Source: Linum tenue (lineage: Eukaryota; Streptophyta; Magnoliopsida; Malpighiales; Linaceae). From it: a DNA stretch of 64,000 bases. Shown here in pieces: positions 1-64,000 of the stretch; within the stretch, counting starts at the first letter, position 1; the number at the start of each line of letters is the position of its first letter. The notes beneath the pieces were generated by a model, which searched no databases, was not told the origin of the DNA, and saw nothing but the letters and a program-made list of their open reading frames with translations. Position numbers and translations under genes: made by a program. Where the stretch lies: assembly GCA_946122785.1 (NCBI GenBank), contig CAMGYJ010000009.1, positions 23,037,633 through 23,101,632 on the forward strand. The letters run 5' to 3'.

Positions 1-1155
1 GACGAGGGAGAAACGAAGCATTAAACAGAGGCTGAGCAAGCTGCACGGGCAGACCAGGGAGGCGCACGGCCGTGCAACATATAATTCTGGCCGTGCGCTC
101 TCTGCCGAGGCCTTGCACGGGCAAAATCCAGCCTTGCACGGCCGTGCACCTGGCCGTGCAAGATGGCTGAGATCGATTAAGTGAAACGGTGCGTTTTGAG
201 GGTGCACGGCCAGAATGGTGTTGTGCACGGCCGTGCACCTGGCCGTGCAACTCGGGGAAGCCTGTTTTTCAGCCTAATCCGAGCCAAAAGGGGGGAGAGC
301 TGGGTTTTGGATCCCAAACACCCAAGGGACGAACCCTAGAGAGAGAGAGCGACTTGGAAACATTCTTGGAGCTATTTTGGAGGATTTCTTCGCCATTGGA
401 GCTCGGGAATCAAGCTTGGAGATGGAGATTGAAGATCTAGATCAGATTTCTGCAGTCTCTCTCTTCTCTATGGAGTAACTTCCCTTCACTTAGGTTTTGA
501 GGAACCCTAGTTCCATGAGTTAGGATCTTTCTTGTATGAAGTTTTGGATGCTTTATTGTTTGATTATAATCGATTGAGGCATGATTTATTGAGTCAATTG
601 AATCTTGATCAAATTCTCTTGATTTCTGCTTTAACCTATGATAGATAGAATCTGATTAGGTTAAGAGAGCGTCCTTGATTGATAGTGGTGAATTGGTTAT
701 ACGAGAGTTAGTCAATCTACTGCTTTGTACTGGAATCCAATTCCGGTAGTGGAGTTCTGTGTTCATAGCCTCAGCTTTCTATCCTGGTGAAGACTAGTCG
801 TCTGCCGGGTAGTTGGACTGAGAGGGCTTGGTCAGCTTAAGAGATTCCAAGCTAATTTAGGATCTTCCGCAGTTTAATCAACAGTAGATCAACCAAAGGT
901 AATTGCAACTTGGACCTAATTGAGGAGCTAGGGGGAATCATACCTAAGTGAGTTCCCAACTTGTAATTAGTAGAGTAGTCAGTAGAGTAGTTTATCAATC
1001 AATCCTTAATCTAGTTTGCTAGATAATGAACTGAAGCTGAGTAATAGTAAATCTATAGACCCGTGGATTCGATATTTATTACTTGTGCCACTATACTGCA
1101 GTCCCTTTCATTGGTTACACTTGGCCATTGTTAGGTGTTGTGTTTTAGCGTGTCA
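1..1155 (+). mobile_element. LTR A, partial (cut by window start)
   Basis: This is the 3' two thirds of a long terminal repeat in plus orientation. It aligns along its length with the Athila-type LTRs of element B: the GACGAGGGAGAAACGAA block at 1, the AACCCTAGAGAGAGAGAG block near 330, the CTCTATGGAGTA block near 465, and the TTGGCCATTGTTAGG block near 1122. It ends in TGTCA at 1151-1155. No primer-binding site follows, so it is a solo LTR or the downstream LTR of an element lying before the window. The short reading frames inside it are not genes. Confidence 0.8.
40..251. repeat. Palindromic word array of LTR A
   Basis: The block repeats the palindrome GCACGGCCGTGC and half-sites of it (GCACGGGC, GGCCGTGC) about ten times in 210 bp. 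At the same place LTR B carries a different palindrome around the same ACGGCCGT core, so the block is a variable module inside a conserved LTR. Its role is unknown; transcripts could fold into hairpins. Confidence 0.75.
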
Positions 1156-1187
1156 GTATGCAATTTTGGGTAATCCTTCTTTGGTTG

Positions 1188-1852
1188 TGACTCGCTATGA
1201 CACAACTCCTAACAATGGCCAAGTGGAACCAATGAAAGGGACTGCAGTATAGTGGCTCAAGTAATAAATATCGAATCCACGGGTCTCTAGAGTTACTATT
1301 ACTCAGCTTCAGTTCATTATCTAGCAAACTAGATTAAGATGGAAGAACTAAAACTACTCTAACAAACTACAGTTAAAGTTAATCTAATCACAGGTTGGGA
1401 ACTCACTTAGGTAGGATTCCCCCTAGCCACTAGCCAGATTAATGATTGATGATCTCTAACCTGTTTCACTTTCATTCACAATGCGGAGAATCCTTAACTA
1501 GACCTTGAGTCTCGACTAAAGGAACAAGGCCCTCTTGAGTCGATTGCCTAGAGGGACGTATCCTTCTCTAGAACAACCGATCAAGGCGTTCTGAACTAGA
1601 CTCCCTCTATCGAATGAGGTTATCAATCGATACAAAGCAGTGAATCAATCATAGACTAAAGCAATTGATCCACTACTATCAATCTATGGTGCTCTATTGA
1701 CCTAATCAGGTATTCGCTCTCATAAGATCAAAGCAGAATCAATAATCTCGACTAAAGCAGAATTGAATCGTGAAAACATGCATAGATTGAATATGAACTC
1801 AAGATTATCAAGTCAGAGTACTCATACAATCATCCAATCAAACAAACATAGC
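1188..1852 (-). mobile_element. LTR C, 3' part (solo LTR, interrupted)
   Basis: This is the reverse complement of the Athila-type LTR end. It starts TGACTCGCTATGACAC, matching the inverted end of LTR B. A 5-bp target duplication GGTTG lies at 1183-1187 and again at 10382-10386, just outside the other end of the LTR, so LTR C is a solo LTR of about 1.45 kb inserted in minus orientation. It is interrupted at 1848-1852 by element B. Only 32 bp (1156-1187) separate it from LTR A, so the two LTRs face each other as an inverted pair. Confidence 0.85.
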
Positions 1853-3412
1853 TGATAACATCGTATTTGCACGTGTTTTCACTCTGGTTTCCTGCCCATT
1901 TTGGCTCGAATTGATTGTTCCTTGGCCTATTTTACGCTAGGTTGTGTTGTTTTGTCGTATTTCAGGTCCTAGCAAGTAAGGAGGAGCATAGGCGCAAGTT
2001 TCAAGTCAATCAGAGATCAATTGACCATTCGGGAGAAGAAACTCGGGTATGACCTGAAGAAGAATGGATTTCTACCTCACTTTATGGACAAAGAATCATG
2101 CAAGCTTGTCATGAAAAGAAAGAGGACGAGACTACGAGCGTCTGGGTTCAAACGGCGACTGATTTGGAGTCCGGACGAGGGAGAAACGAAGCTTTGAACA
2201 GGATTTGAGACAGAATTACGGGCAGCCCCTGCCAAATTACGGCCGTAATTGGCCAGGGCATGCCCATAATTTATTGGCCGAGCCTTCTACCCAGAATTCC
2301 CTCGCGGTGATAAAATTACGGGCAAGACCCCAAGAATTACAGCCGTAATTCCCAAATTACTGGCGGTAATTGGGAAATTACGGGCGTAACTCCTCCTCCT
2401 GCAGCTTAAGTGAAACGTGCGTTTTGGTGTGAATTACGGCCAGGAAGTGATTACGGCCGTAATTCTGCCCGTAATTCGCCCAGAGTCGGGTTTTTGGAAG
2501 CAGATTCGAGCCAAGGAAGGGGAATTCGATTTTCTGGGCAAAAACAGAGTTTTAGAGAGAGAAAGAGCGAAGAACAAACCCTATGAGCTATTTTGGAGTG
2601 GATTTCTCATCATTGAAGCCCAGATTGCGTCCCTAGGAGTGAAGATTGACATCCCAGAGCAGATTTTCCTCATCTTTATGAGTATGACTACTCTGATTTC
2701 TGTTTTCTCTTCTCTCTCTATGGAGTAGAACCTTTCTCTCACTTGGGTATGAAGAACCCTAGTTCCTTGTGTTAGGGATTTGATTGTAATGACTTGGGAT
2801 GATATTACTGTTTGATTTTAATCGAATGATGCATGTTTACTGAATTGATTTGAGTCTGATCAGCTTTTCTCAATTTCTGCTGCAACCTGAGATAGATAGA
2901 ATCTGATTAGGTTGTTAGAGCCTCTTCATTCGATAGTAAGAGATTGGCTATACGAGAGTTAGCCAGTTTACTGCTTTGTACTGGAATTCAATTCCAGTAG
3001 TGGAGTTCTGTGTTCATAGCCTCAGCTTTCTATCCCGGTGAAGACTAGTCGTCTGCCGGGTAGTTAGACTGAGAGGGCTTGGTCAGCTTAAGAGATTCCA
3101 AGCTACTGTCGGATCTTCCGCAGTCTAATCAACAGTAAATCAACCCAGGGAATTGCAATTGAACCTAACTAAGGGGCTAGGGGGACTCAATCCCGAGTGA
3201 CTCTTGCCTGCTTTAGAAAACCGAACAACTTACTGCTTTCTTGTTGCTTTTACTTTTAACAACAATCACTCGAACTAGTTTGCTAGATAATAGAGAATCA
3301 CGGAGTAAGCAGTAGATCTAGACCCCGGGTTGATAATTAAACTTGCCTGTTACTACAGTCCCTTTCATTGGTTACGCTTGGCCATTGTTAGGTGTTGTGT
3401 TTTAGCGTGTCA
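1853..3412 (+). repeat. 5' LTR of element B
   Basis: The 1,560-bp LTR starts TGATAACATCG and ends GCGTGTCA. At about 2213-2480 it holds an array of AATTACGGCCGTAATT palindromes and half-sites. A TTTCAG followed by GTCCTAGCA near 1963 resembles an intron acceptor and is conserved in the related LTRs. Reading frames such as 2417-2728 recur identically in the 3' LTR and are not protein genes. Confidence 0.95.
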
Positions 3413-3418
3413 AGTTTT

Positions 3419-3436
3419 TGGCGCCGTTGCCGGGGA
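3419..3436 (+). other. Primer-binding site, tRNA-Asp
   Basis: TGGCGCCGTTGCCGGGGA lies 6 nt after the 5' LTR. It is complementary to the 3' end of plant tRNA-Asp, the usual primer of Athila/Tat elements. This fixes the orientation of element B and its lineage. Confidence 0.9.
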
Positions 3437-3556
3437 ACCCTCTAGGTTATTGGGGAAACGTGAGAATTTGTTACTCTAGCTTTTATTTACTGCATTTTAT
3501 TTCTTCCACCTGTGTGCCTTCACGGGTTGTTTCTTCTGATTGTGTGCAGGTAGTGC

Positions 3557-5816
3557 ATGACCCGTAGCCAGTCGGGAGATCTACTACCATTAGACCAGGA
3601 GCTTGAACGAACTTGTAGGAACTTCAAGCGGGCTCTAAAGGCGCGACTGGCTGTGGAGAAGGCGCTGTCACAGCTACAGATCGGAGAACAACAAAGTGAT
3701 CCCCGGGGAGCAGACCATGGGATCCTACTGGACCGCTAGGGCTGCGGACATGAGGTCCCCCATTCAACACCCTCAGGTCCCAGCCAACAACTTTGAGGTG
3801 AGCACCTCCGTGATCACCATGCTGCGCGGTTCATTAGTGTTCCGTGGTAAGGAGGGAGAGTGCCCTCGATCACATCTCAGGCGATTCCACGAGCTCATCG
3901 ATGGAATCAAGATCAATGGGGTACCAGCAGATGCCATCCAGCTCAGGTACTTCCCATTCACTCTGGAGGGGCAGGCCAAGGAGTGGCTAGACACTCGACC
4001 TGCGGGCTCCATCACCACGTTCGCCAACCTGGCGGACAAGTTCCTCACCCGCTACCATCCTCCATCCAAGACAGCTGACCTGCAGAAGCAAATTACACAT
4101 TTTGCTCAGGATGAGGATGAGACCATCAGGGATGCATGGGAGAGGTACAACAGTCTTTTCCTCAGGTGTCCCAATCATGGCTTCAACGATGCGTTCAAGG
4201 TGGGCACCTTCTATCACGCCCTCTTCCCGGAAGACAAGCAGCTGATCGATTCGGTTTGTGGCGGGAACATGCTGACCAAAACCCCGCCACAACTGAATCA
4301 ACTCTTTGAAGAGATGGCGGAGAATGGTTATGATTGGGGCACTGCCAGGAGATCGAGGAGAGCACCAGGCCGGGGTGTGCATGCTGTGGGCACCCAGTCA
4401 TCTGATTTGGTGCAGGTAGTATCGAAGCTGGTCTCAGCTTTCGATCATTCCGGGATGATTCCAGGGACCGGACAGCAGCAGGCGATGCTCTGCCAGTGGT
4501 GCGAGAGCACCCATCATATGGTGGAAGACTTCCAGGCGATGAAGGAATCGACCACACCCCAGGAGCAGGTGAACTTCATCAACAATGTCAGGCGCAATGA
4601 CCCCTACAGCAACACGTACAATGAGGGGTGGCGCCAGCATCCTAACTTCTCCTGGGCTAGGCCAAATCCCAGACCACCAGCTCCACAGGGACCACCGGGC
4701 TTCCAGAGGCCACCATATCATCCCAGACAGGGGCAATTCCAGCAGCCAGGTGCAGCCCCTGCTGCCCCAGTGCAGAATGATCAGATGGCTGAACTGCGGG
4801 ACTTGGTGGGTTCTCTCGCCAGTGTTAGTGCTCAGAAATTCAACACCTTTGAGCAGTTCATGGAGAAGGCCTCGGGTCAACTCCTGGCTCTGGAAGCTGG
4901 TCAGAGGAATACACAGGCTGTTTTGCAGGATATCCAGACCCAGCTGGGGAGCGTGGCCCAGGCAGTGGCTCAAAGGGCTCCTGGTACTCTACCAGCGCAG
5001 ACCATTCCTCACCCGCCGACCCCGAATGAGCGTTGCAATGCCATCATGACCAGGAGTGGCAAGATGACTGTTGATCCCCCTGCTCGGGAACCGGAGAGAG
5101 AAAGCCCTGTTGCAGCATCTCCAACGGTTGAACAGGAAGTAGAGAAGGAGGTTGAGGTGCCTGCACCTAAACCGCAACCAGTAGTGAAGGAGTATGTCCC
5201 TAAACTCCCTTTCCCTACTCGGTTGCACAAAGACAGGCTGGAAGGGGAGTTCGAGAACTTCATGGCCATGCTTAAGAAGCTGAATGTCCAAGTGCCCTTC
5301 CTGGAGGCACTAGCGCAAATGCCGAGGTATGCGAAGTTTCTGAAAGAGCTTCTCTCAAAGAAGCAGAAGCTGAGTGAGCTGGCCACTGTGGAGCTCAGCG
5401 AGGAGTGCTCAGCTATTCTGCAGAACAAGCTTCCGCAGAAGAAAAAGGACCCAGGTAGTTTTACTATCCCATGCTCTATTGATAAATTGCATGTAGAGAA
5501 GTCCTTGGCGGATTTAGGTGCTAGTATCAATGTTATGCCGTATAAATTGTTCATGAAACTAGGCCTAGGTGAACCCCGTGCTACTAGGATGACCCTTCAA
5601 TTAGCTGACAGATCTGTAGTGCATCCTAGGGGTATAGTGGAAGACCTTCTGGTTAAGGTTGGCAAATTCACATATCCTGTGGATTTTGTTATCCTGGACA
5701 TCAGTGAGGACACAGAAGTGCCTCTTATACTGGGAAGGCCTTTCCTGGCCACCGCCAAGGCTCTCATAGATGTGCATGATGGGACCTTAGTTTTGAGGAT
5801 GGCGAGGAGCGAATAA
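3557..5816 (+). pseudogene. gag: Athila-type gag plus aspartic protease (frameshifted)
   Basis: Gag is the structural protein of the retrotransposon particle and is followed here by the pepsin-like protease domain. The N-terminal part begins with ATG at 3557 in one frame (motif GDLLPLDQE). It passes near 3690-3700 into a second frame that stays open for about 700 residues. That frame shows the retrotransposon gag core typical of Athila (ANNFE, then NGVPADAIQLRYFPF and a WLDT...GSITT stretch), a degenerate zinc knuckle (CQWCESTHH), a proline/glutamine-rich linker and an aspartic protease with the DLGAS active-site variant near residue 605. A stop at 5814-5816 closes the frame just where pol would continue in the next frame, consistent with a 1-nt indel. 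Two frameshifts mean this copy is not functional. Confidence 0.88.
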
Positions 5817-6229
5817 CGTTTTCAGTTGCTAACACTATACCTGCTTCGTTACCTCTGCATGCTGTATCTCACCAGGAGCACGAGTCTGTCGTGTATCCTT
5901 CTGTGCTGCCTATTTTGCAGGACCCGCCTCTCACACCTTCCCCGCCACTCCGGACCACTCCATCATCCAAAGAACAGGTCAAGGAGGAGTGGCGGCCGAA
6001 ACTGCAGGCAGCTAAGCCTGCTCGAAAGAAAGTCGGAGACCACTATGAGCTGGTTCCGCCCCCACCTTGGCCATCCGAGTATTCACTCGCTTGCATCCTA
6101 CCGGATGGCCAAGTCGAGCTGGCAAATGCAGGTGGCCACATTCGTCGTGTACATGGCCACCATTTGAAGCTGTACCTCAAGAGCGATGTGGATCCGCTCT
6201 TGAGGGCACCTGATCCTACTCTTCTCTGA
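5817..6229 (+). pseudogene. Pol remnant: protease end joined to integrase C-terminus
   Basis: The frame is open from before 5816 to a stop at 6227-6229. It starts with residues that normally follow the Athila protease (ITFSVAN) and ends with an integrase-tail-like segment (VHGHHLKLYL). The roughly 3 kb encoding reverse transcriptase, RNase H and the integrase core is absent, so an internal deletion joins the protease border to the extreme C-terminus of the polyprotein. Assigning the tail to integrase rests on a short motif. Confidence 0.6.
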
Positions 6230-8013
6230 GCATCCATACTGGCGTCCAGCTAAAAGACGGTAAAGAAGCCCTTGTGGGGAGGCAACCCCACCAAGGTTTG
6301 TTTTTCTTTCGTTTGTTTTTGTCGGGTTGTCCACTTGGAACTATGGTTTCTATCACCCAGTGTGTTTTGGTGATGCTAGCCCCGCCGACTGGTCCACTTC
6401 CAGTCCCCCAGCAGTGTTCTTACCCGGTAACATCGTTCCCCTTATCTTTCCCTCTGCTCCATTGAAGGCAATGTCGTGCTTAAGTGTGGGGGGATGCTTT
6501 GTATCGGTTGGAATATTTATGATGGTGCTTGGAGCCTAGTCCGCTGTCCGAATCTCACGATTTGAGGGCTCCAAGTACTGCTGTTTGATCATATTGGCAC
6601 TGTGTTTTGATGGATGAATTGATTGGTTTTCGGATTAATGCATGACAACTTGTTTGCGACTAGGACAACCTATGATGAGGACTGAGCTGTGCAGTAGAAC
6701 GATGTAGGAGTTCAGTTTTTCGACTGTTTGCTTGCCAACTGTGACTTGATCTGACTTGATCTGATTACTTGTTCTTAACAGTCGTTTATGCATCTAGTTC
6801 AGGGTATCAGAATGTGAGATAGAGCATATAGGTAGCCATGTGAGATTTGAGCCTGCTCGTTTCTTTCTTGTGCGATAGATCCCTCTTCCATGATGTGTAG
6901 CATTCACGTTGTCACTAGCTAAGATGATGGGGGCATAGGATTAGCCCACGACCAAAATTGACTGTCCTGATGTGTCATATCCCCTAGTCAGCCCCTTTGA
7001 GCCGTGTGTTATCCTTTCTTTTGGTCTCTAACGAAAAAAATCACCCTTGTTGCATCTTTTAAAAGGTTCCATAGAGTGGTTTTTACATATTCTCTGCTGT
7101 TTCTGCTAAAGTCTATGTGAGTGTTGGAGGTAGTGCTTAAAAGTTGGGCAGGTGTTTGAAATTTGTGTAGAAGTGGTGGCTCTCTTAAGAAATGAAAAGA
7201 AAAATGAAAGTAAAACAAAGAAAAAAATTGAAAGCAAAAGAGAGCCACTACCAAAAATCTGAATAATGCCCATTAAGTAGTGTTTCTTAGCAGTCTGGCT
7301 TGGAAATGCTGATGTTTATGCCTCCTTCGCTCTTGTGCTCTTGAGATGTTGAGTATTGCAGAATAGCAGAAAGGGAATACCGGTTTGTTTGACTGTGATT
7401 GTGTGGGTTTGGGAATGTGGAACCTTTTGCTTTGAATACTTCCACCACCTAAAAGGTTTTTTCCCCATGTCCAAGACCCTAGCCAGTCATTTGAACCTGT
7501 GTCTAAGACCTCCTGATTAGTTAGTGATGACATTATGTATGTGAACTCTAGCATTTAGAGGCTGCCATCATGGTGAAGAGATGTTAGGGATTGAGAGAAA
7601 TAGCATGCGCATTTTTCGCATTAAATTGTCCTGACCCCACTGGTCGAGAGTGAGTGATTCATTTTCATATTCTCTATACTCTTGTACCCCGGTGAGGACC
7701 TAGATTGCTCGGTCTCTGTTCTGATGTCTTGAGTTGGATGCATGAGTTGACTGTTTTGAGTGAGTGGTCGAGTCAAGTCTTGGTTGGTTGGTGAACAGAA
7801 GGGAAACTCTTCCGTTGCTCGATTTTGCTGCACTCGAATGTCCTTTGTGGTGGTTGTCCAGGTTGCTATTAAAGTTGTTCATGTGTTGATGTTTGAAAAC
7901 CAGTTTGATTCACGTGTTCTGTGCCTTTATGACTTGTCCCCAATGTTGGTTGACTGAAATATGTGAGCTTACCTTGTGTAGTACTTGGTTTGCTTGGGGA
8001 CAAGCAAACAGTT
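6230..8013. other. Non-coding 3' internal region of element B
   Basis: About 1.8 kb lies between the pol stop and the polypurine tract. Complete Athila elements carry an env-like frame in this region; none is visible here. The only notable site is a second polypurine-tract-like motif at 6479-6495. Reading frames on the minus strand here (for example 7009-7254 and 7273-7554) look spurious. Confidence 0.6.
6479..6495 (+). promoter_or_regulatory. Internal polypurine-tract-like motif
   Basis: AAGTGTGGGGGGATG closely matches the true tract AAGTGTGGGGGAATT next to the 3' LTR, but lies 1.5 kb upstream. It could act as a second plus-strand primer or be left over from a rearrangement. Confidence 0.5.
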
Positions 8014-8028
8014 AAGTGTGGGGGAATT
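8014..8028 (+). promoter_or_regulatory. Polypurine tract of element B
   Basis: AAGTGTGGGGGAATT directly abuts the 3' LTR, which starts TG at 8029. It primes plus-strand DNA synthesis in LTR retrotransposons. Confidence 0.85.
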
Positions 8029-9588
8029 TGATAGCATCGTATTTGCACGTGTTTTCACTCTGGTTTCCTGCCCATTTTGGCTCGAATTGATTGTTTCTTG
8101 GCCTATTTTACACTAGGTTGTGTTGTTTTGTCGTATTTCAGGTCCTAGCAAGTAAGGAGGAGCATAGGCGCAAGTTTCAAGTCAATCAGAGATCAATTGA
8201 CCATTCGGGAGAAGAAACTCGGGTATGACCTGAAGAAGAATGGATTTCTACCTCACTTTATGGACAAAGAATCATGCAAGCTTGTCATGAAAAGAAAGAG
8301 GACGAGACTACGAGCGTCTGGGTTCAAACGGCGACTGATTTGGAGTCCGGACGAGGGAGAAACGAAGCTTTGAACAGGAGCGGAGACAGAATTACGGGCA
8401 GCCCCTGCCAAATTACGGCCGTAATTGGCCAGGGCATGCCCATAATTTATTGGCCGAGCCTTCTACCCAGAATTCCCTCGCGGTGATAAAATTACGGGCA
8501 AGACCCCAAGAATTACGGCCGTAATTCCCAAATTACTGGCGGTAATTGGGAAATTACGGGCGTAACTCCTCCTCCTGCAGCTTAAGTGAAACGTGCGTTT
8601 TGGTGTGAATTACGGGCAGGAAGTGATTACGGCCGTAATTCTGCCCGTAATTCGCCCAGAGTCGGGTTTTTGGAGGCAGATTCGAGCCAAGGAAGGGGAA
8701 TTCGATTTTCTGGGCAAAAACAGAGTTTTAGAGAGAGAAAGAGCGAAGAACAAACCCTATGAGCTATTTTGGAGTGGATTTCTCATCATTGAAGCCCAGA
8801 TTGCGTCCCTAGGAGTGAAGATTGACATCCCAGAGCAGATTTTCCTCATCTTTATGAGTATGACTACTCTGATTTCTGTTTTCTCTTCTCTCTCTATGGA
8901 GTAGAACCTTTCTCTCACTTGGGTATGAAGAACCCTAGTTCCTTGTGTTAGGGATTTGATTGTAATGACTTGGGATGATATTACTGTTTGATTTTAATCG
9001 AATGATGCATGTTTACTGAATTGATTTGAGTCTGATCAGCTTTTCTCAATTTCTGCTGCAACCTGAGATAGATAGAATCTGATTAGGTTGTTAGAGCCTC
9101 TTCATTCGATAGTAAGAGATTGGCTATACGAGAGTTAGCCAGTTTACTGCTTTGTACTGGAATTCAATTCCAGTAGTGGAGTTCTGTGTTCATAGCCTCA
9201 GCTTTCTATCCCGGTGAAGACTAGTCGTCTGCCGGGTAGTTAGACTGAGAGGGCTTGGTCAGCTTAAGAGATTCAAAGCTACTGTCGGATCTTCCGCAGT
9301 CTAATCAACAGTAAATCAACCCAGGGAATTGCAATTGAACCTAACTAAGGGGCTAAGGGGACTCAATCCCGAGTGACTCTTGCCTGCTTTAGAAAACCGA
9401 ACAACTTACTGCTTTCTTGTTGCTTTTACTTTTAACAACAATCACTCGAACTAGTTTGCTAGATAATAGAGAATCACGGAGTAAGCAGTAGATCTAGACC
9501 CCGGGTTGATAATTAAACTTGCCTGTTACTACAGTCCCTTTCATTGGTTACGCTTGGCCATTGTTAGGTGTTGTGTTTTAGCGTGTCA
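8029..9588 (+). repeat. 3' LTR of element B
   Basis: The 1,560-bp copy has the same length as the 5' LTR and about 11 substitutions, for example TGATAGCATCG against TGATAACATCG. The AATTACGGCCGTAATT array is at about 8389-8655. It is followed by the target duplication ATAGC at 9589-9593. Confidence 0.95.
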
Positions 9589-10381
9589 ATAGCTAGGGTT
9601 CCTCAAACCTAAGTGAAGGGAAGTTACTCCATAGAGAAGAGAGAGACTGCAGTAAGAATCTTCAGATGATCAGTCTTCAAGTCCGGGCTTGTTCCTCGAG
9701 CTTCCAAGGCAAAGAAATCCTCCAATTCCACTCCAAGAATGCCCTTAAATCGCCCTCTCTTTCTTTGGTTCGTCCCTTGGGTGTTTGGGATCCAAAACCT
9801 AGCTCTCTCTTGCAAAAACGCACAAAACAGGCTTTTAACAGCCTGCGTTCGCGATCCCCGGTCAAAATCCACTGTCGGGTATTTTAGGTCACGACCGGGG
9901 ATTTTTAAAAATGCAACGTCTAGAAACAGGGGAAAATCCCCTATCAAGGCCAAAAATCCCCTACCGGGGATTTTAGTGTCACGATAGGGCCCTCTTCTGT
10001 TTCTTAGAGAAGCTCGAAACCAATTTTCCCCTATCTTTGATTCTTCGTTTCTCCCTCGTTCGGACTCCAAATCAGGTGCCGTTTGATCCCAGATGCTCGT
10101 AGTCTCGTCCTCTTTCTTCTAATGACAAGATTACATGATTATATGGTCACAAAATGAGGTAGAAATCCATTCTTCTTCAAGTCATATTCTAGTTTCTTCC
10201 CCCGAGTCGCCAATTGATCTCCGATTGACTTGAAACTTGCGCCTACGCTTCACTTTATGTGCTAGGACCTGAAATGTGACAAAGGAACACAACCTAGCGT
10301 AAAATAGGCCAAAGAAGCGATAATTCAAGCTTAAACGATCAAGAAACAAAGGGGAAAACATGTGCAAATATCGAGTCATCA
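9589..10381 (-). mobile_element. LTR C, 5' part (continuation after element B)
   Basis: This is the reverse complement of the first half of the LTR. On the minus strand it begins TGATGACTCGATATTTGCAC, similar to the start of LTR B, and is bounded by the GGTTG duplication at 10382-10386. Its palindromic block (about 9835-9990) is built from CCCCGGT/ACCGGGG and AAAATCCCC words, unlike LTRs A and B. A 148-codon frame through it is a product of this repeat, not a gene. Confidence 0.85.
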
Positions 10382-13300
10382 GGTTGCTATTAATCCCTCA
10401 GCTGACATTCTCTTTTCTTTTTCTGCTTACAGATTCTGGACTCCTAATTGCTAGTTAGGTTTGTTCTGTTAATTACTAGTTATGTTTCTAATTTGTTGTA
10501 CTAATTAAGAATATTGCGTTACTTGTTATAATGTTATTTCTTGTCCTAATTACTAGTTAGGTTTCTAATTTCCAGCATCTGTCTTTTTGGTTTCTGTTGA
10601 TTTGGTTTCTAGTTTCCATGGCTAGTCAAGGGAATGAAGCCATTCAAGGGAATGAAGCCCCTCAAACTGAACAAGCAAGTAACGATGTGGGTATTGGTAG
10701 TGAAGAAAGTAACAAGGATACATCAATGTCTAAAAAGCGGATGTGAACCAAATCGGGTCAGATTCTTGATGTTATTAGTTAAAGAAGGAAACCCATCGGT
10801 CGAAGTTCGTAAAGGAAAATGCAATCGTTGTGCAATGGACGTTGTTGTCGGAAGCACCCATGGCACCAATGGCTTGAAGAATCATAAGATCTCTTGTGAC
10901 AAGAAACATTTGGATCAACTTAAACAAACAACTCTGAGTTTGCAGCCTAGTGCCTCCGGGGACGGAGCAGGGGGAATATCAACTTGGCGATTCAATCAAG
11001 AAGAATCACGGTTAGCTTTTGCAGAAATGGTTATGCTTGACGAGAAACCTTTCAGATTTTGTGGAAGGGAGGGCTTTCGTCATTTCATGTCTCGAGTTTG
11101 CCCCATGTTCAAAATACCAAGTAGGAAGACAGTGAGGACAGATTGTGCAAAGTTGTTCATTCAGAGAAAAGATAGCTTGAAGTCATTCTTTAAAATTAAA
11201 GGCATGGGAAGGGTTTCAATCACAAGAGATTGTTGGACATCGTTGAAGAATGATAATTATATAACTATCACCGCTCATTTCATATCCAGAAGTTGGCAGC
11301 ACAAGCGGTGCTAACGTGTTTGAATGAGTGGGATTTGAAGAATGTACTTTGTTGCACAATTGATAATGCTTCGGCTAATGATGTAGTTGTTCGCCATATG
11401 AGGGAGAAATTTGAAGAATGGGGGACAAGCATTTCAGGGGGAGATACCTACACATGCGTTGTGTAGCCCATATCACTAATTTGGTTGTTTTTGATGGCTT
11501 AGATGAGATTGGGGTATCAGTGAGAAGGGTTAGAGAAGCTGTGAGGTAGATTATTGCCTCGCCATCTAGAGAAGAGAAATGGAATAGAGCAACCAAGAGC
11601 ATGAACATCCAGTGCAAGAGATCACTAAGTCTTGATGTACCAACAAGGTGGAACTCAACATATCTAATGTTAGAGTCCGCTGAACCATTCGAGATTGCTT
11701 TTCCAGTTTATGTAGGGATGTTGCCTGCATTTGAGACTGAGTTAAACAAAATCATGCATCGTGGTGAGGTTGTTGGTCCACCTGGACCGGAGGATTGGGA
11801 AAATGTGCATTGGATGATGGAATACTTGAAGAAGTTCTATGATTTGACTTGTCTTGTCTCTGGCACCTCGTATGCGACACATAGCTAATGTGGAAAAACA
11901 TCAAGATCCTAAGGTTAGATCAATGGTCGTATGAATGAGGTCAAAGGTTGTTAAGTATTGGGAGGAGGAAGCAATGGGTAACTACAGGATGAACAAGATC
12001 CTATACATAGTTGCGGCTTTGGATCCACGACAAAAACTGAAGCATGTCCAAAAATGTTTGAAGAAGGTGTACGGAGTGGAAAGGGCAGCTTTGATGGTTG
12101 CCTAATTGAAAGGGTTGTTTTCTGAACTCTTTGAGTATTACAAGAATTTGTTTCTTCCACCTCGTCCAAGGATGAACTCTAACTCTCAAGACTCTTCTAC
12201 ACATTCTCGGAGTCAGGCTACAGTTAATGTTGATGTAAGAAGACTATCAAATCGTGGTTCGTATAGTGCTATAGAAGATAGTGATGGTGAAGGAGACGAC
12301 AATGATGTTTCTGAGTTGACACTCTATTTGACTGAGAGTCAATTCAAGGAGAAGCAACAAGAAGATAATGGTTCGGTTGTGGACTCCTTCGATATTCCTA
12401 AGTGGTGGTCAACTCATGGTTTGCGATTTCCTGTTTTGGCCGAAATAGCTCGGGATGTATTGGCCATCCCAATATCAACTGCTGCTTCTGAGTCGGCTTT
12501 TAGCACAGGAGGAAGGGTTCTAAACGAGTTTAGAACTTCTTTGGCTCCCCAGATGGTTGAGGCTTTGATTTGTGGTGCTGATTGGTTGAGAAGCAACAAC
12601 AATATAATTTTAATCGATGAAGAAGATGTGCCTGAATCCGAACAAGAAAAGGAATACCAAGAAGATATGGGATAACGATTTACTTTTACTTTTATTTATA
12701 AATATTTACTCTAACTAATGCTTGTATGAGTAACTTGTTATTTGATATTTGTTTAACATAGTATTGCAATCCATTGGAGCACTATCATTTGCCGCTAGTG
12801 GAGGGGGAAATTCATCTTCCACAAGTCAGTAGAAGGTAGAGGCTAACTTCTCCTTTCATTTTTGTTTATAGCTTTTTATTGTTAGAGACTATATGCCCCA
12901 TGAATCATATATAAGAAGTTACAACTTACAAAGGGTCAAATTTCGAAATGACTAGGATAACTTCTCCTTTCATGATCTGATGTATATAGTCCATGAATGC
13001 CATCCCCTGTAAATATTCAAATCTTATGATGTTTGAGTTGGCAATGCTATGGTAGGTAATGACTCAATTCTGTTTCATTCAAGCTATAGCAGCCGTACAC
13101 ATTTTGGTGAGCCCTGGAAACTGAAAAAGGGAGATTTAACTACATCACTTTAAAACACCAACGAGTCTCAAATTTGGTTTTGTAAACACTACATACAACA
13201 TAAACACACTGACTCTCAATATATTTTTAGAAAATACTACATACAAATCAAACTACCTTCTTTGCAGGACAGCAGTAGGTGAAGGACAGTTGCAGCTGCA

Positions 13301-13768
13301 GAAGGGAGAATGGCAGCAGTAGCCTGCGGAGGGAGCATCAGCAGCAGCAACCTGAAGAAGGCAGAACGCTGCAGCAGCTTGCAGAAAGTAGCAGCATGCC
13401 GCCCATTTGGTTGTGTTGAATTGAACTTCTTTTTTGATAATTTAGTGCTTGGAATGATTTATTTCTATGTGTTGTGATTGTTCATGAATGTGTAATTTGC
13501 AAACCAAGTATTTGTGATTGGAATGTATTTTGTGTCTTGTGATTGTTAAGCAAATACAAGTTAAGTTTAAACTTTTGTTAAAATTTTAGTGGTTTAAAGT
13601 TTGGGTATTTATGGGTAGTATGGGTACCCGTTGTCCGTCCCGTACGGGTAATGGGTACCCGTTTCCCATATAGGTTTGGGATATGGGATGGACTTTGGTC
13701 TCCAAATTGGACTGGGTACTCGTTTAAAAAGGGACGGGTATCCCGTCCCATCCCGTTGCCCACCTCTA
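10382..13768 (+). mobile_element. hAT transposon, decayed (5' end outside window)
   Basis: A hAT-superfamily DNA transposon contains a broken RICESLEEPER-like transposase. Its 3' end is the terminal repeat CCCGTTGCCCACCTCTA at 13752-13768, the usual plant hAT end (TAGAGGTGGGCAACGGG when inverted), preceded by GGGTACCCGT-type subterminal repeats from about 13620. The 5' end must lie upstream of the window because LTRs A and C are inserted in its leader. The candidate 8-bp target copy on this side is GCTAGAAA (13769-13776), inside a LINE. Confidence 0.85.
10618..12675 (+). pseudogene. hAT transposase (RICESLEEPER-like), broken
   Basis: The frame probably starts at ATG 10618 (MASQGNEA). It meets a TGA stop at 10744-10746 and then shifts frame. 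The next stretch (to 11314) has a BED-type zinc finger (CNRC...GLKNHKISC) and the start of the catalytic domain. A further frameshift and in-frame stops follow around 11300-11560, then the conserved LDVPTRWNSTYLML segment (from 11631). The last part (12106-12675) carries the hAT C-terminal dimerisation domain (WWSTHG, then STAASESAFSTGGRV). Domain order is complete but the gene cannot encode a working transposase. Confidence 0.9.
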
Positions 13769-15450
13769 GCTAGAAAAGGAGCTTGACAAAGTTCTGGAGC
13801 AGGAGGAGATTATATGGTTCCAGAGGACTAGAGAGAAATGGGTGAAGTTTGGCAAGCGCAACACTGCTTACTTCCATCAAAAAGTGATTATCCGAAGATG
13901 AAGAAACATAATTGTGAGCCCAAAAACCAGCAACGAAGAGTGGGTTTCTAACCGACACGAGCTGGCGGCTCTGGTTTTTAACTTCTTTGCTCTTCTGCAC
14001 TTGCAGGATGATCAAGAGTACACCGATGACATGCCAAAACATGCCTTTCCTAGGATTCTTTAGGAAGACCTCCTCCAACTCCTGCGCCCTTTCACGGAAG
14101 CTGATATTTACAAGGCGGTTCAGGATATGAAAACGTTTCAAGCTCCACGGCCGTATGGATTCCAAGCCATATTCTATAAAAAATCGTGGCAGGTGGTCGG
14201 TAAAGCTCTTATTGACTTGGCTCTTAGCATTTTCTTGACAGGGGTGCTGCCAAAGGAAGTATAGGAGTCGACAATTGTACTCATACCAAAGGTGGAACAT
14301 CCGAAGTTGGTCTCGCAGCTTCACCCGATTTCCCTCAACAATGTGTGCATTAAAGCTATCACCAAATCCATTACTAATCGGCTCAAACCCATCATGAGAA
14401 AGTTGGTGTCCCCGAAACAAAGTAGCTTCATCCCTGGGCGTCAGACCACAGATAACATCATTGTTCCGTAGGAAGTTTTACATTCTTTGAGGAAGAAGAA
14501 GGAAAGAGAGGGGGATAGTGCTGAAGATTGTTATTGAGAAGGCCTATGGCCGATTTCGATGGGAGTTTCTTCGGAAACTCCTAAGGAGCTAGGCCTTCCT
14601 ATCTCATGGATCAACTGTATTCTGTTCTTTGTCGAGCATAACAGAATTAGACTGTTGTAGAATGGAGAACTCTCCACCCTGACCACTCCCACTAGAGGAG
14701 TCTGGCATGGAGATCCTTTCTCACCTTATCTTTTTGTTTTATGCATGAAAACACTTTCTGACGGGATTGATCAGGGTATACAGGATAAACTCTGGAAATC
14801 CCCGAGGTTGTCCAAAGACTGCCCTGTGATATCTCACCTGTTTTTTGCATACGATCTTATCCTTTTTGCAGAAGCAGAAAGCTCCAAAGTTAGGATCATC
14901 GAGCAATGCCTCGATGAGTTTTGTCATAGCTCGGGGGAAAGAGTGAACTACAACAAGTCTACTATATTTGTCTCGGCCAACATCGATAGGAGGAGGGCGC
15001 GCCGTCTATCTACTAGAGCAGAGATTCCACACACAGTGGATCTGGGTTGGTACCCAGGGGTTATGATAGTCCACAGTCGGGTGACTAAAGCTAGATATCG
15101 AGAGCTCGTGCTTAGAATCCAGAAGAAGCTCGCCCCCTGGAAGACTAGACACCTCACCCTTGTAGCTCGGATTACAGTGGTGAAATCTATCTCTGCCTCT
15201 ATCCCTATTTATCCTATGCAAATAGAGCTACTTCCTATGAATGTTTGTAGGACTCTCAACCAGAATAATAGAGGCTTCATTTGGGGGCACAGAAGTCAAA
15301 AAGAAGCTCCACCTGGTAAGATGGCCACAGCTGCTACTGCCAAAAAATAATGGAGGTCTTGAAATCCGCTCGACGAGGGAAGTGAACCTATCAATGCTAG
15401 CTAAAGGTGGATATCGAATCATGCAGGAGAAAGAAAGTCTTTGGGTTTAA
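13769..15450 (+). pseudogene. L1-type LINE reverse transcriptase fragment
   Basis: This is a non-LTR retrotransposon ORF2 remnant with several stops and frameshifts. Recognisable pieces in order are FHQKVIIRR near 13880, the LIPK and SFIPGRQT motifs near 14280-14440, TTPTRGVWHGDPFSPYLFVL (14684-14743), the catalytic region SHLFFAYDLILFAEA (where FADD has become FAYD) near 14835, and the zinc-region-adjacent KNNGGLEIRS near 15345. The 5' half is missing because the hAT element entered it at 13768. Long dead. Confidence 0.88.
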
Positions 15451-15882
15451 ATGGTTCACTCAAAATAATTTCGTCATTTATGATGTCTTAAAAGAGTAAG
15501 AAAAAAATTCATTTTCCACATATGAATAACTTCATAAGTCTTTATGAAATAGATCCCATTACAGAAGAGATTCTTCACAGTACTAGAGTCAGTTGTTGTA
15601 ATGGGATTATATCTAGCAGTTATAGAGCACACCCATATAAATTGTATTGAATTTCCATGATATTTATTTCTAGCCTTACTCCTTTGCTTCAATAGTGGAG
15701 TTTGTATGATTTTTCAGCCCTCTCTCAAGTACCAAACCAAAAATTTGGCAAGAAAATAGTTTTCCTAACGAGACGAATATGACCAAAAACTGCGACAAAA
15801 ATATTTGGTCACCCAATAGATTGTCTAACTATAATTTAAATCATTTATTTCCATAAAATTGATTGTAGTGAAATATCCATGC
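15451..15882. other. No recognisable gene
   Basis: AT-rich sequence between the LINE fragment and the small peptide gene. It would include the 3' untranslated region of the minus-strand peptide gene if that gene is real. Nothing else is recognised. Confidence 0.4.
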
Positions 15883-16223
15883 TTATTTTCTCATTCCTTT
15901 TCTACCATGCATTTTCTCAGTCCTTTTCTTGCAAAAACAACAGCCTTTACCGGCGGTGCAGCTGCTGTCTGCGTTAGTGCAGCAAGCAGAATCTGGCATC
16001 ATCTGACCACCTTCGCCTAATTCGCTTATTGCATCTGTAATTTCAATGTCATATATCTACATAGGTAAGGTAAGGTAAGGTAAGATAAGATAACCACTAC
16101 GAAGAAATGGATGAAGTAGTTGACTAGTTGTCCAGTTTCTCCAGCCGGCCGAGCAGCCATTGCCTGAGGAAGTAGCAGCGCAACGAGAACAAGGCCCAAG
16201 ATGAGCACAGCTTTGGAATTCAT
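15883..16223 (-). CDS. Putative small secreted cysteine-rich peptide, two exons
   Basis: Exon 1 starts at ATG 16223 and encodes a clear signal peptide (MNSKAVLILGLVLVALLL) ending in an AMAAR cleavage-like site near residue 24. It resembles the start of small glycine-rich or cysteine-rich secreted plant proteins. A continuation about 120 bp downstream in another frame reads SACCTNADSSCTAGKGCCFC, six cysteines in 20 residues, then a basic tail and a stop at 15883-15885. A ~98-nt intron from the GT at 16098 region to the AG before ATGATGCC would join the two in frame, but other splice sites are possible. A TATA box lies about 90 bp upstream. If unspliced, exon 1 runs to a stop at 16026. I do not recognise the mature peptide family. 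Confidence 0.45.
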
Positions 16224-16308
16224 GCTTTCTTTCCTTTTCGATTATACTTAATTGGTTGAGTGGTCGATGAACCAGTAGTGTGTGTTATAGATGAGGGCGC
16301 TGATGATT

Positions 16309-16318
16309 ATTTATATAG
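16309..16318 (-). promoter_or_regulatory. TATA box of the small peptide gene
   Basis: CTATATAAAT on the minus strand lies about 90 bp upstream of ATG 16223, giving a plausible 55-60 nt leader. It supports a real transcription unit. Confidence 0.45.
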
Positions 16319-16743
16319 AGGCCGGGAATCACTAAAATTGCATAAACGGATCTACAAAAGATATAATAGCAAAACATAGGTCAGATTTTCAGGGTTTCAA
16401 ATTTCCAGCCACCAGAGGGTTTCCCGGAAGGACAAACATGTAATTTCAACCAGTTAAATGAAACCTAGCGTTTTGCCTCACTCCCTCTCGCTGGACAACT
16501 TACATCTCCGACTGGGCCAAACAAAGCCCGCCTAACTCAGGGCGGGCCAGATACGGCCCCGAATAAGATATGGTGAGCCTCCTGTACGGTAAATATTGCT
16601 GCATTTTGCGCTGGTCACTTTCAGCAACCTGGTTAATCTGCTAACTGGTCATTTTGTTAGTAGATACTAACTGATATCCAATGGTGTATGAACTAATATC
16701 CAAGTCTTTGCGAACTAAATAATTCGGGTAGTTGATCGGTTTG

Positions 16744-16756
16744 GGCTCTGATACCA
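16744..16756 (-). other. tRNA-Met primer-binding site of the pararetrovirus
   Basis: TGGTATCAGAGCC on the minus strand is complementary to initiator tRNA-Met, the first-strand primer of caulimovirids. It lies 46 bp beyond the last viral frame. A ~28-bp imperfect direct repeat (TTAAATC-GTAAGT-TAGTA) fills the gap. Confidence 0.75.
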
Positions 16757-16801
16757 TGTTTTTGTACTAGACTTACCGATTTAATAATTTTACTACTAAA
16801 C

Positions 16802-17041
16802 TTACTGATTTAATAATCTTTGTTTAATTTTGTTTAAGCTAGTTATTATATCAGTAATTAATTCGGTTTTAGAGATAGTTTCTTCTAATGTTTCTGTGGT
16901 TCCAATACTCATTTGTTCTTCTACAATTTCTGAGGCAAAGTAAGTCAATTCTTGTATGACTGTACTGATATAATTTATTGAGGTGAGATTTATAGCATCT
17001 AATCCTTCAATTAATTTATTTATATGATAGTTAGTAGGCAT
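16802..17041 (-). CDS. Small pararetroviral protein, unknown (79 aa)
   Basis: An intact 79-codon frame starts 2 nt after the movement protein stop, the tight spacing typical of caulimovirid polycistronic RNA. It is rich in I, T, L and E, largely helical in character and has no cysteine motif. By position it could correspond to an aphid-transmission-factor-like or ORF Ib-like protein, but I see no diagnostic motif. Confidence 0.6.
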   Translation of the reverse strand: MPTNYHINKLIEGLDAINLTSINYISTVIQELTYFASEIVEEQMSIGTTETLEETISKTELITDIITSLNKIKQRLLNQ

Positions 17042-17043
17042 AT

Positions 17044-18000
17044 TTAGATTTTATTCTCTAAATTTGCTATTGAATGTTGCAATTTTTCTAGCTTATTTAT
17101 TACTTGATTATTGGTTATCTCTTCAATTAATTTATTCACTTGATTATTGGTTATCTCTTCTTGTTCTAAATTTTGTTCTATTACTGGGATATGCCTAATT
17201 CTCTCTGATTGTGTTTTAATTAATCGTCTTTGATCTTGGGTTATCGATGGTCGACTAGGTTCTATTCTAACAGTCTTTAATGGTGCTTCTAGTTGAATTA
17301 AAGGTTTAAATAAATCTTCTATAGTAATTACTTCCTTATTTTTGAAGGTTAAGCTGTGGTGACTATTTGTTAATGCATAGTTTATTTGATAAGTTACTGA
17401 AAATGGTTTGCTATTTTCTTTCATAAAATTTTCTCTTTTTAATTCGTACTTTATAATGATGGAAGAGTCGAGATTACCATCTGCAAGGCTTAATCCTTGT
17501 TGCAGGTTAATATCAAATTTAATTATTCCTACTCCTAAATTTCCCGTTCCTTTAGCAATAATACTTTCTTCTTCGTTTAGGAGCCTATCATCACGAATTT
17601 CTAATTCCATAGGTGCGTCAATTCCTATTTTCATGGTTGATTTTAATATAATTTGAATTGTACTAATATGAATATAAGCTATTTTATTTCGTTCTTCTGA
17701 TCTTAGTTTAGCTAATCTTTTTCTGATTTGTTCTTTGTTTATTACTTGGATTAGGAAATCACCCTTAGTTTGATCAATAGGGACTGCTACTTCACCTATC
17801 ATTTTACCATATTTAATAATATTTTCTCTATCGAAAAGTTTTGATAAAAAAGACTTAGTGATAAAGTTCTGAGTTTCTGAAATAGTAAAATTAGTTTTTT
17901 CTCTAATTTTCTTAATGTCTATAACACCATCTAAGAAGTAGTTTTCATTATCATTTTTGTTTAAATAGTCGAAATAACTTGAGGTAGGATTATCAGACAT
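17044..18000 (-). CDS. Pararetroviral movement protein (30K superfamily), intact
   Basis: The uninterrupted 318-residue frame starts at ATG 18000 (MSDNPTSS). Caulimovirid movement proteins form tubules through plasmodesmata. Residues about 50-240 match the 30K-type core: an IGEVAVPI stretch near 70, GIIKFDINLQQGLSLADGN near 160-180 and a PFSVTYQINYAL segment near 200. The C-terminal 80 residues are polar with coiled-coil character and contain a duplicated EEITNNQV segment. It is the first gene downstream of the viral promoter, as in caulimo- and soymoviruses. A diverged relative of its 3' end is found at 45.54-45.73 kb. Confidence 0.85.
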   Translation of the reverse strand: MSDNPTSSYFDYLNKNDNENYFLDGVIDIKKIREKTNFTISETQNFITKSFLSKLFDRENIIKYGKMIGEVAVPIDQTKGDFLIQVINKEQIRKRLAKLRSEERNKIAYIHISTIQIILKSTMKIGIDAPMELEIRDDRLLNEEESIIAKGTGNLGVGIIKFDINLQQGLSLADGNLDSSIIIKYELKRENFMKENSKPFSVTYQINYALTNSHHSLTFKNKEVITIEDLFKPLIQLEAPLKTVRIEPSRPSITQDQRRLIKTQSERIRHIPVIEQNLEQEEITNNQVNKLIEEITNNQVINKLEKLQHSIANLENKI

Positions 18001-18199
18001 ACCTGACTTGCTTTTCTGATGAAATTCTGAGCCTTTTGATGATCGCTTGATGATTGTAGCTTCTTTCCGTGCGTTTGATTATATTGAAGATGATTGTGGC
18101 CTCCAGGATCAGTGGATCCAAGCCTTACAACTAGCTAGCTAGAGGGAGAGAGTAAACAGGCAATTTTATGGCCAAACTCGTTCTGCCTTATTTCATTGC

Positions 18200-18260
18200 A
18201 AACTCTTGCTCTTATATAGAGCTGAGGGGAGATACAAAGACGTCATTGCTTACGTTTGTG
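18200..18260 (-). promoter_or_regulatory. Pararetroviral 35S-type promoter
   Basis: The minus strand has a TATA box TCTATATAAG (18211-18220) in a CTCTATATAAGAG context and, about 25 bp upstream, TGACGTC (18239-18245) with a nearby CGTAAG. This resembles the as-1 element (TGACG pairs) upstream of the CaMV 35S TATA box. It lies between the transactivator and movement genes, the expected position of the pregenomic RNA promoter. A leader of about 190 nt follows before ATG 18000. Confidence 0.7.
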
Positions 18261-18415
18261 CAACAGGGACGTAAAGCTAATGCGTTAAAAGAAAACGCGT
18301 GAAACGATAAGAAAGCTGATAAAATACAATAATGCACGACTTTTTTAAAGGAGTCGGCCAACCTTCTTTTGTCGCTTTATTCCATGTTTGATTCCATTTT
18401 CTTCACATGCTTCTG

Positions 18416-19761
18416 TCAGTCTTGGTCTGCTGGTCCACTGATGTCTTCGTCAGTTGCTGCACACCACTCACAGAGATGGTCTTCATAGATAGTAAGCTCA
18501 TTGCATAACTGTTTCTTGATTTGAATGGGAAGGGCTGACAGATTCCCATTAATTTCCGTGAATTCCTTAATTTTATCTGTTATGATTGCCCATTCTTCTT
18601 TGGTCATGTTTCCTCTTGTTTTGCTGGTGATGATGGCATCGGGGCTGCTATAATTGACTTTAATCTGGCTTTCCGGTTCAATTTTGGTTAAAGCTCTGCA
18701 TACTGCAAGAAGACCCTTTACTTGGTAGTCTGGGTTCTTCTCATAGTCTCGTAGGTCATCTCTGGTAGGGTAATCATGGTTTGATACTCCCATGAGGATC
18801 ACTGCCTTTGATCCGATCAATAGTTTGTCTTGATCGAATACGGGGTAGCTGCTTGTATACTTGAGAAATATTTCTCTTTCCTTGGCGAATAGCTCGAGAT
18901 ATCTTCTGATTACGTTCCTCATTCTTTGTGGGAAGTATTCAAATACCTTCATGGTTGTAGTGTAGATAGTGTCGATTAATCCATATTGATGGAACTCAAA
19001 AGAGAGTTCTGGTGATGCTTCTTTTGTGATTACTGCTTTGGGTCCTCCTCGACTGACAGGGTAGAAACCCATGGTCGTATGTTTTTCTTCATAGTTGATT
19101 ATCATATCCCAGTTGGATATGAACTTCTGAAAGATTGGTTTTAATTGCTCTTCTTTTTCCTTGGTGGTTAGGATGCTTTTGATACTGGGTATCTTCATGA
19201 CGAGTTTCTGCGATTGTTGCTCTTGATTCTTGAGTGGTTCTTTCATTGCCATCACCTTGTATGATTGTCTGTATGCTTCGTCGGCTGCTTCTTTTGTTTT
19301 AAATGATTGATGTTGGACTGGTTTGCCGTTGATGTGCTGGCTAGCGATGGCCCAGTTATGATATACTCCTCGGTATGGTCCATTGAATATGACATACCAT
19401 TTGATGCTTTTTCTGTCGTCTTCTTCGTAGTGGGAATCTTTTGTTTCTTTTTCTTCTTGTTCAACGATGTCTGCCCATCGTGTCGTCTTTTGTATATTAT
19501 TGCTGGTAGTGGTGGATGATTGTATTGTTGTCGACTTTTCAGCATGTTCTGTGGTCAGTGTTGATGGCTTTCCACTAGTGGAGCTAGTTGCTAATGTACT
19601 GACGTCGATGTAGTTGATTTTTAACTGTTGCTGAATGACGTAGATTGATTGAATTATTGCTTCTTCCTCCCCCCTGCAAAGGAGAAGCTGTTGTTCCAGT
19701 GCTGCACTCTTTTCCTGCTTCTGCTTAGTTGATTGATGAGGGTTTTTATGAATCCTTCCAT
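18416..19761 (-). pseudogene. Pararetroviral transactivator/viroplasmin (one frameshift)
   Basis: This is the inclusion-body protein that lets ribosomes translate the polycistronic viral RNA. The likely ATG is at 19761, overlapping the last 16 nt of pol, but a frameshift near 19720 separates it from the main frame, which then stays open to 18416. A caulimovirid viroplasmin domain (RNase H1 N-terminal-like fold) is clear around 19260-19400: FNGPYRG, YHNWAIASQ and SFKTKEAADEAY. The rest (MGFYPVSRGGPKA and on) matches the core transactivator region. Confidence 0.85.
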
Positions 19762-21794
19762 TCTCGAGTCAGTGTGTCTGTGAATGGATTGTTGCTGGAC
19801 TTGATATACTTCAGATAAGGATTGTAATAATGGAGTTGTTGCTGCCACCTGATTAATCTTCCTTTGTTGAAATCTGCCTGAAGCTTGTACCTCCAAAAAC
19901 CTGTTACATATTTAGAGTCGGTTTGAAGTTCAAACCTTGTAGATAATAATTCAAGCTTCCATTTTTTCAATGTTCTGAGACAGGCTAGTGTCTCTAATTC
20001 GTGGATCGGATAGTTCTGTTCAGTGGCGGTAAACGTTCCAGAAATATATTTACATAATTTCTTAGAATATTTATCACTGTTGAAAGGAACTGATGATTGA
20101 GAACTTGAAAGTTCAATAATATTGTCCGAAGACTGATAATCTTTAGGCTCTTGGCCAGAGACAGTAGCCTCGTTATTCGTCTATTTTGACATTACCAAAA
20201 TTGTCCATTTGTAATATTCCTTACCATTTTGTATTGCTAACATACACCCTGCCCAAGTGTCCTTAGAGGCATCCGTTTGAATTATTAGAAAATCGTTTTC
20301 ACAAGGGTTATATAATTTTGGTAAATGCTGACATTTTTCCTTCATTAATAAAATTATTTTTGTATCCTGATCATTCCATGACCAAGGGATTTTGTCAGAA
20401 ATCTTTTTCTGTAAATGTTTTCTTTCTTTTGCTAAATCTTTTAAAAATCCTTGTTCGCTTATATAATTTAAGCATCCAAGAAAACGTTGAATTTGTTTTC
20501 TATTTTCAAGTTGGTTTGGGAATTTATCGATTTTTTCTTTAGTGTTTGGTGACAACTCAATTTCACCCAAATTATTAATCTTCATACCAAGATATTCAAT
20601 TTCTCTTTGAAGAAGTTTTGATTTCTTCTTAGAGATAATTAGACCTTTTTCTTTTATTCTCTGTAAAACTATCAAGATTTTTTCACGATGGTCTTCTTCT
20701 GATTGATTTGTGAAAATAATAATATCATCAATGTATGCCAAACAGAACGATTGAAAACCTTCTAATACATGATCCATAAACCGTTGGTAAATAGCTGGTG
20801 CTTGTTTCATTCCAAATGGGAGAACATTCCATTCGTAATGTTTTTGTGGTGGACATGAAAAGGCTGTTAAAGGTTTGGTATTCTCATGTAGACGAAGTTG
20901 CCAATATCCAGATTTAGCATCTAAACTACTAAACCAAGTTTGACCTTTTAATCTTTCTAATATATAGTCTTTCCTAGGTAGTTTATAGCTATCTCCTATT
21001 GTTTGTTCGTTTAGTTTTTTATAGTTTATTACCATTCTTCTTTTTCCTCTTTTGATTTCATTATTATTTTCTACATAAAAGGCTGGTGCACTGTGAGGAC
21101 TTTTACTTTCTCGTATTATTCCTTTTTCAGCTAACTCTGAACATTCCTTTTGGAATTCTTCTACATCTCGTTGAGTATATTGAATTTTGTTAGGGACATT
21201 AACTTCCATTTTAGGATCTTTTAGTTTAATTTCGATAAGTTCTTGATTGGTATTTTTATCTTTATCTAAAGGATGTTCACTACACACCTGGTCTAAAGTA
21301 TCCTCTAGAATGCTATAAGTAATCTGTATATATTCTAGTCTATTTTTGAGGTTTTGAAGCACAATTTTTAGCACTTCATTTTTTGTGATTATTCTTGTTG
21401 TGATTATCTTAGATTCCTGGTCTATTGTTTTAGGACATCTAAGGCTGATTGTTCTAATCCTTTGGATAAATGGTTGATATAATTTTAGAAAGTTATTTCC
21501 TATTATTATATCTAGTCATGAGTCATGTTGATAGATTGTTTTAGCTGTGAAGATATGTTTTTCAATAATTATTGGTACATATTGTTTTACATACCAAATT
21601 TCATGGATAGATTTGTCTGCCACTATAATTTTTAAAGGTTTTTCAAGTTTATCCCATTTTTTTATGGTTGATTTTTTGGCAAAACATAAGGTTGCCCCTG
21701 TATCAATATATGCTAAGAAGCTTTTCTTCTCTATTTCTATTTTAATAAATGTTGCGTTAGGATTGCCCTTAGTTAAAACCTTCTTCTGACTCAT
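19746..21794 (-). pseudogene. Pararetroviral protease-reverse transcriptase-RNase H (two stops)
   Basis: One frame of 683 codons runs from ATG 21794 to the stop at 19746, broken only by a TGA (21516-21518) and a TAG (20181-20183); no frameshift is seen. Domains in order are an aspartic protease with YIDTGAT near residue 25, a reverse transcriptase with the YIDD catalytic box near 20720 (preceded by the FGMKQAPA motif), and RNase H with an LQTDSKYVTGF motif near 19920. It converts pregenomic RNA to viral DNA. The start overlaps the coat-protein frame by 26 nt and the end overlaps the transactivator start. Confidence 0.9.
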
Positions 21795-23172
21795 CTGAAG
21801 AGGTTTCTGAGGTTGAAATATATTCAATAATTTCTATATCGGATAGTTCAAAATCTGTTTCTTCGATTGGTTCAAAACCACAATCGTAAGCTAATCTAAG
21901 GACTTCTTGTTTTCTAGTGTTAGTATTTTTCTTAGGACATCTATTTGCGTAATGTCCTTCTTCGTTACATAACCAACATCTACAATTTGTTTTTCCTTTA
22001 GGACAGTATTCTTGTTGTCTTGATTTTTGTTTAAACTGTTTTCTATTTCTGAAATATTTATTCGGTTTTCTAAACCTATTTTTTCTATATTCCTTGTAGG
22101 GTATTTTTCTCCATTTTTTATAATTTCTATATTTTTTCCGAGTTTTAATGATCTTACGATCATCATTACACCCATACTTTCCAACTCTGTCCATTGTTTG
22201 TTCACAACAGAGTTTAATTTTAGCTTCTTTCTTTAGTTTTTCCTTATTGCAAGCTTGTTTATGCCATTCTTATAAAACTAATATTCGTCCTCCTAATGTA
22301 TTTGGTATCTCTTCTCTAGCCAAAGTTTCATTAAAGGTAGCTTCAACTTTTTCAGAGACATTAGGTGGTAATTTAGCATAGAGTAATTTATCCATCTCTT
22401 TTCTTATCGAAGGGGTGACTTGATAATAATGTGTTCTGAATTCACAAATAAATGGTTCTAAGAAGCACATGTTGCAAATTCTAAGATTAGTTAAATGCCA
22501 AATAGCTTGTTGACTTATGGTTGTGTTTGGTTTATCTTCTCGAGGATGTCGTCCTAAGAATTCATGAGTTATTGCATTTAAGACTTTTTCAAAGGTATTC
22601 GTCGCATCCGTTGTTCCATATAACGTTGTCTTAGAAGGAATATCCATGTTGTTAAGATAATGATAAACTGCCCCAGTTGTTTTATATATTAAGAAATTAA
22701 ACATTTCATTAGGGTGTAATTTCTTTAGATCTTCATTAGTTTGTATTAGTAATCCTGTTCGATTTTTCCAGTCTTCTAATTCTTTTAATGGGTTGACGCA
22801 ACAATCAAGATCTAATATATCAGGATTGTTAAAACTAGTGGTGGAATATTTTGGTATGTAAGATTGAGGTATTTTACTCCATCCTCCCCCTTTGCGAGGT
22901 GTATACGAATTTTTATATAAGTATTCATCAAAAAATAGTTGACCATCTTTATAGTCATTAAAATCACGCTTTCGTGATGTTTCAGCTTGATCCTCAGTTT
23001 CAGTTTTCATGTAATTTGTATTTGTGTAATTTTTATAGGGGTTTTCGTCACTACTATAGTCAAGAACTATTTTATCGTTTTCTATATTTTCTTCTATATC
23101 TGGTTCTGATTCAATAGTAATTGCGGCTAGTAAATCGTTTAATTTATTAATCTGTTCGTCAATACTAGTCAT
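21769..23172 (-). pseudogene. Pararetroviral coat protein (one stop)
   Basis: One frame of about 467 codons runs from ATG 23172 to 21769, with a single TAA at 22270-22272. The first 300 residues hold an acidic N-terminus and the capsid region (FLIYKTTGAVYHYLNN near residue 160). After the stop the frame continues with a strongly basic stretch, then a zinc knuckle CWLCNEEGHYANRC (CX2CX4HX4C) and an acidic, serine-rich C-terminus. This is the standard caulimovirid coat-protein layout. The start overlaps the upstream frame as ATGA. Confidence 0.88.
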
Positions 23173-23594
23173 AGAAGTTTGTAGGGTGCCATGATAGTTA
23201 ATGGGATAGATTTTCCTGATTTATGCTCATTCAAATATTCTTTTATATCTTCAATTGTAATGCTTCTTTTATTATCTAATTTAATTATTATTTCTTGAAG
23301 TTTAATAATGATTTCCTTAAGATCTTCTACCGGTAATACTATTTCCTTAGAATTTGGAGTTGTTTTTCCCATTGCTATTTCTCTTTGTTTTATATCCACT
23401 ATTATATTGGTAATTGTATCCTTAGCGTGTTCTAAATCTGAATATATATCTTTTTGTTTTTCATTACCTTGATATTCTAATATTGATTTTAATTGCTTAT
23501 TATTGTCTTCTAATATATTTATTAGATTTCCTTGATATTCATCTATTTTTCTTCCTAATTTTTCTAGTTTTATCGAAATATTTTCAGTAGCCAT
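23169..23594 (-). CDS. Virion-associated-like pararetroviral protein (141 aa), intact
   Basis: The uninterrupted 141-residue frame starts at ATG 23594 and its stop overlaps the coat-protein start (ATGA). The protein is predicted mostly helical with long leucine/isoleucine-spaced heptads (EDLKEIIIKLQEIIIKLDN near 90-108), matching the coiled-coil character of caulimovirid virion-associated proteins. Assignment is by position and character. Confidence 0.65.
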   Translation of the reverse strand: MATENISIKLEKLGRKIDEYQGNLINILEDNNKQLKSILEYQGNEKQKDIYSDLEHAKDTITNIIVDIKQREIAMGKTTPNSKEIVLPVEDLKEIIIKLQEIIIKLDNKRSITIEDIKEYLNEHKSGKSIPLTIMAPYKLL

Positions 23595-23659
23595 AATTTG
23601 TCTATAAGGTGGATATTACTTCAGCCATTTTGGATACGAGTTAGTATCTGCTAACAAAA

Positions 23660-23922
23660 AGGCTTGTTAGCATTTTAACTTTTGCGTACAGCAACAGCCG
23701 TCCCTCGTTGCGCAAAAAACTGGGGGAACAAAAACAGAGAACACCCTGGAGGTGGAGGGAGAATCTCATTTTAACTAGCCGTGGATATGGGGACGGTATC
23801 TATATTCTAATACCGAATATTAAATTACACTCTAAAATTAATTTCAATCTCAATTCCTATATAATTTTTATATTCGGATTTCAATCTCAATCTCTAAATA
23901 TTTTGAAATTATTCCGTAACTT
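23660..23922. other. Short spacer between pararetrovirus and Helitron-like repeat
   Basis: AT-rich sequence with no recognised gene. The segment ATTTCAATCTCAATTCC / ATTTCAATCTCAATCTC is an internal duplication. Confidence 0.4.
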
Positions 23923-26017
23923 AGTGTTTTTTCTTTCTCTTTTTCTTTTTCTTTTTGTTGAGCATGATCACGATTGAATCCAAACACATGGGTATCCTAA
24001 CTTGAACCCAAATCATCGCCTTTTCGCACCATTTCAACAACTATCCACTAGGTTTTCGTCTATGGCTTTTTGCACAAATCATCGTCTTTGCCCACCATTT
24101 CGCAGCCCATCTCGAAATATTGTCGGCAGAATCCTAAGTTGTTCCAAGCCACCGTTTCCCAAGGCCACTACCATGAGTTTTGTGTCGGGATCGAGTTTCA
24201 TCTTCTTTAGTGTTTTTTTCTTTCTTTTTTTTCTTTTTGTTGAGCATGATCACAATTGAACCTAAACACATGAGTATCCTAACTTGAACCCAAATTATCG
24301 CCTTTTCGCATCATTTAAACAACTATTCACTAGGTTTTCGTCGATGGATTTTTGCACAAATAATTGTCTTTGTCCACCATTTTGCAGCCCATCTTGAAAT
24401 ATTGTCGGCGGAATAATAAGTTGTTCCACACTATCGTTTCCCAAGGCCACTACCACGAGTTTTGTATCAGGACCGAGTTTCATCCTCTTTAATGCTTTTT
24501 TTTTCTTTTTCTTTTTCCTTTTTGTTAAGCATGATCACAATTGAACCCATACACCTGAGTATCCTAATTTGAACCCAAACCATCGCCTTTTCGCATAATT
24601 TCGCAACCCAACTCGGAACATTGTCGGTGGAATCCTGAGTTGTCCTCTTCGACCTTTTACTATGGCCGCAACCAAAGATCCATACTAGATATGCCCTATA
24701 CAATCCTCGACATCGCTTACCAATTCACAACCTTCTCGAAACACTGTCAACAGATTCCTAAGTTACCCCCCTCCACTGTTTCCCAATGTCGCTACCGAAA
24801 ATCCATATACCAGATCTACTCAATGTTGGCGAGTTTTGTATTGAGACCGAGTTTCGTCTTTAGTATTTTTTGTTTCAGTTTTTTTCCTTTTTGTTGAGAG
24901 CATGATCACAATGGAACTCAAATCCAAGGGTATCTAACCTAATTTGATCCGGTCAAAGCGACTTGAAACCTACTTATGTATTTATAAAATTTTCTTTCTT
25001 TTCTTTTGGTTGGGAAGACAATTGTATCCAAATCTAAGGTATTGACGAGTGTTGTATTGTGAGCGAGCTTTATCCGCTTTGTAGTTGGCATGTTGGACCA
25101 AGTGTTAATTTGTTAAAAATTTGATCAAAGCGAGTTGAATACATTGCTGGCCAGTTTTAGATAGAAAGCGAGTTCTATACGCTTTAATGTTTTTTTATTT
25201 CTCATTTTTCATTTTGTTTAGAATGACAATTGAACTCTGACCCATTGTTGACGTGTTTCTTATCGAGAGCGAGTTTTATCTTCTTTTGTAATTGACAGGT
25301 TGGGGTAATTGTGAATTTGTTAAAACTGGGTCAACCTGGTCAAAACGAGTTGAACGCAGTGTTGAGAGTTTGGGGTCGTAAGCGAGTTGTATCCACTTTA
25401 GTATTTTTATTATCTTTTTCCTTTTGGTTGAGAGTGACAATTGAGTCCAAACGCACGAGTATCCAACCTAATTCGACCCGACCAAAGCGACTTGAACCCG
25501 AATTTACAAGTTTCGGCGGGAGCGAGTTATTTTTTTTGTAATTGGGGGGTTGTGTCAAGTGTAAATTTGCCCAAAACTTGGTTCAACCAGGTCAAATCGA
25601 GTTGAAACTGGTGTTGACGAGTTTTGAGTCGGTAGCGAGTTTTAGCTTTAGTGTGTTTCATTTTGCTTTTTCCTATTGCTTTGATAAAGACTATTGAACC
25701 CAAATCCATGGATATCCAACCTAATTTGAATCGATCAATGAGAGCTAAACCTCCTCAAACCTGCAATTAGTACAAAAAATTCATAAAGGAGAACCACAAT
25801 TACTTCAAAAAAAAAAAAAAAACAAACAAAGAGTACGACTATGTTTGGCTACAATTTTAGAAGTTTTATGTTTCTAAAGTTGAAACCAAGCCAAACACCT
25901 CTAAAGTTTCGATTTTTAAAAAGAAGAAGCTTTTCGTAACTTAAAAGCAGAAAGTCCGATTTGAAAATACAAAATTGTACTTACAATATATTATTCGTTT
26001 TCAAGAACTGAATCGCT

Positions 26018-26052
26018 ATTTGCCGCCCGTCGTTTTACTATTTGCCGCCCAT
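26018..26052 (+). repeat. MULE left terminal inverted repeat
   Basis: CTATTTGCCGCCC occurs twice with a 22-bp period and is mirrored at 33386-33422. Direct duplication inside the terminal repeat suggests a two-site transposase-binding arrangement. The exact outer limits are set by the target duplication. Confidence 0.8.
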
Positions 26053-26069
26053 AGTTAGGACAAAAAAGA

Positions 26070-26410
26070 CGAATGTGCCCCTGCCCCCCTAACCCTATCT
26101 ATCCATCTCCTCCCCCTCCCACCCACCCACACCCCCACCCCCAACCCCCACCCCATCTGCTCTCTGTCGCCAACGACCCCCCCACCCCACCCCCTCTGTT
26201 CGCCGACGACCCCCCACCCCACCGCCGACGAGCCGCCGCCGCCTTCCCCTTCCTCTGCTCGCCGACGAGCCGCCGCCGCCTTCCCCCTCTGTTGCTCTCT
26301 GCTCGCCGATGCGCCGCCGCCGCCTTCCCGCTCCTCTGCTCGCCGCCACCGCCCAGGAGAAGCAGTCGCCGCCCAGGAGAAGCCGCGGCCGCCGCTGTTC
26401 CAGTCATCGT
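26070..26410. repeat. C-rich and GCCGCC low-complexity tract
   Basis: Runs of CCCACCC and CCAACCCC, then GCCGCCGCC repeats, occupy the subterminal region of the MULE. The minus strand is G-rich enough for G-quadruplex formation. The arginine-rich frames read here on both strands reflect the low complexity and are not genes. Confidence 0.7.
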
Positions 26411-26469
26411 CGAGGTATTTTTTTTTTAAAAACAGTATCGCCGCCGTCCGCCTGGCCGGAGTGGGCGCG

Positions 26470-26665
26470 GTCCGCCCGGTCTGGTCGGACCCCGTCCGCC
26501 CGGTCTGGTCGGACCCCGTCCGCCCGGTCTGGTCGGACCCCGTCCGCCCGGTCTGGTCGGACCCCGTCCGCCCGGTCTGGTCGGACCCCGTCCGCCCGGT
26601 CTGGTCGGACCCCGTCCGCCCGGTCTGGTCGGACCCCGTCTGCCCGGTCTGGTCGGACCAGCCTG
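26470..26665. repeat. 24-bp tandem repeat, 8 copies (MULE left subterminal)
   Basis: The unit CCGCCCGGTCTGGTCGGACC plus CCGT repeats eight times, the first seven essentially identical. It contains a GGTC-TGGTC-GGACC inverted core. A similar GC-rich array with GGTCCGACGACGG words sits near the other end of the element (32960-33125). Confidence 0.85.
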
Positions 26666-27237
26666 GTCGGACCCATCTGATTGGGTTTCGGGTTTGCTTT
26701 AAATTAATATTTATTACATTTATTTTAAATACAATTGTTAGTATCTTAATTAGTTTATTATTGATAGTTGAATAATTAGTATATAATTGGTAATTATATA
26801 ATGTGTTAGTTTATTAATTGGGTAAGTTGAAATAATTATTTAAATAACTATATATTGTAAAGTAACTATCTAGTTAAATTAATTAGATAATCAATTGATT
26901 AGCAATTTGTTCATATTCATAATTTATCAATTACTAATAATTATTGACTATGCTAATAGATCATTTATTATAATAAATATCTAAAGAATTATTGGATTAA
27001 ATAAATTGTTAATTTTAAATAATTATCTATGATGTTTTAGTTAAGTAATTGAGTAAGTTGAAATAAATATTTAAATAACTACCTATCGTATTAAGTAAAA
27101 TAACTATCTAGTTAAATTAAGTAAAATCAAACGAAATAAATTGTATGTATCATAATTACTCTATAAAACAACAAGTAATTGCTCAACAAATAATTTCCAA
27201 TAAGATATTAATAGAAAATTATTGTCTATATTTAGAG

Positions 27238-29369
27238 ATGGCGTCATCTGGTAATTCTGGAGGATCACGTAGTTCTGGAGGACCAGGAAAGAGATTGAAA
27301 AGATTCATTGGGCGTAACATTAGCGCTAGTGTGAGAAATAAGGACCGAAATGATGGAGATGAGCCACAGCCTCAGCCTCAGCAATAGCCACAGCCACAGG
27401 TGACACCGATGAGATATAGGGCAGACGGTTTCCCTCAGTTTGATTTTCGGATGCCTAGTATGGGTGGTAGTGGAGCTGGTCCCAGTATTGATCATCATAC
27501 TTCACCGTTTGAGCCTTCAGACGAGATTGACGACGAGTCGGAGGAGTATGAGTCGGATGCTGTTGAGACACGTATTCCACGAGTCAGTCCGATCAGAGAC
27601 AGAGGTGCCCCCAGCGTTGCGTCACCTGTCGTTACTGGGGTTCATGCTGTTACTGGGATCTATAGAGACCATGCGGGGCGTTTCTATAGAGCTCCACAGC
27701 CTGGTGAGGGCCAGAGTTCTACTGCTGATGTAGGAGAGGCCTGGGAGCCTAGAGGACCGTGTCCTGGAGGGCCGAGCGACCCGAGTTTGCTCTGTAGCTT
27801 TCTTGGGCATGTTGCCCACCGTCTGTACACGGGAGAGGCTGATAGAGGGGTGATCACTTGCTACGACAGGAGTGCGACCCTTTGTCACGTTCTCGGCGGT
27901 TATCAGATAGCAGATGATAACGCTAGGACTACCGTAGAGACATCGGGCCTTGCTCACCTCGTTGATATCACCTTCCAGAGCGAGTTGGACCCTGCTCTCA
28001 TCTCGGCGTTTGTGGAGAGGTGGCAGCCGGATACTAACACCTTCCACATGCCGTTTGGAGAGATGACGATCCTCCTTCACGACGTGGCACACATTCTTGG
28101 GCTTGCGGTTGACGGAGAGGCGATGGTAGTGGATCCGAGGCAGTTGGAGAAGTTTGCACTGGAGGCTGACATCCGAGCACTACTGGGATTAGATCGTGAC
28201 GAGGATGAGTACGGGGCGCAGGTTGGCGAGGTTGCTAGTCTGTCTAGGTGGTACAGAGGATTTGGTTTGTTGGGTGTGGGAGCTTTGACTCATTTGCAGC
28301 AGTCTGGTCCGCCAGCTAGAGAGGCTCAGTGTTACCTTCTTTTGCTGCTTGGGTCCACACTGTTCGTAGATAAGAGTAAGGACCGCGTTTCTGCTGTTGT
28401 GAACTTGTTTGTGAAGAGGCCGGATATGCTAGGAGAGTATGCGTGGGGGGCTGGAGAACTTGCTTATCTGTATAGGCAGCTTGGTATTGCCTCCCGGGCG
28501 GAGGCTAAGGGAGTGTCGGGTTGTCTGACTTTACTACAGTGTTGGATTTACGACCACTTTCCTACTTTGAGGCCTAGTCGGTTGGAGCCACGAGAGCTGG
28601 AGCGGGGGCAGGCAGGAGCATTCAGGTGGCGCGGTACAGCACCCCGGTCGAGTAAGAGGAGGGATGCACAGATGCTGGCTTATTATCGGCAGGCGATTGA
28701 TAGTTTGACCTCTCAGTCAGTTAGTTGGACTCCGTATGGTCGTAGTCCGCATCTGACGGTGAGACGTACCTTGTATCAGGGCCTGCTCAGATTTGCAGAG
28801 ATAGCAGAATATTATGATCCCACTAGGTGCCTCCGACAGTTAGGCTACGTGCAGGGAGTACCGTATCCACCGGAGCGTCCGCTTGTTGTGCGTCGACCTG
28901 CTTCCACGCTTGGATACTCTCTTAGCTACCAGTCTGTCTATGATTCGTATTGGAACAACTTGGGGGTGCATAGTGTGCATCTGGACCTTTTTTCTACTCC
29001 GATACGACGTAGGCCATGGGAGTTTGTTGAGAATTACATGTCGTGGTACATTAGGCACTCGCACCCACATATACTGAGTGACAGCCGACCTGTTGATGAC
29101 ATCTCGGATGCTGATACGGTTAGTACAATTATATTTTAAATTATTTGTATTAAATTATTTGTAACTAATATGTATTTAAATTGTATGGTTTTTTATTACA
29201 GTTTTCACGCGAGATGTGGGTTGAGATATCTCCCGTGATGGATGCTGCACAGGGTAGTAGGGAGGAGTGGATGGCTAGCGCCAACGAGTACTACGACTTA
29301 TGTCATGGAGTTGGGAACATGTGGCCCGAGTTTAGGAGGAAGTCGGGTTTTCTACCACCTCCACAGTAG
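27238..29369 (+). pseudogene. MULE-borne plant mobile domain (PMD/MAIN-like) gene, one amber stop
   Basis: Exon 1 runs from ATG 27238 to 29118 and exon 2 from 29202 to 29369, joined by an 83-nt intron (GTTAGT...TTACAG) in phase 0: 682 residues with one TAG at codon 50 (27385-27387), inside a QPQPQQ-stop-PQPQ run. After a low-complexity N-terminus (glycine/serine, then acidic residues near 95-110) comes the PMD core, from GHVAHRLYTGEADRGVI near residue 190 to about 560, with the HMPFGEMTILLHDVAHILGL signature near 275-295. PMD proteins include MAIN and MAIL1 and are common passengers of plant transposons; their molecular activity is not settled. It is convergent with the transposase gene. Apart from the one stop it looks intact. 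Confidence 0.85.
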
Positions 29370-29590
29370 TTGTATGATTATTATGTCATATGTATGAGTG
29401 TTATTTGTTGTTTTTAGACGAGTTGACTTATGTGTTCTACTACGACTTATGTTATGTGGTGTTCAGTTGCTTATTTGTTGTTTTGGGACTATGACTTATG
29501 TTATTTGTGTAATCTGATTATGACTTATGTGGTTTATGTTGTACTTTGGATGTTTTTATTATATCATGCTTCCATGTGACGTAAACAAAC

Positions 29591-29648
29591 TTCATTACAA
29601 TTTATTTAAATTGAAGACGTTCATTACAATTTATTTAAATTGAAGACG
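29591..29648. terminator. Duplicated palindromic segment between convergent MULE genes
   Basis: A 29-bp unit (TTCATTACAATTTATTTAAA plus TTGAAGACG) is repeated twice in tandem between the 3' ends of the two MULE genes. It includes the AATTTATTTAAATT near-palindrome and AT-rich polyadenylation-like sequence on both strands. A shared 3'-end region is plausible but not shown. Confidence 0.35.
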
Positions 29649-29657
29649 AGTACAAGT

Positions 29658-32522
29658 TTATTTCTTTGGACCCCTCTTTTTGCGTGATGGAAAGTTACTC
29701 GCCGCACCCCCAAGATCGAACCACATTTGAAAAAACGGCGCGAAATATGTCTCCCATCCATCCACGCTTTCTTGGTGACCGTTTGGCCACATGGCATGTG
29801 GAGGGGGCATCGGTATCTTGTCCGCCGGGAAAGAGAGGTTGATCCAATGATTCTGGACGAAATGCACAACAATGACTCCTCTAGGGTGGGCTTCCCCATG
29901 TATGTTGTCCACTGGCAGAATGGTGCATGGGTACGATTGTGGAGTTGGGTAGAGGTAAGTGCTGTACATGACAACCGCCAAATTAAATAGTGTGGCAAAT
30001 ACGAATAGATCCACACCCATCATCCAATGATGTTGAGTCGTTGGTGCTGTAGTAGTGATGTCAATGCGTCTGATTGCATAATTGATGCCGGGACCGTAGA
30101 TGGGTGCGTATCGCCAATCGTGCTCACGCATTTCTTCAGCAAGTCGTGCCCTCACCCCTGTGAACCCTTCTTGACTACCATATAGTGCAAAACTAAGTGC
30201 ACGAAACCCACAATGACCGTCTGGCACCGGGTCGTGGATGGCAATGACAAGCGGCCGAATGAAGACAGGAAGGTGTTCCATGTGTGCGTAATTAGAATGG
30301 GGGCTGCTGGGTCCAGGGATATCTGTGAAGGAAATAGGTAATCAGCACAAATGCGATGTAAAATATTAATATAAATAATTACACTTATGAAAAAATTAAA
30401 TTGTACCTGTGTCAGGACAGTTGTATCTGTTGTTATCTTCTTGATCATCACACTCCTCCGCTGCATGGTCGTCTGACGGGTACTCGTCTGTCTGAGTCCC
30501 CGTGGACTTGGTACTAGTCGACTTTGTAGACCCCGACGTTGTGCTTCCCGACTTCTTTTTCATGCTTTTCTTATTGCCTCGTAGTATCTTTTCCCACCAC
30601 CGTTTCGTTCTTCCAGTTGATTTTTTTGCTGGGCGACCCTTTCTAAATTCGTTCACTTCTGGCTCGTGAATGTTGTCCTCCGCCGGGTGGAGACCGCGAA
30701 ACACGTTCTTTGCTGCCTTTTTCGTTGCCTCTGGTCCTCTGCGTACAGCCTCATCAACCAACTCCCGAAGGTGAGATCTAGCCTCCTCCTCCTGGGGAAC
30801 GTACTCCTGAGCATTGGGTGGATGCTCGTATGACAGTGTCCGCCAATATATATGAATATCACCGGGATATATCTCTATGTCTCGCGCTCTGTCATCCATA
30901 ACTTGACTTCCACACCTCAAGCCGTGTGTCACAGAGAAATGACATGCACATCGGGAGTTCTCATTTTTCTCCAAGCGGGCAGCCAATTCTTCTTCATCCT
31001 CCTTCATTAATATAATTGCCTGCATGCTGACCTTCCTTCTCAAGAATGTGAATGGTGTACCACCGGATGCTGAAAGGGTTTTCTGTCTAGAGTTTTCCAA
31101 CATCATCATAACCTCCCCGAGTTGGTTAGTAATGTAGCGGTGGTTTCCTTTCCATACAGTGTCCATAGATCCCCGCGAGTTGTGGAGGAAAGTCTTCAAA
31201 GCGGAATGTGACGACTCAACCCTGTTTGTGCTCGTATTTCCTAGATGAAACACATTTTTTGTATGACAAACAACCCACTTTTCTCGATGTTGCCACCACA
31301 CTCCCTGTATGTATTGCAACAGACGTGGTTCTTGATTGCCCCATCTTGTCCTAAAGCGGCCAAACGCGGCCAACATTCCTTGCTCTGACCAAGAATAAAG
31401 CATAGGACACCAATATTGGTCGTACGCCTCGTTGACCAAATCCATCCTGTCCTTCCCAAATATTTCCAAACACTTCTTCTGCACATTGGTGTTGATGTGC
31501 CAAACACATAGCAAATGCGGGGTGCGGGGGAAGACCACAGGAACCGTAGCAAGTAGTCCACCTTCGTGGTCGGTGACGATGACAGAGGGCACGCGAGGAT
31601 GGAGCAATTGTTGTATGCACTGCAACAGCCACAGATACGACTCTTTTGTCTCATCCTTCATGAGAGCACAACAGATGTTGAAATTCTTCCCAACTGGAGT
31701 AGCACCTACGACCTCCACCCATGGCCATTTATATGCATTGGTCTTATACGTTGAGTCGATCAGAATCACGTACGGCCAAGCCTTCAACATCTGGATGGAA
31801 GTTGGATGGGCAAAAAAAAGATGTGTCAGCACGTCGTCATCGTCCTTCATAACCTCTGTATGATAATTCTCACGTTCAGCTTCTAGCAACGCATACTACA
31901 CTGCATTCATCTCGCCCATCTCGTCTTTCCTAGACTTGGACCCGAGGTTATACATCTGCCTTTGGGTGTGATGCCCTTTGTCACCCTTCTGCTTGTTTAT
32001 TGTCTGCTTCTGTTGCGACGGAGGTACCCCAGCATCTCTCATCTGCCTAAGAGATTCTTTATCCTCCTGACTCAATTTATTCATTTGACTGTGGCCCTCG
32101 GGATAAAGCATCTTCTCATGACTGTGATACCCTCGCCTTAAACCGGTTCCTTGCTCCGCGACTCCTTGTATCTCCCAGAATGTAGGTCCATCAAGAGCAT
32201 CTGGATTAACCAGTAGTTCTTTGATTTTAATCTTGAACATGCATCCCGCTCCTTTTGAACTTGTATTGCCACGACTCTCTTTGGAAGGATCCGGCTTGTA
32301 TGACTTCCTCTCCCTACTGCATCTGTCGCAATACATATAACAGATACCCAATGATCTTTTGTTGCCCAACTCACGTGGCTTCATCGATCCCTTAGTTAGA
32401 AAGAAACCAAGAGACATCGCGATGTTTTTGGTCACTGTTACAGCATCTTCGAAATTGGCATATCGGACGCCATTGAGAAAATGGTCTGTGTAATCACCAA
32501 TTAGTTCAACATTGTCAGCCAT
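29658..32522 (-). pseudogene. MULE transposase fused to OTU cysteine protease, one amber stop
   Basis: Exon 1 runs from ATG 32522 to 30407 and exon 2 from 30322 to 29658; an 84-nt intron (GTACAA...TTCACAG) joins them in frame, giving 926 residues with a single TAG at 31896-31898. The order is a FAR1-type DNA-binding region (residues ~10-120, with CYMYCDRC), a MULE transposase DDE domain (VILIDSTYKTN, then VIVTDHEGG, then TNRVESSHS as D, D and E), a degenerate SWIM finger (CACHF...GLRCGSQ, final histidine lost), a lysine/serine/threonine-rich linker, and an OTU domain. The OTU part has the catalytic DGHCGFRALS box and a C-terminal NHWINL histidine. OTU proteases remove ubiquitin; a role in stabilising the transposase is only my guess. 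The fusion rests on frame continuity and good splice sites. Confidence 0.85.
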
Positions 32523-32534
32523 GTCCACCTGCAA

Positions 32535-32955
32535 TTATGATTTTGACTCTCGTTAGAAATGTACAAATTATATGATTCTACAAAATTAAACTAAATGCAA
32601 TAATTTAATTAAGTCTAAAAAATACAGATAATTTAAATATAAATTATTAAACCAAATTAGCTCTACGATTTAAATCTAAACACAATAAAACTAATTTGCG
32701 CTACAACAAAACACAATCGCTTAATTAAACTAATTTTGCTTCAATTGACTCTACAAAATTAAACTACATGCAATAATTTAATTAACTCTACAAAATAACG
32801 ATAATTTGACAGTAAGAAACTAATTAGCGCTACAACAAAATACGATTCGCTTAATTCAAACTACATAGGAATTTAACTATGTAAAATAAAAATAAAAGCA
32901 ATAAATTAAATATAAATTATTAGCTCTAGAAATAAAATAGAAAAAATACGACACT
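32535..32955. other. AT-rich leader region of the MULE transposase gene
   Basis: About 420 bp upstream of the transposase start contains repeated AATTAAACTA and ATTCGCTTAATT words and no gene. An AG before GTGGACATGG at 32526 could be a splice acceptor for a leader intron. The promoter probably lies in or beyond this block. Confidence 0.4.
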
Positions 32956-32959
32956 GCTA

Positions 32960-33125
32960 TGCAACCGGTCGTCGGACCCCGTCCGCTCGCCGTCATCGGA
33001 CGGCGACCGACGCCGGCGAGCGGACGCGGTCCGACGACGGCGAGCGGACTCGGTCCGACGACGGCAAGCGGACGGGGTCCGCCTCCGTCTAGCGGACGGG
33101 GTCCGTCGCCGGCGAGCGGACCGAA
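32960..33125. repeat. GC-rich repeat array (MULE right subterminal)
   Basis: Degenerate tandem words GGTCCGACGACGG and CGAGCGGAC recur about six times at roughly 24-bp spacing. They mirror the GC-rich 24-bp array near the left end. The paired position suggests protein-binding sites or a transcription or methylation barrier. Confidence 0.7.
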
Positions 33126-33385
33126 AAAAAATTCAGGATCAGAGGTTTGTTTACCTGCTTCGCTGGTCCGACGACGGGGTACGGCTGCCGTCCAGTGCCC
33201 GGCGAATTATCCTGACGAGATTGGTCCGGTGGCCGGCGAGTTTGGCTGCCGTCCGGTGGCTGTGGTGTTTGTGGGGGGTTGGTGGTCGGGACTCGGGTAG
33301 TGTGTAAGTTGTTTAAAAAACCATTTCAGCGAATAGAATATAAAGAAATATTTGGAGGGCAAAATTGTCCTTTTAGTGTTTTTTA

Positions 33386-33422
33386 CGGGCGGCAAATAGT
33401 AATTGCCCGGGCGGCAAATAGT
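33386..33422 (-). repeat. MULE right terminal inverted repeat
   Basis: The inverted words GGGCGGCAAATAG occur twice with a 22-bp period, mirroring the left end. The target copy TTTCAAGAA follows at 33430-33438. Confidence 0.8.
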
Positions 33423-33951
33423 AACCCTCTTTCAAGAAAACCTAATTTTCTTTCATGTATATCATTATAATAAAATAAATTGAAAATTTTTATTATTTAA
33501 TATGAGATATCTCTAATGTGATCCATTTAAATATATTTTTTATTTTTAGAATTTGTATTCATATCGTTTTTAGTCATTTTACACTGCCTCTTATATTAGT
33601 AAGTAATTCTGATAGTTTTTCAGCTAAAAATTCAACTGATTTTTTAAATACTTTTTGAAAAGATGAGAGAAGTTGTTTCATTCTACAAAAGTTACATCAA
33701 GATCAACTAATAGCCATACAAATTGAAACAATAGCATCATGAAAAAAGTTTAAACATAAATAATCTATTCGACGACCTTTCTACCTTATGCAAGTTCATC
33801 GACCATATGCTATTGTAAATAACAAACCTTTGAAAAGAATGATTAAGAATGAAATAAAATGACTTTCACTTTTTGGTCAACATTAAAAGTATTACTCTTT
33901 GAAATATTTATTTTTCGATACGCGAAGCGATAGCAAGCGGGCTTTTGCTAG

Positions 33952-34440
33952 TCTATATATAAACGCTTGTTTAATCTAAATTATAAGATGAAAAATTCCA
34001 TTTTGAATTTGCTTTTGTAGAGGGAATACGAAGTGAGGTGAAAACTGATAAATGGATTTTCTTCTTATTTGTAGAAGAACAATATAAGCAATATATATAT
34101 TGAAGGAATCGGCAGTGAATTTAGTTCGGTTAGGTAGCGACGAGTGTGCCTCCCCTCCCTCCTCACGCCACCAGCAACTTTCCTCCCTAGAATCCCCCTT
34201 CCCCTGTTTTACCTTTCTTTTCCAACCACGGCTAGTTAAAAGTCAAACTCGTTCCTGTGTAATCCCTTGCGTAGGATTTTACCAAAAAGTAATTAATCTC
34301 CTGAAATTAAATTATCAAAATTTGGACAGATATTTCCATCTAGCCCAAAATTTTTTAATTGGTTGTACATATATCAACATCGATAGGCTTTTGTGGAATC
34401 GGCTCGATGGCGTTTTCATTCAGCATGGGGCTGTGTTATA
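33952..34440. other. No recognisable gene
   Basis: AT-rich sequence between the Helitron-like 3' end and the copia remnant. A 123-codon plus-strand frame at 34100-34471 has no recognisable domain, and its end runs into the copia fossil; I treat it as chance. Confidence 0.4.
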
Positions 34441-35510
34441 TAGTCTGTACAGAAAGCGAAAAAATATATAATCTACTGCTAACATCTCGAAGCATAAAAT
34501 TCTGATGGTTAAGTGCAATTCCCTCTTTGCTTCTTTGTATCTCCAGTCCCAGAAAAAACTTGAGCTCACCAAGGTCTTTGACCTCGAAATCCTTTCAAAG
34601 CGATCATTTCACTGACCTATGTTCATGCTTTCTCTGTTCTCAGACTTGGAAGCTAAGGATTGAAGACCTGCAATAAGTAGGGTTGCTGAGTTCTTAACTC
34701 CGTATGATTGTTCAAAACCAAACCTCAGAAGTACTTCAGTTAACCTTAAGAACCACAATCTATAACTTTCTTCAAGCCATACAGTGACTTCTTAACTCCG
34801 TACAAATCTCTTCTTCAAGGTAACCATTTAGAAAAACATTGCTCACATGCAATTGATGGAGATGCCACCTTTTTGCTGTTGCTAACCCTAGTAACAACTT
34901 CACATAATTATGCTTTGCCACTGGAGACCCATAAATCAACTCGATGTACTTGTGTATACCCTTTTGCTACAAGTCTTGCCTTGTTCCTCTCTATACTACC
35001 ATTTTACCATAACTTGGTTTTATATACCCAATTTAATTCTACGGTGGTCTTATCAGGTGGTAAGGCTACAATATCCCATATCTAATTCTCCTCCAAGGCA
35101 TTTTATTCTTCATTCATGGCTTTCTGCCAACAAATTGCCTTGCAAGCTTGAGATTATAAGTTTGTGGTTCTGGTTCAGTGGTGATGGTAAGAGCAAAAGA
35201 TTTGTGTGAATGTGATAACTTTTGATATGTGAGATGTTTGGAAATGGGGTAAGGAACCTCATCATCAGAGGTTGTGTTCGTGGTGACTAATATTCTCAAA
35301 CGAAAGTCCTGACGCTAAGCTGGCTGTCTAGGATGTCTAGATTCCATCCTTAGAGTAATTGGTAAGGAACATGGACTTTGAGAGGAGGAGGAGGAGGAGG
35401 AAGAAGAAAAAGAGGAGTTTGTAGTTGGTGTCGTATGAGGTGACTGTGTTTGAGGTGATTGTGGGGACTCTGGTGAGTAGTCTGCATTCATTTGTCTCAT
35501 GAACATTATG
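34440..35510 (-). pseudogene. Ty1/copia pol fragment (linker and reverse transcriptase)
   Basis: Many stops and frameshifts break this fossil. Read on the minus strand it shows, in order, a serine-rich linker with SRHPRQP near 35320, YPISKHLTYQKLSHSHKSF near 35230 (the standard copia segment before the RT), then SPVAKHNYVKLLLGLATA and KRWHLHQL near 34880, LYGLKK near 34790, and a GLEI-type segment near 34550. The usual copia order is kept. Integrase and RNase H are not seen. Confidence 0.75.
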
Positions 35511-35871
35511 ATTATCTACTAGAACTAGTTCTGAGATGTCATTAAATAGAGGACATTTAGGTAGTTAATCATTCACTTTCTCTTTCTCCAGGCTGCAGAC
35601 TTTTACTTTGCAAATTGGAGATCGCATTTCGAAGTCTTTGCTCTTTGAATTGCACAGCTCGAACATCGCACCAATCTAAGAAGCCAATCTGAGTTTAGCC
35701 TGCAAGCAACCAAAGTAATTCACATAAGAAAATGAGAAGGAGCTATCCCAAAGAAGCCATATTCCTCTGCCTGCACTAGTCTGTACTCTACCCACTAGCA
35801 ATGAAGGATCAAGAGACTATCAATTTCACATGCCTCTTCAGCATCAGAATTTGGGTTGCGATGGGAGGAAA
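35511..35871. other. No recognisable gene
   Basis: Spacer between the copia remnant and the tandem array. No domain or repeat is recognised. Confidence 0.4.
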
Positions 35872-37345
35872 ATGAGTCGCAATCCAATCTGTCTATAGAC
35901 CTTGACACCGGTCTCGAGCTCGAAATCCTGCAGCGGATTTTTGAAATCCTATGCTCTAACGAGTAACGATTTCTTGGATATCTGCATCAAGGTACAAATC
36001 AAAATTCTTAGAAGGAAATTGTTTTGGATGATTCTTTGTAGAAATTTTGACTTATTCTAGATATAATCTACATGTGAGGTACAGAAGGGCAGCGAAAGCT
36101 TTGATGCGGCTGAATCCAGATTACCTGAGAACTTATAGCTTTGCCTCGTCCAAATGTTGGGGTCGATCTTGATGGTAAGGCTACCTCTTGCTTGAGAAGT
36201 TGCCTTCTTTAGCTGGGGGATGAAGGTGTTCGGAGGGATCGAGAGGGAGCCGCAATCCAATCGGTCTATAGACCTTGACACCAATCTCGAGCTCGAAATC
36301 CTGCAGCGGATTTCTAAAATCCTCTGCTCTAATGAGTAACGATTGCTCGGATATTTGCATCAAGGTACGAATCAAAATTCTTAGAAGAAAATAGTTTTGG
36401 ATGATTCTTTGTAGAAATTTTGACTTATTCTAGGTATAATCTACATGTGAGGTACAGAAGGGCAGCGATAGCTTTGATGCGGCTGAATCCAGATTACCCG
36501 AGAACTTATAGCTTTGCCTCGTCCAAATGCTGGGGTCGATCTCGATGGTAAGGCTATCTCTTACTTGAGAAGTGGCTTTCTTCAGTTGGGGGAGGAAGGT
36601 GCCCAGAGGGATCGAGAGGGAGCCTCAATCCAATCTGTCTATAGACCTTGACACCGGTCTTGAGCTCGAAATCCTGCAGCGGATTTCTGAAATCCTAACG
36701 ATTGCTTGGATATCTGCATCAAGGTATGAATCAAAATTCTTAGAAGAAAATAGTTTTGGATGATTCTTAGTAGAAATTTTGACTTATTCTAGATATAATC
36801 TACATGTGAGGTACAGAAGGGAAGCGATAGCTTTGATGCGGCTGAATCCAGATTACCTGAGAACTTATAGCTTTGCCTCGTCCAAATGCTGGGGTTGATC
36901 TTGATGGTAAGGCTATCTCTTACTTGAGAAGTTGCATTCTTCAGCTGGGGGAGGAAGGTGTCCGGAGGGATCGAGAGGGAGCCGCAATCCAATCTGTTTA
37001 TAGACCTTGACACCGGTCTCGAGCTCGAAATCCTGCAGCGGATTTCTGAAATCCTCTGCTCTATCGAGTAACGATTGCTTGGATATCTGCATCAAGGTAT
37101 GAATCAAAATTCTTAGAAAAAAATAGTTTTGGATGATTCTTTGTAGAAATTTTAGCTTATTCTAGATATATTCTACTTGTGAGGTACAGAAGGGCAGCGA
37201 AAGCTTTGATGCGGTTGAATCCAGATTACCCGAGAACTTATATTTGCCTCGTCCAAATGTTGGCGTCGATCTCGATGGTAAGGCTATCTCTTGCTTGAGA
37301 AGTTGCCTTCTTCAGCTAGGGGAGGAAGGTGCCCGGAGGGATCGA
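35872..37345. repeat. ~373-bp tandem repeat array, about four units
   Basis: The marker GTCTATAGACCTTGACACC recurs at about 35891, 36265, 36637 and 36997 (periods 373, 373 and about 360). Units also share CTCGAGCTCGAAATCCTGCA, AATCTACATGTGAGGTACAG and GCGGCTGAATCCAGATTACC (the last unit GCGGTTGAATCC). Units differ by scattered substitutions and a short deletion in unit 3. Frames of 60-75 codons recur in each unit on the minus strand, which could reflect an ancestral exon, but I recognise no protein. Confidence 0.8.
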
Positions 37346-37553
37346 GAGGGAGGCGCTAGGAAGATAGGGGAGAAGGAAAAGACGACGATCATGGTTTTCA
37401 TGACGAGACAGCCGACAGAGCTGGATGCTGGTTTTTAAGCGTTAGCCTCGAGAGGGAGGCGCTAGGAAGATAGGGGAGAAGGAAAAGACGACGATCATGG
37501 TTTTCATGACGAGACAGCCGACAGAGCTGGATGCTGGTTTTTAAGCGTTAGCC
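37342..37553. repeat. 106-bp tandem duplication
   Basis: Two nearly identical 106-bp copies start TCGAGAGGGAGGCGCTAGG at 37342 and at 37448. They directly follow the larger array and lie about 500 bp upstream of PP4R2. Confidence 0.85.
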
Positions 37554-37559
37554 TTGAGC

Positions 37560-38049
37560 AGCCGAGAGCGTGGAAGGGGAAAATGAATTTTTTAATATAT
37601 ATTTTTTTAAAATTGACATGTCATTAAGTGAACGGTTCAGTCAACAATCTTGTTTGTCATGTCATCAAATAACTGATGGAGTTAACGGAGTTTTACGGCC
37701 GGTGATTTAAGCTAGAACTATCATAAATTTGGTGATAAAAGTAAGAACTCAAAGTAATTAAGGTAAATTATTTTAATGTAATTTGAGTGATTAAACATGT
37801 AATTTAGCATAAAAGAGTTTATTGGGTTATTTAAGGGTGTGGGCTAAAGGAACTCAAGAGCCCAATTCAATGTGTTATTGGTTGTGGTACTGGACAAACC
37901 TGAGGCTGAGCCCATCACTGAATAAAGGAAACAGTGGGCGTATACGGTATATATCCCCGCCAGGCCGCCACTCTCTCTCTCTGTCTCTCCCTCTAATCTG
38001 GTCAGTCGGTCATTTGCCCCTCGCCCTGTAAGCGGAAAGTAGCGGACCA
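37560..38049 (+). promoter_or_regulatory. Upstream region of PP4R2
   Basis: About 490 bp upstream of the start codon is AT-rich distally and has a CTCTCTCTCTGTCTCTCCCTC pyrimidine tract (from 37971, split here from its neighbours) close to the ATG, a common plant 5' leader feature. No clear TATA box is seen. Part of the region near 37600-37800 looks like older repeat sequence. Confidence 0.4.
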
Positions 38050-40479
38050 ATGATGCCGCCGACGGCCGAGCCTTCTCCCGACCATGCTTCCACTTCCTCC
38101 GGCGATAAAGACTCCGACCCCGTTCTGGATAACAGTTCTCCGGCTCCTATTCCTGCTCCCGAGGTCTCTAGCCATCGGTAACGATTTCCTACCCGACAAT
38201 TTTTCTTTTATTTTCTCTCCGGCATCTTATTCTTGGGAAGAACTGAAATCAGTGATGTGTAGTTGAAGAATCAGTAAGGGCTTCCTGAATTTTAGGTTTC
38301 ATAAACATTAGGCTTCACCACCATCACCATCGTCTCCTTCTTCTTCTCCATGGAACAAACTCGTGTTCTAAGTAGGGCAACCTTCTAGCAACTGGTATAA
38401 ATTGTTGTCCGCTGAGAAATGTCTTTCATGGAGTACTGTTGTTTCATCTCCTTGCTGTTCTTTTGACCATCCTTTATTTGGTGGATGACTATTTCCCTAG
38501 CTGATTCTGGCTTGTGGAAACCTCACACGCATAAAAATCTGTTCATATGCTAAGAACTGAGTTTTAACTCTCCGTTTTCAGCGAGGAAGAACCTGGACCT
38601 GAAACCCCTCCTAACAAAGAAGGTGGAGACGTTCTGGAACTTATTGCATCCACTGGGAAATTCTGGTATTCTCTCGCACTTGGTAATATAGCTTTTGCCC
38701 AGTGTTATCTTACAGATATCGAGTTTCAAAATCTTGTCCTTGTTATCCTAGTATCAGTCGAACAATTGGCTACCCTAACATGGATTTTGATGCTTAGTTT
38801 AATAGTTGGTTAACTTTCCTTGATTCGTTGTCGTAGTTGGGGGGAAAACCAGTGCTAAGTGGTCATGTATTTCGTGTTCTCGCAGGCACAACTGGGATGA
38901 CTTGAAGATTATGCTATCCTCTAAGCTGAAGCAGGTATGGGGAGGTATGCAAACGTGTTTCCATGACGTTGATGACAAGATTTGTTTCTGACTTTTCATA
39001 ATCTTAGTTGAGCACTGGTCCAATGGTTGGTCAAAATCATTCCACTGCTGACAGCTTTAATTTGCTTTGGTTTGCTTATGGTGCTCACTTCCGTTCATGA
39101 AGGTTCTGTCCGAGTATCCCGAGGTGAAAATGACTGGTGAGGAGCAGAAAGCTTCACTAGGAGAAACCTACCCAGAGCTGATGAAAAGGCTGGATGATGG
39201 TAAGCTTGTGCACCCCCTTTGTTATTCGAGTTGGCTGCCCCTTTTCTATCTGCTATTGACTTGTACTTTAGGAAACTGGTATCTTGAACGTGATGGCTGG
39301 CCATCTTGCTCTTATGTGTAATTCATACGGAATCTGGTGGCATATGATCTAGTTGGGGCTTAGAATGGATGTAGTCATAGTAACCATGATGTCCTTGTAA
39401 AGATGATGATGAATACATTAGCGGAACCATGATCACCACTCCATTAGTCCAGAAAAATAAAAAAGCTAAAAGTTTCACCTCTTTAGGATTTTGGGTTGTT
39501 ATGTGTGGTGGAATGAAGCTATGACTTGAGCTGAACTTTGCTGAAAAATTGGACAGGTTGTTAGTATCATAGGCTTCATGCATATAGTAATTTATGCCGC
39601 TACTCCAGTGTATTGTCCATTCTCAAACATTGCTTAACAGTTCATTTTGCTTCATCGTGCAGCTCTTCTTAGTTTTGATGAAGGTCCGCCGTTTACCCTG
39701 CAAAGGCTATGTGAGGTGATTCCATGTCTAGGTTTCCTTAGTCATACATATTCAGTATTGATGTGAAGATATGTTTGCTACCTAGTTACATTCATTGTTG
39801 AATTGGCACCAGAGCTCATTGTGTGTAGCCAATCTGGTCTTAGTGCACTAGTTGTGTAAATCCTGTGAGGAGCAGCGGAATTCCTTTCTGGGATAAATAT
39901 ATCTAAACTGAGCCCGAGCTGGTCTTTTTATGGCTTTGAGAACTAGCCAAATGCTGATACTCGGCTAGACACTCATACACTTTCTATCTCTTTGTCAATT
40001 ATATTGATCTAGGGTTCTGTCTATGCTTGCTTAGCTTTTTATTTCAGCTGTCAAACTGAGGTATTCTTACTGTATCATGCTTTTTTAGATCCTGCTGACA
40101 GCAAAGAGCATATACCCAAATCTCTCGAAGCTTGCTCTAGCTCTAGAAAAGGTTGGTTGGCTTTTACTTCTCTTGATGGTTATATGCATGCAGCTCGTCC
40201 TCTGCTCCTTGTAATGTAACTATACAAAGCTCTCTTTCGTTGCAGAATCTATTAGTGACATCCACGTTGACTGCTTGTACGGATCCACATCCACTAGCGA
40301 CTCAAAATCAGGATGAAACTGACAAAGCAACTCCAATCCAGCAGCAACCATCCCACTCCGAACAAAATGGAGTCCAGCACCCTACAGCAGCAGATGGGGA
40401 TGAAATAATGGCCGACGTCGAGACTGATATTGGCGATGAGATGACTATTGACATGGAACCCTTGGAAGAAATGAAATAG
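38050..40479 (+). CDS. PP4R2: Serine/threonine protein phosphatase 4 regulatory subunit 2, seven exons
   Basis: PP4R2 helps form the PP4 holoenzyme with PP4C and the R3 subunit; in plants PP4 acts in DNA-damage signalling and miRNA processing. Seven exons with canonical GT/AG sites are 38050-38177, 38582-38665, 38886-38934, 39103-39199, 39663-39715, 40089-40151 and 40246-40479, giving 235 residues. The conserved PP4R2 core spans exons 2-7: VLELIASTGKFWHNWDDLK, SEYPEVKMTGEEQ, SLGETYPEL, PPFTLQRLCEILL and SIYPNLSKLALALEKNLLV. The N-terminus (P/S/D-rich) and the acidic C-terminus (DVETDIGDEMTIDMEPLEE) are low complexity, as usual for the family. Total length and phases are fully consistent. It is a single-copy-looking host gene, convergent with the P450. 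Confidence 0.93.
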
Positions 40480-41186
40480 TTGGATCGATCTCCGGAGGCA
40501 AAAATTTATGCTTGAATCTCGAAAATCCTAACCAAACTTTGTATGTCCTATGACCTTATCGGCTCATTTAGATTCTTATGGTTCCTTCTTTAGAGCATAC
40601 ATCGATTCATTACTATTCCACATGCGCTAGACTGGAAACAGATGGTCGTATGTATCAGTTGATTAGAATCATCATGTTGTTGTTCATGATTATGCTGGTC
40701 TCGCTTACTTTCAAGTTGGAATGAATGGGTTTTGAGAAGTAGATCGATTTTGATGTCTTATCGTTTTTATGATTTTGAAGTCTATTGCTTCGATGATTGG
40801 TTGTTGAGTTTTTGTGATGGATTGTGGCGTGTGAATTTCGTGGTGGATTGATCTATCACCCTGTTCATCGATTCGGGGATAAATATGGTGAAGTAGATTG
40901 ATTGATTCAAATCTTTGATTTACAGATCAATTAGGTGTGAACCCATTGGGGCTTGAATCCATCTCTTTTTGTTGAGCCAACGAATCGATTTGAAGAAATC
41001 CCTTATCATGGATTCTGGAAACTCATCAGCCAAAGGAGCTGCAGTGTAACATATGACACATAAGATTATTGATCCATATCATACACTGTGGATTGAGCTA
41101 CACACCCAAATTCATTCTATATTCGTGCAAGAAAGCAATATAGAAATCCTGAATTCTCCATTATGCATGCATAAGGTATAGCACTA
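40480..41186. other. Intergenic region between convergent genes
   Basis: This 700 bp holds the 3' untranslated regions of PP4R2 (+) and the P450 (-). No further gene or repeat is recognised. Confidence 0.6.
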
Positions 41187-42743
41187 CTACGACGACGAGG
41201 CTCGAACCCTAGGGGACAACTTGACTTCGAGCGGGTGCTTCATAACAACGGTAAACTCAGGCTTCTCCGCCAGATCAACCTCCCCTGCAGCTTCCCACTT
41301 GAAGTTCCTCACAAGATTAGCCACAAAGTACTCGAGATGCAACATCGCCAGAGTATACCCAGGACACATCCTTCTCCCAGCACCGAACGGCATCATCTTG
41401 ATCTCCTTGCTTCCGGTCAAATCGAACTCACCACCACCACCTTCGAGGAACCTCTCCGGCTTGAACGCCATGGGGTCCTCCCAGACCTTAGGATCCCACC
41501 CCATCTCCGCCACCATGAAGTTAACAGCAGCGTTCTTGGGGATCACAAACTTGCCGTCCAGCACCGTATCCTCCGTCACCGAATGCGGCAGCACGAAATG
41601 ACCCGGCGGGTGTCTCCTCAATCCTTCCAAGCACACGGCTCTCAGGTACCTCATCTTCCCCAAATCCTCCTCCAAAACCTCCTCACTTCCTTCCACCACT
41701 GCGCTTTCAACCTCCCGAAACAGCTTCTCCTGAACGTCAGGGCACTTCACCAAGTTCGCCATGATCCACTCCAACGCTGTTGTAGTCGTGTCAGTCCCTC
41801 CGTCGAGGAACTCGGAGCACAAGCCCAGAATTTCCCCCTCGTTGAGCTTCCTCTTCCTCTGCTCTCCATTACCATCAGTATCTGGTAGCTCCATCTCAAG
41901 CAATGAATCCACGTAGCAGGTCCGTGCTTGTTCTTCTTCCCCCTCCCCTTTTCCAATTTTTTCCTTCCTGGCTCTGATTAGAGGGAGAAGGACCTGATGC
42001 TGCTCGTGACGAAGCTGATGAAATTCCTTCCATTGGCGGCGGAGGAGGAATTTAGTGATGCTCGGCCAGAGATTGAGTATCTGAAAGCGACGGAATCCGA
42101 GCAGCATCCTCCTCTGAACGCGCCCCACCTCATGGATTTGATCCTCCTCCAGCCTGTCGCCGAAGCACATGAGCACCAGCAGGGCGAACATGGCGTGGTG
42201 GATGTGATCCTTCAGCCTCAGGCTGCTCTGTTCTCGGTTGTCGCGGAGGCGGCGGAGGAGGATTTGGAGGACCCATGAGCGAGCGCGGGAGAAGGACCTG
42301 ACGCGGGAAGGGTGGAGGATTTGGGAAGTGAGGTTGCGTCGGAGGAGGCGCCATGTGATGCCGTAGGAGGCGGAGCTGATGTTGTGCTGGTTGGAAGAGA
42401 CGATTTTGGAGACAGGGGGAGCCGGCGGCCGGTCGGCGAAAACGGCGCCGTCCTGGATGAGGGCTTGGTGGGCTAAGGAGTGGGAGGAGATGAAGATGAC
42501 CGGACGGGAGAAGATGCGGATTTTGATGATGGAGCCGTACCTGGCGCGGAGCTTAACGAGTGCTGGTTCCAGGTCGGAGAATCCTTTGCTTCTCAGCATC
42601 CAGAGGAAGGTGCCGATGATTGGGATGGAGAATGGTCCTGGTGGGAGCTTGCTGTGTGAGGGCTTGAAGAGGAGGGTTTTACAGAGTACGAGGGTCAGAG
42701 AGGTGATGACGGCGGCGACGATGATCCAGCTGATTTCCTCCAT
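41187..42743 (-). CDS. Cytochrome P450, CYP89A-like, intronless
   Basis: This membrane-bound, haem-thiolate monooxygenase of 518 residues is encoded without introns, as is typical of plant CYP89. An N-terminal ER anchor (residues ~5-26) is followed by the PPGP hinge (34-37). Further motifs are the I-helix GGTDTTTT, the K-helix ExxR in CLEGLRRHPP, FKPERF, and the haem loop PFGAGRRMCPGY with the ligand cysteine near 460. I chose ATG 42743 because it directly precedes the anchor; the frame is open 45 codons further upstream (to 42878), but that stretch is not P450-like. In Arabidopsis CYP89A9 acts in chlorophyll breakdown; the substrate here is unknown. No disabling change is visible. Confidence 0.93.
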   Translation of the reverse strand: MEEISWIIVAAVITSLTLVLCKTLLFKPSHSKLPPGPFSIPIIGTFLWMLRSKGFSDLEPALVKLRARYGSIIKIRIFSRPVIFISSHSLAHQALIQDGAVFADRPPAPPVSKIVSSNQHNISSASYGITWRLLRRNLTSQILHPSRVRSFSRARSWVLQILLRRLRDNREQSSLRLKDHIHHAMFALLVLMCFGDRLEEDQIHEVGRVQRRMLLGFRRFQILNLWPSITKFLLRRQWKEFHQLRHEQHQVLLPLIRARKEKIGKGEGEEEQARTCYVDSLLEMELPDTDGNGEQRKRKLNEGEILGLCSEFLDGGTDTTTTALEWIMANLVKCPDVQEKLFREVESAVVEGSEEVLEEDLGKMRYLRAVCLEGLRRHPPGHFVLPHSVTEDTVLDGKFVIPKNAAVNFMVAEMGWDPKVWEDPMAFKPERFLEGGGGEFDLTGSKEIKMMPFGAGRRMCPGYTLAMLHLEYFVANLVRNFKWEAAGEVDLAEKPEFTVVMKHPLEVKLSPRVRASSS

Positions 42744-42912
42744 GGTTGCTGCTGCTCTGCTCTGCTCGCTAACAGAAGAGGCAGAGCAACTACCCACGAA
42801 GTTTGAGTCCTGATAGCTGAGAAAATATAGATACAGAGAGTGATGTGCTAAGGGTTTCAACCATGAGGAGTTAACCAAACTCCGCTATTACCTCGTCAAA
42901 CTCCAGTATATT

Positions 42913-43405
42913 GGTTATAGGGATGGCCATTTCAACCTGCCCCGCGAGTATTACCCGATCTGATCCGCGATGGGGTGAGTATTACCCGACCCGCAGTAGC
43001 GTGGGGTGGGCATGGGTATCTACTTCCGACCCGCCCTGCCACGCCTCGCCCCGTTCTAGACTCATTTTATCTCATTTTTTTTTTTGGGTGATATTTTATC
43101 TCAATTTCTTACAAGTTCTATACATATTTCTCCTATTTTGACTTTTATTCAACTAGTTAGAGTCGCTCTTTCAACTTGTTAGACTCAATTACCCATTCTA
43201 TTTTTCTATTTTTTATTCTTAAAGTGTTTTACCCTTCGTTTTATCGTAAAAAGTAAAATTTACTTGTATTTTTCTCGAATAACATGTAAAAGTGGGTCGA
43301 CCCGCCCCGCCCTGTACCCGCGCGGGTTTTACCCGCCCCGCCCCGTAGTAGCGTGGGGCGGGGCATGGGAATTGAGGTACCCGCCCCGCCCCATTGCCAT
43401 CACTA
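42913..43405. mobile_element. hAT-type MITE
   Basis: Inverted ends TAGGGATGGCCATTTCAACC and TAGTGATGGCAATGGGGCGG (the latter on the minus strand) enclose about 490 bp rich in CCCGCCCCGCC and GACCCGC words near both ends. These are usual for plant hAT-derived MITEs. Flanks ATTGGTTA and ATTTGGTT suggest an imperfect 8-bp target copy. No gene inside. Confidence 0.65.
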
Positions 43406-44095
43406 AATTTGGTTACACCCACCTTCCGGCTTCCTCTATTTCCTCCTATTCTGTTTAATTATACTGCACGATCTCTACCTTTCTCATTGTATAAATCTTG
43501 ACTCAATTCAACAATAGCAATCAAGTCATTTTCTCCTAATCTTCTTTGTTATTCTATATGGTATCAGAGCCTTCTATGATCGAGAAGTCTTGTGTTCGAT
43601 TCCCGGTGACCCCCATTTTATTAAGCACATGATATTCTTGTCTTCAGATCTGGGCAAACTTCAAACCCTTATGAGTGGCTTTCGTTTGAGGGGGCATGTT
43701 AGTGTTGTGCTCTGATACCATGTCGAGAACTAGTTGATCCCAATAACTCGAATTATTGGAAGAGGTTCAATCGTGAATCATATACCATAACACTAACATC
43801 AACTTGAGGGGAAAGAAGTGGATGACGTGCTTTGGCGAAGGTTATGTGGATCTGGGCAAGCCTTTGTCTGACAAAGAAACAAAGGTGGGAGTAAATGGAC
43901 TTATTGTGGTTGCTCCAATAAGAGAAGAGAAAGAGAGATGGGAAGAGGATGTGGAGTTTTTGTCTTAGATGAGTGTCTTTCTCTTGTAGATGAATGATGA
44001 AATGAAATGAAATGGAAAGGTTTGTTGTCATCTTCCTTTTGGTTTTATTCATTCGTCCCGGGAAATTCCAAAGTAGAGTGGACAAATAAAAAATC
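43406..44095. other. Retroelement debris with a tRNA-Met primer-like site
   Basis: TGGTATCAGAGCC at 43559 follows an LTR-like end, and a purine tract TTGAGGGGGCATGTTAG is at 43686. From 43697, TGTTAGTGTTGTG and its inverted form CATAACACTAACA at about 43786 bracket a ~100-bp segment. This fits a remnant of a small LTR (TRIM-like) retroelement, but no matching pair of LTRs is visible. No gene is seen. Confidence 0.3.
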
Positions 44096-44310
44096 TCTCA
44101 AGTGTCTGGCTCCACGGCGACCACAAACGAGACGAGAGGCCGACATACGGAAGATCTTGCTCACACTGCAATCACCACTGTGCTGAAATTGCCCGGGTGG
44201 CGTTGTCGAACGTCACGAGATATAGAGAGATGTGTCTCCTCTGCTCTCTAGTTCCTTCCCCAGTTGGCGCCGGAAGCGGACCGGCCTAGAATTAGAGTCT
44301 AGAAGTTAAT
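44096..44310. repeat. Dispersed repeat R, copy 1
   Basis: Shared words include TCTGGCTCCACG, GCTCACACTGCA, GTTGGCGCCGGAAG and AGAGTCTAGAAG. They recur in the same order at 56060-57540 (split by an insertion) and 58950-59170. Function unknown; possibly part of an old retroelement. Confidence 0.7.
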
Positions 44311-45084
44311 TATATTATTATCTATTATATATAAACCTAAATCCATGTTACTGTTGTCAATACTTTGCTCTCATTGGTTCTTTCTTTCTTTCCTTTTGAT
44401 AAAATATATGTTTTCCCATTTTCAGGTTTTGCAACTTCCACGTAATTCATAGTTGTACTTTTTTTCATAAGATATTCAGATTCACACCTATTCTAAAAAA
44501 TGTTTCTCAATTTGAGAGTTGTGAATTTTTGATAACGTTATAACTGTGGAAATAAATTTGCAACGGTTGTACCCGTCCGAATCTGAATTAATCAAATAGG
44601 GTAAAATTCGAACTCGAGTGATTTTTAGTGGGTGTGAAAAAAATTGAATCCGAATATTGCAGTAATAGATGGGCATGGTTTTCTCATTATGCAACCCAAA
44701 TCTGTTCGATTATACTTCTACGTATGTATTTTTTCTAGAAAGCTCATTATTTTTCTCTATAACCTTCATATTTATTATACATATATAATATTTTCGTGCA
44801 GTTGTGTTGTTTTAACTAATTTTCTTCATTTTAGTGATTTTTATTGTCGTACGCAACGTCACTATACGAGTGAATGTTAACATGTTGGTTAAAAAAATAT
44901 ATAAAGAAAATTTATTGCCCATGTATAACACGTGAAAACCCGAATCATCGAGAATGGGCATGATTTTAATTTTCTGCTCGATTCGTGTGTGAATATTAGT
45001 ATGGGTAAAACGGAACTATTCTAGCTAGGATAATGGATATACACTATCCGCCTCCGACCCAATCTATTTCAATTCCTAATTTTC
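44311..45084. other. No recognisable gene
   Basis: AT-rich intergenic sequence between repeat R and the small MULE-like element. Short frames here have no recognisable domain. Confidence 0.4.
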
Positions 45085-46080
45085 GGGTAAAATACCTCGG
45101 GTGCCACTTAAGTTTGAGAATCGGGGTAGACATAACACTTAAGTTTGAATAGGGCATCGGGTACCACTAAATTCTATTATATGTGCACTCGGTACTACTT
45201 AAGTTTACTATTAAGTGCATTCCGTGACAGAATATTTTTGGAATATTCTGTTTTCTAAATTTCATAATTGGTCCTTCTACTTATCTTGTTGTAAAAAAAT
45301 CTTTTGAACTTATATGAAAAATATCATTTTTATTATTTAGTTAGAATCTTCTTTTGAATACTTGATACCAAACCAATTTTTGAATAGAAATTTTAGAATC
45401 AATTATCATTGTAATTATTTTTAATTATCATTATGTGTTCTAATAATTGAATTATTTCATGAATGTTGTAGCTTTTATAGTCATATTTTCTTTTCTATAT
45501 TTTTTACCGAATGTTGTAGTTTTTATATTTTGTTTATTACTTGGTTACTTTTCATCTCTTTTCGTTCTAAATTTTTCAATTAGTGAAATATGTTTAATTC
45601 TTTTTGATTGTCTTCCATTTATCCTTTTTTATTTTGATGTATTGATGGTCGATTAAGTTCTATTTTAACTATTTTGTTTTGGTGAAACTATTTTTAGTGG
45701 TGCATCTAATTGAATTAGGGGGTTTAAATTGATATTATAATATTTATCATTATATTATAGCATATTTATTATTCTTCTTGATATTCGTTTACTATTTTTA
45801 CTAGTTTATCTATTTTATTGAAAAAATTGATTAGTCATTCTAGTAATAATATGTTTAAAAGGTTTTCTAATTATTATATTAGATAAAATTTATTGAAATA
45901 TAGTTTCGAATGTTTTTAAAAGTTTTGGGTATCAAAAAGTAATTAAAAGTTTGGGTTGGATGAAAAAGTAGATGGATGCACATTTTGACAACTTTAATGG
46001 TACCTGACGCTCTATTCAAACTTAAGTGGTATGTCTACCCTAATTTTCAAATTTAAGTGACACATGAGGTATTTTACCCC
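45085..46080. mobile_element. Small MULE-like element with pararetrovirus-related interior
   Basis: A ~1-kb element has ~80-bp inverted ends (GGGTAAAATACCTC-GG-TG-CACTTAA-TTTGA...) and a 9-bp target duplication CTAATTTTC (45076-45084 and 46081-46089). It encodes nothing intact. Its interior at about 45540-45730 aligns with the 3' part of the pararetroviral movement gene (plus-strand 17110-17310): matching blocks include GATGGTCGA-TA-GTTCTATT-TAAC and GGTGC-TCTA-TTGAATTA. The element seems to have acquired viral sequence, or the terminal repeats formed around it. Confidence 0.7.
45540..45730 (-). pseudogene. Decayed fragment related to pararetroviral movement gene
   Basis: Nucleotide blocks parallel the 3' third of the movement gene at 17107-17310 in the same order and orientation, with many substitutions and indels. 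No open frame remains. It is a fossil older than the 16.7-23.7 kb copy, or derived from a related virus. Confidence 0.6.
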
Positions 46081-47786
46081 CTAATTTTCATTAATCCCTT
46101 TTCCTTTTGTTCATTTGATAGAAATTAGGATGTCAAAATTACTGTTGGTACTTGGTACCCAAATGAATTTGAATAATTTTATTTGAAAATATCCAATCAA
46201 TAAGAAATTTTGGGGTTTACCTCAAACTCAACAAATTTTTTTAGTATTCCTTCCAAAATCAACCGACTATTTACTACAAGCGCGATTTAGATTCCCTCAC
46301 TTCACCAATTAGAGCACTCATTTATCCAAAAATATATTTAAAATCCGTCAACATCAACATCTGGAAAAAAAATTGCACAGTATCAAGAACTATTTGCTAG
46401 GTTAGTGTTGGCAATGTCATATTATAATTTTTTTTTCCTACGAGGATGATTACTATTTAATCATGGTTCAATGTTGATATACAAAAATAATTGTTATATA
46501 ATTCCATCAATAAAAATTGATACTCTTTTATGATTTTTTATTTTGTTGCTTAAATTCAAATTATATGGTGCTAGGGTTATATAGTAGATATCATCCCAAC
46601 ATCTGAGTAATCTACTAATGGTTTGATTTTGTGTTCGGTGCACTCACTTAGAATAATGCATTAACTATTAGTGATTTTATGTTCTATCATCATATTAGAC
46701 TCATGTTACCAATCAAACTCTAAAATTAGATGTCTTAAGACTACTTTTAAAATTGGGTGAATAGTATGTACGCATTTTTGTAATATAAGATGTAATGATG
46801 TTAGGTTATTAAAAGCCGTTGCAGAGCTCGGCCGCCACCTATCTAGTTAATATATAAAAGCCTAGCTTGTAAGTTATTATTCATTAGTGGTTCATAGTGG
46901 GGAAGTTCCAAGTTGCTTCTTTCACCTCACTCTTCATTCTACAACCTTTGTGTTTAGCCATCGTTCGCTAGGTTTACTTCTATCGAACCCAAACACATGG
47001 GTATCCTAACTTGAACTCAAGACCGCTACCACGAGTTTTGTATCGGGACCGAGTTTCATTCTCTTTAGTGTTTTTTCTTTCTCCTTTTTCTTTTTGTTGA
47101 GCATCATCACAATTGAACCCAAACATTAATTAATATATAAAAGCACGGGTTGTGAGTTACCACGAGTTTTGTATCGAGATCGAGTTTCATCCTCTTTAGT
47201 CTTTTTTCTTTCTTCTTTTCACTAAGACGAGTTTTGTATCGGGACCAAATTTCATCATCTTTAGTGTTGTTTTCTTTCTCCTTTTCCTTTTTGTCGAGCA
47301 TCATCACAATTGATCTCAAACATTAATTAATATATAAAACATAGGTTGTGAGTTACCATGAGTTTTGTATCGAGACCAAGTTTCATCATCTTTAGAGTTT
47401 TTTTCTTTCTACTTTTCCTTTTTATTGAGCATCATTACAATTGAACACAAACACATGGACATTCTAACTTGAACCCAAATTGTCGCATTTTCGCACCATT
47501 TCGCAACACAGCTCGAGACACTATTAGTGGAATCCTGAGTTTTAATCTTCCACCGTTTGCCATGGATGCGACCAAAGATCCATACTAGATATGCTCTGCC
47601 CAATCCTCAGCATCGCTCACCAATTCACAACCTTCTCAAAACACTGCCAGAGGAATCCTAAGTTGTCCCCCTCCACCGTTCTCTATGTTGCAACTGAAAA
47701 TCCATAGCAGATCTGCTCAATGTTGGCGAGTTTTGTATCGGGACCGAGTTTCGTCTGCTTTAGTATTTTTTTCTTTCACTTATTCT
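45651..47786. repeat. Tandem segmental duplication, unit 1
   Basis: The 2.1-kb segment covers the right part of the small MULE, unique sequence and the first ~945 bp of a Helitron-like repeat. It repeats from 47787, with the join at GATTAAGTTC. Unit 2 carries a CACTA insertion and a deletion of the Helitron 5' end. Sequence between units is highly similar over 46090-46840 and 48230-48938, so the event is fairly recent. Confidence 0.85.
46842..47786 (+). mobile_element. Helitron-like repeat, 5' end copy (truncated)
   Basis: This begins A then TCTAGTTAATATATAAAAGC, the form expected of a Helitron 5' terminus, and continues with the GAGCATCATCACAATTGAAC and TTTTGTATCGGGACCGAG words seen in the other two copies. 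Related starts (ATTAATTAATATATAAAA) recur inside at 47125 and 47322. It is cut at 47786 by the duplication join. Confidence 0.5.
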
Positions 47787-48938
47787 GATTAAGTTCTATT
47801 TTAACTATTTTGTTTTGGTGAAACTATTTTAACTATTTTTAGTGGTGCATCTAATTGAATTAGGGGGTTTAAATATATATTATAATATTTATTTAAAATA
47901 TTTATCATTATATTATAGCATATTAATTATTCTTCTTGATATTCGTTTACTATTTTTACTAGTTTATCTATTTTATTGAAAAAATTGATTAGTCATTCTA
48001 GTAATAATATGTTTAAAAGGTTTTCTAATTATTATATTAGATAAAATTTGTTGAAATATAGTTTTGAATGTTTTTAAAAGTTTTGAGTATCAAAAAGTAA
48101 TTAAAAGTTTGGGTTGGATGAAAAAGTAGACGGATGCACATTTTGATAACTTTAATGGTACCTGACGCCCTATTCAAACTTAAGTGGTATGTCTACCCTA
48201 ATTCTCAAAGGTATTTTACCCCCTAATTTTCATTAATCCTTTTTTCTTTTGTTCATTTGATAGAAATTAGGATGACAAAATTACTGTTGGTACTTGGTAC
48301 CCAATTGAATTTGAATAATTTTATTTGAAAATATCCAATCAATAAGATATTTTGGGGTTTACCTCAATCTCAACAAAGAAAATAATATTTTTTAGTATTC
48401 CTTCCAAAATCAACCGACTATTTACTATAAGCGCGATTTAGATTCCCTCACTTCACCAGTTAGAGCACTCATTTATCCAAAAATATATTTAAAATCCGTC
48501 AACATCTGGAAAAAAATTGCACAGTATCAAGAATTATTTGCTAGGTTAGTTTTGGCAATGTCATATTATAATTTTCTTTTCTGCGAGGATGATTACTATT
48601 TCATCATGGTTCAATGTTGATATACAAAAATAGTTGTTATATAATTCCATCAATAAAAATTGATAATCTTTTATGATTTTTTATTTTGTTTCTTAAATTC
48701 AAATTATATGGTGCTAGGGTTATATAGTAGATATCATCCCAACACCTGAGTAATCTATTAATGGTTTGATTTTGTGTTCGGTGCACTCACTTAGAATAAT
48801 GCATTAACTATTAGTGATTTTATGTTCTATCATCATATTAGACTCATGTTACCAATCAAACTCTAAAATTAGATGTCTTAAGACTACTTTTAAAATTGGG
48901 TGAATAGTATGTACACATTTTTGTAATATAAGATGTAA
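47787..48938. repeat. Tandem segmental duplication, unit 2 (left part)
   Basis: This matches 45651-46798, including the right end of the small MULE (inverted end at 48160-48220). It continues past the CACTA element at 53275. Confidence 0.85.
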
Positions 48939-51900
48939 CACTACAGGAAAAAGATCATTTGATCATGGGAAATCTCGTGTTTGAAAGTGTGTTTCCCGTG
49001 TTAATAGTGTTAGTCACGGGAAAATTACCGTAATATATACCTCCGTGTCTAATTGTACAGGTCACGGGAAATTTGTACCGTGAATAGTTATAACTAGTCA
49101 CGGTGTAATTTCCTGTGATAATTTGTGCCTATTAATCACGGGGAGACCCGAGACTAACATCAAATTTTGCAACACAAAGCCAGAAAAACACTCATCTAGA
49201 GACGGGATCTACGCCTTTTAACACCGTATTTACCATGACAAATTCTATACCGTGACTAGATGACAATCATCAATCACGGTATTTGGTTAATTTTCCTGTG
49301 TTTAGATAATTGATCTAGATACTAATAACTACCAACCGCTAATCATGGTATTTCCCACGATACATAAAAGCACGATATTTTCCTTAATTAATTTGACCTA
49401 GTGAAAATGAAAATATAAAGAAGTTTACATACGAAGTCTCTTAATAACCACAAACGAAAGTCTTTACAAATTATATCCCTTAATAGCAAAAGCAGAAGCT
49501 CGTTACAGATTATGTCCCCTTAACGAAATTGAAAATATTAAGGGCTTTCCACTTGCTTTCCTAATGAAATAACGCCCAAGTACTTAGAATTTCGTAGCTT
49601 AAAATCTAAACCAAAACTGAAGTCCCATCACATGAAAAGATGGAACATAATTGTGCAAAGACAGTATCAAAATAAAATATGACAGTTGTACAACGTCACT
49701 TCTGCACTTCAGCTTGTAGATTGCTTCTCCAAATGATGAGAAAAAACTGTTTATTCGAACCTGAAGAGAAACAGAAAAACAATCAAAACAAAGACCCTTG
49801 TCATTTGTTTGTTCTTATTGACATGTTTATATCAGAGCACAATACAGACCCTCATCATTTTTCTAGCAGTTCCAATCCCATATATGGGATATAACATCCA
49901 AAAGGAGGAACTATACAACTAAGACAACCACGAGGAAAGGAATAATTTATCCAACTCATTTCAAATTGCACTAGCAGTAACAATAAGAAAGAAAGAAACC
50001 TTAGCAAAGCTTGCAGTTATTGTTGCCGCTGAGAAGAAGAGAGGGTTTCTCTGTAACTAAACCTAAATCATTGGGTGATGAGAAGTTGCCAACACTAACA
50101 TGAGCACCATCACTCTATTTAGCATGACTAACAACTTCTCTTCTTAATCCCTGCACAGAAACATACATAATGAGTAAGGAAGCAAAATATAATGACTCAA
50201 CGAACATAATGAATCATGGAAGCAGCCAAAAGAAGCAAAATATAAGTAAGAATTTTGTCCTCGAGTAGTCAGAGGATGAATGCAATTCTCTCTACTGAAC
50301 TAAGCTACATAGTGAACATTCAAAAGCAGAAAAGGAAAGGTACAATGGTAGGCAGATGCCCAAGGCTTCAAGATGTTAATTAGCTGGCTTAGGAAAGGAA
50401 ATTAGTCATGATCAGTGGCACACCTGAAGATATAATCTGTGAAAGATAAGATGTGAGGCTGGCCTCTAGGTCAATGAAAAATCAGGTAAAACTGATTACT
50501 ACATCTGCATTGAAGATGAAACAAGAAAAATTCAATGTACTAATAATATCACAAAAGTATGGTGAACAACTAACAAGTAGAAGGTAAGAACTTGTGTCTT
50601 GTCATCATAACCGGTGCACCACATCTGCTAAATGCTCTAGCCACACCACACCAGATCATAATATCAGTCTGCATCCCCCCCGAGAGCACATGCCACAACC
50701 CTCGGCAAAGCAATTTTGAGAGCTAAGACACATTAACCAAACCCTTGGCTAACCATCCCAGTCCAGTCCTGGCCCAATGTGACCTGAAAATTCACCAAGC
50801 ACCGAGCACAATGTTACTAGCAAAACAACATAAAACTGCCCACAACAGAGCACGACTTTCATAGTAGACAGCAGCTGGAATCTTGGTTGTTAAGGTTCCT
50901 CTGCTGCCACGATTTCTTAAGCACACAACTCATCGTTCCAAGTCCAATTCAACCAACAGAACTGGGGAAAAATTGATAAACAGAGCATCAATGAAACGAC
51001 TCAATTCAACCCAGCTCAAACCAATCAGTTGAAATACACAGCTCAAACTCAATCACAACGCACCTGACTTGAGTCTTCCAAGCTCACGAGAGCCACCATA
51101 AGGATAAAGTTTCAATTCAGGAAATACAAAACTGATAAATCTACAATTCGATAAGTTACAAACCCTAAATTCATCCCTATCCAAAATCCCAACCCCAAAT
51201 CCGCAATTGAAGAATGTAATCGAGACCAAACCATCCGGATCTTCAGAACAAGGAAGAGGAGTGAAAGCTGAACCTTAAGAGCCAGCGAGAAGAAGGGTCC
51301 GGGAATGGAAGATGACAAGGTGCCGGAGAAGGGGTGTTGACGGCAACGCATGTGCCTGAGGAAAAGAGCGTCTCAGTGAGCTTTGTATGAGTTAAAAAGG
51401 GAGGGGATGGTTCGGTTATGCGAGGAGGAAGTGGTGGGAACTTGGAATGAGATGTGTGTGGTGGGTTAATGGCTGATTGAGCAGCATATAGGAGAAGGTA
51501 GAAAAGGAGGAATAAGTGAGTGGCCTAGTGCCGAGTGAGTGTCCACAGAGTAGTTGAGGGAGGGAAAGGCAGGGCCGGCAACGGGGAAGGGGGAGGAGCG
51601 ACCATTGAAAGGTGAGGGTTATCGGGGAAGAGAGGAAAGCGAAGCTTTTTGACACTATGTTCATGAAGGAAGGGAGGAAAAGGAGGGGAGGGTAGGAAAA
51701 TTTGGAGGGGAGGTTAAGTTTGGAAGGGAGGGAAATTAGAGGGAATTGGAAAGGAAATGTTGTTTAATGGAGGAAAGTGGAAGGGAAAGTGGGAGAGAAA
51801 AAGTAGATTGGGAATTGTGATATATATTATATTTTTATTGATAATAGAATAGTTAAATAATTTAATTATGTGTTTATACTATTTATATTAATTATGTAAT

Positions 51901-53271
51901 GTGAATCAAATTTGTTCTTCTTTGTTAATTTTGTTAACTACAACAAATCAAAAGTTGGTTATTTGAATAAAATTTGTCAACCTATTACTAAAATTTTGTT
52001 AACTATTTTATTGAGTAATAACATAGCAACTAAATATATAAACATACAACAAATTACAGATACATAAATTGTAAGAGGAGCGTTATGTAATGTGGATCAA
52101 ATTTGTTCTCCTTTTTGTTAACTATTTTTTATTATGAATAATGTTAATACCAAACGCTTCTACTTAAAATCGTGCTTTTGACCGCATTGAATTGTCATTA
52201 TCTTAGTTATGAGGATTAATACCGATTAATAAAAAAAATAGATAACAAATTTTACTTATTCTTATCCTTCTCTATAACCCACGACCATCTCCTTCTCATT
52301 TTTTATTATGCTTCATTAGTTCATTTTCTCATTTTAACTAAACACAATAAATATCTTAGAAGCCCTTTTTAATTAATCTGGCTTTGGGTTTATGAAATGA
52401 AAAAAAAAGGATTTACATAATCTGGTTTGGGGGAGTAACGGAACACACTAGGAAGAGAGAGAGTGAAGGTGATTAATTAATTTCAATTTTGAGAGAGAAT
52501 GGAGTTGTGGTTTATGTGATGAAAAAGAAAGGGGAAAAAAGGCTGCTTCACTTTCCGCCCAAATTGGAGGGTAGGGAGGAACAGTATTCTTTCCTTCCTC
52601 TTTCCTTTCCACACTTTCTTTCCTTCCTTCGCAAACAGGGTGAAGTGCCTCGAAATTGACATTTTCCTTTGCTACTTTTCCCTTCCTTCCTTTTCTTCCC
52701 TTCCTGAACATAGTGTGAAGGATTTTGGGGCTTTTTTTAATGGGAGCCGAGAGTCTGGTTTTAGCTTTCCCGTACTTCGGGTTTTCTTGGTAAAGCAAAT
52801 AGAGGGAGAGCCAAAAAAAAATTTAATTGTGGAGCCATTTTCCTGGAGCCAAAATTTTTGGATAGCGGGAGAGCCAAAAATTTTGGATTGTAGAGCGGGA
52901 AAAAAATGCGGGACAGCCAAATGGTAAACCTTGAGTCAGCTGTGAGAATTTTTGACGTCCTAATCTTTTAGCTGTCTCATGAGAACAAATTTTATTGATT
53001 TTAAAACTTTGTTTTTAAATAATTAGCGAGTCGAAGATTAAGTTATGTGACATAAAATAAAATTTATTAATTTTCGCCTGAAATTTGCAAACTGTTCAGG
53101 GTAATTAACTAGTCACGGGAAATGAAGATAAAAAACATCAAATTAGTTCCCGTGATTAGAACTATACAATCAAATACGGGAATTTTTTCAGTGATTGTTA
53201 TTATACTTCTTAGTACGGGAAAATTTACCGTGAATAAGATCCGGTGACTAGAAACTAGTTTTCTTGTAGTG
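48939..53271. mobile_element. Non-autonomous CACTA (En/Spm) transposon, 4.3 kb
   Basis: Ends are CACTACAGGAAAA (left) and TTTTCTTGTAGTG (right, inverted CACTACAAGAAAA). The 3-bp target duplication is TAA (48936-48938 and 53272-53274). Unit 1 of the tandem duplication keeps the uninterrupted site (GATGTAATGATG at 46794), confirming both borders. Subterminal ATCACGGGAAA/TTTCCCGTGA words recur about ten times near the ends (49010-49380 and 53105-53235). No transposase frame is present, so movement would need a related autonomous element. Confidence 0.93.
49400..52950 (-). other. CACTA interior: possible captured transcription unit
   Basis: The interior does not look like transposase. On the minus strand from about 51670 to 50400 the composition is gene-leader-like: a CT-rich stretch, then a GATTTGGGGTTGGGATTTTGG region and candidate splice sites such as TTTTCCCCAG. 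The frames (51112-51351 and 51416-51664) are short and unrecognised. Around 52830-52890 a GAGCCAAAAATTTTGGAT word is repeated. Capture of a host 5' leader and intron is possible but unproven. Confidence 0.3.
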
Positions 53272-53274
53272 TAA

Positions 53275-55560
53275 TGATGTTAGGTTATTAAAACAAAATA
53301 ATACATACAAAGGACTAACCAACAAAGTAAAAAATTAAAAAGCAACCGCAGGCCGTTGCAGAGCTCGGCCGCCACCTAAACATTAATTAATATATAAAAG
53401 CACAGGTTGTGAGTTATCACGAGTTTTGTATCGAGACCGAGTTTCATCCTCTTTAGTCTTTTTTCTTTCTTCTTTTCGCTACCACGAGTTTTGTATCGGG
53501 ACCGAGTTTCATCATCTTTAGTGTTTATTTATTTCTCCTTTTCCTTTTTGTCGAGCATCATCACAATTGAACTCAAACATTAATTAATATATAAAACATA
53601 GGTTGTGAGTTACCATGAGTTTTGTATCGAGACCGAGTTTCATCATCTTTAGAGATTTTTTCTTTCTACTTTTACTTTTATTAAGCATCATTACATTTGA
53701 ACACAAACACATGGGCATCCTAACTTGAACACAAATCATCGCATTTTCGCACCATTTCGCAACACCGCTCAAGACACTATCAGTGGAATCCCGAGTTTTA
53801 ATCTTCCACCGTTTGTCATGGCTCCAACCAAAGATCCATACTAGATATGCTCTGTCCAATCCTCAGCATCGCTCACCAATTCACAATCTTCTCAAAACAC
53901 TGCCAGCGGAATCCTAAGTTGTCCCCCTCCAACGTTCTCAATGTCGCTACTGAAAATCCATACCAGATCTGCTCAATATTGGCGAGTTTTGTATCGGGAC
54001 CGAGTTTCGTTCGCTTTAGTATTTTTTTTTCTTTCACTTTTTCCTTTTTGTTGAGTATGATCACAATTAAACCCAAATCCATCAATATCCAACCTAATTC
54101 GATTCGGTCAAAGCGACTTGAAATTGACTTTAGTATTTATAATTTCTCTTTTTTCTTTTGGTTGGGAAGGCAATTGAACCCGAATCTAAGATATTAATGA
54201 GTGTTGAATTGTGAGGGAGTTTTATCCACTTTTGTAGTCGGCAGGTACGACCAAGTTAAATTTGTTAAAAAATTGGTCAAAGCGAGTTGAACGTTGACTT
54301 GTTTTAGATCGAAAGCGAGTTTTGTACGCTTTAATGTTTTTTTATTTCTCATTTTCCATTTCGTTGAGAATGACAATTGAACAATGACCCATTGATGACG
54401 AGTTTTATCCACTTTAGTATTTTTTTTTATCTTTTTTAATTCCTTTAGGTTGAGAATGGCGATTGAGTCCAAATGCATGAGTATCCAACCTAATTCGACC
54501 CGAACAAAGCGACTTGAACCTGGTGTTTACAAGTTTCCGGCAGGAGCGAGATTTATCTGTTTTTATAATTTGCGGGTTGTGTCAGGTGTGAATTTGCTCA
54601 CAACTCGGTTCAACCAGCTCAAAGCGAGTTGAACCGGGTGTTGACGACTTTTGAGTCGGTAGCGAGTTTTATCTTTAGTGTTTTTCATTTCGCCTTTTCC
54701 TTTTGTTTGAGAAAGACAATTGAAACCAAATCCATGACATCTAACCTAATTTAACCCGATCAATGCGAGTTGAACCTCCTCAAACCTGCATACAGTCCCA
54801 AAATTTCATAAAGGGGAACTACGATTACCTCAAACCCAAAAGAAAAAAAGCCAAAAGTGTACGACTATTTTGGCCAGAATTTTAGATGTTTATGTTTCAA
54901 AAGGTGAAGGCAAGCCAAACACCTCTAAAGTTTCACTTTTTAAAAAGCTGAAGTTTTTTCGTAACTTAAAAGCAAAAGCTCTGATATGGAGATACAAAAT
55001 TATCCTTACCATATATTATTCTTTTTCTAGAAAACATAATTTTCTTTCATTTATATCATTATAAAAAATAAATTGAAAATAGTATTAATTTATATAAAAT
55101 AAATTTAAAGTGATCCATTTTAAACAATTTTTTTATTTTTAGAATTTGTATTCATATTTTATTTTAGAAATACTTTTTAATCATTTTACATTATCTTTTA
55201 TATTAGAAAGTAATTATGATAGTTTTTCAGCTAAACACTCAACTATTTTTTTTAAAACTTATTGAAAATATCTAGAGAAGCTGTTTCATTATGCAAAAGT
55301 TACAGTAGGATCAACTTCTAGTCATACAAATTGAAACAATAGCGCCATAAGTGAAGTTTAAACATAAATAATATATTCGACAACCCTTCTATCTTATGCA
55401 AGTTCATCGATCATATGCTATTGTAAATAACAAACCTATGAAAATAATGATTAAGAATGAAATAAGAATACTTTCACTTTTGGGTCAACATTAAAACTAT
55501 TACTTTTTAAAATATTTATTGTTCTGATACGCGAAGCCAATACGAGCGGGCTTTTACTAG
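53275..55560 (+). mobile_element. Helitron-like repeat copy 2
   Basis: After about 110 bp of unit-2 sequence the Helitron-like repeat starts around 53385 with its first ~280 bp deleted relative to 46842. It then parallels copy 1 (24850-25998 and 33439-33951) to the shared end GCGGGCTTTTACTAG at 55546-55560, followed by T. It holds the empty target site for the MULE. The short frames (53847-54197, 54870-55064) are not genes. Confidence 0.6.
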
Positions 55561-56148
55561 TTACACCAAAATAGCATGTTCTACTTGAATCCAACATATA
55601 GTAAAAATTTAAACACACTTATAAAACATTAATATTCAAATGTTCAACTTAAAATTTCAAAGATAAGCTAGACGTAGTGAAAAATAGGAAAAGACCCCAT
55701 TTCACAAACCAAATCATGTGACCTCCAACTCGATAACCTTACAGTGACTCGACCCACGAGTGTGTGACCCCGTTTTTCTCACAGAGTCAGGGTCAAAACG
55801 GGCAATCAACTCGCGGGTAGACAACTTTGAGAGAATATACCCAATTTTGTGAACTCTAAGGAGATTGAGAAGTTGATTACGGTCATAAGCACATGAACCT
55901 CAAGTTAGTACATGATTATTCTCAAACTACACTCTTCTCAATTTAAAATAATATTAATTTTCAACACAAAATTTTCAATTTTGTTTTGAGAACCCTCTAC
56001 AAAGCACATACCAATTTTCTAGTAAAGGTTAAGGGAGAAGTATATGAATTCTATTCGTCCCAATGATCTGGCTCCACGACCACCACAAAACGAGACGCGC
56101 GAGAGAACAGTCCCATGCAAGATGGGCTTACACTACGTCATCACAGCC
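55561..56148. repeat. Dispersed repeat R, copy 2 (left part)
   Basis: This matches 58620-59030 through CGTGAACTCTAAGGA, CATGAACCTCAAGTTA, GGGAGAAGTAT and GGCTCCACGACCACCA blocks. It is interrupted at 56149 by the next element and continues at 57491-57790. No gene is seen. Confidence 0.65.
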
Positions 56149-56454
56149 TTGAGTTTGGGGCTAAGATCAGGTGACTAAGGGGGGGGGGTCCCTTAATCAC
56201 ATGACTAAGTAAATCTCAGCCCTTCCATCTCATTAAAATCTAATGACTACAATTAATCTACTTTAATAAAGGGCAAAACTGTAAGTTCATGATTATTTTT
56301 ATTTTCAATTATTAAATAATTATTTTCTGGCTCTTCTCTCCCTGCTGTCCGCCTCCTGTTTTCTTTTTCCCCGCCGGGCATCCGCCATCGCCTGTGCGGT
56401 GGTCACTTTTTGTAATGGGAATTTATTCCCCAAATTCTGGGAATTCTTTCCACC

Positions 56455-56455
<1 letters not shown>

Positions 56456-56543
<88 letters not shown>
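56456..56543 (+). repeat. (GA)n microsatellite, about 44 units
   Basis: An uninterrupted GA dinucleotide tract of about 88 bp, followed by a GCGAC-AGGA-GAAAATTCCC minisatellite-like stretch to 56600. Confidence 0.95.
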
Positions 56544-56547
<4 letters not shown>

Positions 56548-56805
56548 CCGGCGACAGGAGGAAAATTCCCGACGACCGGAGAAAATTTCCCGGCGACAGT
56601 GTTGGAATTTGTGATGTTTGCTGACCTATTTTGTAATGTTTGTATAGATTCGGTTTGTATTGTTTGTAATTTTTAGTGACATTTTGTACGGTTAGTATGC
56701 TTTGTACTGTTTGTCGGTTTATTTTGTAATGTTTGTACGCTGTGTTATTTTTGTGCACCATGTTTATCATTTTTGTCAACCATGTTTGTAATGTTTTTTA
56801 TGTAT

Positions 56806-57180
56806 AAAAAACAACCTGGTTGACTTTTGGATGGAACTCCTCTATATAGGGATGAAGCCTCCAAAGTCAACCCGGGTGTTTTTTCTAGTTCGTATGGATT
56901 GTCGGTCTAGTTTGTCATTTTTGTTCACCATGTTCGTACTGTTTGTATGTCTAAAAAACACCCGGGTTGACTTTGGGAAGGAGCCCCTCTATATAGGGAT
57001 GGAGCCTCCAAAGTCAACCCGGGAGTTTTTTCCCGTTCGTATGGATTGTCGGTCTAGTTTGTCATTTTTGTCCACCATGTTCGTACTGTTTGTATGTCTA
57101 AAAAACACCCGGGTTGACTTTAAGAAGGAGCCCCTCTATATAGGGATGGAGCCTCCAAAGTCAACCCGGTTGTTTTTTCT
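56806..57180. repeat. Three ~148-bp tandem units, each with an inverted repeat
   Basis: Each unit has the arms CCCGGGTTGACTTTGG and CCAAAGTCAACCCGGG separated by about 32 bp that include CCTCTATATAGGG. Arms lie at about 56815/56866, 56962/57012 and 57109/57159; the outer units have slightly altered arms. Transcripts or single-stranded DNA would form three stable hairpins. Confidence 0.8.
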
Positions 57181-57490
57181 TTTTGTATGGTTTGTATTGT
57201 TTGTCGGTCTAGTTTGTACAGTTCATACGTTTGTAATGTTTGTAAATCTGTTTGTATGTTTTGTTGCTCTAGTTTGTACTGTTCGTATGTTTGTATGGTT
57301 TGTACTGATTGTAAATCCGGTTTGTATACTTCGTAATTTTCCATAATACCCAAACTACCCCTGTCATTAATTAAATAGCCCTTCCCACTTTTTAACCATT
57401 GGATTAAAGTGTCCAGATCTAAGGGCTGGGAGGGGGCTTAGTCAAGTGACTAAGCACCCCCTAGTCACTGGATCCGCTCTCGTTGAGTTT

Positions 57491-58339
57491 GCTCGCAATG
57501 ATGGGTGTCGTGGTTGACCCTGACGAAAGAGAGAGGAGATCAACCTAGAACTAGAGTCTAGAAGTAGAAGCAGAGAGTATACTAATTCTCTGAATACTAC
57601 ACATACCTAATATGTGTTTAGTTGAGTTTTGCAACCATTAATGTTCATTAAATTTTGAAAAAAGTCAAACAACATATTAGTATCCTGTTCATATTGAAGC
57701 TACTAGAATATATCATTATCAAATAATTATATATGATAGCCTTTGGGAAAATTATCAAATGGCATGAGTAAAATTGTCTATAAAATTTATTCCCGCCGCT
57801 TGCCGTCTCACGATGAGTTTCGCCGGGGTTTAGGGTTACATCGGCGCATGGAAGAGAAGTCAGACGGCGGTTACCTGGGGTAACTGAACGGTCGGGTCTT
57901 GTGAGATCTGCTGCAATAATTGGTAACTGTGTTTTTTAATTAATTACATTTACACACCTTTTTTGAATGACGTAATTGCTCTAGGTAAGTAACTTAAACA
58001 GACTCCTTAGTTTCCATTTTTTTACATTACTGCAATTTAGTCATTTTTTATTTCCTTTATCCTTTTAATTAACCGCTATTCATTTACTTCATTATTTATT
58101 AGTAATTTTTATTTGTTTTCTTTTGTTACTTACCCGCCTTTTTTTTTTCATTTTATTTGACAATTTCGTCCGTTTTATTTTATTGCTTTTCTTTAATTGT
58201 TCCTAAAAAAAAAATATAAGTTTGACATAGTTTTGGATTCGGTGTATCCGACTAAGCCTTAATGGCTTTTTTAAGTCCATTTGGTGGAGCTTAGTTGTCC
58301 TACAGTGGGGACGCTTGTGTGTGTGTGTGTGTGTGTTTT
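57491..58339. repeat. Repeat R copy 2 (right part) and unassigned sequence
   Basis: 57491-57790 continues repeat R (AGAGTCTAGAAGTAGAAGCA at 57549). 57790-58339 is unassigned AT-rich DNA with a (TG)n tract at about 58317-58335. No gene is recognised. Confidence 0.55.
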
Positions 58340-58623
58340 TTTTTGTAGGGGCACGCAGAAGAGCTCCCGATATTGGAGAGACTTCCTCAGACAGGTGACT
58401 TGGCTCATGATCATGATGGAACTATCTTGGAGGATGCTCAGAGCTTGGCTTTTCTCATTAGTTGGGTTTCTTACTGTTTTGTTCTCCGCTGTCTCAATAG
58501 GGCTGCCCATCATGTGACATAAAAGGCTCTCTCATCGGGAGTTCGACTATTGGTCGACTCCCGCGCTCTTTTTATTTTCTCTGTATGACTGATTTTATAA
58601 CAACTGACTTTGCGAAAAAAAAA
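58340..58623 (+). pseudogene. LINE 3' tail with RNase H end
   Basis: The frame GTILEDAQSLAFLISWVSYC, then VLRCLNRAAHHV, matches the C-terminus of the RNase H domain of plant L1-type LINEs (NRAAH). A stop follows, then about 110 bp and a short poly(A) at 58613-58623, consistent with a 5'-truncated LINE insertion. It splits repeat R. Confidence 0.6.
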
Positions 58624-59560
58624 ATATGGATCAATAATTAGCTACAAAATAGCACACTTTATTAGCATATTTTCAACTATTCAATTTAAAGTCAGGTTTG
58701 TATAATTGTAATTCTAACTATAAACTAAAGATCCTACTCAATTTCGTGAACTCTAAGGATACTGAGAAGTTAATTACGATCACAAGTACATGAGCCTCAA
58801 GTTAATACATGATTATTCACAAACCACTAAGGACATTCTTCTTGATTTAAAGATAATATTACTTTTCAATGTTAATTTATCAATTTATTTTTGAGAACAT
58901 CCTGTGCAGAGCGCAGGTCAAATAGTCAAGGGAGAAGTATCTGAATGCTCTTCGTCATAATGGCCTGGCTCCGCGGCTACCAAAAACTAGATGAGAGGCC
59001 GACAATCCCACAGAAGATGGGCTCACACTGCATCATCACGGTGCTAAATTTCCTCTCAATGATGTCGCACGTGACGAGAAAGAAGAAGGAGATGTTTCTC
59101 CTCTACTCTCCGGTTGCTTTCCGAGTTGGCGCCGGAAGTGGACCAAACTAGAACTAGAGTCTAGAAGTAGAAGCAGAGAGTACTAATTCTCTGAGTACTA
59201 CATACACCTAATATGTCTTTAGTTGAGTTTTGTGATCATGAATGTTCATTAAATATTGACGAAAGTAAAACAAAATATCAATATCCTATTCATATTGAAG
59301 CTATTAGAGTTATTATCAAATAATTATATAAGAAAGCCATCGAAAAAAATATCAAATGGTCACGAGTAAAATTATTTATAAAGTATGGATCGATAATTAT
59401 CTACAAAATATCATGCTATATTAGCATATATTCAACTGTTCAATTTAAAGTCATGTTAGTATAATGGTAAATCAAACTTATTACTAAAAAACGCTACTCG
59501 ATTTCGTGAACTCTAAGTAGATTCAGAAGTTAATTACTGTCACTAATACCCATGGGCTTG
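58624..59560. repeat. Dispersed repeat R, copies 3 and 4 (tandem)
   Basis: Copy 3 covers about 58624-59385, and a partial copy 4 starts at 59386 (ATCGATAATTA-CTACAAAATA, then ATTTCGTGAACTCTAAG) and stops at 59550. Units are about 760 bp. A 68-codon frame at 58945-59151 lies in the repeat and is not a gene. Confidence 0.65.
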
Positions 59561-59710
59561 GATAAAATTGCCATCCCTACTTCCGTTCAAGTTCATTTAA
59601 AAAAAATAAAAGCACAATTCAAATCGGGGGAGCCCGCTGCTAGGTTGGCTATAGGAGGAGGAACCAGTTCAACGCAATAAGGGTTAGACACCGCTTCTAG
59701 CATGACATTT
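59561..59710. other. Short spacer with hAT-type end
   Basis: ATTGCCATCCCTA at 59563-59575 is the inverted form of TAGGGATGGCAAT, a hAT-type terminus, but no partner end is found nearby. Nothing else is recognised. Confidence 0.3.
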
Positions 59711-61333
59711 TGAACCCTTCCGGGTGAGTATTATCTAACTTGATTTATGATTATATGAGTTTATTGTACATGAAAATGAGGTGGGTTTTGAATTTGATCC
59801 TTTTGAAATGTAAGTCTGAATGACTCAACCCGAATATCACAATAAAATCCCACCTAAGGCCCAGTATAAACCTTAAATGGGTGCAAGTATGTTTAAATAT
59901 CAATCCGGGCCGGCCCATGTACCCATACTTCAGTTGTTTGAAACATTATCTAGCGGAATGAAGTTTCTAAGAATCTCTACAATCTACGATTGAAAATGCA
60001 AGACTTGAGAAGTAAAAGGGTGGAAAACTCTTGGCGAGAAGCTTAACTCGGGTGTTGCTTCCCCTTAACTAACTAACATGAATCATGGGATCGAATGAAA
60101 CGGTGTGTGACAAGGCAATTGCGACCCGTAAGAGGTGCAACAATGGTTAGAAACCATCCTCTCAATTGCTAGGCCAAGGAAAGCATTAGAGGCTACAATT
60201 GTAGCCCTCTTGGCCCTAGCTATTGAGGGTTGACTCACCTTCTCCCTCAAACCAAGATTTGGACGGCATAATCACAATTAACCTAGGTGTCTAATTCAAG
60301 TTTAGAGGTTTGCCCTACATTAACCTAGTTCATGGAATGCCTAAGAAAACCCAACTCAATTTGAGCCTCTTAAGATAAGGGGGCTTCTCTCTAAGCTAGG
60401 TTAGAATAGCACAATAGATTGCCAAGCACACAATATGCACAATCACCATGAAAATACCTCAATTCTTAAATTAAGCACCACCATCACACAATCATTCGAT
60501 CCACACAATCAATTACATGGTAAAAGTTTGGTAACTACAACACCCAAGTGAAAAGGGAAACTACTCCATGCTAGACAATGGAAGAACACAAAGGAAGAAG
60601 AAAGAAACCATCATTGTGTTGCCTCCAACTCTCTTTTTGCTTGTAGGTATCCTCCTTTGAAGAAGAACTTCCAAAATCTTCACTTGGAGCAAACCCTAGC
60701 CTCTTCTCCTCCTTGATTCGTGACTTTCTCTCTCTAGGGTTTCAAGAAGAAGAAGGTTTCTCTCACTTTGGGATCCCACCTCTTCTTCCTTTCAGCTCTC
60801 CTTTTATAGCCTGATTTCCTAGTTCACGGTCCCAGTTCGCAGCGGTGAACATCTGGAGCGGACCGTGAACTGGGCTAAAATGCACAACTTTCATTTGTTG
60901 AGCTCGCGGTCCATGGCTTCAGTTCACGGTCTGCCTCATCGTCAGTAACCTCTGAAACTCCTCTGGTAGCCCTGCGGTTCGCTGTTTGTGGTTCCAGTTC
61001 ACGGTCCTGGCGAACGTGAACTCGCAGCTTTGACCGTGAACTGTTGCTGGATCCTCCTCTTTGCCCGATCTTTGCTCCTTTTCTTCCAACTTTCGAATCC
61101 GGGGTTGGTTCCACCTGTTAGACTCTGAAACACACTGAAACAAAACAAACCTAGTGCAAAACTACCCTTTTTGGAGCTCAAATGCCATAAACGTCCAAGA
61201 GAAACAGAGATAAAAAGTGTACATTTAGGCCAGAATCACCTGCCGCGGCTAGCATCTAGAGGCAAAATACATGACCTAGAATCGACCTTCCACGAGACGA
61301 TTAGGGTCGTAGGGGTACTGAACTAACCCATCA
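59711..61333 (-). mobile_element. LTR D, solo LTR of the same architecture
   Basis: Read on the minus strand it starts TGATGGGTTAGTTC and has a TTTCAG-rich segment followed by an array of GTTCACGGTC/GACCGTGAAC palindromic words (60820-61045). Then come an AACCCTAGAGAGAGAAAG block and a long tail, the same order as LTRs A, B and C. CATTT occurs at 59706-59710 and 61334-61338 as a possible 5-bp target duplication, which would make it a 1.6-kb solo LTR. The lower border is less certain than the upper. Confidence 0.5.
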
Positions 61334-61338
61334 CATTT

Positions 61339-61462
61339 TAAATGTAACATCCCAACCATTTTTTATGATCAAGATATTGTGCGCTCTAAGTCCAGTCCCG
61401 CATAGTTTTTATTTTGGGTGTATCATATGCATGGCGACTTCTTAAGAGGTCACCCATATCTA
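61339..61462. other. Possible 5S rRNA-derived fragment
   Basis: On the minus strand ATGGGTGACCTC-TTAAGAAGTCG near 61425-61450 resembles the 3' part of plant 5S rRNA (ATGGGTGACCTCCTGGGAAGTC). The plus strand begins TGTAACATCCC, a common start of small LTR elements. It is too short to be a 5S gene. Confidence 0.25.
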
Positions 61463-61917
61463 GGGATGGCAATGGGTCAGGTTGGGTGCGGATAGTGCAT
61501 ATCCGTTACCCTACCCAAAGTAGTTCGGGTTTTACCCATACCCGCATAAGAAATGGGTAGAAAATCAAAACCATGCCCATACCCGTTCGGGGTTTGGGTA
61601 TCCACGGTTATCCATGGGTTATATTAATAAGTTCTCTTCATAACTCCAACCAATATGTTAACATTCACACATATTCTCACATTAAATAAGAGGAAAAATA
61701 CGACAATAATTCACTAAAATGAAGAAAATTAATTAAAACAACACAATTTCATGAAAACATTGTATTTAAATGCTAAATATAAAATATGTTAGAGAAAAAT
61801 AATAATGCTTTATATACAAAATACATAAGCATGTGTATAATCAGGCGGGTTTGGGTTGGATAGTGAAAAAACCATGCCCACCCATTACCCGCAATATTCG
61901 GGTTCATGTTTTACCTT
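61463..61917. mobile_element. hAT-type MITE remnant
   Basis: It starts TAGGGATGGCAATGGG and has TACCCATACCCG / GGTTTGGGTATCC words near the left and ACCCATTACCCGC words at the right. The right terminal repeat is not intact. No gene inside. Confidence 0.5.
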
Positions 61918-62873
61918 AGGTCACACAATTCGCCGAATAGGGATAGGCGCTCCCGCTTTAGAGCATTGAAACGTGATTTTGAGGGAATTAGGGAAAAAAT
62001 CGCGAATTTGTTTTTGTTGGACCGCGCATTTTCTAAGAATTTCGTGAATTTATTTCACAGATATAGAGGAGATGAAAAAAGTGTCAATGGTGGTGACAAC
62101 TGATTAGATGAAGGAGATGGAATCGATGACTGGTTGATAGAGGAAGCCGAAAGATGCTGAAATCTATGCATCTGAACATGAATCTTTTAATTGGGAAGAT
62201 TTTGGTCTTTGTGTGGGATGAATCCTTGCCCGCGCACGATATTGAATTCTGGAACTCTGGATCAATGATTTCAAACTACATGCAGGGAGTCGGTGGAGCT
62301 CGCCTGAGTTTTAAAGACTGGAAGGTTGTGTTTGCTGGTGAGAAGAGGGAGTTGATCCACATTATGTTAGGTACGACGAGACAAGATGGATTCTTTAAGA
62401 TTACAGTGGTCTTTAGATAGGGATTTCGCAGACATGGGGAGGAGGGGAGATGGGAATTGAGTCCGCGGCTTGGGAGTGATACAATCCTGGAATCGATCAA
62501 ATTCCATCCAGGATTAATCATCAAAGAGGCCAAGTCGAATTGGAAAGAAGAAGCTGAAAATTGTCCAAGTATTTTTCATGTTTCAGGAAGACGACTTTGG
62601 AGGCTCGGTTCTCTCAGTTGGCTCAATGAAAATTTGAGTTTGATATCTTGTTTTGAAGATATGAAGATTATCTACACAATGGTATTCTTGGTATCCCAAG
62701 AGGAAGTCCAGAAGGTCATTTTTCAGACTTCCAAAAATGCTATATGGAAAGCTGAAAGCTGCCTGAAAATAGCTAAGGCAGAAAAATGTTTTGTGAAGTC
62801 TACTTTGGAGGTGTTTGCTGGTGATGAGAATAGGGCTTTCCTCGGCTTCAACGCTAGCTTCACGTGGATTTGA
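61918..62873 (+). pseudogene. Unrecognised coding-like region
   Basis: Two frames, 62154-62420 and 62457-62873, may belong together; a stop (62418-62420) and about 36 bp separate them. Residues such as GGARLSFKDWKVVFAGEKRE and ALGFNASF-type stretches look protein-like, but I recognise no domain. It partly overlaps the copia gag remnant on the other strand, so one of the two is only a shadow below about 62880. It could be a transposon ORF1-type protein; no function is claimed. Confidence 0.3.
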
Positions 62874-63823
62874 CTTCCCTTCTCCTCTCGGTTTGCGAGC
62901 ATTGCTAGCACTCCGATCACCTTGGTGATCACCACGGTTTGCCTTGTCGATTCTTAGCTTGATCAGGGTAGCCGATGATCTTAAAAAAAGTCTCCCTAGT
63001 ATGACCAGTCTTATGAAATTGAGAACAACGTGATAGTTCATCCTCAACATCTTTCTCTTGTTGCGTTTGAAAAGCGGCCGCTTCCACAACAGGGCATCGC
63101 GATCCCCTAATCTGTCGTTGTTGCTCTTCAGCTGCCACTAGCTGATATGCTTCGGCCAGGGAGCGAACGGGCTTCATGCTTAGAATTTGGGTGCGCACAA
63201 CCGAGAACGCATCATCGAGGCCAAGAATAAAATCAAACAATCTCTCGGTCTCTTCCCTCTCCCTCGTTTGTTTTGCAACGTCACAAGTACAGTTTCCACA
63301 AGAGTAACAGGGAGTGATACTCACCACTTGCAGCTCGTCCCAGAATGTGCGCAATTTGTTGTAAAATGCTAAGATGCTTTGTTTTTCCTGGCGCAGGCCA
63401 CTAATATGCCCACACAACTCATAAGCCGGAGCTGCCGACCAGGTTCCAAAGCGTTGCTACAAATCTGCCCAGATATCACGGGCAGTCTTCGCACCTCTCA
63501 CATTATTGCGTACTTCCTTGCTCATCGTCATTTTCAACCACCCCTTTACGGTGCATCACATCGACCCCATGCTTCATCCCGAATCCCCGATCCTGCTTTT
63601 GAACATGGAAGAGATCCATCCACAAAAGCCATCTTGTTTTTCGCGATGAGGGTTTCCGTCATATCGTTGACCCATTCGCTGTAGTTGAGATCCGTCAACA
63701 AGTCGCTCCCGAATAATTGACCAGGTTTTTCGCACGGATGCAGGTAGAGTGGAGACGTAAGAGGTATCACATTATCAAGCGAGGAGAGCTGGCCTTGTCG
63801 TGCTTCTTGTCGTCACCAACCAT
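62790..63823 (-). pseudogene. Ty1/copia gag, frameshifted
   Basis: From ATG 63823 (MVGDDKKHD) the frame is soon disrupted near 63770, but downstream frames show the copia gag order: YSEWVNDMTETLIAKNKMAF near 63650, ILAFYNKLRTFWDEL near 63360, RLFDFILGLDDAF near 63220, and a zinc knuckle with one lost cysteine (CSQFHKTGHTRETFF) near 63020. Gag forms the virus-like particle of the retrotransposon. It lies 28 nt after a tRNA-Met-like primer site. Confidence 0.8.
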
Positions 63824-63850
63824 CTTGAAACTTCAAACTGACGATCACAA

Positions 63851-63861
63851 CTCAGATACCA
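63851..63861 (-). other. Copia primer-binding site
   Basis: TGGTATCTGAG on the minus strand is one mismatch from the tRNA-Met primer site TGGTATCAGAG and directly follows the LTR end (TTTTACA). Confidence 0.7.
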
Positions 63862-64000
63862 TGTAAAATATATAAGAGGAAATCGAAATCAAACACAAGA
63901 CAACAATTTACGTGGTTTCCCCGTTCAGTGTGCACGAGACTATTCCACGGAGAACGTGAGTTCTCAGATCTCTTATTAGCCGCAGTTCGTCTGCTGCAGT
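63862..64000 (-). repeat. Copia LTR, partial (cut by window end)
   Basis: On the minus strand this is the 3' end of an LTR, closing ATATATTTTACA just before the primer site. Its body (CACGTAAATTGTTGTCTTGTG) is typical of copia LTR ends. The remainder is outside the window. Confidence 0.7.

Follow-up and report, generated by a model that had tools for sequence, protein, structure and literature searches.

The window analysed here, 64,000 nucleotides (64 kb) of the Linum tenue contig CAMGYJ010000009.1, contains a Mutator-like element (MULE) of 7,422 bp at positions 26008-33429. The limits of the element were placed there because the 9-mer TTTCAAGAA sits just outside both inverted arms, as a left target-site duplication at 25999-26007 and, in a perfect 9-bp copy, as a right one at 33430-33438; beyond the element edges, this 9-mer occurs once more in the 64 kb, at position 60740. 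The terminal inverted repeats are imperfect. The left arm of 65 nt (26016-26080, plus strand) is 75% complementary to the right arm (33357-33421, minus strand), and at the very ends of the element only 2 of the outermost 8 bp agree. Each arm contains a doubled unit: TATTTGCCGCCC is found twice in the left arm, at 26017 and 26039, and the repeat unit of the right arm lies at 33387 and 33409. Target-site duplications of MULEs measure 8-11 bp, mostly 9 bp, and the element at this locus combines a duplication of 9 bp with terminal inverted repeats (the 65-nt arms) and a MULE DDE domain. Tandem arrays of a 24-bp unit were seen inside both ends, on the left at 26470-26659 (plus strand; 7.9 copies, 99% alike) and on the right at 32997-33121 (plus strand; 5.2 copies). 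The two arrays are related to each other in opposite orientation (127 nt, 71%), and they could be binding sites for the transposase or the plant-mobile-domain (PMD) protein. No further copy of the element was found within the 64-kb window.

The element contains two genes that are arranged tail to tail, a transposase-OTU (ovarian tumour) gene on the minus strand and a PMD gene on the plus strand, and the transposase-OTU gene at 29658-32522 belongs to a larger, bounded element. Exon 1 of the PMD gene (27238-29118, plus strand) matches PF10536 (E=2.1e-61) and carries an in-frame stop at 27385-27387; it is followed by a predicted 83-nt intron of phase 0 (29119-29201, GT...AG) and by a predicted exon 2 of 55 codons plus stop (29202-29369). 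As PMD genes are listed for plant MULEs, in several groups antisense (PMC6446971, Table 1), we regard this gene as an ordinary feature, and the convergent PMD gene would constitute a second, separate gene of the element. Because in-frame stops are present in both the transposase and the PMD gene, this copy of the element looks broken, with its ends still in place.

Transposase exon and predicted splice

Exon 1 of the transposase gene (30407-32522, minus strand) covers the N-terminal region, the MULE DDE core and a linker. The part after its amber codon matches the Pfam MULE model PF10551 above the cut-off (E=1.1e-25), and the exon contains the motifs DSTYK, TDHEG and RVESSH, which we take to be the motifs of the MULE DDE core. 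The initial annotation had described a transposase with FAR1, DDE and SWIM-like parts, and the DDE assignment held, whereas neither FAR1 nor SWIM gave a Pfam match in the window's own frames; the first frame had a sub-threshold, unrelated match only, and the SWIM-like CxC...H...C pattern was assigned by eye. The relatives appear to contain a FAR1/AFT-type DNA-binding domain, as a search with a family profile gave a match to AFT2, and in the related protein P0027 an AFT domain scored above and FAR1 just below the Pfam cut-off. With NCBIfam, the transposase part of the window gave weak matches to IS256/IS1249 only, the IS256 matches of P0027 and P0006 remained below the cut-off, and the OTU and PMD frames of the window had no match.

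The same annotation had proposed that the transposase frame, interrupted by one amber codon, continues in phase 1 across an AT-rich intron of 84 nt into an OTU exon. Our analysis reproduced the coordinates, the frame and the base composition, and the amber codon at 31896-31898 is indeed the single in-frame stop of exon 1; the splice itself is predicted. The predicted intron (30323-30406, minus strand, GT-AG, phase 1) has a GC content of 24%, compared with 48% in the part of exon 1 that follows the amber codon and 50% in exon 2. Its donor reads CAG followed by GTACAA, its pyrimidine-rich acceptor reads TTCCTTCACAG followed by A, and the joined product comprises 926 positions before the final stop, with the amber codon included. 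The frame stays open for 58 GT-AG pairs in the scanned range, and the frame match is therefore weak evidence; we dropped it as the sole proof of the 84-nt intron and used the junctions of relatives instead. We favour the 84-nt intron because of its donor, its acceptor, its base composition, and because three Linum proteins (P0001-P0003) read through the junction.

It could be argued that gene predictors merged separate, neighbouring transposase and OTU genes, as all relatives are computed models and 58 pairs in the window keep the frame. However, the junction is identical in the three Linum models, one short, well-formed intron suffices in the window, and distant genera have the same domain order with a similar linker motif, all of which makes such an artefact highly improbable.

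Relatives carrying the fusion

The relatives, 35 sequences in all, are computed gene models. When the OTU exon was used as query, four proteins were found, all from Linum (tenue and trigynum) and all with a transposase C-terminus ahead of the OTU domain in one chain. The junction of P0001-P0003 is the one predicted for the window, and P0001 shares 91% identity with the window over the OTU domain. A query with the entire joined protein, in which X stands for the amber codon, gave 31 proteins, and it has to be considered that such a query favours proteins sharing OTU words. They come from Linum trigynum (1), Mercurialis (2), Saponaria (22), Silene (4) and Tripterygium (2), five genera that presumably represent four plant families. 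An OTU profile made from the window sequence together with three Linum proteins matched 27 of these 31 proteins, with all five genera represented (E<=1.4e-6 in the set of 35 sequences). The initial annotation had considered that OTU and transposase might always be separate genes in relatives; in these 27 they are one protein.

The four proteins without a match to this profile were P0005, P0011, P0017 and P0023. P0011 and P0023 end before the linker, P0005 ends inside it, and P0017 follows the family sequence into the first residues of the OTU motif, WVDVGSDG, and departs from it right after them. A rebuilt profile detected the stub of P0017 (E=2.5e-6), and with this profile, too, no OTU domain was found in P0005, P0011 and P0023. 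Truncated gene models are the likely cause of the OTU absence in all four cases. For P0005 from Linum trigynum, which has no OTU domain and is the closest full-length relative (49% identity) in a cluster of 26 sequences, a natural OTU-less end is a possible alternative.

The two parts of the fusion diverged in step. Among the 21 proteins in which both parts were long enough for a comparison, the pairwise distances of transposase and OTU domain correlate with r=0.98, a value that was reached in none of 5000 permutations and that depends mostly on a small number of deep splits, since 17 of the 21 proteins are Saponaria paralogues. The domain order is unchanged in the distant genera. When the OTU part alone was compared with proteins of the fused length, none of the 231 candidates matched, and scans of viral contigs that have both a transposase and an OTU yielded no relatives.

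The fusion also exposes a gap in OTU annotation, although UniRef names three Linum pieces (P0002-P0004) 'OTU domain-containing protein'. The precomputed Pfam column gives PF02338 for none of the 35 relatives. Twelve of them were rescanned with Pfam; the OTU match was either absent or below the cut-off. Annotations may be this sparse because the Pfam OTU model scores below threshold. In their source, P0006 (Mercurialis) and P0027 (Tripterygium) are named 'PKS-NRPS hybrid synthetase cheA-like / CHGG_01239-like', which on MULE-OTU proteins is apparently a misnomer, and a clover association study lists a gene named PKS-NRPS hybrid synthetase as well (PMC9868827).

Fold and putative active site of the OTU domain

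Exon 2 (29658-30322, minus strand), which ends in a stop, is predicted to encode an OTU-type cysteine-protease domain. Its Pfam OTU match (PF02338, E=0.0028) reaches 18.6 bits and thus lies below the curated cut-off of 23.3, and we therefore base the assignment on the predicted structure instead: the model is confident, has an OTU fold, and resembles A20, VCPIP1 and OTUD3. By sequence alone, the matches of the window OTU domain to PDB entries were weak (nairovirus OTU, E=0.0016; OTUD1, E=0.14). This predicted fold and the junction shared by P0001-P0003 uphold the original claim of one MULE gene that encodes a transposase with a C-terminal OTU domain.

The putative catalytic residues in the joined window protein are Cys743, in the DGHC motif, and His864. 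A loss of these residues across the family, which had also been considered at the outset, was not found, as 29 of the 32 residues aligned at the cysteine position are Cys (the other three being Tyr) and 18 of the 19 at the histidine position are His. The third catalytic residue of OTU proteases is Asp, Asn or Glu and usually lies two positions after the histidine. At this position all 20 aligned residues are hydrophobic, and it follows that the triad is completed in another way or that the enzyme is weak. As judged from the alignment, Asp740 (33 of 33 aligned residues) or Asp736 (31 of 32) could act as stand-in.

These observations also bear on the idea that the OTU domain is a passively carried fragment of a host gene captured by a MULE. 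Gene capture is frequent in MULEs (PMC2528002), but a passive fragment should decay or disappear, and the occurrence of the fusion in five genera, the parallel divergence of OTU domain and transposase, and the mostly kept catalytic residues make mere capture very unlikely.

The Tripterygium protein P0027 fits, in its predicted structure, both the OTU fold and the transposase core of ISCth4, which we take to be an IS256-type transposase. The full-length model is of low confidence (pLDDT 61.5, pTM 0.39), and residues 629-683 between the two domains have a pLDDT below 50, consistent with a long linker; the linker of the Linum proteins is rich in Ser, Thr and Lys. Some viral polyproteins are processed by OTU-like proteases, and the OTU domain of the element could in principle chiefly cut proteins, either by processing its own precursor within the Ser/Thr/Lys-rich linker or by acting after its release, with two separate working proteins as the result. 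While the long, low-confidence linker of P0027 and the linker composition in Linum would be in line with such processing, a cleavage site was not identified and the proteins that come close in fold are deubiquitinases, and we therefore consider this use of the domain distinctly unlikely.

Known systems and a possible role in transposition

Transposons that bear OTU domains are already known, and what the present element adds is the predicted fusion of an OTU domain to a plant MULE transposase. The animal transposon Ginger1 encodes, sometimes with introns, a single protein in which a cut-and-paste transposase is followed at the C-terminus by an OTU or Ulp1 domain (PMC2836005), and thus has the same arrangement of transposase and OTU domain. 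However, Ginger1 has a transposase of the Gypsy-integrase type, CCGG/CCGT targets, and the hosts listed are animals (PMC2836005), whereas the window element has a MULE domain and a 9-bp duplication. Helitrons bearing OTU or VTD likewise have a deubiquitinase-type domain within their own protein, and VTD is active (PMC9741609, PMC2836005); they differ by their rolling-circle RepHel protein, and the OTU domains of transposons had, according to the authors, not been tested at that time (PMC9741609). Among MULEs, the Hydra element MuDR-6_HM of group 14 has the entry 'Ovarian Tumour Gene' in the column for other motifs/ORFs (PMC6446971, Table 1). It is cnidarian, no TIR is listed for it, and the table does not state whether the domain is fused. 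The same table lists no OTU for plant MULE groups. This includes the PMD-bearing groups 42 and 45-50, which resemble the window element in having PMD as second gene and, in many cases, a 9-bp duplication, but for which, unlike for the window element, no OTU is given. KI-MULE and other ULP1-bearing MULEs of plants resemble the window element in that they carry a protease for ubiquitin-like proteins; the difference is that the protease is ULP1 instead of OTU, and it is encoded in reverse orientation to mudrA in KI-MULEs, whereas both orientations occur in melon and rice (PMC2528002). Five frames of our element were scanned for Ulp1 (PF02902), with no match at E values up to 1. The main text of a 2021 survey of 18,744 MULE-derived FAR1 genes does not contain the words 'OTU', 'ovarian' or 'protease' (PMC8599713), and, as judged by title or abstract opening, none of the papers among the matches listed in our literature search, which covered subscription papers thinly, had a plant MULE-OTU fusion as its topic. 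As Ginger1, Helitrons and a Hydra MULE have OTU domains, and a plant MULE-OTU fusion was not the topic of any of the listed papers, we regard the fusion as an extension of a known kind. With OTU joining ULP1 in plant MULEs, proteases for ubiquitin-type marks recur across unrelated transposases.

We favour, with a probability of roughly 55%, the reading that the element is a once-intact Mutator-like transposon whose transposase continues into an OTU deubiquitinase that acts on the transposase itself. The OTU domain would be active on ubiquitin and, being tethered in cis, might remove degradative ubiquitin from the transposase, perhaps also from proteins nearby on the donor or target DNA, and the complex of transposase and DNA would then persist long enough for cutting and rejoining. 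The nearest, indirect support for such a protection in cis comes from the VTD deubiquitinases of Helitrons, which are active and for which the authors suggest a protection from the proteasome (PMC9741609).

The OTU domain might instead work in trans, with proteins of chromatin or repair as its substrates (histone or clamp ubiquitin would be examples), and thereby open the target or steer the repair after excision. A repair role after transposition has been proposed for the Ulp1 and OTU domains of transposons by Bao et al. (PMC2836005), and the tether to a DNA-bound transposase would put the domain at the cut site. We nevertheless consider such substrates rather unlikely, and in our order of preference they come second, after the protection of the transposase in cis and before self-processing.

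With somewhat less confidence than in cis-protection as such, we tentatively propose that an old Mutator lineage of flowering plants may have made a deubiquitinase with an unusually placed third catalytic residue a permanent part of its transposase, so that a single chain would both cut DNA and edit ubiquitin and the transposition complex would outlast degradation by the host. The lineage spans five genera, with 22 separate matches in Saponaria, and it provides a plant system in which a transposon's possible control over its own ubiquitination can be tested.

Several other features were observed in the window. Four ORFs at 17047-23220 (minus strand) have caulimovirid-type domains (movement protein, Cauli_VI, A3 peptidase plus reverse transcriptase, and coat) and likely represent an endogenous pararetrovirus. 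Fragments that appear hAT-like by eye lie at 10613-12675 (plus strand), where a Pfam scan of one frame gave no match. A Gag/aspartyl-protease retrotransposon ORF is present at 3642-5813 (plus strand), a reverse-transcriptase fragment at 14661-15347 (plus strand), and an open cytochrome P450 frame at 41190-42884 (minus strand; PF00067, E=8.6e-96).
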